Assembly: GCA_951799425.1 (NCBI GenBank)
Contig: OX637395.1
Coordinates: forward strand, 39,981,173 to 40,045,172
Reading direction: 5' to 3'
Length of the DNA stretch: 64,000 bases
From: Ilex aquifolium
Taxonomy: Eukaryota; Streptophyta; Magnoliopsida; Aquifoliales; Aquifoliaceae
Shown: piece after piece, positions 1-64,000 of the stretch
How the letters are laid out: each line of letters begins with the position of its first letter
How positions within the stretch are numbered: the first letter of the stretch is position 1
Notes under the pieces: generated by a model
The model's database searches: none
What the model was told of the DNA's origin: nothing
Seen by the model: the letters and a program-made list of their open reading frames with translations, nothing else
Position numbers and translations under genes: made by a program

Positions 1-171
1 AGTAATTAGAATAAAAATCGCAATGAAGAATGTTCAAAACCAATATATACACACATCAACTCCCAAATCCAAGAACAAAAATCAGACGAAAACAACAAGA
101 AAATTCATTGCACCACCAATTCATACATAATATTTTTTAATTTCATGGTTAGGTAAAAAATTGAAAAATAA

Positions 172-375
172 CTAAATCAGAAGACTATAAAGAGACAATG
201 CAATGCAAATCAAACCAACCAGATACGAAAGAGGAATCCCTAACTTTCTTTGAGACGCTACCAGCACCACTGGAGGAGGAGAAATAGGAGGATTAGCTTC
301 ATCTATGTCTTCTTTCGCACTTTTAGTTTCAAGGGAAGGCAAATTGAGAGAAAAAGAGGGGGAGGGTAAGGCCAT
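172..375 (-). CDS. Small hypothetical protein with a C-terminal membrane segment
   Basis: This is an intact 67-codon frame that I do not recognise. The start has a reasonable plant context (ATGGCC, Ala as second residue). The N-terminal half is Ser/Pro-rich and includes a short Pro run near residues 30-36. After a basic SQRK patch the last ~22 residues are hydrophobic and end the protein, as in a tail-anchored peptide. There is no signal peptide and no known domain. Non-coding Helitron debris lies upstream on its 5' side, and the window edge is close to its 3' side. It could equally be a chance ORF or the last exon of a gene whose other exons I could not find. Confidence 0.3.
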   Translation of the reverse strand: MALPSPSFSLNLPSLETKSAKEDIDEANPPISPPPVVLVASQRKLGIPLSYLVGLICIALSLYSLLI

Positions 376-779
376 AGAGGAGGACTTAATAGAATTTGAA
401 ACGTAGAAGGCCGAAAATCTTAAGGCCGTTAAGAGGGCATTAAAGAGAAGCAGGGGAATATGGGGAATGTAAAGAGTGTGAGCATGGTTGTTTGTTCAGT
501 TATAGAGAGAGAAATGTTGCAACGTTAGAAAAAGTGAGAAGCAGAGGTACTAATTTGGGTTTAGTGTGTAATTAATTATGAAGGATAAGAATGACATACT
601 CCTATTTTTAGAGGGTAAAAGAGAAAAAAAAATATTTTTCAGATATGTTGATATTTTAAAGAAGTATAAATATATATATAGGTAGTTTGTGTGGAAAGGG
701 AAGTATATGAAGGGTCATTTGAATATTTAATTGGTATTGGAAAAATTAAATACGTAATGATATAGATGTCTTTGATTTT
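376..779. other. Intergenic, no gene seen
   Basis: AT-rich DNA upstream of the small minus-strand ORF. I see no coding exon, and a short A-rich stretch near 625-635 is the only structure. Confidence 0.5.
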
Positions 780-924
780 TTTTATAGGAGCATTATGGTC
801 AATCAAAAGTTTTTCACTTTTGTTGACATTTTATAGTAGTATAGATATAGATATAGATAATTAGGGATAAAATAGAAAATTAAAAGTTTTTCGCAAATGT
901 TGACATTTATAAGTAGTATATATA
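780..924 (-). mobile_element. Two tandem Helitron 5'-end fragments (family B)
   Basis: Read on the minus strand, the sequence repeats a Helitron-like 5' end twice: a TATC-rich start, then ACTACTTATAAATGTCAAC, then an AT-rich leader containing TTATCCCTAATTAT. The first copy runs from about 919 to 841 and the second continues from about 840. The same start is seen on the plus strand at 52229 and 55691. The right edge abuts the oppositely oriented Helitron starting at 925. Confidence 0.5.
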
Positions 925-1777
925 TCTATATAATAAAGTAGCTTACAATTCAAATCTCAAAAGATAAACAAAATGACTTTTGCTATTCACGGTTGAGATC
1001 GCTTTAAATTTTACTTTAAAATTAATCTAACGGCTAATATTAACACCCTAAATTTAATAGGAAAAATAGGGTTCTAAGGATGTATTTGGAGTGATTTTTT
1101 AAAAATATTTTTAAAAATTATTTTTCATAAGTACTTTAAAAAAAAAAATAGTGTTTGAAACCGCCCCACCACTACCTCTACCACCACCACCACTACCGCC
1201 GCCACTGCAGCCGTGGCCGCCGCCACCACTCCTACAACCACCATCACCACCACCACCGTCGCCGCCGCCGCCACCGCTGTCGCCACTGCCACCACCACCG
1301 TCGCTATCACTGCCACCACCACCGCCGCCGTCGCTGCCATCATCGCCGCCGCCACCGCCACCACCGTCGCCACCGCCACCGCCACCACCGCCACCACTGC
1401 CATCGTCATCGCCATCGCCGCCACCACCACCATTGCCATCCCCACCACCACCGCTACTGCCGCCCCCACCACCACCACCGACATCACCATCGCCGCCACC
1501 ACCACCACCACCGTCATCGTTGTCGCCGCCATCGCCACCACCACCACCGTCACCCGTCACCCCCGCTGCTCCACCGCCGCCGCCACCACCACCACGGTCA
1601 TTGCCACCCACCACAACCATCACCGTCTCCTACCACCACCATCTCTCACCTCCACTACGACCGATGTTTAAATTTATTTATCTCTCTTCTATGTTTGTAA
1701 TTTGATTTTGGATATAAATACAAATATGTTTATTGTTTACTATTTTTTATTACTCTGTGCCTTCAGGCACAGACAAT
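925..1777 (+). mobile_element. Non-autonomous Helitron H1 with internal CCN array
   Basis: The 5' end is TCTATATAATAAAGTAGC, preceded by A. The shared subterminal block contains AATCTAACGGCTAATATT. A poly-A-like stretch (1137-1149) leads into a CCA/CCG/TCA-type triplet array (about 1160-1650). The 3' end carries the hairpin TGTGCCTTCAGGCACA (1756-1771) shortly before a degenerate terminus. The element is homologous to H2 (14898), H3 (16388) and H4 (27763, minus). Long Pro/His/Thr frames on one strand and Gly/Val frames on the other come only from the triplet array and are not genes. Confidence 0.85.
1160..1650. repeat. CCN triplet array inside Helitron H1
   Basis: Imperfect short tandem repeat of CCA, CCG, TCA and TCG triplets, about 490 bp and strongly strand-asymmetric (C-rich on plus). 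It is open in all frames because it lacks T-rich triplets. Confidence 0.9.
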
Positions 1778-4050
1778 ATATATATATATATAATATAGAT
1801 TATGTCAACCCGACCAAGCTCATATCTGGATTGAATATGTATTCATGCCAATGTTTGATAAACCAATTTTACATGTCTATGGGGCCCACTATCAAAGGTG
1901 ATTTAAAAATACTAATATGATATATTTTGACTATTATGTCCCTTAACCAATTTAATCCAATCTTATGTTTGGATAAAAAATGGATGAAATTATCTTGGAA
2001 CTTTTTTTTTGTGCCAAAATCTCTTGAACGTTACCTTTTTTGGAACTTACAGACGCCACTCCTCCTACCCCAAATATTTTTTTTTTCAATCTCAATTGTA
2101 CAACACTCTTGAACTTTTACAAATCAACAACCATAATTAACCTTCCCTAATCCACCAATAAATTTTCAATTTTTTCTTCAAAACTTAAACCAACTAAAAA
2201 AGACTAGCAGATCAAGCATCAAAGATCACCAGTTCAATTGTCAGGTTCATCAAAATATCATATTACATCAAATTTATGCTTTTTTTTTTTTTTTTGATAT
2301 TTACATCAAATTTATGCTAATAAATCGAATAATCGACTCAACTACACAATTAAAAAAAGGGCAAAATCGGAATAGACCACCCCACAAAATAAAATAAAAA
2401 ACAAATCAAAATTAGATTTTGGCCCAACTCAACAAAACCACCAGTGCCAACAAAGCAAATCTGATCTCCACAGTGAGCTAGATTTGCTTCCATCTCAATC
2501 CAGAGAAGGAGAGAGAGACACTTACCAGAGACCAGCAACCGAGACATCTTCAGCGTTTTCTTTGTTGCTTTCACAGCCTCTCAACCAGGCCTTGAAACAA
2601 GAGTGAAGAAAGAGAAGGAATGTTATCGAGAAATGAGAGGGGTAAACAAGTAATTACCCAACCTTATCCAGTTGGTTGGAATTTAAACTCATGGGAGAGG
2701 TGGGTTAATTTTAACTCCCCTAGGAGGGTCAATTTTTATTGTAGTAGCCGGGTCAAGATTGAACCCGGAATTCATATCCAGCCTCACTTTTGCCTTTCAA
2801 ACAAATAATTTATGGGCCCCACTGCATTGTTAACCTCTTTTTATTGGTGTTAACCCACCTTATCCCATTACCCAACACACACCCCACATGAGTCGGCTCG
2901 GATTAGGATATAGTTTAAGGGTCACGTATTGTGCACGTGAAAAATTCCGTCAAATTTATGATAAATTTAAACGGAATGATCATATTGACACAAATGTTAT
3001 AGTTCAGGAATTAAATTGACACAAAGCGTAGTTTAAAAACTTGACTAACATAAATAATATAATTGAGGGGCCAAATAGGTAGTTAACTCTGCACATAAAA
3101 TCCTTCATACTTCAACAATTGTAAATAAACCTCTCCGGTTTGTTTGTTGTAATTAATTTTTTTTAATAACTGCCTATTATATATACTTTCGGTCTATTTT
3201 ATGTTTAGGTTCATAAACATTTTGAATTTATATGGTTGATTAAACAATTTATTGGAAAAGCAATTATTTTGGGATGATTATCAAATTATAGGGTGTTTTA
3301 AAAAATTAAAATATTTCTGCACAAATTTAGTACAATTTTGGCTCGAGTTTGGTTCAAAAGCTTGAGAGCTTATTCCGAGCTTGATCAAGAAACTCATCAC
3401 AATCAATTATAACTTAAGACGACTCTTAGCATATTTAAACTAGACAAGCTTAACTCGATTGAGTCTCCGATTTTCACCAAAGCACCCCTATCAAATACAT
3501 TGATGTCACTCGATATTTAAACAATTATATGGTATCTTAAGATTTGATATTAGAGTACCACGACTAATCCAATTATAGTAGTGAACTGAGTGAGTGAATG
3601 TAAAAACTTCATCCTACTTAATTGGTAGCATGAGTAATGATAGTTAGTTAGTAAGAAACCGTTAATAAGCGAGGGAGATAGACTTTCACGCAAGTATAGA
3701 GTCAGTCCAGGTCCTTCTCCCCGTAACACAAACTAACTCAATTTTGTGACTTCGATATCGACTCGAGAGACATTGAGACATATTAGTCGTGGCATGACAT
3801 AATAATATTGGGTGATAAATATGAAATGCTCAATATTGGGGGATGTCTTTGGAATTTAATGAAAACTCAACGAGGGTATCACTATAATCTTCTCATTTAT
3901 TTATTTAATAAATAAAAGTAAACTCTGACCTCGTCTAGTGAGGTAACGCAGAGAATCCAAAGGCGTGGATTTCGTTCTCTGGATGATCCTACAGTTTGCC
4001 GTTTACACACACAACTATAATACTCTTTGAAATTACCAAAAAGGACAAAC
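1778..4050. other. Intergenic region upstream of the PABP gene
   Basis: No convincing gene. A possible minus-strand first exon (about 2600-2530, ATGTCTCGG... followed by a GTAAGT donor) has no recognisable continuation. A T-rich tract lies at 2280-2296. The stretch 2880-3100 resembles degraded repeat DNA. The right end holds the PABP promoter. Confidence 0.4.
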
Positions 4051-4059
4051 TTCCCTTTG

Positions 4060-4479
4060 ATTTGCATAGAGCAGTTCAAAGCTGCCTCGTAACCTCTCAT
4101 TTTTTCATATCTTTTTCTCTCTCTATCTCTCTCATCCCCCGGCGTCGCCGTCGCCACATCCGGCGATCGTACTCCATACTTCGTCGGATCTCCGACCACT
4201 CTATCCCTATCTTCCCTTCCCTCTCCTCTCCCTTGATATATCATTTTATCACACAAAAGAAAAAAAAAGAAGAAAATCATACAAAAAATACAAAATCTCT
4301 AGGGTTTGGGTTTCTTTTACCTCAATCGTTTCAATTTTCAGTGTCGTTTCATGCTATCTAGGGTTTTGCTTTGGTATCTGAACTAAATAAGAAGAGGAGA
4401 GGGAAGAGATAGAAAAAAGAAAAAAAAACTGAATTATTATTGAAAAAGGAAAAAATTAGGGTTTTGAAATTTGACTGAG
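4060..4479 (+). promoter_or_regulatory. PABP 5' leader with A-rich tracts
   Basis: A CT-rich stretch (about 4110-4140 and 4200-4235) is followed by several purine/A-rich runs (4256-4290 and 4380-4465), then the start codon at 4480. Poly(A)-binding proteins are known in animals and plants to bind A-rich leaders of their own mRNA. That such autoregulation applies here is inference from the base composition. Confidence 0.5.
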
Positions 4480-7400
4480 ATGGCACAGGTTCAAGTTCAG
4501 GTTCAGCCTCAGGCGATGAATTCTGGTGGGAACCAATTCGTGGCAACGTCGCTCTATGTCGGAGATCTTGACGTGAATGTGACCGATGCGCAGGTGTATG
4601 ATCTGTTTAATCAGATAGGTCAGGTGGTTTCTGTTCGAGTTTGCAGAGATTTGGCTAGCCAACGGTCACTCGGTTACGGTTATGTCAATTATAGCAATCC
4701 ACAGGATGGTTAGTTGTTTACTTGGTTATTGATTTATTTTCGGTTGTTGGATTATCAATTTATCTTTAATATGCTGTTAGTCTAAGATTCTATTCTTGTG
4801 ATCGAAGGAATAAGGCAATTGATTGATTGAATGTGATGTCAGTAGGTGGGAGCTAGAGATGACTTCCTTAATGATATAATTTATTCAACAGTCTTTTTGA
4901 AGTATTCCTTATTCAGATTCTTGTTCACATTAAGAATTTCTTTTTAAGAGCTATTAATTAGCTTGAAAGTATCCTTCCTGCATTGGACAGTTGGAATTTT
5001 GGATATGGGATGAAGTCTAATGAACTAAACTTACCCTCTGGTGTTTAAAGATATTCTCAGATGCTCTCCTAAATCATTTTTTTTAGTCTTTCAATGCAGT
5101 CCCATGAACAATCAATTCCTTTAGGATGGGTTTGATTGGTGGGAGAGGGAACGAAAAGGAAAAGTGTAACTGTCTTCCTTTTTCCAATTGTGCTTTTGGT
5201 TGTGCCCCCAATTATCATGTCCTGCGTATTATGTAAGATTTTGCATTGTAGGAAACTTAAAGGATTACTTTACTGCACACTTATCTTGGAAATCAAACAT
5301 GTTAGATAAATATTTTTCCAGGTAAAAAAATTGGTAAAAGTACAGGCCTTTAGGCTTCATGCGGTGCAAGAAATGATAAGATTATGGTACTGTAAGAAGG
5401 CAAGGGGAAGCAAAAGTTTGAAGGCTTTTTAGGGGCTATTAATAGTTATTGTGAACAATAGACTTTTGCTTGGTGATGTCTAGGGTTGAGTTTTATGGAA
5501 GGGAATAATTGGGTCAGGTGACTATAATTCCATAGGATTGGAAAATGTTGGTTTCAAATCTGTTTGTAGGTGTAAAGTCAATAGTTGTTATAGAACTGCA
5601 TTTGTAATAGTAGAAAGAACTCAAAGAAGAAAAGAAGTTGTTCTTTAATCTTGCAATGGTTGTGCAAGTTGCTCACCATAATAGCTAAAATACCCTCAAC
5701 TTTTTAAATCTTATTATGATTTTAATAACGATATATCAGATAGTCAGCCTAATAGAGATTCTTGAACAAAAAAAAAAAAAAAAAAAAAAAGAAGCCTAAT
5801 AGAGATCCAAAAAGGATTGGATGAGCTTAAATTTAAAAAATGAATTTTATTATTTGTTTTAGTATTATTTTATTAGTTAGAAAATATTTGTTTGACTAGG
5901 AGTATTAATTAGAGTTTGACTAGAAAATTATTATAGAGTTTTAGTAGGATAGAGATTTGAGAGTTTGATTATAAAACTCTTTTAGAATTTTAGTAGGAGA
6001 ATAGTTTTTATTTTGATAGGGAACTTGGCCTACAAATAATGGTGTAATCCCAACTATTTTAATTAGAGGGAGTGATATAATAAAAAGTGATTCTCAGTGG
6101 AGAATTTGTGTGTTTCTTCACCGATTCCTTTTAAGGATGAGGTAAACCCCTTCCACCCCTCTTCTTTCTTCTTTCTTCTTTTCTTTCTATTCTGTGATTT
6201 CTAATCCTTCCCGTCCTACATCACATGCCCTTATATCTATTAATTGATTTTTTTTTTGGGAAATTTAATTAAATTATACAAATTTTGTGTATTAGTGAAT
6301 AGTTTTCTAACAAAAAGCTAAATACGTAAACAAGGAATAAATATATCAGAATTCAGAAGAATGAGGGGCACTTAATGTATAGATTCATGGGAAAAGCACT
6401 TGTTGACTCTAAATAAAAAAGGAAATTATCCAAAAATAAATTATTCAAAGTCTTTGTACGGCCCACGATCACAAAATTCTGGTTCCATGTTACATTTTCT
6501 GTAGAAATAACCAAGGTATTTGAGCTTGACCCTTGGTTTTATGGGTAAGTATTCAGTCCAGTTTGGGATGTGAGAAAAAGGAGCCAAGCTTCAGCACATG
6601 ATAAAGCTGATTAAACTATCGCGTCTGATTCAAGCATGCGTCATAAACCGTTAAGCATCATATATGATATAAAAGCCAAGCTGGCTCATGATCGGCCTAG
6701 TCAGAAGCTTGCTTTAGATCCAACCACGAGATAAACCAAGGTTGAGCTTCTTTCAGTTAGAGCTTCTCTACGGGATAGCATGCTAAACTAATTTTCCAAT
6801 CCATTTTAATTTGTTGTTATGTTTGATGGGCTGGGCATAATGACAAGGTTGAGGGCGGGCCTTAGTGCAACACTAAGGTTGTTCCATCATGACTTGAACA
6901 TCACTAGTTTGAGTCATTTAAACAGTCTATCCACAGGCAAGGTAAGACTATGTACAACCAACTCTTTGTATATCTGCAGTGGTGAGTCTCATGAACAAGA
7001 CCCCCCCCTACTTTTTTGTTATGTGTGATGGCCAAAAATTGTGTTTGTTTGCACCATGTTAGCATTATGTGCACAAGGAACATGCTGTTGTTATCTATTT
7101 GTTACATAAAATGCCCTTTTGTTTTTCTCTTCAAATTTTGCCCTTTTGTTTGTTGTGCCTTACATCTTCAGTTTGTATTTATGACAGCTGCGAGGGCATT
7201 GGAGTTGCTGAACTTCACTCCTCTCAATGGGAAGCCCATTAGGATAATGTACTCTCATCGGGACCCTAGTATACGCAAAAGTGGGGCTGGAAACATATTC
7301 ATTAAGGTATTTTACTTTTTCTGGTTCACATGACAAGGCTCTAAGCAGTTTTTTTAGTTCTTAATTGTTTAATTTTTGTTCTTATTTTGTTAGTTTTCTT

Positions 7401-10400
7401 GAGGATCTTATTGAGTCTCATTTGTTTTGGATTGATAGAATCTGGACAAGGCAATTGACCATAAATTACTACACGACACCTTTTCTGCATTTGGGAACAT
7501 TCTTTCCTGCAAGGTATCTACTGACAACTCTGGTCAGTCAAAGGGCTATGGGTTTGTTCAATATGATAGTGAGGAAGCAGCCCAACAAGCTATTGAGAAG
7601 CTGAATGGCATGCTATTGAATGATAAGCAAGTATATGTGGGACCCTTCCTTCGCAAGCAGGAAAGAGAATTGGATGTTGAAAAGACGAGCTTTACTAATG
7701 TCTATGTGAAGAATCTGTCCGAATCAACAACAGAAGAAGATCTAAGTAAAATATTCAGTGAATTTGGAAAAATCACTAGTGTTGCAGTGATGAGAGATGG
7801 GAATGGAATCTCAAAATGTTTTGGATTTGTCAATTTTGAGAATGCAGAGGATGCTATTAGATCTGTTGAGGCTCTTAATGGAAAAATAATTGACAATAAG
7901 GAGTGGTATGTAGGGAAAGCCCAAAAGAAATCTGAGAGAGAACATGAACTGAAACTTCGATTTGAGCGAAGTGTGAATGAGCCAGTTGACAAATCTCAAG
8001 GGGTGAACCTATACATAAAAAATTTGGATGATAGCATTGATGATGATAAACTTAAGGAACTTTTCTCTCCATTTGGTACGATAACTTCATGCAAGGTTTG
8101 TGATGTCTATTTCTCTAATTGGAAAGCACCTGTATGTTCAGATATGTCAGTTAACTGATGTTTACTAAAGTGCATTTTTTCATCTGAAAGGTCATGCGAG
8201 ACACTAATGGAATAAGTAGGGGTTCGGGGTTTGTTGCATTTTCATCCCCCGAAGAGGCTTCTAGAGCTGTAAGTTTATATGTTGCATGCATTAATTGAAA
8301 CTTTATCATAGGGTAATATTTTATTTCTTGTTTTGGTAGCTTCTGGAGATGAACGGCAGGATGATTGTTAGCAAACCTCTTTATGTTGCTCTTGCACAAC
8401 GAAAAGAAGAGAGAAGAGCAAGGTTGCAGGTATTTTCTAGATGCTTGTCCAGCTTTTAACAAACTGTAGAGAGTCATCAGAGGTGCCAGAAGGACGGAGA
8501 GGCTTAATTTAGTAGTTACTGGATGTTGACTAGATACTGCAGCTTTCTTTTTGCAGAAGCTTCCTAGCATTTTTTGAAGGAAAAACTGAATTTATCTTCG
8601 TGTTTGTGGACTTAGAAAGATGCTACTCAGATTGATGACATATAGAACTTTTAAGTGTTTTCTTGCATCAAATTCGTCTTTGTTTTGTGAGTATTATGGT
8701 ATCATGCATGTGTCTTGTGGAGAAAAGCATGGTTGGTTAAAAATGGTGATTTTTGTTGCTTACACAGGCACAATTTTCTCAAATGCGTCCAATTGCAATG
8801 GCAGCTGCAATTGCTCCTCGTATGCCGATGTTCTATGGTCAAGCACCTCCTGCTATGATACCTCCCCAAGTAATCTTATTCTTCATATAGTTCTGATTAT
8901 TTGATTATGTCATCTGTTGTTCTTGTGTAGGAGTTTCATATTCTGAGACTAATCCACAGTAACCCAATTTATGCTCATTCAGTGAGATTAATCCATTCCA
9001 AAACAGCTGTGGTAACAAACGTTTCTCGTTGATTCCTGTTGCTTGGAGTATGTTAAAGGCCCGGCAATTATGTTTTTTTTGTCTTTTGAGTGTGTAAAAA
9101 ATTCCAAAAAATATACATTATTTTTTCCTCCCACACTTCCCAAAAACAATGGACTCGTTTATTCTTAATTAAATCTTCTAGAATTCAGAAGCAATGTCAA
9201 GCATTATAACCTTGGAGTAGAATTGTGCATAATATTTGTTGGATGTACTAAGGGGGTTGATCTTGGGATCACTGCATTCATTGTTTACTGGAATTTCTGA
9301 GAGTGGATCAATTCTAGGGATGTTCAAAGTATTGATCAGGGTAGGAAAAAGTCGGCCCACTTGTCTTGACTTTGTTTGCAGTTCACAAGCTTGCATGTAG
9401 TCCTATGATGTACCACAACATGATATAGCTGTATCATGAATCATGCGGCTAGTTGGGTCAGGTCTACGTCCTCTGGTAATGTGTCTCACTGTCTCATTAG
9501 TTATTCACAATATCCCTTGGGAGATGCCTGGTCATAAATGGGTTTTTTGACCAGCAATGCCCATACCTCTCTCTCTCTCCTAGTGGTCGATTTTTCATAA
9601 GCTCAGAAAAGAAACATGCTGAGAACAGAAACACGCTCTTATGTACGTTTAGGATATCAGGAAAGTAAGTGTTGCGCTTTTGAGTGTTATATCTGAGGCA
9701 TATCTGCATATCACCTGATGCCAATCCGCACTTGAGTTATCATGGAACCACCTGTATCTGTGACCAATACCATAATGTTGGAACCAAGATTCTTTGGGCG
9801 GTACTTTTGGGTGACGTTAAGAATGCTTAAAAGAGGAAAAGCAGTGCGATAATATAGTGAGAATGTCCTAATAAATATTTCCCTGCTCTGTCTTTATTTA
9901 TACAGAAATTTTGACATCAGAGTCATGCCATAATGAGTTAAGAATAATGTTGATCTTAATAAAGTACAATCCTTAGCATTTCCCCTTTGGCATGGGCCAA
10001 TGTGGCGCTGATTGCCTGTGTCCCTTCCCCCCACCACCCAACAATACTATGTATGGCACTTTGCTAAGTTTCCTTGTAATTTTTAATGGCCGCGTGAGCG
10101 GTCTCAAAGACTGTTTTTAGAGGTCAGCCTAGATTATAACCCTTCCTATGGTTATGGGTATGTCCTTGGGTTTTTGATCAACCTTTTAGGTTTTATTGAC
10201 ATTGCATGTGACATTACTTGTTTGTGATGCATGGATCAATTTGAGTTTCCAAATTAGTCAGAGAGAGATGTCCATCCCCCATAGGTCGAATATTTGACCA
10301 TACTAGTCTTTAATCGATGGCTGGGCATAGTTGTGCTTTTGGATATAGGAAAACTGTCCACACTTTCCAGTTCTACTGATTTGCTCCCAAAAAGAGGGGG

Positions 10401-12425
10401 AAAAAAAAAGTCTCACCAATTAATAGGTCCTCTTCTGCCTAACATTGATCCCCATAGAGATTCAAGCTGCAAAATACTCCATGCTATTATCTATTTATGT
10501 TTTATATCAGCTCCCATTAAGACGTGCTGTCAAACCCCAAATCCTTGTAGTTTGCTCAGTACGCCTGATGGTTGGTGGGTGGGGTTGGGGTTTTTTTTGT
10601 TTTTGGGGGGGGGGGGGGGGGGTCTTTTTTCGGGGGAGGGGGGATATGCCAGATGAAGTTCACTGTGCATGTGCATTCGTCAGCTGTTGATCGTGTAATG
10701 TTGAAGGAAAAAATGCCACATAAGATGCTTGTTCAAACTTTGTAATCGAATGATGAAAAATTGAAAGCATCAATATCTATGTTTTTCAAGTTGTACAATT
10801 ACTCAGATGGTATCACAATGCCCATGTAGAGGATTCATAATTCACTTATTTAACCATATCTTTACATGTTTAATCCTTTATATCTGAACTAGCAAGTATG
10901 GACATTGCCTTTTATCCAGTTACACACCAGGATAACCACTCATTTGGATCGCAATCTACATATATTAAAGAGATAAAGTTGCTCTTAGTTATGGAAGCAT
11001 GCTTTTCCTGAGCTTTCAGATACATTTTAGCATTCCTCTTCAATGCATTACAAGTTCTTTTTTTCATATAATCCCTGTCTCGAGAGGGTTTTGTTTAGAA
11101 TGCAGGCACTATTTTATACTTAAATACATTGGCTACATACTTGTTTGTTTGGGTATACTTGTCAGCCTGGTTTTGGGTATCAGCAGCAACTTGTTCCTGG
11201 TATGAGGCCTGCTGGTGCTCCCATGCCAAATTTCTATATGCCACTGGTTCAGCAGGGGCATCCTGGTGGCAGACGTGCGGGAGCTGTTCCAACACAGCAG
11301 AGCCAACAGCCAGTTCCACTAATGCAGCAGCAGGTTGATGGACTCCTGCACATTTTCTCTTTCCATTGTTCGACTTTGTTCATTGTCGTTACATTCTGTT
11401 TGACGGATTTTTTAAATGCCAGTTGCTTCCTAGGGGGCGTGGATATCGTTATCCTCGAGGGCGCGGCATGCCTGATGTCTCCATGCCAAGCATGGCTGGA
11501 GGCATGCTTTCTGTTCCATATGATATGGGTGGCGTGCAGTTGCGTGATGCAAGAATGCCTCAACCAATTCCTATTGGAGCTTTGGCTTCTGCCCTAGCAA
11601 ATGCTACTGCTGCAGAGCAAAGGATGGTAGGACTTCTCGTTGATTCATTTATTCTTTTATTTATGGGGCAGTGGAGTAGGCAGTGGGAGTTCTATAGCTT
11701 ATACTATTTAATTTTGAGCATGTTGTCTACAATCAGGTTGACTTTGTAGACCTTTCCATCATAAATATTATGAGAAATGCTAGGGTCTCCAAATTTTAGA
11801 ACCAAATTTGTAGCTCAAATGATGTGGCAAACCCACACAACCAATTAGGTATTTTTGGGCCCCCCTTTATTTGTGGAGTGAGAGGTTGCCACATATTTGG
11901 TCCCAAATTTTAGTCAGATTAGCAGTGTTGCAATATCAAAGTCCCTGGGGGGCCGGGGGCAAGAAAAGCAAAAGAAAGGTTTTGTGTCACTCAGTTTATG
12001 AATATTTAATATCTGGTGGCATAATTGGTTGCTCCTTGTTCTTAAAGTAATAGACACCAACCATTATATTGGTTGAGATCTTAATAGCAAGTGCTAGAAA
12101 TTTGTGATAATGATGTAAGATATTACTCATTAACTAATGACGATTTTGAGGATGATTTATCGGTAATCTATTTGGTGTGCAGATGCTTGGTGAAAATTTG
12201 TACCCACTTGTGGAACAGCTTGAACCTGAGATGGCAGCTAAGATAACTGGCATGCTTCTAGAGATGGATCAGACTGAGGTTTTGCACTTGCTTGAGTCGC
12301 CAGAAGCTCTGAAAGCAAAAGTTGCAGAAGCGTTGGACGTCCTGAGGAATGTTTCACAGCAGCAGGCTGGCAGCCCTGTTGATCAACTGGCCTCGCTCTC
12401 ATTGAATGATGGCATTGTTTCTTAA
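4480..12425 (+). CDS. Poly(A)-binding protein (cytoplasmic, four RRMs plus MLLE)
   Basis: It binds mRNA poly(A) tails in the cytoplasm and promotes translation and mRNA stability. Coding exons: 4480-4708, 7188-7306, 7439-8095, 8191-8268, 8340-8429, 8768-8869, 11166-11333, 11423-11626, 12183-12425. They total 1890 nt, giving 629 aa in frame, with GT-AG at every junction. RRM1 spans about residues 24-102 (RNP2 LYVGDL, RNP1 GYGYVNY), RRM2 112-189 (GYGFVQY), RRM3 202-278 (CFGFVNF) and RRM4 305-383 (GSGFVAF). A Pro/Met/Gln-rich linker follows. The C-terminal MLLE/PABC domain (about 550-605, [14 protein letters not shown]) recruits PAM2-containing partners. I chose the ATG at 4480 because the frame upstream of it has no ATG. 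Length and layout fit the plant PAB2/4/8 class. Introns 1 and 6 exceed 2 kb and hold repeats. Confidence 0.96.
5746..5806 (+). mobile_element. Very short poly(A) retro-insertion with 14-bp target duplication
   Basis: AGCCTAATAGAGAT occurs at 5746-5759 and again at 5793-5806. Between the copies lie 33 bp: TCTTGAAC, a run of about 23 A, then GA. This looks like an almost completely 5'-truncated SINE or LINE insertion in PABP intron 1. Confidence 0.65.
5810..6235 (+). mobile_element. Probable solo LTR fossil in PABP intron 1
   Basis: The stretch has the layout of a plant LTR: an AT-rich U3-like part, a TATA-like segment near 6030, AATAAAA-like sequence near 6078, and a terminal part resembling the 3' end of copia-type LTRs. 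No internal coding region is present. Boundaries are approximate and the element is old. Confidence 0.35.
11773..11934. mobile_element. Short inverted-repeat element (MITE-like) in PABP intron 8
   Basis: The left end (TGCTAGGGTCTCCAAATTTTA) and the reverse complement of the right end (TGCTAATCTGACTAAAATTT) form imperfect inverted repeats, each followed inward by a GTGGCAA-like segment. There is no coding capacity, and I could not settle a target duplication. Confidence 0.4.
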
Positions 12426-13370
12426 AATGGTGGTATATGTTCCCTCGAGTGCTTTTTCAAACGTAAGGCGTGGCCTTGATGAATTTAGAGTTTTTTGGTG
12501 GGGAATTTACTGGTTTTGTCATACCATCTGAACTAGTCTGCTTTGTGTGTTGTTATGAACGCCAAGATATTTATGCATTTGTGCTTTGCAAACATTTTCG
12601 TTTTTTGTTCTGTGGGCATGGAGCCTCATGGTAGTTTACCAACACTTCTACCTTGTAGGAACTTACTGTTTCTATGAATTCTCAACTTTATATTAGGGCA
12701 GCCTGGTATATAAGACTATTTTTGTGACTTAAATCCATGACATACGAACAATTTCCCATTTAAAGTGGTAAATGTTACGAGTTCTTCATGAATAACTCAT
12801 AATTTGTTTAGATAAAAGCTTGCTCAAGTTTGGTAATTTATCAAATGAACCAAGCTTAAGCTGGGTTTTAAAATTTTATTTAATTAGCTAGCCATACCCA
12901 AGCAATGTTTAGCTCACACACATGTTAAACGATCATGATCCGTGAAATATTGATCAACAACTACTTCCACGACATCCTAAAATGGTAATAAGTGCCAACT
13001 GCCAACGCAATGGACGTTAAACAGTCGAAACTAAGACAATATAAAGAGAGATTGATTTTAAACCTTCAAATATTACCAAATAGTGTAGTATAAAGGACAC
13101 CCTGAAGGGTGTGCAAACTGTTTGAAACATTTACGCATTGACTTTCTGAGCGTTAGCAGCCTTAAAAGAGACCAAAACTGGCTGTGAGGTCCACATCACA
13201 GTTTAGGCATTGTGTCGGCTAAGTCTCAGATCTGTCCCTACCAGCTTCCCTATCATGTCGGATAATAGCAGTGCCATGAGAATAAAGAACTTTGCATCTC
13301 TGAGGAAGTCTCAATAGTTGCCTCATTCCGCCTCTCTTGTGTCTTCCCCAAAGTTATGAAGCCTACGATC
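12426..13370. other. PABP 3' region and intergenic DNA
   Basis: The PABP 3'UTR probably runs to about 12700. After that I see only AT-rich DNA without exons. Confidence 0.5.
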
Positions 13371-13379
13371 AATAAAGTA

Positions 13380-13690
13380 GAGGTCGTCATAGTAACACAA
13401 AACCTAGGCAGAGCAGAAGATATACACCTTGTAGAAGGCTGGCAAAAATATTTATTTGGAGAATTAGCATATGAACAATTCCAACAACCCAATGTCTCAT
13501 TGCTGCCAAGAACTTCCTGAAGAGAGAAGGAATTGTCTCCGCAATTGAGGCAATACCATAGAACCTCCCCATAGTCAAAGGCTCACCTTCAGAGTACCGA
13601 ACAATTGCGAGGTAGAAGAAAACTAGAGAGAATACGATTATGTAGCCGACAGCCAGGGTACTGGACATCAGAAAGCTGTGATGTCCCAAT
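13380..13690 (-). pseudogene. Fragment of a SUD1/CER9 (DOA10-like) E3 ubiquitin ligase gene
   Basis: The minus-strand frame reads STLAVGYIIVFSLVFFYLA, then GEPLTMGRFYGIASIAETIP and LFRKFLAAMRH, and jumps directly to WVVGIVHML and IFASLLQGV. From memory of the family, these match one membrane-embedded region of plant SUD1, a multi-spanning ER ligase involved in cuticle and sterol regulation. In intact proteins roughly 50 residues separate ...AAMRH from HWVVGI, and those are missing here. No RING-CH domain or flanking exons are present, and the frame degenerates on the 3' side. It is a decayed partial copy. Whether it is a retrocopy or a DNA duplication cannot be told. Confidence 0.6.
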
Positions 13691-13699
13691 TGATTCCCC

Positions 13700-14620
13700 T
13701 TTCAGGAGATCAACTGAAAGTCCGATGCTTCATTCAATTCACTAACATTTACTTGGAACATGCTTATAACTTGGTTTGCCAGAATTTGAAGGGTAGAAAG
13801 GGTAATTCACCAGTAGGACGGTTGTATAAAGTCGGTAAAATCAGACGTAGATACGTGGCATTATATCATTGGTTAAAATTCATCAAATTTGACGGTGGTT
13901 CCATCAAAACTGTCAAACGGAATTGCCCCCATGGATCCATGAGCTAAAAAGTCGAGGAAAACTCGTAACCCATGGTTTATCCGAAACTCCGATGATCCAT
14001 TGTCCAGCCCGTTACATGGTGGTCTCTGCTGACAATCAGCTTTTAGTACACGGGGTCATGACTTTTGGGCCATTAGACCCAACATTGGGCCCAATTTAAG
14101 GCCCATGAACCAAACCATAATTCTAAGAAACGAATCCTCTTCAAGGAAATCATATTGAGAATACTCATTGAGCAATTCAATTCAATTCAATAATTCTTAG
14201 GGGTGATTCATTTGTTGAATTAGGTCTTTGACAATTCAGATGTCTCTGGTTTAATCTTTTTTTATACCCCCTAAAGTCTAATCTCTCTTATTCCTTATGG
14301 ACATGTTCTAAACTAGCTTAAGTCACGGTGACAGTCGCTTAGTTCAAGTAAACAGTTAGTACAAACATGAACACCCTATAAAAAAAAATGAACAATTCAA
14401 TATGAGAGCTCAAATTGAATCGATATATTAATACCAAGTCAATCCAAGCTCTCGGAATTGAAAAAAGTTTAGTAACATATCATGAAACTTTAATAATCTT
14501 CAACTTAATAGAAATACAAAACAACCAATCCAATAAGTTATGAAATCCGCTCCATTGAATGAATGGGGAGTTTAAAACTGAAAAACAAGAAGATTGGGTA
14601 GGCCCAATCCCATGGATAGT
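13700..14620. other. Intergenic region, no gene seen
   Basis: An 89-codon plus-strand frame at 13678-13947 has no recognisable domain. GGGCCC-like motifs near 14080-14105 stand alone. The remainder is AT-rich. Confidence 0.45.
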
Positions 14621-15051
14621 CCTCTAATGATTCGTTTGATAAAGTGGATAGAAAATGGAATGATGAAAAGTGAGTGATACACTTTTCATCATTCTAGGGA
14701 AGAATTTTTACTTCCATTCTTTGTGTTTGGTAAGAGCAATGAAAAATAGGAAGGATTCATTTTTTTATGTTTGGTAAGATGGAAAAATTAATTTTTTTAT
14801 TTTTTATTAAAAAAAATATATAAATATATATTTTACCATTATATCTATATATCAATTTAATGTATGCATAATATGTAATTAATATATATCATATATATTT
14901 ATATAATAAAGTACAATACAATTCAAATCTCAATAGATAAACAAAATGATTTTTACTTTTCGCGGTTGAGATCTTTTTAAATTTTACTTTAAAATTAATC
15001 CGATGGTTAATATTAACACCTTAAATTTAATAGGAAAAATAGAGTCATAAG

Positions 15052-15701
15052 CTATGAAGCACGGATACTTCGTTGAGGTTGACGTATCCGTATCGGATAC
15101 TTTACGGATACGATACTCGTCGGATACTCGTCCGATACGTATCGGATACACCTTCTACGTATCCGATAATAATTAAATATTAGGATACTTCACGGATACT
15201 TTTGTAGTCGACCAACATATATAATTTTTTAGTTGAACTTTTAACATCTCTTTTCGAATTTACATACCATACAATACATTAACAACAAATTCATATTACT
15301 TCAAAGGTACATGAGTGTTTTTTAAGTATTATATAAAATTACATGTCAAAAGAGTATAAAATAAAGTTATTACATTATAATTTTAGCAAAATTACTTCTA
15401 AATACTAGGTAAATATTAGCTTTGATTCCTTTAATTTGTCACTTCACTTTGTGAATATACCACAGCGATACGATATATATTTTCTTGAAACTAAAAAGAA
15501 TTACTAATTTTTCTTATTATATGTTAAAGAACTACCAAAATATATAAGTATTAAGTTGGTTGAAAATAATAAAAATAATAAAAATATTTTATTATAGCCG
15601 TATCTTGGCCGTATCCGTATCCTATTTTTTTAAGTTTTGCCGTATCGCCGTATCCGTATCGCCGTATCCCGTATCGCCGTATCCGTATCCGTGTTTCATA
15701 G
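15052..15701. mobile_element. hAT-like non-autonomous element made of CGGATAC repeats
   Basis: The termini are CTATGAAGCACGGATAC and, inverted, CTATGAAACACGGATAC. Both ends are flanked by the 8-bp duplication GTCATAAG (15044-15051 and 15702-15709), as expected for hAT elements. Subterminal regions (15080-15205 and 15595-15695) are dense in GGATACG/CGTATCC repeats. The centre is AT-rich without coding capacity. It disrupts the leader of Helitron H2, so it is younger than H2. Confidence 0.88.
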
Positions 15702-15785
15702 GTCATAAGGGTGTGTTTGAGATAACTTTTTATAGGACTTATAATTTCTCATAAGTATTTAAAAAAAAAAATTGTGTTTGGAATT

Positions 15786-16262
15786 GCCCCACCACTATCA
15801 CCACTACCACCACCATCACCACTACCACCACCACCGTCACCCCACCACAACCACCCCTCCACCGCCCCATCACCACCACCACTATCATCGTTACCGCCGC
15901 TACTACCCCACTACCACCTCTGTCACAACAATCCCTACCACTGTCGCCACCCCACACCCACCACTGTTACCGCCACCTTATCACCATTTCTACCGCCCCA
16001 TCATCACCACCGTCGTTGCCGCCACCACCACAATCACCACCACCCCCCATCACTACCCCATCACCATCATCCCAACCACCACCGCTGCCACTACCTTACT
16101 ACTACTGCCACTGTCCCACCATCATCCCTACTACCACCACCCCCACCCCTACCCCCACCCCCACCGCCCTACCACCACCATCATAACCGATTGTCGTCAC
16201 CCATCACCATCTTCCACCACCACCACCATTGCCATCCACCACCGCTCGCCTCAACTACAACC
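15786..16262. repeat. CCN triplet array inside Helitron H2
   Basis: C-rich CAC/CCA/CCC triplet array of about 480 bp. His/Pro/Thr-rich frames here are artefacts of the repeat. Confidence 0.88.
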
Positions 16263-16387
16263 GGATGCTTAAATTCCTTTCTCTTTTTTCTATCTTTGTA
16301 ATTTGATTTTGGGTATGAATACAAATATGTTTGTTGTTGATCATTTTTTTTTATTACTACGTGCCTTTAGGCACGGGAAATAATTAG

Positions 16388-17685
16388 TCTATATAATAAA
16401 GTACAATATAATTCAAATCTCAAAAGATAAACAAAATGACTTTTGTTATTCACGGTTAAGATCGCTTTAAATTTTATTTTAAAGTTAATCTAATGGTTAA
16501 TATTAACACCTTAAATTTAATAGGAAAAATAGGCCCCTAAGGGTGTATTTGGAATGACTTTTTAAAAGTACTTCTAAGAATTATTTCTCATAAGTACTTT
16601 AAAAAAAAAAAATAGTGTTTGAAACCGTCCCAGCACTACCTCTACCACCACCACCTCCACATAATCACTATCGCCACTCTACCATACACACCACCCCACC
16701 ACCACCACTATCGCCGCTGCCACCACCATCATCACTTCCATTGCCCTATCACCACCGTCCACCACTACCACCACCACCCCCACCCCCACCATCATCACTA
16801 CCACTACCACCATCGTCCCACCACCACCACTTCCACCGCCTCACCACCACCATCCCTAATCACCACCGTTGTCGCATCTTACCACCACTACTACTGTCCC
16901 ACTATCACCCCTATCGCCCCCACCACCAACCTCATGACCATCACAACTATCACCACCATCGCCAATCCACCATCGCCATTGCCCCACCTCCACCCCCACC
17001 TCATCCTCACTGCGCCACCATCACCACCATTGTCACTCACCACCGATTGCTACCATTGTCATCCATGGCCACCACCTACTACCATCGTCATCTTATTTTT
17101 ATATTTATTATCATTATCACCATCATCCCACTACCACCGTTGCCCACCATCGCTACCAGTCACTGTCACCTACCTCACCACACCTACCATCACCACTGCA
17201 GTCACCACCTGTCATCGCTCACCACTGCAGTCACTCATTGTCATTTACCCCCACAACACTTACCACTGCCGCCATTCGCCACCACTCATCACATTGTCGC
17301 CTAGAAGCACCCATCGTCGCCTACCACCACCACCGTCGTCGTCCCATCACCACTACTGCCAACCACCATCACCGTCGTCCACCACCACTGTTGTCACCCA
17401 CGGCTACCACTACCATCATCGTCACTCAAACCTACCACCACCATCACTATTGTCACCCACGACTGCTACCACCACCACGGTCGTCGCCTTACCCACCACA
17501 ACCATCACTGTTTCCCACCATCACTACTGTCGCCCACCAACACTACCACCGCTCACCCCCACTACAATTAATGCTTAAATTTTTTTATCTCTCCTTTATA
17601 TTTGTGATTTGATTTTGAGTGTGAATACAAATATGTTTACCATTTTTTTTATTACTCCGTGCCTTCAAGCACGAAAAATAACTAG
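16388..17685 (+). mobile_element. Non-autonomous Helitron H3 with the longest CCN array
   Basis: The 5' end TCTATATAATAAAGTAC begins exactly where H2 ends. The 3' end has the hairpin GTGCCTTCAAGCAC (17659-17672) then GAAAAATAACTAG, a canonical Helitron CTAG terminus, followed by T. The internal triplet array (about 16640-17570) is roughly twice as long as in H1 or H2. There is no Rep or helicase coding, so movement would need proteins from another element. Confidence 0.92.
16640..17570. repeat. CCN triplet array inside Helitron H3
   Basis: About 930 bp of CAC/CCA/CCG/ATC triplets. Long frames in this stretch are not genes. Confidence 0.88.
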
Positions 17686-18204
17686 TATATATATATATAT
17701 ATATATCAAATGATATATAGATATATATATTTCAACACACATAATTAATTTTTTTTATCAACTTTTCTTCCCAATTTTGGAGGGATTGATTTTGATGAAT
17801 TAGAAAGACAGTTAATTCATCTACTTTTTCATCTTTCATATTTTTCTTCGTTACCAAACACGATATTTTATTTATCCCCTAACTTTTAATTATTCCATTT
17901 TTCCATTGCACCAAACAAAGGATAAATCTAAAAGATCATTAGAGGCAATATGGTAAATAAAAATAAATAAATAAAAATATATGCATCGCAGCGGTTTGAT
18001 TCCTCCATAGGAAAAAGTGACAAAAAAAACTTCATTTTCAAACCCAACGTAGGCCAAGATGTTGCTTTAGGGAAAAGGGGGGACATCATTATGCTGTTAC
18101 AATTTATTTGGCTCTTTTGTTGAGTGGAAAAATCATATAGAATTATTTGACTCCATGTTTTATGGACTTACTAGGGTCAATATTAATGGGGGGCTTTGTT
18201 TTTA

Positions 18205-19101
18205 GGGTAAATTACACAAAATATCCTTGAATTTAAGGTCAATTACACACCACCTCCTTTAAGTTTTATTAATTTCACTTAACCCCTCTTACTTGTGAAT
18301 AAATTTGCAAATCTAATGGAATCCGTTTATTTTAATGACACAGATGTCGCAAGCACTAATTAAGCGCTTGTGTTATAAAATAATAATTTGTTTTCTACCT
18401 CCCACCACCGATTGCATCTTTACCCCCATCTCCTCATTTTATACCTCCCACAGTTGTTGTAACTCCTCCACCTAATCTACCCCCTGCTACAACTCCTCTA
18501 CCCAACCCTCGCCACGTCGTTACAACTCTCCATCTAACCTACCCCAAACCACTGTAATCCCCTCACCCCCCAACCCACCCACACTGCTGCAACTCCCCCT
18601 CCAATCTTTGATCCTAGATTTTGATCTTTGAATTTTTTTATTTTTTTTTGTTTGAGTTTGATTATGGTTCTTGACACAATGAATATGCAATAGATAGTGT
18701 GTTGATGGATGGTGTTGGGGAGGGATGTACCAGGGGAGCTGGGTGGCTTTTGGCTAGTGTGTCAATGAGGGTTTTGTGGTATTTGGGTTGGTGGTGAAAG
18801 GGGGAGTTTGGGGTGGGGGTGGACCAGACATGGTAGGGGTAGGACATTTATGGTTTTTGAGAGAGGGGTCTACCTATTTGTGAGTGATTTATTTGGGTGT
18901 TACGTTGTTGGAATGGATGATATTACAAAAAGAAATTAGAAGATAAGTGAAAGGCATTTTAGTCTAGTTGCAAAAACTGTTAAGTCAGTCATGATTTGAA
19001 CTTTATTCACAAGTAAGAGGGGTTAAGTGTAACTCGTAATTTGTCGAAGGCAGTGATATGCAACTAACTTTAAATTTAGGAAGGCTTTGTATAATTTACC
19101 C
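18205..19101. mobile_element. Non-autonomous Mutator-like element
   Basis: Terminal inverted repeats of about 100 bp begin GGGTAAATTACACAAA on the left and GGGTAAATTATACAAA on the right (reverse complement). Both share an inner block CTTAACCCCTCTTACTTGTG. A perfect 9-bp duplication TTGTTTTTA flanks the element (18196-18204 and 19102-19110), diagnostic of the Mutator superfamily. The internal 700 bp is C/T-rich on the left half. A 61-codon minus-strand frame there shows no domain. I see no transposase. Confidence 0.88.
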
Positions 19102-19441
19102 TTGTTTTTATTATGTTTATAGAATAAATATCATAATTAGTCCTTAAATTTTATTATTTATTTTAAAATAATTCTTAAATTTTTATATGTCTCAATTTAG
19201 TCCATTAATTATTAATTTTATGTCAATAAAATCTTTCCACCTATTTTCCAAGTTAGATTTAATGGAGCCAGATCGAGGTGTTTGTCACGTAACCGTCCAC
19301 GTCATGTACTTTTATTTGTTTTAAAGATTGAAATCAACATAAAGTTTTAATTAAAACAAAATTGACAGAGATGAAAGTTTATTGTTTATTTTATAATGTG
19401 AATCAAGACTAATTATAATATTAACAATTTTTTTATTAAGG

Positions 19442-19447
19442 CACGTG
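19442..19447. promoter_or_regulatory. G-box in the FPP upstream region
   Basis: CACGTG palindrome about 120 bp upstream of the CT-rich leader. G-boxes bind bHLH/bZIP factors. Function here is inferred from position only. Confidence 0.35.
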
Positions 19448-19566
19448 GTGTTCACGCACCAATTCTCAGCTATTCATGACTGTCGGGCGTTTCATTCACA
19501 AACTCGCCCATTAGCGTGGCAATATTTCCTGGTACCAAACGTTGAATGACACTGACACCCGTTATC

Positions 19567-19605
19567 TTCTTCTTCTTCTTCTTCTCTGTCTCTCTCCCTC
19601 TCCCT

Positions 19606-19643
<38 letters not shown>
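19567..19643 (+). repeat. CTT/CT microsatellite at the FPP transcription start region
   Basis: A (CTT)n run grades into (CTCTCC)n and (CT)n. Pyrimidine-rich stretches like this are common around plant transcription starts, and the spliced 5'UTR follows. Confidence 0.7.
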
Positions 19644-19646
<3 letters not shown>

Positions 19647-21388
19647 ACACACCCCTTTATCACCGTTCACTGCCTACTTTATAGCTTTTACTGTGGCTCT
19701 GTAAGCTGTTATTTTTTCTCTAATCAATTCACCACACAAGTGTTTGTCGGTGGACTCGATGAATTTTTCAGAATTCCCTTCATTCATGTGCTTTTCTGCT
19801 TCACAGTTCATCTTAAATTGTGCTCTTTCTCATTCCTCTTAGCTTTTACACTCGAAAGTTTTTCGGTGCATTCAAGTCTTCCACCCATTATTCTCTTCTT
19901 TGATGGCGATCATGGTGGGTGACCCATGAACAGTATCAACAGCTTCATCGTAAACTAAGCCAGGTGAGCTCTTTATAGCTTGGACCAAGTACCAAAACCT
20001 CAATTTTACTTACTTTGTTTGGGGTTCTAGTTCTAATGGTAGCTCGCATCTGTTCCCCCACATTCTCTTTCACTGTTCTTGGCTGTTTTTTCTATGTTTC
20101 TTTCCTAATTGTCAACATGCATATCTAATAATGCATTATATATTTCAGAATATTATAATATTTTTTTGGGTTTACTTGTGATTATTAATCAGATTAAAAA
20201 TTTAAGAGCTCATTGTTAAAGTTGTTGATTTTGTAAATTGAGCATTACAGTTTCTAGTTTTTTTTTTCGAACCAAAGAATTTGTACTTTCAATTTTCTGA
20301 TATATTTATCTCTTAGATAGCAGCATTAACCAAATAATCTCTGTTTGTTGAGATCATTCATGTCCCAGTGAAGTGAGGCAATGATCCAGGGATTAGTTTG
20401 CTTTTGGATACGTATGATGCTTCTCTCCCCCCCTCCCTCCTCTCTCGTAATTATAATTCACTCTCAGATAGCCAAATTAAGTACTTCTGTCTTTAGTCAT
20501 GATTCATGAGACCATTATGATAATATGCTCTCCAGTGGTCGATTTTCTTTCAACTTCAAGGCGCTGATCCGAAGGAATTTGTTGATTAGTAACTGTAGCA
20601 GATACCCTTTTCGTGTGCTCTTGTTTGGTAGCTGTTAGCTTCTGCTATAGGACTCTCAGTTTCATTCATCCTGCTTATAAGGTGCATCTGTTGAATATTA
20701 GACATTGATTGTTGTGGAAATGTCGATTTCGCTGCATATACATCACCTGTAAATGATCACTCTAATTTATGTGCCTACTTTATCTAAGAAGGTCGGCAAT
20801 CCTTTGTTTTTAGCCCCTTTTTCGACTCGACTTTCATGACAAACAATGCCTCAATGCAGAGAGGGCTTTGCTTCGTTATTTGCGAGATACTTTGGAAGTT
20901 CTTCCATTCAACTCACCTGAAATTTCTATCTGATACGTGGTCAATAATGATCTGTGGTCTCGGTTTCTTTAATGATTTGTTTTTCCATTTTGTTTCAGTT
21001 AACTTCTGACAATTTGTTCCCAAACTTGACAGGTTGATTGATCTTGTCTGCTTTCCTGCGTAGGAGTGACATCAGAGAGAGCCATTTCTTGGAGAAAGGT
21101 AATTTAGAAATCATATTTTGAATTCATAATTTTATTTTCTATTGCAATTAGTAAGTGGTTTAGTGGATACAATTTAGGGAGATAACTCTACTTTGTCACT
21201 CACTGATTAGACATAGCTATCTTGAATGTTGATGCCGGAACTAATCACTTGACAGAACATTTAGCCCTTGGATCTTAGACAGCTATGGTCTTTGGTAATA
21301 TGAACTTTCTTCAAAACTCGAATAAAAAGGTGTGCTATTGTGAGGTCCTGCTTAATTCATTGTTCTATTTTGTCTTGTGTAGTTAATC

Positions 21389-24300
21389 ATGGAAAGCAAG
21401 ACATGGCTTTGGAAGAAAAAATCTTCAGAAAAGACCATTGTTGCAAATGACAAAGCCGACCCTTCTTTGAAAGGAAATGGACAAGAGGTAACAAAGCTTC
21501 TCTCTTTTAGAATGCAATACAAAATTAAGCTCTTCTATGCTTTAATGCAACAAGGCTTTATGTGGAAATGTTAAAACTTCAAACTAGCTGTTTTTTATGC
21601 AAGTGTAAAATTGCTATCGTTTTTAGTGTGAACTTTTGATCCCAAATCAGAGATGTTAGAATTTATTGGAGGCATAGCTAATGTTTACTTAATAACGCAC
21701 AGAAGCACCCAAATGAGAAAGAAATTGCTCTGGAAAAATCAGTGATGAATCTAAATGAGAAGTTAGCTTCTGTCCTCAGTGAGTGTGATGCCAAAGATGA
21801 CCTCGTGGCAAACCATGCCAGAATGACTCAAGAAGCCATTGCAGGTGATTACTGTTATCCTTGATTTTTCCAAATGATGATTATTATTCATGGTATTTGT
21901 TCTTTATTTTTCATTATTTCCAGTTTTAGAATGATTTTTGGCATCTATAATTTGGTTGATCTCAATAATGGGTGGTATTATTTCAGGCCGGGAGAAGGCA
22001 GAGGCAGAAGTAGTTTGTCTGAAAAAAGAACTAGATGAAACATCACAGCAGAGAGTAGCTGCAGATGAAAGGTTAACTCACTTAAATGCCGCATTAAAGG
22101 ATTGTATGCAGCTGTTAAGTTCTGTTAGAGAAGATCAGGAACAACGAATCCGTGATTCTGTTATGAAGACATCAGATGAATTTGAGAAGGCACATAAGAA
22201 ATTAGAGGAAAAACTATCTGAAACATGTAAAAGGCTTGCAAACTTGACTGTCGAGAATTCTCGTCTCAGTATGGCTCTTCTAGGGAAAGAGAAATTGGTT
22301 GAGGATCTTAGTAGGTGCAAGTCTCAGGTAGAAGCAGAATTCAATACACTAATGGCCAGGCTGGATTCTACAGAAAAAGAAAATGCTTTTTTGAAATATG
22401 AATTTCGCATGCTTGAGAAGGAGCTTGAGATTCGAAATGAGGAGATACAATTTAGCCGTCGCTCTGCTGATGCATCACACAAACACCACTTGGATAGTGT
22501 AAATAAGATCTCAAGGTTAGAAGCAGAATGTCAAAGATTGCGTGTCCTAGTGCGAAAGCGGTTGCCTGGTCCAGCCGCGTTGGCGAAGATGAAGAGTGAA
22601 GTTGAAATACAGGGAAGAAGTCAAATAGAGATGGGGAGGAGAAAGTCGAATCCCATGACCGGAGGTGTGAGAGACTCTACCACAGAAGGCTCTATTGAAA
22701 TTCCCAGTAAGAAGATTAGTTTGTTGATCGAGCAGTTATGTAATATGGAAGACGAAAACAAAATTCTCAAAGAAATTTTAGCCAAGAAAGATAATGAACT
22801 TTGTTCTTTGACAACTGTATGTGCTCGAAAAACCTCCAAATTGTCCCAGGTTGAAGCTCAGCTTGCAGAGCTTTCAAAAGTTCAGAAACCTATGCAATTG
22901 CAGCCAGCTTTGTCTGACACAGTGTCAAATGAACTCTCTCTCGCCAGTTATGATGTAGGCAATGATGATGAAACTACTCATTCAGGATCAGTGGCTTCTG
23001 CTCTGATTTCAGAGCTAGAGTATTTCAGACAACGAAACCCCAGAAATACATCTGCATCTGAATGCAAAATGATTGGAGTTTCAGACATGAGCCTAATGGA
23101 TGATTTCGCAGAAATGGAGAAGTTAGCAATAGTCGCTGTTGATGCCTCCCTAGGAAATTCGTATGCTTCTTCAGATGCGAGTTACAGGTTATCAGATTCC
23201 TTGACAGAGGAGGCATATAAGCATCATTTGTATTCGTCTTGTAGGGAACTAGTTCCAGTGGTACAAGGGGATCCCAATGACGGGGAACAAGAACTCCAAA
23301 CAAGAGATTTATCATCTGGAAAATCCTGTGATTGGCTTCAGGATGTCTTGAAGGTGATCTTGGAGCAAAATCGTTTTTCAAAAAGAAGTGTTGAAGAACT
23401 TCTAGAGGACATTAGATTAGCTTTGCAATATTTGAATCACCGAGGTGCAAGTGAAGCTTATAGAGCAGGGATTTCAAAGCATCCAGAGCGATCTGAGGCG
23501 CTTCCTATAAGCGGTTATATTACTTGGAAATCTCCAAATGCATCTCCTAGAGTGGGTTCAATTAAAAAAACTCCTGATATTGGCACCACGATGCAAGAAA
23601 CGCACAATGAATATGTCCAATCCAATCTGAGTAGGTCAATCTGTAGAATGATTGAGCTTATCAGAAGGATAGATTCAACATGCTCAACGAACTGTACTGT
23701 GACAGATAATTCGGGTATAAGTCAGAGAAACTTACCACACTTTCAGTCCACAATACCGTCAGACTACTTGGTTCATGTTTTCCAATGGAAAAGTTGTGAA
23801 CTAAGAACTGTTTTAAGACAATTTGTTAATACTTGTACTGACTTGTTGCATGGGAAGGTCGACTTTGAGAAGTTTGCTGAGGAGTTGGCATCTACATTGT
23901 GCTGGATTGTGAACAAATGCATTGCCTTTCAAGATGCTTCAAGTCTTAGAGAGAAAACCAAGGAGCATTTTGGTTACGATGAATCAGGATGTGCAAGTGA
24001 GTCTGGATCTGTGAGCAATTGCACGTTTTCACCATCAACTAAAGTTCACGAGTCTGAGGAGCAGTCATCGTTTTCCCCCTCCATTACTACTTCAAATATG
24101 CAAAATCTTATGTTCAAAATGGAGAAGATTCGCTCTAATCTGCAAGAAGAGAATGAAGGATTGAAAGATGAGTTGAATAATATGAAATCCTCACAAAAAG
24201 ATTTGGAGGCGATGCTGCAGTCGGCAAACAATAAGGAAAAGGCCTTGACAAATCAACGTCGTGAATCAGAACAAAGCATTGGAAGTCTACAAACTGAAGT

Positions 24301-25914
24301 GGAAAATATGAAAGAATCAAAAAGAATGATTGAGGATCAATTTGAAAATCAAAAGTTGATAAATGAAGATCTCGATACCCAGCTGACTGTTGCTAAAGCT
24401 AAATTAAATGAAGTTCTTCTGAAGTTATCTGCTCTTGAAGTAGAATTAGATGATAAAAGTCACTGCTGTGAAGACTTGGAAGCGACCTGCCTTGAGCTTC
24501 AACTCCAACTTGAAAGGTTTGCTTTCTTGGTTTTAGTTCTCTGCAGAAACTAAACCCTAAGTTTGCATAATTAAAGAAAGAACTGTCTGATTTCTGGAAC
24601 ATGCAATATGCAGTATTACCAACAAGGACATTCCAGAAGATGACATAGATCAAGAGGAGAAGCTACTCCAAACTGTAAGTTTCTTTTTTGTTGACAAAAG
24701 CAACATTAGTTTTCTGCAAAGAATGCCATGTGCATGATCAGGTACTTACGCTCTTTCCCTGGTACTCCCTTGCTTAGTTTGAAAAAATTGTTGTGAGCCT
24801 CTGCTTTACAGAGGATCTCCATGGTTAGATTAATTATGCACACGGCACATTTTGTTCGATTAGGTTCAGTGTCCTAGTTTGTGCGGATTGACTAGCATCA
24901 ATGTGAGAGCTGTGCCTGTATGTTGACAACTCTGATTCTCACGTTCATATTTCTCTCTAGGTATACAAGACATTCTAAACATACAGTTGGACATTAATTA
25001 GAAAACTAAATTATCCCATCATGTTTTACATATCCTTTTATGCGCAAGTACAGTATAGTGGATGGGGAATATCACATACCATTTCAGCCACCATCGAACT
25101 TTGTTGGGATGAAAGGATTCTATATGAGGTCCTAAGTTAATTCTCTAATCGCCTTTGAATTCCGGTGTAAAATTGTGTGAGCATTTTAAGACCTGGGATG
25201 CTGAAAGGCATCCTTGATTATGGGATCGACATACCATGGAAATGAATATAGTATGGCTGGATTATGTAGAGAAGACCTCTTTCTCTCTACTCAATACCCA
25301 TTTCATCCTCGTACCTTCCAGAAAAAATACGCCTTTGCAAAAGTTAATTGTACTTAGATGATACCTTTTTGCATACAACTAAACAAGGTGGTCAAGGAAT
25401 GAATTATCAGAGGCGGTCATAAATCAAGAAACTCGTTCAAATTTTGCAGGGCTGGGAGATTACAGCTGCTTCTGCAAAGTTGGCTGAGTGCCAAGAAACC
25501 ATATTCAACCTGGGGAAACAGTTAAAAGCGTTGGCTTCACCGAAGGAAGCAGCAGTTTTTGACAAGGTTTTCTCTACCACCAGCGCCAACAATAAGAAGT
25601 TGATCCAGCGCTCATCCCTGCGTGATAGAATGCTGGCCGAGGATGGTGATGAACCAGTGGATTTGAATTCCCCAAAGACAAAAGAAATTATTAGCACTGC
25701 AGAAACAAAAACACCAACCATCATTCGTGCTCCTAATTTCCAGGTAGCACCTCCAGAAGGATATCTTGCTTTGAAGCCTGAATTCAGAACTGTTGCAGTT
25801 GGAGCTCCTCTTGCAATTGTACCAAGTAAGAAACGGGGAGGACGGTTTAGTTTGCTAAGGAAGCTAATTCTTAAAAGGAAAAGAGGGAAGACATCGGTTT
25901 CTTTTGCCACTTAA
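21389..25914 (+). CDS. Filament-like plant protein (FPP family, long coiled coil)
   Basis: Coding exons are 21389-21487, 21713-10 i.e. 21703-21844, 21987-24516, 24614-24674 and 25450-25914. They sum to 3297 nt, giving 1098 aa with the frame preserved. The 5'UTR appears spliced: a donor after 19963, an exon at 21033-21098, and an acceptor before 21383. The N-terminus MESKTWLWKKKSSEK is the family signature. Long coiled coils cover about residues 35-280 and 740-910, with a Ser-rich less ordered middle. The C-terminus is basic (RFSLLRKLILKRKRGK). FPP proteins are plant-specific and have been linked to microtubules and membranes, but no enzymatic activity is known. Reading through intron 3 would end the protein early (RFAFLVLVLCRN). 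The exact FPP number cannot be assigned from sequence alone. Confidence 0.95.
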
Positions 25915-26452
25915 GGCGGCGATGAAGCAAGAAAAAGAAACAGCATTACTTAATGTTTGCTAATCGATGATTATGGCGTTCCTCGTTTTGCCAATGCTGC
26001 TTGTCAATAGGTAAGTTTGCATGTCTTGTTTATACCTGATTTGCAGAGAGTGGCTTGTATGGTGTTCTTGATGTATATATTTTCTGTACACTTTTGGGGG
26101 ACTATAATAGCAATAATAATCGAAAAGCATTGGCAGTTGGACTGTGATTTCCAGGCACAGCACACATTAAGGGAGTTGCATTTAGTAGTAGAACATGATA
26201 AAGAGTAAACAGGAGTGATGACGGGTCCTGGACAGAGACTGTTCAGTTGTCACTTGAATCAGTTATCCTAGTTATAATTTAACCTTTAAAAATTATAACT
26301 TACATGATCGATCATGACTTTTAGAATTGTAATTTATTTTTAAAAAATTATAATTTGACCTTAGAACATAATTTTTTCGGTATGATACCTCCTTCGGTAC
26401 TATCCTCATATTGTAGCTCTTACCAAATTGTCCAATTCACGAGAGAATATTT
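25915..26452. other. FPP 3' region
   Basis: The probable 3'UTR runs to about 26200, followed by AT-rich DNA including the repeated phrase AATTATAA. No gene seen. Confidence 0.5.
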
Positions 26453-26695
26453 AATACAACAATGATACCATGTCAGCATTGATGACATAGTATCACCAAC
26501 TAATAATAAAATTTCAAATGAGCAAAGTGAATCTTACTTTGGTAGTTATTGACTTATATGGAAAAATAGTGAGTAGTTATCTGTTTATATAGACGAGTAG
26601 TTATTGACTTGTGTAGAGTCTACTTCTTTATTTATCTATATAATATTAGTTGGTGATACCACGTGATAATGCTGACATAATATTATCGTTGCAAT
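26453..26695. mobile_element. hAT-like MITE
   Basis: The inverted ends share GTCAGCATT...GGTATCACCAACTAATA-type sequence: the left arm is about 26453-26515 and the right arm about 26640-26695. GAATATTT (8 bp) flanks both sides (26445-26452 and 26696-26703), the length expected for hAT. The 243-bp element is AT-rich and non-coding. It lies between the convergent FPP and WSD genes. Confidence 0.75.
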
Positions 26696-27000
26696 GAATA
26701 TTTTTTCCCAATTCACTCCCTCCCTATTGAAGGAAAAACAAACAATGATTGGAGAGGGGGGGGGGGATGGTTGAATAATTATTTGTGAAGTGTCTTACAA
26801 TGGTGAATTACTATGAATATTTGAACAAACAAGAGGTTCCACACATGGAAGACATTGACTAAGTCAAGGTAGTCCAATCTAATACAAACACCTCTTCACA
26901 AACTGGGTCAAGCAAACCCATGTATGTCCCATTTGGGTCCGACCCGAAGTCCAAAAACTCTGTTCTCTGCAATCTGCATGCTTAATGGACACTTATTTCC

Positions 27001-30000
27001 TCAGGTTTTGGTGGCAGTCTCTGCAGCTTTCTTCAATTCAAGCAAGGCATCTTCAAAACACTTAGCTAGAACTTCAGGGTCAGGGATAATCTCTTTGGCC
27101 ACCAGGATTTGCATATCAGCTCTTCCTGCATAGCTCAACATGTGCATTGTAATTGCCTGCAGTACCAACATCAGAAAGATAGCCAACCTCCTGTTATATA
27201 TTATCAATTCCAAACAAATCTTGCCAATCGGGAAAACAAAGAGATTTGAGTTTAGAAGCTGTACATGAGGTAGGCTTGATGTATTAGCCCGAATATACAT
27301 TACTGGATTGGCAGCAATCGTAATTTCCTCTCGAGGGCCAAGCACGTTTGAGATCGTAAATGTCGTGTTACAAAGTATTCTGTAGTTGAGCATGCTCGCA
27401 AACTACAATGAAGACAAACTAATTAGCAGTTTACTCCTTTATGTGCTAAAACTGCATTGAAATAGAGCTTCTTCACCTTTGGTCCGAGGCAGGACATAAC
27501 TAAGTGCCCGATTTTGTAAGAGAAGAATGCCTCTAATGACAGTTTCTTCTGGTCAATCATCGCCTTTGCTCTCGTTAGAAACTGTAGAGGATCAGTGCAA
27601 CTTCTATGGTAATAAATAGGTAACAGAAGCATACCAAATTTGTTGCCCCACCGTGTCCCTGAATTGCTTCTCATCAACTTGGAAAGATCCTGATCACAAG
27701 TAGAGCATCGTTTCGATTCAAACCCAAAAATTGGATTTCGATAAATTTGTTATATTGAAGTACTAGTTATTATCTGTGCCTGAAGGCACAAAGTAAAAAA
27801 AAATGGTAAATAATAAACATATTTGTATTCATATCCAAAATCAAATCACAATCATAGATGAGAGATAAATGAATTTAAGCATCGGTTGTAGTGGGGATGA
27901 GAGGTGGTGGTGGTATGAGACGGTGATGGTTGTATGAGACGGTGATGGTTGTGATGGGTGGCAATGACCGTGGTGGCGGCAGTGGTGGTGGTGGTGGTGG
28001 TGGTGGCGGCGGGGGTGGTGGTGGTGGCGGCGGCGGCGGCGATGGTGGTGGCGACGACGACGGTGGTGGCGGCGGTGGCGGCGGCGGCGGCGGCGATGGT
28101 GGTAGTTGTGACGACGGTGGTGGTGGTGGTGGTGGTGGTTGTGGCGGTGGTGGTGGTGGTGGTGGTGGCGGCGACAGACGGTGGTGGCGACGACGACGGT
28201 GGTGGTGGTGGTAGAGGTAGTGGTGGGGCGGTTTCAAACAATATTTTTTTTTTTTAAATACTTATGAGAAATAATTTCTAGAAGTACTTTTAAAAAGTAA
28301 CTCCAAACACACCCTTAGGGTCCTATTTTTCCTATTAAATTTAGGGTGTTAATATTAGCCGTTAGATTAACTTTACACCCATATTAGCCGTTAGATTAAC
28401 TTTAAAGTAAAATTTAAAGCGATCTCAACCGCGAAAAGCAAAAGTCATTTTGTTTATCTTTTGAGATTTGAATTGTAAGCTACTTTATTATATAGATAAA
28501 TATTTAAGTTACATCATCTTCAACATCTAACAATTTAAGCTTTTTTTTTTGAGTAGATGGTTATTTAACATGATATCAAAGTAAGATGTTCTGTGTTCAA
28601 ATCTCACCGTCATCCTAATTATTAAAAAATTTCAAGTGTTAGGTTCAAAATCTAACTTATACGTGAAGAGGCGTTAGCTTAAACTTTTAGAATAGATTAT
28701 GATAAATTTTTGGAATAGATGGTTATTTTACTTGTTTTAATCATCAGATAAACGAATATTGCATATAAAGATAGAAAATGGTAAACTTTTGAAGTAGATG
28801 GTTGTTTAACCTGTTTTAATTATCGAATAAACGAATATTGCATACAAAGACAGAGAGAGAATAGTAAACTTTTAGAGTAAATGGTTGTTTAACCTGTTAA
28901 CTAAGAGAGAGAGAGAATGGTACCTGCAATCCTGATTGTGGCCTTAGATTAACCATGGCAACTCCTGTCAGTTGAAGCCCCTCTCGCAGAGCTAGGAGAG
29001 AGAGAGAGAGAGAGTTAAACTCAATTTAGTTAAGGTGATGAAAAATGTCATTGATAATGGAATGTAAATGAAAAGGCATTTTACCTTTCGGCATTCGTAG
29101 ATCCAGATATTTTGAAAGGCCAGAGGAAACCACCCCGAAAAGAACGTCGTTAATGGTCTGCAATGTTTTGTTCAATTTACACATTATTAAGCAATAAGAA
29201 CGGAAGTTAAACAATTGCATAATCTAGTTATAATTTTTATCACCAAAAAAAATTTAAATTTCAGTACGATAGCAACTTAAGTACCGTCTAGGAAGAACGG
29301 ATACTTTCCGAAAGGGTGTCGTGCCAGTGTCGAACAAGGCCTGACACAGTTAGAAGTATCCTAAATAGTGAACTCAGTCAAACACAGTCAATACACAACC
29401 AAGATACGATTAGTATATGTCTAAGATACGGCTATGATATGACCAAAACACGGTAAAAAAAAAAAAATTAAAAAAACAACAATTAACTAGTAAAAGATGT
29501 GTGTTTCTATTTTTTAATTATTTAACTTTTGGGTTAATTGCGTCTGTGGTCCTCAAAGTATTCATTTTATCTCATTTTGGTCCTCAACCTTCTAATTTCA
29601 TCAAGTTGGTCCCCAAAGTATTATAAATGCACTTACCTAGTCCCCGCCGTTGACGCCGTCCATAATTTCGTCTGTTCATAGTCATGTGCAATCTGCATGA
29701 CTCAACTGAGGGGCTTATATGACATTTAACCTTCTCCCATCAGTCTCCATCAACCCCAATTGACTATTCTTGCAAAACTCATGGCAATCCTCACATACCC
29801 TCAAATTCTTCACGATTCGAATGCACTCCCCAGACCCCATTACCAACAAACCAAAAGAAATTGCTAGCCTCTCACTGTGCTCCTTAATTGCATTCTCTTT
29901 TTCTTCCTCCCCTATATCATGTAAAACTGGTGAAACGTTTGGCAAGTAGCCAGCCTCTGCAATTCGTGTTCCAATAGTTTCAAGCATCTTATAAATCTCT

Positions 30001-33000
30001 GGAGATCTCTCGTGCTCACGGTCCCAAGCAACAAAATGATCAACTCTTCCCTGCGTTTCAATCAGGCTCCAGCCTAGAACTTTATTAGCTTTCCGACCAA
30101 CCATTAATCTTCTAACTTTAATTACATCTTCCCATTTCATTGATTTTGCGTAAATACTAGCTAACTGTACATAATTTTCATCATGATTTGGATCCAATTG
30201 TAGTAGTTTACAACCAATCTCTTCACCCAATTCTACTAACCCATGAACCTTACAAGCACCAAGTAGAGTTACCCATAGAACTGGATCTGGTGGAACTTGC
30301 ATTTTTTCAATCAATTCAGTAGCCTCACCAACAAAGCCAGCACGACCCAAGAGATCAACCATGCATCCATAATGCTCCATCTCCGGCTCAATGCCATATC
30401 TTTCGATCATCAACTTAAAATAGTTACGACCCTCACTGACTAAACCTGCTCGACTACAAGCATTCAAGACCCCAATGAAGGTCACATTAACTGGCCGAAA
30501 TCCTTCAATTATGAACATTTCAAAAACTGCAAGAGCTTCCTTCCCAAGTCCATGGGCTGCCAAACCACAAATCATCACATTCCACGTTGAAACATCTTTT
30601 AAGGGCATATTATTAAACAAGACCCTAGCTTGCTCAATCCACCCACATTTGGCATACATGTCTACAAGACTTGTGCCAATAGGCACAATCATTGGAATAT
30701 TCAAAGAATCTATAATGGAATGAACTAATCGACCATGTTCAAGCAAACCCAATTGGGCTGACGCCGAGAGCACCATCACCAATGCAGGCTCATTAGGTAT
30801 CAGCCCATTCTCTCTCGTTTCCTTAAAACACTCCAAACCTGCTTCTAACTGCCCATTTTGCACGTAACCCGTTATCATTGTACTTCAAGATACAATATCT
30901 CTTTCGGGAATTTCTCCAAACAACTTCTCCGCAACACCCATCTGCCCATCCCTGGCAAATCCCACCATCATCGCATTCCAAGTCACCACATCTCGGCAAT
31001 GAGGACTCTCACCAAACACCCTTTTTGAACATTCAACTCTACAACAAGCGTTATAGAAGTGTATCAAAGAATTTCTAATATAAATATCATCGCCAAAACC
31101 AAGTTTTACAACATGAGTATGCACTTGAGCGCCTTCAAGCAAAGCCAAAGCCTTACTGCAAGCTTGTAATACAAAAGGAAAAGTATAGTTATTCGGACTA
31201 ACACTGCTTCGGCGCATAGAATCGTAGAGAATGATGGATTTGCGTGGTGATTCGCTCTTTGCAAAGCAACGGATCATGTTATTGAGGTCGAAAACACTTG
31301 GCGCTTCGATGGTTTGGAAGATAGAGAGAGAATAGTCAATTGAGGTTGATGGGGACTGAATGGGAGAAGGCTAAATGTCATATAAGCCCCTCAGTTGAGT
31401 CATGCGGATGGCACATGACTATGAACAGACGGAATTATGGACGGCGTCAACGGCGGGGACTAGGTAAGTGCATTTGTAATACTTTGGGGACCAACTTGAT
31501 GAAATTAGAAGGTTGTGGACCAAAATGAGACAAAATGAATACTTTGGAGACCACCGACGCAATTAACCCTTAACTTTTATACTAAGAATGTTAATGAATG
31601 TAATGATGTTATAAAAATAGTGGATATATATTTTGATCTATTTCAATTTTAATCAAAAAAATAATATTTGCTAGGCATTTTTATTAATATTGTTATAATA
31701 TATTACAACTCTATTATTATTTAAAAATATATTATATTATTTTAATAATCATATTACTCATACCTTATATTTTTAAATTTTTTAATACCTCAATATTTGT
31801 TTCATATTTAAATATGACACCTGTACTTATATCCGTGCTTCTTAACCTATCACCTTTGACTGAAACCAAAAATGGAAAGAAAATATAAAAAACTAGATGA
31901 CCCATGTGGAGGAGTCAGAAAGGGTGGAGGGTGAAGCTGCAGCTTTTGACAATTTTTGAAGTTATTTATCTAATAACTTAGTACTGACGTAAATAATTTA
32001 TTTTTGATCAAATTAAAAAAAAAATTAATTCAAATATATGTAAATTAATTCAAATATACCTAACCATTAAAAAAAACTGTGGTGTTGTGAGACGTGACGT
32101 TTTCACAAACAAACAGTGGAATTTTCTAAGGCCCCGTTTGATAACGTTTTCGTTTTTCGTTTTTCGTTTTTTTTTTTTTTTTTTAGCGTAAACAAGAAAA
32201 AAAAACTCGTTTGGTAACCGATTTTATTTTTATTTTCTGCCACCGTTTTGTAAACGAGGGGCGATTTTCAAAAACCAAAAAAAGTCGTTTTCGATTTTTG
32301 TTTTTCGTTTTCGAAAAACGAAAAACGAAAACGTTACCAAATCAAAAACAAAAAAAAATCGAAAAACGTTTTCGTTTTTCGTTTTTGAAAAACAAAAAAC
32401 AAAAACGTTACCAAAGGCCTAAGTGTTTTTGAGGCCGTCCGAAAGTTGAGGTTGGCTTGCAAGTTACAAAGTCCACAAAAGATGAAAAACAACAAAGAAA
32501 GAGACTGCTCATCTCACAAGTGGACCCGATTTGCCAAACCGTCACTTTCTCATATAATGCCAGTAAAACACAAATTAGGGAAAGGGAATATTCAAACACA
32601 TCCACATAGGCTTGTTAATGTTGTGACGTATAATCTATGTATCGGATATTCTCATATCTATCCTGTTAAATTCGTGTAAACAATAGGACAAAACTGAAAG
32701 TATTGCATATAAATTAACCCATCAACCATGGAAAAAGCACAGACTTGACTACGGTACTGTAAAAAAAAAAATTCAGTACTATACCTATAAAATTTATTAT
32801 TTCAAAAAATATTTTTATAATTTTTTTGAGTCATTTTATAAATTATTTTTGTAAATATTTTTATCGCTGTTTTGTGTATTTTTATTACATTTGTAATAAT
32901 TATTTTTATCACTTTTCTTCAATATAAAAAAATTATCATTTTTGCTAGTAATTTATTATATTTGTGAGTATTTTTATCACTGTTGTGATAATTATTATTA

Positions 33001-35207
33001 TCATTATTATTTTTTAAATACTATAAAAATAATAAAAATAATTACAAATATAAAAAATAGAGATATTATACCAAAATTATTCACTCCAAAAAGCAGTCAG
33101 TGATTCTACAGCTCTCAGTAGTCTGTCTTATTGGGTTGCGTGGGGTTGGTTTGAAGAAGTAAATATTGAACCGTAATGTCAGGTCATTAATGAATAGCTG
33201 AGGATAGAATAGGGATAGAGACATTTGAGTAAGTAGGCAGCTTCCGGGATGCCCCATGGACGGGGCAACTGGGCCACTAACTTCGATTAAAGGTGGGTGG
33301 ATTCGCCTTTATAATCAAATCAAATTATAGTGTGTATTTTTAAATTTGTAACAAATATTAATTAATTTTAACTTAATTTATTTAATTAATCATATTCATC
33401 AACCGTGTCATTGGAATGGACATGGATGACCCATGGCCATGAATCCTAAATCCAAACCTATGTACTGATTTTTATCCCGAATGCTCCCTATACATTAAAA
33501 ATTTATTTAATCTATTTACTAGCAAAACTTAAGTAAACATAAATTTATAACATACAATATCTATGAAGAAATAAAAATAATCAAATATTTTCTTATACAA
33601 TATAATTTAAATAGGTTTATCATGCCAAAATCATCTAAACCCACGTGTTTATTATTCATATTAGTGAATCCCATTATTTTTTAATGCCCTCGAATACGTA
33701 TTGTATCAACAATTTGTGCTAAAAATTATCACTTTTTATGTATGCATTTTAAAACTTAAATAGTTATTGATCATATGATAGTAATATCATGAATAATTAT
33801 TAAAACGGTGTAACAAATATTTTATATGAATTTGAACACATTCCAAAAGCGCGGGGTTGGTGTGTGGGTTACCTAGGATGATAATTGAGCTGAATTCGAG
33901 CCTAATTTACACATAAACGAACTGGCTCATTTGACTATTTACACATAAACGAACTTAAAAAAATGTTCAAGCTTAGCTTGATTAACAGCCCTAGGATTAC
34001 CCCGCCAAGTCCACGTAGAACAAACATTTATCTTTTTTTTTTTTCAACAGAGTGTCTAAGTCAACTTACACGCGTATTTCAATTAACCTCCTCTCTAATT
34101 TGGTGAAGACAAATCATTCACACCGAATAAAACAAACATTTATCTAATGGATAGCATCGTGCTATGAAAAATATTATTTAATACCGTATCAAAATTATTA
34201 TTGTTATCAACTAAAATATATTTTAAATAATAAATTATAATTAATCAATTAATTAAGATTATTTATGATTGACATATAAAAGTATAAATTGACTTTCAAA
34301 AATTACAATTAATTGACTCTTTATAAAGTATCTTAATTAATTATAAAGGGACATTTAAAATTTAAAATTTTATTTTAAAAAAATATATTTTTCAGTCAAT
34401 TATATTCATAAAAATAAAATATTAACGGTCCTAAAATATGAAAACTTAAAGCATTAATATTAAATTTACCGCGTGAGGAACTGCCTTTTTCACCGCCTTC
34501 ATGTCGTCAAGTTGAAACTTCGCCGTCGCCAACTTTCTCGGCCACAGCTCCACCCCAGCACCACCGATCACGGCGGTCTTCTTATCTTTCAGCCACAAAC
34601 TCCTCAGCCCAAACTCAAACACAAAAATCAACGTATACCACAGCATCTTCACAAGCCTCCACACCTTCCCTTCTCTCTCATTCCTCCTAATACTCGTCGA
34701 AGAGGAACCGCCGGAGTTTACCGTCGCCGGCTGTGTAGGATCGTCAGCTTTTCTACAACACGATAAGAACATCGACATCAGAGAAATCCCATCTCCCAAA
34801 GCATGGTGGACTCGAAAAACAGCGCATTTTTGGGCCATGAGAAGGTGTATTTCCCACAAGGGCTTGTCAGTGCTGAATGGTGAAGAGAGTGACAGATCGG
34901 CCAAGTAGTCGTTGACTGCTTCTTCATCGTCGGCAGCGGTGTCTCCGTCAGACTCATGACGGACGATGATGTGCTGATCTAGGTTGACTTGTGTTCTTCG
35001 CCAGTGTTCGCGGCCGTGACGGTCTTTGACCATGAGGCTGCAGAATCTGGGGTGTTCAAGCAACATCGAGTTTCGAATTTGGGATTTAACGGCGTCGACC
35101 TCGATTGGGTTTTTGAGGCCGATGGCGCAGGTGATTATTGTGTTCAGTTCTGGCCGGAGGAATAGCCTTCCGGCCGGTGTTAATGGCTCATCACTTTCTG
35201 TAACCAT
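27001..35207 (-). CDS. Wax ester synthase/diacylglycerol O-acyltransferase (WSD1-like)
   Basis: It transfers an acyl chain from acyl-CoA to a fatty alcohol (wax ester) or diacylglycerol, typically at the ER. Exons in transcript order: 35207-34470, 29157-29085, 28991-28924, 27689-27477, 27402-27265, 27156-27001. They total 1386 nt, giving 461 aa, and all junctions are GT-AG and in phase. The acyltransferase domain holds the catalytic HHALGDG (residues 134-140, the HHxxxDG family motif). A hydrophobic stretch follows near 195-220. The C-terminal DUF1298-type domain contains TINDVLFGVV, TGVAMVNLRPQ and TTFTISNVLGP. Length is close to the usual 460-490 aa. Intron 1 is 5.3 kb and hosts a Pack-MULE and MITEs. 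Intron 3 hosts Helitron H4. The polypyrimidine tract of intron 2 is a (CT)n run. The frame is undamaged, so the gene is probably functional. Confidence 0.93.
27763..28496 (-). mobile_element. Non-autonomous Helitron H4 in WSD intron 3
   Basis: On the minus strand it begins TCTATATAATAAAGTAGC at 28496 and ends with hairpin GTGCCTTCAGGCAC, then AGATAATAACTAG at 27763, followed by T. The triplet array (about 27900-28230; GGT/GGC on plus) is shorter than in H3. The leader has a small internal duplication of TTAGCCGTTAGATTAACTTT (about 28356-28402). Gly- and Val-rich frames here are artefacts. Confidence 0.92.
28991..29014. repeat. GA microsatellite at the WSD intron 2 acceptor
   Basis: (GA)n on plus, hence (CT)n on the transcript strand. 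It ends directly at the acceptor of exon 3, so its length could affect splicing. Confidence 0.7.
29531..29770 (+). repeat. Left terminal inverted repeat of the Pack-MULE
   Basis: Inverted match to 31329-31569. It contains the stop codon and the last ~16 codons of the captured PPR frame. Confidence 0.95.
29715..31277 (-). pseudogene. Captured PPR protein segment (PLS class, E and partial DYW)
   Basis: Successive PPR repeats (VVTWNAMMVGFARDGQMGVA, DVSTWNVMICGLAAHGLGKE) are followed by E motifs and a DYW-deaminase part. That part has HSERLA (HxE zinc/catalytic motif) and CEDCHEF (CxxCH) but lacks the terminal segment ending in DYW. In plants these proteins edit C to U in organellar RNA. The frame is continuous over about 520 codons except for one TGA at 30885-30887, where the PPR motif normally has Trp (DIVSW). 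The first ATG is at 31277, but homology continues upstream to the TIR edge (SIFQTIEAPSVFDLNN), so the targeting peptide and first repeats were not captured. The last residues (SQLGLMETDGRRLNVI) are encoded by the TIR. It is a truncated, probably non-functional copy. The parent gene is outside this window. Confidence 0.88.
31329..31569 (-). repeat. Right terminal inverted repeat of the Pack-MULE
   Basis: Inverted match to 29531-29770. It begins, on the minus strand, with GGGTTAATTGCGTCGG. Confidence 0.95.
31579..32129. other. WSD intron 1 sequence, no gene seen
   Basis: Very AT-rich intronic DNA. No exon or clear repeat boundary. Confidence 0.5.
32130..32419. mobile_element. PIF/Harbinger-like MITE in WSD intron 1
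   Basis: The ends are GGCCCCGTTTGATAACGTTTT and, inverted, GGCCTTTGGTAACGTTTTT, flanked by the 3-bp duplication TAA typical of Tourist-type MITEs. The interior is built of CGTTTTTCG-like units in both orientations and can fold into long hairpins. The frames in it are artefacts. Confidence 0.75.
32420..34469. other. Remainder of WSD intron 1
   Basis: AT-rich intronic DNA. It contains one copy of a dispersed AT-rich element (32753-33075, listed separately). No exon seen. Confidence 0.5.
32753..33075 (+). repeat. AT-rich dispersed element, copy 1
   Basis: It resembles 46605-46965 throughout: ATTCAGTACTATACC-like start, TAAAATTTATTATTT, then repeated ATTTTTATCACTGTT units, and an inverted end GATATTATACC. 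Probably a degenerate MITE. Confidence 0.5.
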
Positions 35208-38200
35208 GATGGATAGAGAGAGAAAGGCCCTTTCCGTTTTGTTGGATTTGGTCCCAAGGACAATCTAGTTATAGAAAGGAAAGCCAAAACATGTTCTGGA
35301 AGTGATTGTTAAACTTACCCACAGGTGCATTGAAAATTCTATTATATTTTTAATGCTGCATTTACTCCCACTGCCATGCCATGCCATGCCGTTCTTGTCT
35401 TAAAGTCTAAGCAGGCTTTCAGCTTATCTTGTTACTCCACAAGAGCTTGTGTCTCACTCACAATCAATTTACCCGTACTTTAACTTTCTTTCCAATTGGC
35501 GTACTTTAACTTTCTTTCCAATTCGATCCCTTATCACTGGCCCCAAGGCAACAATCTGACACACATTCAAGTACTATAAAAGAGGAAAAGTTAGAGTTTG
35601 TGTATTTACAACATCTTCTCGATCAAATACGAGATTAAATCAAAAATCGAAGTCTGGTACACAAAAATCGACCAAATACAGGTATTCCCCCGTGTGAAAA
35701 GACTATTTTTATGAATCAATATGTAGCGTTTATCTTTATTGATGTGTTCAGATTATGAGTATGAACATTCATTGGAAGAAATTTATTCATCCACTAGTGG
35801 CAAAACAGAGCCATCCTTAATAAGCTATTGATCAGTTCTATTCTTGCTCAATAGAATGAAATCTTATACGATAGCTGTGAATAGATATCACACATAAACC
35901 TATTGGCACCACTTGCATATAATGAAGCTGAACATGATAAGAAATTTAAAAGGCCACAACAATCTGTCGTCATCGTGCGAAGCCATTAGTTTGTCAACAA
36001 TTTAGTTTATCGCGGCAACATTCAAAAAAAAAATGCAGCAAATACATATTGCCATTTACATAACCAAAACTTACCACAAGTTTCAAAATACCAGTTGGAA
36101 CACCAAAGCAGAAGCTACATGTTAAAGTACATGAATGTGCACAAAGTAAAACATGAATACTTGGCCAAAGCCTTGTATTCAACACCATGCAGGCCTTGAA
36201 ATGGAGGAAAATTCGTACCAGTTCATAGATTTCACTGAGAATTCTTCAGCAGTCATGAAAGTATTAGATATAAAAACAAATCTGGCATACAAGACTGTCA
36301 TCAAAGAAACAAAGAATCCACAATACCTTAAATGTGCATCTACCAAATACTTTCATATGAATAGTCACTAATAGCAAAAAGGATAAAGCAAGTTCCTGAG
36401 GGTAATCACTGAACTAATATACATCAAAGTATTTCGATTAAGGACATCAGAAGCAAAATTGGTATTCAGATCTTGAATAAAAGGAGATTTGTACAAAGCA
36501 ACAGACATATATTAGCAGAACAATAACACTATCATTGGAGTATCTAGCAAATTGCAGAATGTCAGCCTGATCTTCACTATAACACAATGGCAGACCAACA
36601 TATTGCATCATATTTCTTAAATTCATCACCAGACACAGGAGGCTAGCATAGATTCTAGTGTTGCAATTGGATCAATCAGGCATTACAACCATAGTTGTCT
36701 AGATATGCTGCTTCCATACACAAATACACATATGCATACATAGTTTCAGTGCAGACATCCGTATCATATGGTAACCACTAAAGCACGAATCTGTGGATGC
36801 TCAAATTACGGTTTTTTTAGTTTTCTTTTTTGAGAACAGTTATTTTGGTCCAATGTAGTATCTGACAGCAATACCATAAGAGTGATGTTTCCTTTCACTT
36901 TGGTGCTGTCGAGAAGAATGGTTACAATGGCTACATAACGTCAGAAGCATATATAGAAGTAGCCTGTGAATATGATTGTGTTGTCCTTGAAAATCAGATA
37001 CTTGGCTTGGATAAAGATCAGTTGTTTTTCAAAACTCATTCACGATTTAGTGAATATCTAGGATTAGTGTCACAGCCCAAATTTATCAGGAAACGTCCAT
37101 TTAATAATAAAATATAAGTTCAGAAAAGGTCATGCAGACAAGTAACTGGAAGGAAACATGGCCTCCATTGACGATGTTTAGGTTATGCATTACCTCTCTG
37201 AATTAGTCTTATTTTTCTGTATTAAGTTGAAAAAGAATTTACACGGTCCAGACTCTAGAATTTCAAGCAGCCAATACCTTCAAAACTAAGGATGAGTATG
37301 ACAGGTAACATAAACCAGAAAATAGCTTCCACAAGAATTTACAATAAATTCCAGCTAATCAAACCTTTTATCTTTATCTATATAATAGGTTCTGTGTATT
37401 TATGTCCAGTAAATTACAAAAAAATGATATGGGCAATATATTAGATGAACCTGCATAGAGTAAATACGCATTGAAAGATTAAGAACTAAGAAATATTTAA
37501 CCACCCAAAATGCCAAACCCGAATAAGAAAACACCAACAGCACTGGAGGATAAATTGGAGAAAAGACACAAACACATTATGTAATATGCAAACATGCTTG
37601 ACAGGAAAAAAAAATCATAGACCAAAAATTAACAGCTGATTAATATATCAAACAAATGTAGCATCAAACAATAGGAGTCCCAGTAAGGATCCAACACAAC
37701 TGTTGACAGAAACACGTCCCTGGTATTAAACCCAATTCACTTTAAGACTTTCAAGTGGGAAAATAGTAGTAAAATGCCGAGCATAGAAACACTACTTATG
37801 AATCAATCACAGAAACACAAATAAAACCCTAAACCAACCACAGCACTTGCATACTTATAAATCAATCGAAAAATAAAAACACGCATATAGTCATAAATAC
37901 ACCAGCACCAAATGACTTGTAAACACATTAATCCACCACACCACTTAATCATTTATAAAACATAAATCCATCAGAGCACTTAATCACTTAGAAATCAACA
38001 AACAAACCATATACATAATACGCAAAAGGCCAGCTTAAATTTGTATTAACCAAAAACAATAAGGGGTATATACACAAAAGGCCAGCTTAAATTTTTATTA
38101 ACCAGAAACTATAGAAAAAAGAGGGGGGGGGTACGCCGGCCCTTTATATCAGATAAGCCAAAACATAAAAAGATTAACTGAAAACGAGAACATGACAAAC

Positions 38201-38401
38201 AAGACCAGAGCATTCATAATCGATTATGAACTCCCGCATCAAAACATTTAATTAACTCTAAAAGATCCTGGACATTATCCAAAACCAACTTAATACTCAA
38301 AACATTTTAAGGTCACACAAAAAAGTCTCAAACTATCAGGACCTGAAAGCATAGTAAATCGATAGAAAATGTAAACCGTAGCATTGGTAATGTCCAAGCC
38401 T
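35208..38401. other. Intergenic region between WSD and RPS16
   Basis: Roughly 3.2 kb. The left edge is the WSD promoter and the right edge (to about 38280) the RPS16 3'UTR. Between them I see no exon, domain or inverted-repeat element. A G-run lies at 38121-38131, and a phrase AAAAGGCCAGCTTAAATTT is repeated at about 38025 and 38078. Confidence 0.5.
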
Positions 38402-38836
38402 TCAACGGTAGGACTTCTGGAACCTAGCACGAGCACCACGACCACCGAACTTCTTGGGCTCACAGCGTCGGGGATCAGCAACAAGCAGAGTCCGGTCGTA
38501 CCTCACCAGAATGTCCTTGATCTCCTTCTTGCTCTGCTCATCCACGTACTTCTGGAAGTAGGCAACGAGTGCTTTGGCGATTGACTGACGGATGGCGTAG
38601 ATCTGAGAGGTGTGACCACCGCCCTTAACGCGGATGCGCATGTCGACTTCGCCGAAGCGGGTGCGACCGAGTAGGAGGATCGGCTCGAAGGCCTTGTAAC
38701 GGAGGATTTCCGGCTGGACCAGCTCGATCGGGACACCGTTGATTTTGATCAGGCCACGGCCCTTCTTGCAGTGTGTGACGGCGACGGCGGTCTTCTTCCG
38801 GCCGTAGCATTGGACGGACTGGGTTGGGGCCGCCAT
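38402..38836 (-). CDS. RPS16: 40S ribosomal protein S16 (uS9), cytosolic
   Basis: Component of the small cytosolic ribosomal subunit near the decoding site. The single 144-codon exon is full length (plant S16 proteins are about 145 aa). It has the conserved blocks [54 protein letters not shown] and the basic C-terminal tail [12 protein letters not shown] that reaches toward P-site tRNA. The ATG context is GCCATGG on the minus strand's complement, a strong start. GC content is clearly higher than its surroundings, as expected for a highly expressed gene. The promoter has a telo-box and TGGGCY motifs. A 105-codon overlapping frame is only its shadow. Confidence 0.97.
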
Positions 38837-38873
38837 GGTTAGGCTGAGTGTTTTCTAAGTCAGGTGGCTGGTA

Positions 38874-38886
38874 AAACCCTAACCCT
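38874..38886. promoter_or_regulatory. Telo-box upstream of RPS16
   Basis: AAACCCTAACCCT, 38 bp upstream of the start codon. Telo-boxes in this position are characteristic of plant translation-machinery genes. Confidence 0.65.
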
Positions 38887-39047
38887 GATTCTGAAGCGAT
38901 GAAATGTGTGGGGGAAGCGATGTACTGCGTGGTAAGGAACAATTTAAAGGTTCTAGGTTTTGCAGGGTTTCATTTAAATGACGAATATGCCACCAGTATA
39001 AATTAAAAATCACAAATAAGTATTAGCCGGCCAAAACAAGAAAATAC

Positions 39048-39092
39048 TGGGCTAAGCCCAAACAAGACGGTCCTGGGCTGATTGGGCTGGCT
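39048..39092. promoter_or_regulatory. Site II (TGGGCY) cluster upstream of RPS16
   Basis: TGGGCT and its complement AGCCCA form a palindrome-like pair at 39048-39060, with two further GGGCT copies by 39092. TCP factors bind such motifs, which co-occur with telo-boxes in ribosomal protein promoters. Confidence 0.6.
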
Positions 39093-39952
39093 CGTTCGGT
39101 TACCGTATGATAAAAAAATAAATTATATTAAGTAATACAAGGTAATTCTATATAAACGGATAAATACAATAATAAATATAAGACAAAAATATTACCCACT
39201 ATAATCTAATATTTGTTTAGGCACTGGATTAAGAGTGGATTAATATAATATTAATTATACATTGACTAAAAACCTATCAATTTAGTCTAATTATTCATTT
39301 TTTTGTTTATTTGGTCGGCAAACTAGTAAATTCATTACTTAATACATTTGAACTATATTAAATTCCTACATTCTGAATTTGATTTTTTACAACCCCTTAA
39401 GGTCAGGCTATGAGAGACTTATCTTTCATGAATACTTTAGTCCCGATGTGGATGACTTATCTGTGATCGGACCGGGAAAAAAAAATTAATCAAGGTGAGC
39501 ATAAGTTGGCCTGAACAATCTTGACCGTTAAACTTTAAAAAAAAAAATTTACCCTAAAACATTTTTTTTAGTGAAAATTGGGGGTGAGTCCCCCTAGCTG
39601 TACTTGTTTGAAGATAAGTCCAGGAAGGAAATTTATGAGGGGCTAAGTCCATGTTTAGAATTATATATACTGACTTAAGTCCACTTTTTTTTTTTTATCT
39701 CAAAAACACCCCTAACGGTGTTAACTTTGGTCAATTATGGAAAGCTATAGGGTAGATGTTTGAGATATATATGGTAACTAATTGATCATTTTTTTATGGA
39801 AACCGTATATATCATAATATTATGCTTGAATTATGTTAAAATCATTGATCTATTAATTAAATTTCAGATCAAAAGATTCTATTAAAAATTCAAATTCAAA
39901 ATTTGAATCAAGGATATTTCGTTTGTCTGTTACAGCATTTGAGTAACAGACT

Positions 39953-42900
39953 TTTGGAATTTATAGAGAGGCTCGAAGGTAATACAAGCATCATCTAGGG
40001 TTTCGATTTTTGCTGTGATTCTTCTTCTACTTGTTTGTTCTTGATTCCAGTTCCTGCTGAAGCATTATTATCTGCTGAGGTATTTTCATTTTAATTTGCG
40101 TTTTATACATAATATGATTAACATTGATGTTTTGAAAAATTACTTAAATTGAAAGTTAATTGTCGGAATTTCGATGTTACTCACTGGAATTTACATTTCA
40201 ACGTTATTTTCTATAGTTAACTTATATTTTGAAATTAGTTTCTAAGTTTTGTTTTTCATGTTACTGTTAGTGCTTTTATTAGGAATTAGTATTGATTAAT
40301 TTTTGTTTTTCCTTTGTCCTTACCGAAATTCAATGTTACTTATCGGTGTTCGTATCGCGACGTTCTTCAACAGAATATTTTTTTTTTTTTTTAATTATGT
40401 TTTAAGTTTATTTCTCATGTTACTGTTTGTGTTTTAATGAAATCAGAATTGTTTATGTTTGTTTTTCTATTTTCATTTTACCTTTTATATTGGTTTGTTT
40501 GGTTTTAACAGATGGAGGATAACATATTGGTTTGTTGCAAGTATTGTTCTGAGACTGTTGTGCTAAGAATCACAATGAATTCCACAATTGATGATTTGTT
40601 ACATGGGGTGTGTGACAATTGGAATGGAGTGTGCTCATGCCACCAATGGCAGATCAACGGTTTATCATGTGCCCATGCTGTGGCCGCAATTCAAAAGAGT
40701 GGTATGAACATCAATGAGTTTGTTGATTACTTTTATCAGGTTACTACTTATAGACTGTGTTATTCTGAGGCTAAACACCCTATTCCTACACTCGGTCGTC
40801 CTGACTTTTCAGCGGTTGACGTTGATATGTTGCCACCATTGTCAAAAAAACAACTAGGCCGACCAAAGAAGCGTAGATTTAGGCCTAGAGGTGAGCTTGT
40901 TAGGAAAATTCATTGTGGTCTTTGTGGCCGTTTAAGTAGTCATAATAAAAAGACTTGTAACGAGCCATTGTAATATTCCGTATGTTTTTTTGGAATAAGA
41001 TATTACTTTATTTTTTCAGCTATTTGTGTTTGTCATGTCACACATTGGAAATATCATGGGTTATACAATGTGATAAGTTAATAGTGTAGTATTATCCTTG
41101 CATGGTCAGTATATTTTTCATGTTACTGTTAATGTGACCCCAATGATACTATTTAATGCTCATGTTAGAGATTAACTAATGTTACTTTGTAACAAGGATT
41201 TTGTGTGATTGCTTAATTTGGAGAAATTTAAATCATGTTACTATACATGTTACTTTGTTTGGATAACCAAGTATGAAAGAGTTTTCAACTGTTTTTCAAA
41301 TAAATTATACAAACAATACTTAGCCATGTGAATAACAACATTTACATTCTACTAACAACTTTATTTCAGCATTCTAGAATCATATAGAATTTGTAATCTA
41401 GAACAATTTTTTATACATGTTACTGTTTGGGTTACTATTTGAATAACAATGTAGACAAAGTTTCATTTGTTTCACAAACATTCCATTACAATCAAATATC
41501 AACCACCTAACAATTACAACCAATTTCTAACCAAATATCAACTACCCAACAATTACAACCAATTTTCTAACCAATCCTGTAATTAGCCTAAAAATGAATA
41601 TCTATCGCACACATTAGTGCTTCTTATTTGTCTTTGTATCTCTTTCTCAATCTTGCTCTTGTCTTGTAATCTTCAACAGTCCATGCATTTCTATGGTTTA
41701 TGAATGTAGAGACCATATCGATCCGTAGAGCATTCAGTTGAGGTGGTTTCAATTTCTCTTCTATTTGTTGTCCACGAGCAAGCTGCTACATAACATTAAC
41801 ATGACATCTGAAATATCAATGGCTGAACAACATACAATAACATTATCTTAGTAACATGATCATAGTAACATTAATTAATAAACTGAATCCCAGCATCACA
41901 TTCTTAGAATCATCACACAAACACAATTCAGTAACTTCATTTTTTCAATATACAATTGATTCCATTGCAGATTCATTGAGTTCCCATTTTACATTTAAAA
42001 TCAAACAACAACCCCTAAACTCTTCATAAGCAACATATGCTGCATTAAAAGTGAAAAACCAAAAAAGGTTTGATCAGTAACATCAATTTGTCAGTAACAT
42101 CCACAGTACCCAAACACATCCATACATTGGAAACATGAAATCAATTTTTTAGTTATCACACAGTAACATGAAAATTTTCAATGTACTCTTGAACCAGTGG
42201 TTTTCGAATTTCTTGAACAAAGAAGAAAGCAACAAAAAATTTACATATCTAATTATATAACACATTGATTAAGTAACATTAACATGAACAGTTCCATCCC
42301 CAAGGCTATGTTATGCACAGTAACATCGAATTTCGAAAAATTGATAGTAAAAAAACAATTCAAAATTGATGTTACTGTCATGTACTAATGGTAACACGTT
42401 GTTAATGGTTGATTTAGGACACTTAACACATAACAATAACATCAACATATCGACATTAAGATAATATATTTTGAAAATTGCTCTCACAGTAACATGAAAA
42501 ATTTCAAAGAAACCACACCAATCAACTTCAAATGTATTACAAAACGAAGAAAAAAAAATCATAATACCTAATTCTTTTATGTAGTAACAAGAAAACAACC
42601 AGTTTTCTTTTCAAAAATTTAAATAAATAAAAAATCGACAGTATGAACGATATAGGTTGTAGATGTTGTTTTAAAACCCTAAAACAAACATCAAAGTTCA
42701 TGTAAAATCACATACCTCTCAATTTTTTAAAGAATCTCAAAGCTTTGTGAAGATTTCAAGAATGCCGAGACCAACTATAACTTTTCGCCAATGAAGCTTG
42801 AAGAGTAAAATCGATTTTTGGTTTTATGGTTTGAAACCAGTTAGAAATTTGAATTTATTTGGTTTGGGTAATGGCGGTTTATGTTTTTCAAAGAAGGAGA

Positions 42901-42960
42901 ATGAGAAAGATTTTAGGAATATAGCCGGATTTGTAGCCTGGAATGAAGGGGAAGTTACTG
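39953..42960. repeat. Interspersed ATGTTACTG/CAGTAACAT motif array
   Basis: Over 20 copies of (A)TGTTACT or its complement lie across the MULE. Plus-orientation examples are at 40174, 40257, 40332, 40417, 41117, 41183, 41233, 41248 and 41415. Minus-orientation examples are at 41855, 41870, 42081, 42097, 42165, 42318 and 42487. Orientation changes near 41.5-41.8 kb, the middle of the element. Confidence 0.65.
40512..40973 (+). CDS. SWIM zinc-finger C-terminal part of a MuDR-type transposase
   Basis: Intact 153-codon frame. Residues about 42-60 form a SWIM finger (CSCHQWQINGLSCAHAVAA, CxCx..CxH spacing). A conserved post-SWIM block follows (FVDYFYQVTTYRLCYSEAKH), then a basic region (GRPKKRRFRPRGE) and a C-terminal zinc knuckle (CGLCGRLSSHNKKTC). 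The DDE catalytic core and N-terminal domains are absent. A splice acceptor (TTTTAACAG) stands directly before the ATG and a donor-like GAGGTATT lies at 40077, so an upstream 5'UTR exon is possible. It may be an internally deleted transposase, or a retained DNA-binding or accessory protein. Its flanking motif array makes the second option worth testing. Confidence 0.7.
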   Translation: MEDNILVCCKYCSETVVLRITMNSTIDDLLHGVCDNWNGVCSCHQWQINGLSCAHAVAAIQKSGMNINEFVDYFYQVTTYRLCYSEAKHPIPTLGRPDFSAVDVDMLPPLSKKQLGRPKKRRFRPRGELVRKIHCGLCGRLSSHNKKTCNEPL

Positions 42961-43159
42961 GGTTCCTCTTCATCAACGAAAGGTTTCTCCTTCTGTTAAA
43001 CAAACGGCAAGTTACACACCGTTTAGGGTTTTCTAATAAATAAGGGTATAATAGTAAAAATCGCAAAAAGTGGACTTGAAACCAAATAAGTTTCCTTGCA
43101 GGACTTATCTCCAAACAAGTTTATCTAGGGGGACCGGCTTCCAAATTTTCATTTTTTTA

Positions 43160-43980
43160 ATTATTTTTTTTGGAGGGGGGGGGGGTCGGTTTCAGGTTCT
43201 GTTTGTTTTGATACATCACTATTGTGACTGTGATTTTTACCTTTTTCTTTTAATTTTTTTCCTTCTGTTGTGAGAAAATGGGCTGGTTAATCCTTACAAA
43301 CCCATGATTTAGTGAAATTATATTACCAAATGCAAGGTAGGAAGTATATTTTATGGATTCAAACTTAAATATACATACATTCTATTTGATTATATAATTT
43401 GATATGACATATATATTCTTATGTAAATATAGGACAAAATCAAATGATTACTTGACTATTTAAGGTAAATTTTGATGCCATTTCTTAAAATTTAACTTAA
43501 TTGAGTTATTTGAGTCAGATTTAATTATTTGAATTTAATTTAATTGAGTTTTTATAACTGTGTTTTAATTTGGATAATAATTATGAAAATGAAATTCATC
43601 TAATAATCAAATCAGATAGAGTTTTTAAAATTAAATTTAAATTAAAATCAATCAAAATTCAACCCAAATCTAATCCACTCAAAAGCCCGATATAACTCAT
43701 TTTGAAAAGCTCAAGGTCACCTTCAAAAATACTTATTAGTTTTTTACAATGATTTGTTATTTAACATAACAAAAAAAATATTATGTTTCATCGGGCATTG
43801 GTGGCAATGGACACATTGTTTAGGTTCATCAACTATCCATCACTCGCAAAATTTCAATAGAATAACAATGGGTAGTAGTATTTCCTAGTGATTTGTCTAG
43901 AGAGGCTTTCTCATCCAAAGATGGGGCGAACTTTCTCGTGAGAATGATGATATTTGATGAGCTCAAAATTAATTGGGTTA
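43160..43980. other. Intergenic AT-rich DNA
   Basis: A G-run lies at 43176-43186. Otherwise AAATTTAATTAAATT-like sequence without genes. Confidence 0.5.
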
Positions 43981-43984
43981 GGCC

Positions 43985-44640
43985 CAACAAGCCAAGAAGA
44001 CTCAAGTCAATAAAAAGCGATACAGGCCTAAAGGGGGACCAAGACACCAGCGCCCGAGGAGACAACCCCAAGCGGCGCCGCTCAAGGGGGCCACCCCAAG
44101 GGGACTCTTGCTCTCCTTCGTCCTCCTAACTCCCTTCATCAGCACCGCCTCAGTGGTATCTCTCTTTACCTTGCCACTACAACCCAGCTCAGGATACAGA
44201 AAGCCCGAAGGAATAGGAACACATAAGAGAAAATATCGGAATACGCATCATGGAGATCTAATTCTACCATAACTGTACTTACCAAAAAGTAGTGACCGCC
44301 TCACCTCACCGTCTCACCAAACCTATATAATGTAAGTCTTCTCCACATAGAGGGCAGGACCTTAACATCTCTATACCTTGAGATCTGTACACCTTGAGAT
44401 CTCTACACACAATACACCTTTCTACACACATTGCTCATCTCTCCCAAAGCACTGTAACTCCCCCAGAGAATACTCTCCCAGTGACTTTTATTCATCAATA
44501 AAGATATTCGGTCACCGCTGCCGTTCCCGAGAGTGGAGTAGGTCACCCGGACCGAACCACTATAAATCTGCGTGTTTGTTCTTATTTACTATTTTGCCAT
44601 TAATCTCCTATTTGCTGCTCATTAATTGCACAATTACGTA
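43985..44640 (+). mobile_element. LTR retrotransposon fossil (solo LTR, Ty3-like)
   Basis: The segment has the arrangement of a plant Ty3-type LTR: a TATA-like CTATATAATG near 44322, a CAATAAAGAT polyadenylation-type signal near 44497, and a following R/U5-like segment with the family phrase on a GAGAGTGGAGTAGG motif. No internal coding region lies on either side. Ends are approximate and the element is a remnant. Confidence 0.5.
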
Positions 44641-44799
44641 TACTTGGCTGTTAATCTTGCGCAATACCGATTTGTGCATCATCAATGTTAAAACTCAAAA
44701 AGTGTAAAATAACTCAATAAGTGGTTGAACTGAGAAGTTCCAGGTTTAGGAACAATGATGTGCATGTAATGATGTGAACAATATGTGAGAGATTAATGT

Positions 44800-45330
44800 A
44801 TGGCTAAGCATGGTGACTCTAGAATAAGCAACAGGAAACGTAGGACAAATGTAAGAGTTAGAGAACATAAAGAAGAACACGCAGAATATAGTGGTTCACT
44901 AGCTGAAGAACTTGGCTAATCCACTCTAATGAAGTCTCTTACTCCTTGAGACCTCAAACTCCCTTAATCCACGCCTTAGGTGAAACAGAGTGGAAGACAA
45001 CTGGAAACCATAAAGCTTCTCCTCAACGGAAACAGGCACCAGTCCTAGCACCAAATTCGTAATTCCCCTATCACTCCGCATTACCACTACACAAATCAAG
45101 CAAGACGTTACATGAGGGGGGCGAAAATCACGCCCCATATTCAACTAAGTTAGAAATTTCCTATAAATACTGTACAAGGCTCTCACTAGGGGGCAAGCAA
45201 TAGGAGATTTATCGAACTATTGTGTAATTTTCATTATTTATCAATATATTCCTCAGGAGTAAGAGACTTCATTGAAAAGTGGAATAGTTGTGCTCCCGAG
45301 CTGATGAACCACTATAACTCTACTGTATAA
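44800..45330. mobile_element. Further degraded LTR-like sequence
   Basis: Two LTR-like pieces: about 44860-44960, and 45130-45320 with a CTATAAATAC TATA-like motif and a TATCAATATATTCC stretch. They are fossil fragments without coding sequence. Confidence 0.3.
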
Positions 45331-45384
45331 TTGACCCCATTCCCCAAAATCATTGTTCCCAAGAGCCTTGAAGCTCAGTTTGAT

Positions 45385-45790
45385 TCCCTCGGTGCACCTT
45401 ACATTCTCCATTCAATTGGGATTATACGCATCATCGACTCCAATGGCTGCTTTTCCATTTTTGAACGCACCATCGCAGGAGAATGTAAATCCCCTTTGTT
45501 CTTAGCTTCTATGGCTCTGTGCCCGACTCCTTCGTCAACTTGACTCCCCTTGTGGGGATTCCTCATGCCATGCACTTCGTTCCACAAACTTTTTGCTTTC
45601 AGCAAAGTAGCAAAGGCATTTGGGTTTTCATGATTGAACACTTTTTGATTTCTTGCTAACCAAATAACCCAGGCTGTTGTGCCAATTTTTCCCATAACAC
45701 TCAAACACTCGCCAATATCTTTAATATTTTTGATGAGGGAAGATACCCACTGCGCAACAGATTGCTGAGGCGTAAACTCCATTCGGAAGC
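45385..45790 (-). mobile_element. LINE fragment (3' end of a plant L1-type reverse transcriptase ORF)
   Basis: A 127-codon minus-strand frame contains TTAWVIWLARNQKVFNHE and LLKAKSLWNEVHG. This is the typical spacing of the zinc-finger-RVT region that follows reverse transcriptase in plant LINEs and precedes the RNase-H-like part. Nothing of the RT core is present. It is a truncated remnant. Confidence 0.5.
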
Positions 45791-46230
45791 TGAGATCGGA
45801 GCCGAATCATACCCTCCTTGTCCACTCACATTCAAAAAGAATATTTTCAATAAATTCCACTTTGGCTCTACTGACTTTTCTCGTGTGATGATATGAACAA
45901 TCTGGTTATTGAATCTTGTCGTAGACGAAATATAAAAACATTTCTTCAACTTATTTTTGGTATATAAAATACAATGACTATTAAGAACAAATGACCAACC
46001 CGACAGAGGAGGAGGAGTACAAGCTAGCTTTAATTGAAGTTGGGTGTAATCTAAACAAAGATGATTGATGATAGACTTTTGATTTAATTAAAATAAAATC
46101 ATAGCATAAGAACTTCTTTAACCATTCAAGTACATTTAAATACAAATATAAAAGAGGGAAAAAAAACCAAACATTAAAACACAATATTTTTCGTTTGTCG
46201 GCCAACAATATTCATGGTTGGGTAGATTGA

Positions 46231-48372
<2,142 letters not shown>

Positions 48373-48468
48373 TTTCGACAACTTTCTAAGCTCTTTTTCC
48401 CTTTCTTTAGCCGGAGTTTTGATTTCCAGGTGCCGGAAACCTGAGTTTAGCAAGAGGGAAATGTGGCG

Positions 48469-48477
48469 TATATATAG
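48469..48477 (-). promoter_or_regulatory. TATA box of CCoAOMT
   Basis: CTATATATAC on the minus strand, about 100 bp upstream of the start codon, leaving a leader of roughly 65-75 nt. Confidence 0.65.
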
Positions 48478-48537
48478 GTGAAGAGATCCGGTTCAAACGG
48501 GTGGGAGTGGTTGGACCGCCGCCTCCTACCGGTCGGG

Positions 48538-48544
48538 GGTTGGT
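48538..48544 (-). promoter_or_regulatory. AC-II element (ACCAACC) of CCoAOMT
   Basis: ACCAACC on the minus strand, about 70 bp upstream of the TATA box. A second CCAACC-like core lies near 48508-48514. AC elements bind R2R3-MYB factors that switch on lignin genes. Confidence 0.55.
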
Positions 48545-48599
48545 GAGAGATCCCTAGGCCTATATAGAAGAGTCTATATTAAGGCCCATTTATGGGCCC

Positions 48600-51500
48600 T
48601 TGTTTTTTCTGGTTTTTGTGACAATTTCACTGTCCGTTGATTATGTTATGTTTGATGATGTCTTGTTGATGGGATAAATATTATTTTATTTATGAAGTGT
48701 TTTGGTTATACCAAATGCTTATTTTGTATTACTATTGAATCAATTTTTAGATTACTGAAATTTGTGGACTTTATTCTTTGAATATTATAATTTTTATCTT
48801 ATTTCTATTTTATTCATGTGCCTAAGAGGAAGAGGAATAGGAATAGGATCACTCTTTTGTGAAAGTGCACCACCAATAGTCTTACTAATTTTTATTTTTT
48901 TTTCCAATTCCTCTCTACCCTAAACAGTGTATCGATCGTTCAGTGGCCTTCAAACGGCCTATAGTTGCCCTTTGATTCAGAGTCTCACCAAATTTATTTT
49001 TCTATGCTCCCTAACTGTCGTAAACTCGAATTATCCGTTCTACTTGACTGAATTTACATTCCAACTTATATAAAATATGTTTGTAAAACTAAATTTTAGA
49101 ATAACACCTTTAAAAGTGTGAGTTAAATCCACACTTTTACATAGGTAAAAATTACGTTATCAATTTTTTTTTTTCAATATTGTAAAGAAAAATAATGACT
49201 TTAAAGGTAAAATTAAAACTAATTGATGTTATTTGTAATAGATCATAAACATTATGATTTATATTATAACCTCTCAAAGTTGTGAATTAATATTTAAAAG
49301 TAATATTTTTTTTTTGTAATTAATCATAATATTTTACGATTGATGATAACTTTTTAAGTTAAAATTATCATATAATTTTTTTTTTCATATAGATGATTGG
49401 GATGTGGTGGGACCAACCAAAAAAAAGCAATAAGCTAAGAAATAATTAAAAATCATTGTATAGTTTTTCTTCATGTAGATGATTGGGATGTGGTAGGGAG
49501 CAACCCACCATCATTAGTGGGAATTGCCAAGTCAGCAAAGGGTTGGTAAAAGGTTGGTGAAGGGGAATTTAGGTCCATATTTGGTGAAGAGTTGCTGGCC
49601 ACCACTACATTATAATTTATTTTGGATAAGTGCTTTGTTAGTTTATCCTAACACCTTTGAAACTTTTTTTTCCCATTATTTTTTTGTTGGGGGTTGGTGG
49701 AGGGTAGGGGGCTTCTGGTGGAGTTGATTTTTTCCTTTTATAATTTTCTATTTTGTTTTAGAAGGTAGAAATGTAATTTATTTTTTAAATTATTTATCTT
49801 ATACCGAAGAATCGTCATAATCACTTATTATTGAAACTGGTAATTATACGAACTATAAATCTCAGATATATACAATTATCTCAAAAACATATGTATCGAT
49901 TTAAACCCATATTCTATTTGATCATCAAATTGAACTCAAGATATGCAGATTATTGTTTTGCTTCGTGAGCGACCTCTCAACCAATTCATACAAGTGTGTT
50001 TTGCTTTAAGGTATTAAGAAAGAGGGATTGAAAAAAACAATGTCTGGACCCATCTTTTATTATTTACATCCATGTTTGAATATACATTTTAGACTAGGTA
50101 TTATCACCTATAAATAGTTCAAGGCCCGAATGAATAGTAATTTATAGCTACATATACTTTCTTAAATAATCCGGTTGGGGTGTATTTGGACAAAAGACAT
50201 TTTTATCCTCGAGAATCTTTTAGATATAAATATCACTATTTATTTTGAAAGTTCATTAGCAATTTAATGTTTATATTATCATACAATATTCCATTCAAAT
50301 AAAATATTGGATGAGATAAATGTAGGACTCATTATTTCTTAGTACTTGAACCAAACATAGGATGAAGAGACATAAATTTTATGGGTAGAGAATAGATAGA
50401 GTTGTCCAATCCAATACATCATAATACCTAATCTAACTACACCCCCAAGTTAAAATAAAATAGGAAAAAAAACACCTTTTATACTAGAAGATGCTTATTT
50501 TTCCAATTAATGTATAGAGATAACTTTGAGTTATCAAAGTCCTCTCGTTACAAGTCACGTTTTTTTAGTAGCTTCCGAGGAAAAAAAAAAAAACATCAAC
50601 ATCAATTTTGAAATCTTTCAAGAAAAAAAAAACATCAATTTTGAAAGATATCATACCATCTATTAATTTTAAATAAAAAAAATTGTTCGTTGGATATAAT
50701 CTAATATTTTTATTTATTTTTATCATTTAAATAGAATAGCAGGTGGGTTACACGTTCCACTGTGCCGAGATGTGAGATGCCGGTGGTGACCGGTGATAAC
50801 CACCCCAAGATTTGCACTTTCGTCCTTGTCACACACTTAAGATTGATCTCGTAGAATATGACTATTGTACAATATAAGAATTTAAATGTGCACCTGAGGA
50901 AAGAACTATCCTTAATATGCTATGCGCAATTCAGAAACGATACTGAATTAACTGATAAAGAAGCGAAACAAACAATTACCGTAATGAACTTAAACTAAAG
51001 ACGGAAAAAGTCACTCATTGTATACCTGTTTATTAGACTAAAAATCAGTACAGTACCAAATTTGATTTATTTGTAGTTATTAATTATAAAAATAATAGAG
51101 TAATATAAATAATAATATACTTTTACAAATGTCATGTTTTTATTAGACGAAAAGTTTAGCGTCTAAAATTTATTTTTCGGTTTGTCATAATATTTTTTTA
51201 TTTGACGATCAAATATGTTTTGACCAGTTTTATCATTGAAGAAGGGGCAAAGGTTGGTGAAGATGGCAAAAAGTCTCTTCATTACCGATTTTCACCAGCA
51301 CAGAGGTTTGTGTTTATAAGTTTGGTTCAGTTGAAAAAGTCCTCCATCACCAACCCATAACCTGACTAGGTCATCCATCCATGGCCAGTCAAAGTAAACC
51401 CACTTTGGCCTTGGCATTGATAATGGAAGCTACTTCAAAGTCTACTACTTTTGGTAATTTAGCACTAGGTTTCCAACTAATCTCTCTCTTACTCTTGGTA

Positions 51501-51715
51501 GCTTAACGCGGTGAAAATCGAAACGGTCACATTATGACAGTTCAAAAATACGGTACATATGTTAAATTCGAATTCATTTCAAATCCAATTTAATTATCTG
51601 ATGAATTTCGTCTTTATATTTTTTATTCATATCTGTTAAGACAAGGTAATCAGTTCTTGAGAATTTGATCAAGTTCAAATAATAGACGTACAACTAATTT
51701 GAGTCATGTTATCTT
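48600..51715. other. Intergenic region, no gene seen
   Basis: AT-rich. GATGATTGGGATGTGGT occurs twice in direct orientation (about 49393 and 49479), hinting at a small duplication. AAAAAAAACATCAA is repeated around 50585-50635. No exons recognised. Confidence 0.45.
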
Positions 51716-51717
51716 TA

Positions 51718-52228
51718 TTTTAGTAGAAGTATAACCCGTCATGTGCAATGCACAAATTTATAATATTTCTCCATCAATCTATCTAACAACCATCTCTAGT
51801 CCTTCCCCTAATAACTTTATTAGAAAATATTGTATAATGTGTTTGTATTAAAAAAGTTAAATGTGAAATAATTAATAAAAATAGTGAAAATTTCAAATTT
51901 CAAATAGTTATCAAAAGAATAAATGTGGTTACATAGCCACATGGAAGAATTCAATTGGCAGAGATTAATCTATTTTTATTAAATATTATCGTTTGTCATA
52001 TTAGAAATTGATAGATTGGATAAAAGAATCCAATAGGGTACTAGAATAATACGTAATTTTATCTAGTGTTTGTTAACATACAACATAATCGTTGAATATT
52101 AGTTATTTAGTCTAAATCGTTGTTTGGTTAGGGAATTATTTCATCATATTAATGTTGAATTAATAAAAATACCTTCAATCAATATTTGTTATGTTGATGA
52201 CAGCTTGGTTTTATAAGTTGTGAGATTA
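51718..52228 (-). mobile_element. Degenerate Helitron 3' end and neighbouring relic
   Basis: The minus strand has the hairpin GTGCATTGCAC (near 51742-51752) followed by a GGGTTATACTTCTACT tail, like the end of many plant Helitrons. The rest is non-coding and its 5' limit is unclear. Confidence 0.3.
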
Positions 52229-53336
52229 TCTATATCTATATCTATACTACTTATAAATGTCAGCATCTGTGAAAAAATTTTGATTTCCTAATTTATCCCT
52301 AATTATTATTATAAAGTCAATTCTACCCATATATTTCTTTTGTCTTATTTTTATTTTTAATACCTATTTGACTTCTAAGTTCTTTTGGACTCTTTTATTA
52401 GTAACATTTAACTTACAAATTGTTGTGGACTCATTTATTAGTAGTACACTTACATACAGTTTCTATATTAATATCTATTTAAATAAAAAAATAAAGACCA
52501 ATCTATATTCTATTATTATATAAATGTTGTTAGCAGATCGAATTTTACTATCAAATATGTCACATTTGATTTTTTTTTATTTAACAATATCATTATATTA
52601 TAATACAAACAATAATTTATAATTTAATAAATTTCTTTGACAAAAATAGAATAACATATTTAGATGTGCAGATACTCAATAATGACAATTTTACAAAAAC
52701 TATTTTATTAATAACATTTGACTTCTAAGTTCTTATGAACTCATTTATTAGTAATACAGTTACATATAGTTTCCATATCTATATCTATTTATATAAAAAA
52801 GTAAAGTTCAATCCGTATTCTATTATTATATACATATTGTTGGCAGATTGAATTTTACTGTATTTATATCTATTTATATAAAAAATTAAAGTCCAATCTA
52901 TATTATATTATTATATACATGTTGTTGGGAGATCAAATTTTATTGTCAAATATATGTCACATTTGATTTTTTTTTTTTTGTACGCAACAATATCATAATA
53001 CAAACAATAATTTATAATTAATCAATATCTTTGATAAAATAATACAATAATATATTTAGATATGAAAATACTTAAAAATGACAATCTTACAATGAAACTC
53101 TACTATAAACAATAGAGAAAATGTTTAAAGAATTTGAAAAGATACCTAAAAAAATGACAAATGAGGTACTCAAAGAGGGATATAATAAATCAATAATTAT
53201 GTTTAACAATAATTAATATAAAATTTAATTATTCGACACATAATTTATTATTCAAATAAATTAAAAATATAACTTAATTTTTTATAATAAATTATTATTT
53301 AAATATATTCACTTGCAACGCACGTCGTGCATTACA
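52229..53336 (+). mobile_element. Non-autonomous Helitron, family B
   Basis: It starts TCTATATCTATATCTATACTAC followed by TTATAAATGTCAGC, and ends in GCAACGCACGTCGTGC (hairpin) plus ATTACAG. The interior is AT-rich and contains two to three diverged direct copies of a ~200-bp unit (from about 52375, 52710 and 52860; each has CTATTATTATATA and a GATCGAATTTTACT-like phrase). No coding. Confidence 0.6.
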
Positions 53337-53935
53337 GAATCAAATTTGTCTACCAAATAAAGTATTAGATCCGATTAAAAAAATTTAATTTATTTTAACT
53401 CTTTAATACACCATTTAATATTGCAATCAAACGACAAGTTAAGAAAATTGTAAAAGATTTTATAGGATATTCATACGCTAAATCTAAAGTCGTGACTTTT
53501 TTTTTTGCGGAATTGGTTACAAATTCAGACAATCATTTAAAAATATCAATTTATATTCAATTACTCGAATTTGGATTCAAATCAAAATTCAAAATCCTTT
53601 AAATCTTTAATGAATTTAATGAAAATCACTAATCTAATGGTTTATAATTATATTGAGATGATATAGAAAAAATGGTGCAAAAAGATAGTGTGTTTAACAT
53701 TGTTACGGAAATAAACTAGAGGAGGCATGTCAATGAAAATATTTGATAACTTGGAAGGATCTTCTGATGAAGTCATTGACTTCTGAATGTGGCAATGGAA
53801 TTTCATGACTTCTCATCCAAAAAAAAAAAACAAGTCAGAGGTGTCGTGTCCCCAAAGCATTTACAAAGAACATGCACTTCGAATGACTTACAAACTCCTG
53901 ATTTAGAGAAGTACGACAACAATTCTGATTGTTTA
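53337..53935. other. Intergenic, no gene seen
   Basis: AT-rich with an A-run at 53818-53830. Confidence 0.45.
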
Positions 53936-54020
53936 TGTTCCGTTTGGTATAAATGATGAACTTTCCTTGTAACCTTTCAACTTTTTATCTTTCTTTTTTT
54001 TCATTATACCAAACGGAGCA
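53936..54020. mobile_element. 85-bp Tourist-like MITE
   Basis: The termini TGTTCCGTTTGGTAT and ATACCAAACGGAGCA are inverted repeats. TTA flanks both sides (53933-53935 and 54021-54023), the 3-bp duplication of PIF/Harbinger elements. Confidence 0.65.
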
Positions 54021-54023
54021 TTA

Positions 54024-55690
54024 GATTTAACAATTTATCTTATTAATTTTATTTTATTTTTTTAATTATAATAACTCTTTTTATTTATATTTAATTATTT
54101 AACTGCAATACAACAATTTATATATTTTAACTCCGACAGACATTCTAATCACTCATTTACGTTTTATCCACATAATGTGTTTTGCACGGGTTCACCCTAA
54201 CTTTTTGATAAGGGTCAAGATTGGGCCAATGGTTGAACAATTTTTTTCGAAGGAAGAATGACTCACTATCTATCGTTCGAAACATTTTGTGTGTTTATAC
54301 CGAAATTCAGACTTTTGTTTTCGATTTGGCGGGTCAATAGACCATTTTTCCGGACCGGGTTATGCTTATTCTGTAGACCCCAAAAAAAGGGCCAACAGTT
54401 CTCCCAGTTGGTTTGCAAGCTGCCCAGTGTTGTCACCTGGAATAGACTGGGCTATAAATGGGCTATAAATGGCCCATGGCCCGATGCGATGTTTGGGCTT
54501 AATTGGGCCAGGGCCCTAATACAGAGACTTCATTTTGCAATTTTTAGTGGGTGGAATCCAAAAGCCCAAAATGATCTCGATTTATTGGTCCATGAAAATT
54601 AGGTAAATAATTGAATGAAAATTGGAACCTAATTATAATATGATAATCTATTTTGTGAATAAGGACAAACGTGAACTTTTTGGAACACTAAAGACAAATG
54701 ATATGAATTTTTTGAAAAATAGGTCCAATAGTCTTATTTTTTTTCCCTATTTTGCTCTCTGGCCCGAATGCGATTGCAAATCTGGGCAAAATTTGCTGGT
54801 AATGAAAAACCCGTTTTCGACAGACAACAATCGGACCCAAATCAACCAAACTACATTAAACTTAAGTTTAAATTCAAATTCAATCCTGATTCTAGCTTGA
54901 CCTTTCTAAATCAAAAATTAAATTTAAATTAAACTCGATTTCAATTTGCATTGCTATGTGGATTAGTGTAACTCATGTTACAAAATTTAAAAATAAAAAA
55001 TATTCGGGTCAAAAGGTTAAAATTGAATTTCAATTACCATTTGAAAATTTTATAATTTGAGTTGATTTCGTGGGAGGTATAACTATGTAAAAGCTGAAGG
55101 GATAATTTAAGTGATCACATAGATAAGCTGGAAATTCAGACGTCTTGAGTTCAAATCTTGGTAACTCCTTAGAACCAGGTTACGAGGGATTTATCCCTAA
55201 TGAATATCCTAGTATCAGCATGAAAAAAAATTAATCGAATCGAGAAAAAAAATAATTAAAATATACATAAATTGATTCAAATAACCTTAATCTTTCAAAA
55301 AAAAAAGAAAAAGAAAGAAAAAAAAGGTGTAATCATGTACGTATACGAGACGGATGGCTATGAAAGTATTTACGATATATAGGGAAAATTTAAGGACATT
55401 ACCAAAAAGGGTCAGGCCTCGGAGGACTCATCATTATTACACTTCTCTCTTCAGCCGAGTCTCAATAGTTGAATCGGACGGCTCAAAATAATTCAAACAT
55501 CGACCTTATCAGCGAACATTAATAAAAAATTAATTAAATTAATATAGATGGCTGGATCACTTTCCAACCAACAAAATTAATGAATTTCATTCATCTAACA
55601 ATTCATGTTTATTTAATAAATTTTGGTGAGAATTACACTTTGTACCCCCAAAAAAATATAAAAAAATTTATTTTATATTTTTAAAGTTAA
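54024..55690. other. Intergenic, no gene supported
   Basis: The longest frame (54258-54602) shows no domain. It contains one copy of the ~100-bp repeat described at 55394-55490. Confidence 0.4.
55394..55490 (+). repeat. ~100-bp dispersed repeat, copy 1
   Basis: It shares GACATTACCAAAAAGGGTC and TTGAATCGGACGGCTCAAAA with 63782-63898 in the same orientation, with diverged sequence between. Family unknown. Confidence 0.6.
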
Positions 55691-56120
55691 TCTATTTATA
55701 TTTATTTATATACTACTTATACATGTCAGCATATGTGAATTTTTTTTTTGATTTTCTATTTCATCCCTATTTAATAATGTTAAGTCAATCATATCCCACA
55801 TAACCTTAATTAATCATTATTTTTCATGTCATGTCCTATCAAAACTCTTCTCATCATATAACATTAGGTTTCTAGTCATTCACTCTACTTGTTCTTATAG
55901 CTTTAAGTCTTTAATTATAATAATAACTCTATAAATCAAATTACTATATAATACATGTATAGATTAATAACTATGTTTAGTAAAAAATAAAATAATAATT
56001 AATTCTCTAACACATAATTTATTTATTCAATTCAATTACACATAATTTATATTTTTATTAAGTTTTACAAAAAAAAATATTATTTAATTATCACGTGCAA
56101 CGCATATCGTGTATTACTAG
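55691..56120 (+). mobile_element. Non-autonomous Helitron, family B, short copy
   Basis: The 5' end TCTATTTATA...TACTACTTATACATGTCAGC is preceded by A. The 3' end GTGCAACGCATATCGTG, then TATTACTAG. Length 430 bp, no coding. Confidence 0.65.
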
Positions 56121-56149
56121 ACTAATTTTTATAAAATTAATTATATTCT

Positions 56150-56500
56150 TATACCTTCATATAAGTTTTGTTTCTATACATAATTTAACTTTCAAGTTCT
56201 TTTGAAATATTTTATAAGTAGTATTTGATTTCTAAATTATTTTGAACTTTTTCTTAAGTAATAAACTTACATAAAATTTCTCTGTCTATTCTTATATCTA
56301 TATGAAGTGAATTCTAAGATCAAATATATGTTATATTTAATTTTTTTTAATAATTAGGTTTAACAAAAAATAAAATATAGATTAATTTTGACACAAAATT
56401 TATCATTTAATTTATTTACACATAAAATTTAAATTTTCATAAATTCAACAAAAAATTATTATTTAAATTGTTTATGCAACGTACGTCGTGCATTGTGCCT
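56150..56500 (+). mobile_element. 5'-truncated Helitron fragment, family B
   Basis: The interior phrases match 52375-52580, and the end GCAACGTACGTCGTGCATT matches the 3' end at 53314-53332. The 5' terminus is missing. Confidence 0.4.
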
Positions 56501-56744
56501 GAAAGCACGATAAAACATAAAATTTGAGTCCTAAAAAATCGATTTCACTATATTAAATAATAATTTTTATTTCCTTCATTTATTTGATTACATCATTCAA
56601 GATTTATTTTTACCCATTATTTTCTTAAAAATATTGACAAAATTTTCTTAAAATACGTAATTCGATAAATTTTTCTCAACATATATATATTATCGTGTAT
56701 GGATAATATCTAAAATAAAAATTATGTTAAATTATAAATTAATC

Positions 56745-56957
56745 AAATATTAAATGATTGGACATATGATAAAAATAGGTGATGTGATGGTTTTGGGGGG
56801 CGAAAAATGTATAGAAGATAAAATTCAACTTTCTATGTGTTTTATTATATAAATATTAAATGATTGGACATATGATAAAAATATGTGATGTGATGGTTTT
56901 GGGGGGAAAAAATGTATAATGGATAAAATTCAACTTCCTATGTGTTTTATTATATAA
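56745..56957 (+). repeat. Tandem duplication (106-bp unit) next to the Helitron 3' end
   Basis: 56745-56850 and 56851-56957 are nearly identical (AAATATTAAATGATTGGACA ... TGTGTTTTATTATAT). The second copy ends exactly at the CTAG terminus of the large Helitron. Confidence 0.8.
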
Positions 56958-57455
56958 ACTAGTCATTGCCCGTGCCTGAAGGCACTGCGTTACTTGTAAA
57001 AAATGAACAAAAAATTCTCCAAAGCAACAACACATATACAAATACATTAGGGAAAAAAATACTAATAGAACCAAATCAAATTTTACAATCTTTAAGTAAT
57101 AAATGATCTCAACAATATTTTTATTGTATTCGTCACCATTACCATAATCCAATTCAACAACAAAACATAATTATAAACTCAATCCACCAATGTAATAAAT
57201 ATCTCAAACAAAAAACTATCCACAAATGCAACCATCTACATAATAAAAATAAGTTCACAAATGCTGTCAAAAAAATAAGTTTTGCCATTTGAGATTCCAC
57301 CAGCTTCCAAAAGAATGAATACGACCTGTATTCATAAAAAATATTATATTTAGATGTTTTTTCATTCACTAAAAACATACAAAATTTTTTTCCAATTCAT
57401 TAATATTCTAATAATAAAAAGATTGAGAAATCATATTTACCTGCAAAATATCGCT

Positions 57456-58085
57456 TCATAAGTTCTGATGTTCATTGTTCATCTGTTGAGCTTCCCAGTC
57501 TTCTAATGCTCGTAAACAGATTAAGTCTTCTTCGATTTCTTCTAACAGATCCTCCAATTCTATCATATCTAGAAAGCCATTCTCGAAATGCGTATGAATG
57601 AAGTCAATCGGCCACGAAGATGGAAACGTGTTAACAACAGCGTACAACATTATTGGATTATTCGGACCAAAACCTTTTTGTCTCAGTTCTCTAAATAATG
57701 ATTCTTTCTTTTTTATATGGTCCATGACATCTGATTGTGGATCCATTTTCTCTGTCTCAAACTGTATCCACAGTGGATGGATCTTGCGCTCCGCTTCTGC
57801 TAATAATTGTATAAATCGTACCGCACAGGTTGGTCGGTCGTGATTAAAATTTTTTTCCTTTGCAGAATCCCAGGTGGTGGGAAGGGTCTCTGCTATTTTC
57901 TGCATAATATAATTTTCACTTATGTTTTTCCCTGCATTTTGCAGCATACGACCTAATCTAATTTTTTCAAACCCAAACTCTGAGATTGGGGTTCCATCTT
58001 CAAAAGAATCATTTTCAAATTTATCTACTATGCTTGATACTGCCAAACGCATACTACGACGTACATAGATGGGAGGGCATTCCAT
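57456..58085 (-). CDS. 209-aa ORF with two copia-gag-like modules, inside the Helitron
   Basis: Intact frame. Residues about 48-100 (NAGKNISENYIMQKIAETLP..TW, then FIQLLAEAERKI) follow the pattern of UBN2/copia-type gag domains: a G-x-x-I-S-E segment, a hydrophobic helix, LP-x-x-W, then a leucine/acidic helix. Residues about 118-192 (DHIKKKESLFRELRQKGFGP, then VNTFPSSW, then IELEDLLEEIEEDL) repeat the same pattern. There is no zinc knuckle, protease or reverse transcriptase. It lies about 390 bp downstream of the small spliced gene and about 780 bp downstream of the helicase stop, within the 3' part of the Helitron and on the same strand. A splice-acceptor-like ATGTACAG precedes the ATG. The gag relationship is inference from pattern and could be wrong. 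I know of no standard Helitron protein like this. Confidence 0.6.
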   Translation of the reverse strand: MECPPIYVRRSMRLAVSSIVDKFENDSFEDGTPISEFGFEKIRLGRMLQNAGKNISENYIMQKIAETLPTTWDSAKEKNFNHDRPTCAVRFIQLLAEAERKIHPLWIQFETEKMDPQSDVMDHIKKKESLFRELRQKGFGPNNPIMLYAVVNTFPSSWPIDFIHTHFENGFLDMIELEDLLEEIEEDLICLRALEDWEAQQMNNEHQNL

Positions 58086-58477
58086 ATTATCTGTACATAA
58101 TATAAAAATTACAAATTAAATTGACAATAATAAAATTAGCAACAGTTAACTGGATCCTTACAACAATAAATTTTTTTTTTACTATCACATGTGATCTAAT
58201 ATTATAAGAATAAGAACAACAACACACCAATAACAATAAGATAATAGAATAATTAAAATGTTCATGTTATTATTCATTGTTGCAATATTATTCTTGATAA
58301 TCATAAACATGCAACAATTAAACCAAGAAGATAGACAATAAATATAAATCCATGCATATGAATAAAATTCAAAGAATCTTAAAATAGTGTGACTTATTCA
58401 TGATAATCATAATCATTGCAGCTTGTGATTGAATGTAGTATTAAACAATATAATTAATGATTCAATCTTCCAGTAGT

Positions 58478-58751
58478 TCATTGAACTTTATCTTCATTGT
58501 ACTTTTTCTTCATCACTTTTCTGAATGTTCTTGTGTCAATGCATATGCGAAACCTCAAGTTGGGAGAATGGACAACAACCTAATTTTACAGGAAAAAAAG
58601 AAAAACAAATCTTAGTGGAATATATAGAATTTATAAAAAAATACAGTTCGATACAACAGTGTAAGGATCGAGTTACCTTATTACGATAACTCCATCGGTG
58701 AAGTCGCGTTGTATTTATTCTTTTCAGCTCTTTAGCCAATTCACACCAATC
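58478..58751 (-). CDS. Small spliced gene of unknown function inside the Helitron
   Basis: Two exons with GT-AG borders stay in phase: 58751-58677 (DWCELAKELKRINTTRLHRW and SYRNK) and 58579-58478 (VVVHSPNLRFRICIDTRTFR and KVMKKKYNEDKVQ, stop). The acceptor before 58751 implies at least one more upstream exon, which I could not identify between here and the helicase stop at 58868. It might also be an alternative 3' end of the helicase transcript. The product is basic and I recognise no domain. Confidence 0.35.
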
Positions 58752-58867
58752 CTACAAATATTGAATGATGATAATGTAAAGTTAACATGGTTATTTTAAT
58801 TATGTGTATTCAATATGAAAATTTTGTAACTAAATGGTACCATTTGTAAACAATTGAATAGGAAGTC

Positions 58868-61800
58868 TTATAACAAAACTTCAGGGTAAACGATGTTTGA
58901 TGTGCAATTCGACGCATCTTCAGGAAGAAGAACACTTATACGATCAGAAGATGTACATCTGGATAGTGCCACATACAGGTGTCCATGGCTAAACACTGGT
59001 ATGCGCAAATCAACTCCAACGAATTTGACAGATTGCCCTTGAGATTTATTGATTGTCATAGCATATGTTAAGCGCACAGGAAATTGACGTCTTGTCATTT
59101 GAAAAGGTAATTCCGAAGAGGATGGTGTAAGTGATATTCTTGGAATGAAGACTAAATTGCTTGATAATGGTCCATTCAGAATCTGAGCTTCAATGACACG
59201 CGAGGCACATCTGACAACCATTAATCGTGTGCCATTACAAAGCCCATCTTTTGGCGCCAAATTCCGCAACAACATTATTGGGCTACCCACTTTTAACTCC
59301 AACTTAAACGGCGGTAGTCCTGAAGGATTTAGAGAGTTTAGATACTCATTCGGAAAACGGTTCATGATAGCATGATCGAGTTCCTCATCTTCTGAAATTT
59401 TGTCTGCAGCTAAATATGTAATAGTCTCACCAAGGGATATATTCAATGCTGCAGCATTTATAGAACTAACATCATCATTACGTGCAGAAAGAATTGTACG
59501 TTCAGTTAGATAATCCTGGGTCACTGTACCAACCACATCTAAACGCGGGTAAATTCTGAATATCAATTCTTCTAGATTATGACATTTGTGTATTGTTGAT
59601 GGAAGTTCTATGATTTCTTCTGGATTGGTCCCAACCTAAAATTAAAATTGGGAAGTTAATTGAGCGAAAATGAATAAATACTAATGAAAAGCAATATTTC
59701 ATAAAATTAATGATGAATAAATTATTACCTCCATTAAAAAGTTTGCAAATGCAGCATTTCTAAAATCCGTATGAGTTAAGTGCATGTTTAAACCCAGAGT
59801 CAAAACATGTATATCCCTCCACAAAAATGATCGCCTCAACGATGCACCCACAAATTGCTCGCGGACTCCTCTCGGTATAACTGGCAAGATTTGTCGAAAG
59901 TCTCCGCCAAGCACAACAGTAATACCCCCAAATTGCTTTTTATTATCACGAATATCTTGAAGGGTGCGATCCACTGCCTCAACACAATGTCTATGTTGCA
60001 TAGGTACTTCATCCCATATTATTAGTTTTGTTTTTCTGAACAATTCTGCATGCATCGATTGTTTGGTAAAGCCACAAATTGAATTCTCAAGCACATTTAA
60101 GGGAATACAAAATGTTGAATGTGTCGTGCGGCCTCCCATCAATAATAAAGATGCAATGCTAGAAGAAGCAACAGTAACAACAATATGTCCAAGGCTACGC
60201 AATTTCGTTGCAATTGTATTGTACAAAAATGTCTTCCCTGTCCCGGCACCCCCACTCAAGAAGAAAGTAGTTCCTATATCTTGAAACACTGATGAAGTGA
60301 TTTCAGCATAAGCAACGTGTTGTGCATCATTTAGGCGATCAACATTACTTTGTGCATCTGACTGTTGAGCTTCATTCTGGAGTTTTTGATGCTCAAACAA
60401 TAGTCTATTACCAACTATTGAATTCCAATTTCCAATCGGTTGCGGCATTGGTGGGAAGTCAATTAAGCTTTTGCCTGACTCGTGGAGCAATTGATTCAGC
60501 AAATATAAACCATAATCTTCGATTTGATCCTGAGTTGGATTTGAAATACCAAACATTGTACGAATCTTGGGTTTAAGATCATCACATATATGCACTAAAA
60601 ACTGGTTCCATAATGCAAGTGGATATAGCGGAGAGCATTCAGTTAGAATAATACCGAACAATCTCCTCAACTGGTGTCCCGTTTTCATAATTGAAGCCTC
60701 TTGAAGACATTGTATCCATTCAACATCATCTTCTAGAAGACCTCTTGCAACACATGTAGATTTGAAAGAATCATACATAACGTTGTTTACTGTGCACAGG
60801 TTATCAAATGATGTTGGTCATTTGACAATTGTTAGTAGCAAACGCAAATAAAAACGCTCACCTGAATTTGGGCTAGCAAAGTACATCCTGCAAATTGCGT
60901 ACCCCCTTTATCTAGGTGTCCATATTGTGGTTTTCTTGTTCCAAACGAATTTTTCTGGAAATTCTTGATAGGTTAATGCACGTGCAGATTCATTCTTAGC
61001 ACAACATTTAAAGAAACCAGTCAAAGTTGTATCACGTTGTGCACCTCTTGAAATGATTGATTCAATCGATTCGTCCGAATTAAATACAACACGATGCATC
61101 CCTGGTAAATGAAGTTCCAAACGTATAACCGATGGAATCTCTTCATGTAAAGGATTACCAAATATTCGCCAAGCAGCCTCTAGAGATCCAATATACCTTG
61201 CATCAAGATATTGTTGAATTTCATTTCCTCCGCCCAACACCATAGTGGTGCGATCATGGCCTTTATAAATGTACTTATGGATGTATTTCACGCATCTTAT
61301 TCCCGCACAAACTTCCACATTAATGTGACAGTTGAACATTCTTGAAAGATAAGGATTGTATGGCACGACATCCCTATTATCAACTTCTTGGCCCCTAACA
61401 GTATAAACATGACTGTTATCACGACGACGATAAACAGGATATCCATTATCGTCCATACTTGTTGATTCTACAAATGTCCGAGGGTACTTCTTAGTACATA
61501 CACCATTTTCCATACATGATGCATGTGGATTTCGAACACCACATGGTCCATGTACCATACAACTCTTGATCGTATCAAAAAGAAGAGGATCTTTGTCTGG
61601 ATCAGGAAATTCAGCACACACTACCTTGTCTACCTGAGAACATGTCTGTATTTTGTCTAGACCATGAAGGAACAGGAGTGCATGCATGTGTGGTAACCCT
61701 CGTTTTTGAAATTCGATCGTGAAAACATGTGCCACCTTTTTACCAAATATGTTTTTCGTCTCTATCATCTTCATCAAAAACCTCCTCTTTAACTCAAAAA

Positions 61801-63507
61801 TACGGGCAACTAAATTTGGACGATCAACAGGTTGTTGATGTTCTAACAGAGCTGAAGATATTTCAGGTCAATTAGGATTTGCAGTCATGGTGAGAAAAAT
61901 ATCTGGGTGTTGGTTGTAACGTGTGATAGCCATTGAATCTTGATAGATTTCAAACATATGTCTTGCACTGCCAGTGAATGAAGATGGCAAAATCATTCGT
62001 TGTCCAATTTGATCAGGTCTCGATTCATCTGCACAAACATCGGTAAGTCCCTGGTAAAGTTCTGCGCGGAGTTTTGCTTGATTAAGCTTATAATATGTCA
62101 ATCGATTTTGTTCAGTAGAGGCCCAAGCATCTACTACGAACTCCTGAAATAATTTTCTCCCTCTCAAAATTGTTGAATACTCAGTATCACGTTGAAACAT
62201 GCGATAACTATAAAATTGCAACTGAGTCAATCGATTGGTTGAAGGTCCCCCATGAGATTCGTCCCACTGTCTCAATTCAGGTTCCCATCCAAGCTCACCA
62301 TAAGGAAACAGTAACACATAATGTAGAGGTAAATATGCGGGGTGACATTCATTAATTTGCATCAGCCCATTATTCTCTCTTATATGTAAAACGATATCTC
62401 TCATTCCACTTGATTCAGTTCCATCGCCCGGTAATATTACCGCAATTTCATCTGTTGTTGGGAGATTATACCGACGTCGATCTGTGGAAGAACTGTAACG
62501 AAGATAAGCAGGTAAATTTTGACTTGCCACGTCAGATTGACTTAAAATCTCATAAGCCTGCTGATATTTTTGTGGAAATGGATTTACTTGCAACAAACAA
62601 TCTTGAATAATTTTCAAAACATCCCGTTGCAAGTGAGGATTTCTACGACTACGAATGTCTAAAGCTGAAGTAGAGTCATAAATGTACAGTTGGGAGTACA
62701 CCGCATCTTGACCTGGTTGTGGCAGAAGTGATCCAGTCCGATGTCGTAATTCTCCATGAATAGTGAATGATGTTGGACCCCTTCCAGTGATCAACCTCGA
62801 ATCCAAGGTAGCACCAAGACTTGTAAAAGCATTTGCTGCATTATACTCGCGGGTATGTTGACGGAACGATTTTGATTGTTCATCATTGTCATCATACAAC
62901 GCCTTAAGTGCTGAAGGAGGTGTATTAAGTGGTGGTAACCTAATTTTTCCTTGCAAACAACATGTTCCAAACAGAGGGTGTCTTGCAGGGGAATGTGATA
63001 ATTGTTCAGCCTTCCAATGTAAAGCTGAACAATGAGGACATGGTACATTCATAATTCCGAGTGAATGGCGGCCTTCTACTTCGTGTGTTCGAGGATCAAA
63101 CCCACCACTACATAAATTAAAGTTAAATATATAAGTTAAAAGCTTGTGGTTATAGTGATGCCTTCAATCAAGCTCATAAATAATAACATTAAAAAAGTTG
63201 TAATTTATAACCACCTGGAGGGAGCTAGCATCGTACTACATTCGTCTAAATTCGACATTTCTTGGAACATGGTCGTAACAGACGATGACCCCGTTTCATT
63301 TATTACAGTTTGTTCTACTGCTTGCATAGGGATTTCCATGGAACAAATGGAAGGTGGTTCCATTTGCGTCGTGGTGCCTTCGCCGAGATTGCCTTCGCCT
63401 AATTTTTGTGGAGGCATTTCTCGAGACATAGTGACCACAGATGATGACCTTGGCAAATTTAATTGCACAGTTTGTTCTGCTACAACCTCAGGAATTTCCG
63501 TAGGCAT
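58868..63507 (-). pseudogene. Helitron RepHel: HUH replication initiator fused to Pif1-like helicase
   Basis: This is the rolling-circle transposition protein. Exons 63507-63215, 63107-59729 and 59635-58868 total 4440 nt, or 1480 codons, in one continuous frame. Order: an N-terminal region with a CPHCSALHW zinc-like motif; a Helitron-like N domain; the Rep part with GLPHMHALL (HUH) and the two-tyrosine motif YIHKYIYKGHD; then the helicase with Walker A GGAGTGKT, Walker [19 protein letters not shown], and C-terminal MTINKSQGQ and HLYVALSRC. Three in-frame nonsense codons interrupt it (61868, 60908, 60818; the first replaces the Trp of the usual NPxWPEI). There are no frameshifts. An upstream start beyond 63507 is possible. 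The copy is inactive as read, assuming no sequencing error. Confidence 0.9.
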
Positions 63508-64000
63508 GGATGTGGATTGAACAAAATGATTATTCCATTAGTTTTCGTTGCATAATACGTTAAAAAACACTCAATTAACGCTAACGAGAATAAGAAACGG
63601 AAGCTAACATAAGTGCCACATTAAGGGTGAAATATGAAAATTTAATATTTAAAAATATAAAATAAGAATTTTTAAATCTTTTGAGGTATAAAGTATAATT
63701 TACCCTAAATTGTTTTGGTAATTTTTTATTTTTTTGGTAAAGTATGGGATTACTCGTATCCGGCGAATCTATCGAAAAGTTGGACATTACCAAAAAGGGT
63801 CAGGACTCGCACGACTCATTGGATTTCACCATTATTACATTACACCTCCCTCAGGACTTTCAGCAGAGTCCCAGCTGTTGAATCGGACGGCTCAAAATCA
63901 TCTTAAGCTCATAACCTCAATAAATCCAACCGTACAAATTCACCACACTCTTTCTAAATAGTTAATTACTACTTAATCCAACGTCTTCTCTCAAAACCTC
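63508..64000. other. Helitron 5' region or flank, no gene seen
   Basis: AT-rich. It contains the second copy of the ~100-bp repeat (63782-63898). Frames of 60-75 codons here show no domain. Confidence 0.4.
63782..63898 (+). repeat. ~100-bp dispersed repeat, copy 2
   Basis: Same orientation as 55394-55490, with shared blocks at both ends. Copy 2 carries about 20 bp more in the middle. Confidence 0.6.

Follow-up and report, generated by a model that had tools for sequence, protein, structure and literature searches.

Pack-MULEs are reportedly among the gene-capturing elements of plants, as described by Jiang et al. in 2004. According to PMC3310237, MULEs typically have terminal inverted repeats (TIRs) of 100-500 bp and a target-site duplication (TSD) of 9-11 bp, and 2853 Pack-MULEs are tabulated there for rice alone. 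Regarding the uptake of unlinked sequence by Pack-MULEs, the matter is presented as unsettled. PMC8277862 considers gap filling as well as fork-stalling with template switching, and PMC13317346 leaves room for an undiscovered mechanism where unlinked genes are taken up.

In the 64-kb stretch of DNA analysed here as a whole (the window), a 2039-bp element at 29531-31569 is, with high confidence, a Pack-MULE that has captured part of a PPR-DYW gene, and it lies in intron 1 of a WS/DGAT, wax-synthase-like gene. An earlier note, made from the letters of this DNA, had already filed the element as a Pack-MULE of the Mutator superfamily, and the structural features, namely the TIR length, the 9-bp TSD and the PPR-DYW piece, support that filing.

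Terminal inverted repeats, target-site duplication and classification

The inverted ends of the element are 240 and 241 bp long and 94.6% identical. Their alignment, when recounted, has 241 columns, with 228 identical positions, 12 substitutions (9 transitions and 3 transversions) and 1 one-base gap, in agreement with the near-identical 240-bp TIRs and the dozen or so differences that had been claimed. The perfect 9-bp duplication of the same claim is found as well, since TTAACTTTT occurs as a perfect direct copy on both sides, abutting the TIR ends:

29522..29530, no strand: left target-site duplication TTAACTTTT, 9 bp (sequence)
29531..29770, plus strand: left terminal inverted repeat, starting with GGGTTAATTGC (sequence)
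31329..31569, minus strand: right terminal inverted repeat, sharing 94.6% identity with the left one (alignment)
31570..31578, no strand: right target-site duplication TTAACTTTT, 9 bp (sequence)

The chance of one such 9-mer match, as calculated from the base composition, is about 8e-6, and among 61,941 window positions tested a 9-mer repeated at the element's spacing was met once, this being the element's own TSD. Inverted-repeat pairs of at least 60 bp and at least 75% identity, lying within 20 kb, number seven in the window, and the TIR pair of the element has the highest identity among them. An exact duplication of 8-11 bp, at most 3 bases from the ends, accompanies two of these seven pairs, this element and the pair at 18204-19102; for random position pairs, an exact 9-mer match within the same tolerance was obtained in 12 of 20,000. 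The positions 29770 and 31329 are the borders of the inverted repeat, from which the borders of the capture could differ. In GC content, the interior (0.417) exceeds both 1-kb flanks (0.32 and 0.28). Rfam at gathering threshold gives 0 matches, and no further copy of the element's TIR is present within the window.

The second element, at 18205-19101, ends with GGGTAAATTAC and GGGTAAATTAT and carries a 9-bp TSD, TTGTTTTTA, on both sides. When the ends of the second and the PPR-bearing element are compared, they are similar (GGGTAAATTA vs GGGTTAATTG), and the arms of the second element are more diverged, having 75.7% identity over 111 columns. Thus, elements with such ends moved earlier in this genome, and the second element, with its own 9-bp TSD, supports the Mutator filing. 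A SWIM-domain fragment is also located at 40509-40973, having no link to the TIRs of the element; among the 25 longest of 32 pairs, the inverted repeats around the SWIM-domain ORF reach 83 nt at most, with 70-90% complementarity.

Within the left TIR, TGGTCC/TAGTCC motifs are placed at 29547, 29578, 29607 and 29638, with a spacing of 31, 29 and 31; the whole window has 22 such matches on the plus strand, and four of them are those in this TIR. As stated in PMC3310237, MURA binds a motif of ~32 bp in the TIRs of Mu, and, as a guess, the repeats in the left TIR can be regarded as putative transposase-binding sites. The TTGGTCC motif together with a Mutator terminal inverted repeat was not found in the open-licence papers searched, and a search for the TIR-start letters in paper text gave, among the matches listed, no title on MULEs. 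The exact TIR-start pattern has 0 matches in viral_contigs, a viral collection which carries little weight for plant DNA.

Regarding the classification, the TIRs of 240/241 bp and the perfect 9-bp TTAACTTTT fall within the limits given for MULEs (100-500 bp and 9-11 bp, respectively; PMC3310237), and the interior holds a fragment of a cellular gene with no transposase domain listed by Pfam (E up to 0.01) in the two interior frames scanned. The superfamily is therein a putative assignment, read from the TIR length, the TSD length and the terminal bases. The same structure could be taken as a Pack-TYPE element from a TIR superfamily other than the MULEs, as gene capture has been described for hAT, CACTA, PIF/Harbinger and Tc1/mariner elements (PMC8903248), a grapevine CACTA with a PPR piece is on record (PMC2528002) and the grapevine hAT element Hatvine-6, with a TIR of 13 bp, is listed with a 9-bp TSD, showing that TSD length is not absolute (PMC2528002). 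However, the TSD at this locus is exactly 9 bp and not the 8 bp usual in hAT, the TA of mariner, the TTA/TAA of PIF or the 3 to 5 bp of CACTA (PMC2528002, PMC8903248), and the TIR is 240 bp long and starts with GGGTTA instead of CACTA, making an origin from these superfamilies very improbable compared to a MULE.

The captured PPR-E-DYW segment

The interior of the Pack-MULE, 1558 bp at 29771-31328, is open on the minus strand in a single frame of about 519 codons but for one TGA, and the frame, continued into the TIRs, can be read from 31370 to 29715:

29771..31328, minus strand: captured PPR-E-DYW coding segment, cut short at the C-terminus and probably also at the N-terminus (Pfam, frame)
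30885..30887, minus strand: lone in-frame TGA stop, between IVS and STMITGY (translation)

The Pfam matches in the interior are PPR, PPR_1, PPR_2, E_motif and DYW_deaminase, with E-values of 1.4e-31 for PPR, 6e-10 for E_motif and 1.4e-20 for DYW_deaminase, and PPR repeats are matched both before and after the TGA stop. A PPR coding interior of 1.56 kb, as claimed earlier, is thus recovered, interrupted by the one TGA and with a true edge that could lie inside the repeat.

At the C-terminal side, the DYW_deaminase match covers only positions 1-62 of the 93 of the model. The best solved relative is the synthetic PPR-DYW protein 9kfx (612 aa), to which 371 residues are aligned without gaps, the alignment ending at its residue 580, 32 residues short of its end; the segment upstream of the TGA aligns from residue 2 of 9kfx, with one extra residue in the frame of the window. 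The captured frame retains HSE and a single CxxC with an H after it, which we take to be the residues of the catalytic zinc site, and the missing end of the DYW domain would presumably carry a further zinc site along with the DYW tripeptide. Approaching this edge, the frame reads CEDCHEFCK and then passes directly into the TIR.

At the N-terminal side, the TIR continues in frame into LSIFQTIEAPSVF. The first Pfam match is located at frame residue 24 (about 31301), and the nine codons adjoining the TIR have no Pfam domain match of their own, so the coding status of these first nine codons rests on the open frame and not on homology. The innermost ~15 bp of the TIR at this side translate in frame as SIDYS, which, as we assume, resembles the usual run-up to a PPR motif. 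As SIDYS is in frame with the PPR part, the capture edge could fall inside the repeat; these ~15 bp may be TIR sequence, gene sequence or, as microhomology, part of the two at once.

The earlier note had placed both breakpoints inside the coding region of the parent, and the two edges differ in what they allow to be said of this: on the DYW side this is well supported by the coverage of the model (62 of 93) and of the relative (580 of 612), while on the N-terminal side a break within the coding region is probable, judging from the frame. That the parent would be intronless is judged solely from the frame being unbroken. Frame residue 32, within the PPR part, is where an in-frame ATG first appears. 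Considering that the TIR part has no in-frame ATG, that the DYW domain is truncated and that there is one stop, the captured piece probably has no protein function today.

Age and constraint

The divergence of the TIRs, K, is about 0.052, computed on 239 sites (240 on recount). A dating derived from it, of 2.0-10.5 million years at rates of 1.3e-8 to 2.5e-9, was dropped. The reason is that the TIRs of MULEs, according to PMC3276141, need not be identical at insertion: maize Mu13, shown there to transpose, has an identity of 92% between its left and right TIRs. Consequently, a divergence of 5% fits a new insertion as well as an older one, and the fairly recent insertion that had earlier been read from the TIR identity loses its basis as a date. 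Meanwhile, a young age is compatible with the perfect TSD as well as with the nearly open frame.

One stop is seen in the captured frame, compared to 1.2-1.9 expected at the central rate and 0.6-3.1 over the rate limits, and the neutral probability of at most one stop is 0.45-0.66, the stop count being uninformative on selection. The alignment without gaps over 371 residues of the synthetic consensus is mildly suggestive, as the whole piece, without constraint and at the TIR rate, should have gathered about 3 indels, a rate that derives from a single TIR gap. These lengths without a gap, and the about 519 codons in one frame with a single stop, are what a working or once-working PPR gene, mobilised as a gene and constrained after its insertion, could leave behind. 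Such a gene is nevertheless extremely unlikely here, because its DYW match lacks the last third of the model, its first in-frame ATG appears only at residue 32, inside the PPR part, its frame is cut by the TGA and its upstream part has one extra residue relative to the consensus; in addition, one stop falls within the neutral expectation, and the indel expectation has the narrow source given above.

Hardly credible as well is a PPR gene copied here by dispersed duplication or as a retrocopy and lying by chance between two inverted MITE copies, for although inverted-repeat pairs exist elsewhere in the window (7 in all), each TIR adjoins the PPR frame with no evident filler in between, a perfect TSD stands at the outer ends, no poly-A or UTR is seen by eye at the inner edges and, also by eye, no separate TSD was noted around each TIR arm.

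The host WS/DGAT gene

The wax-synthase intron in which the insertion had been placed is confirmed in outline, with a WS_DGAT_cat exon on one side of the Pack-MULE and a small exon followed by WS_DGAT_C on the other. The PPR frame has the same orientation as this gene, of which the following parts are described:

34470..35207, minus strand: host exon 1, which codes for the WS/DGAT catalytic domain, with its ATG at 35207 and its donor at GCG|GTAAAT (Pfam, splice site)
29158..34469, minus strand: host intron 1, 5312 bp, containing the element (predicted, with splice sites read from the sequence)
29085..29157, minus strand: host exon 2 (TINDVLFGVVSSGLSKYLDLRMPKG), with GT-AG borders (by eye)

The Pfam matches of the gene all lie on the minus strand, WS_DGAT_cat at 34446-35264 and WS_DGAT_C in the ORFs 27423-27749 and 27001-27402. 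The ORF of the exon at 29085-29157 has no Pfam match, and we take it to be a WS/DGAT exon by its resemblance to plant WS/DGAT proteins. For host exon 3, neither of the two acceptors examined gives a continuous frame upstream of DLSKLM. A dispersed repeat, aligned with three other copies in the window, crosses the first of these acceptors; GTGCCTTCAGGCAC is common or nearly common to all four copies, and the likeness fades just before the coding part of exon 3. As this repeat runs through the first exon-3 acceptor, the host gene looks, from its sequence, to have been damaged by the dispersed repeat and not by the PPR-bearing element, and it may be a pseudogene. A gene for a filament-like plant protein (FPP) is also detected in the window by Pfam, and, taken together with the PPR-DYW and WS/DGAT genes, it points to a plant as the host.

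Proposed origin and significance

The locus would be explained by a non-autonomous Mutator-like DNA transposon, whose long TIRs are probably recognised in trans, the MULE transposase being encoded at another place, and whose interior would have been copied, at the DNA level, from an internal part of a PPR-DYW gene. Gap repair or template switching presumably brought in this piece from a parent gene at another locus, and the element would have been inserted into intron 1 of the WS/DGAT gene, duplicating 9 bp. Between mechanisms of uptake, a single locus cannot decide.

Regarding its present effect, the element most likely has none, or acts through small RNAs or at the transcript level on the parent or the host gene. 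Since the PPR piece within the WS/DGAT intron is oriented in sense, it might also be co-transcribed with that gene, and then be spliced as new exons or feed small RNAs repressing the parental organelle RNA-editing factor; this is highly improbable, and, if true, it would link the transcription of a lipid gene to an editing factor.

By itself, the locus repeats a known phenomenon, and elements of this kind are common in plants. It is a clean example of the capture of a gene piece by a MULE in which the two inner edges can both be read. Its capture junctions, and whether capture or insertion came first, would bear on how Pack-MULEs acquire unlinked DNA, as this question is put in PMC8277862 and PMC13317346.

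Comparison with known systems

The element is like the Pack-MULEs of rice, maize, tomato and Arabidopsis in having long TIRs, a TSD of the 9-bp class, no transposase and a piece of a cellular gene inside, as they are characterised in PMC3310237; it differs in its captured gene, which is of the PPR-DYW editing-factor type. No Pack-MULE with PPR-DYW content was found in the open-licence literature searched, and one may be in print elsewhere. The search for relatives of the PPR protein in viral_contigs and genome_contigs (viral and prokaryote) gave one pattern stretch each, neither of them confirmed, which is what plant DNA would lead one to expect in such collections.

Cactavine-5, a CACTA element from grapevine, also has PPR coding sequence within a DNA transposon; however, as given in PMC2528002, it belongs to the CACTA superfamily, has 23-bp TIRs, a 3-bp TSD and a transposase ORF of its own, and the 3' UTR of the PPR gene is part of what it captured. 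In its dimensions, the element is close to maize Mu13, described in PMC3276141 with a length of 1494 bp, TIRs of 223 bp with 92% left/right identity and a 9-bp TSD. The two differ in the ends of the TIRs, which are GAGATA in Mu (PMC3276141) and GGGTTA here, and Mu13 further differs in being active (PMC3276141).

Other mobile elements and the state of the host gene

18205-19101: second MULE-like element, besides the Pack-MULE at 29531-31569
40509-40973: ORF with a SWIM zinc finger (domain match E=0.00015)
57456-58115: fragment of a Copia-type gag (Retrotran_gag_2 domain match, E=4.8e-7)
58868-63163, minus strand: interrupted Helitron (Helitron_like_N, PIF1 and Pif1_2B domains)
905-1800, 14878-17705, 27746-28505: dispersed repeat family

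The second MULE-like element is recognized by its ends (GGGTAAATTAC and GGGTAAATTAT), its inverted-repeat arms, having 75.7% identity across 111 columns, and the 9-bp target-site duplication TTGTTTTTA. It lacks a long ORF, the stop-free stretches reaching at most about 77 aa. The SWIM ORF is probably a C-terminal relic of a MULE transposase, and no convincing terminal inverted repeats were found when its surroundings were searched. Regarding the Helitron, its Helitron_like_N domain is divided between two ORFs, and the gag fragment adjoins it.

The cores of the repeat family are long imperfect (GGT/CCA)n, with about 68-95% identity between paired matching pieces. The copy at 27746-28505 reaches the WS/DGAT wax-synthase-like host gene, where its end, beginning GTGCCTTCAGGCAC, crosses the apparent acceptor of the third exon. 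In addition, the frame of this exon is not continuous upstream of the residues DLSKLM, so this WS/DGAT gene may have become a pseudogene.
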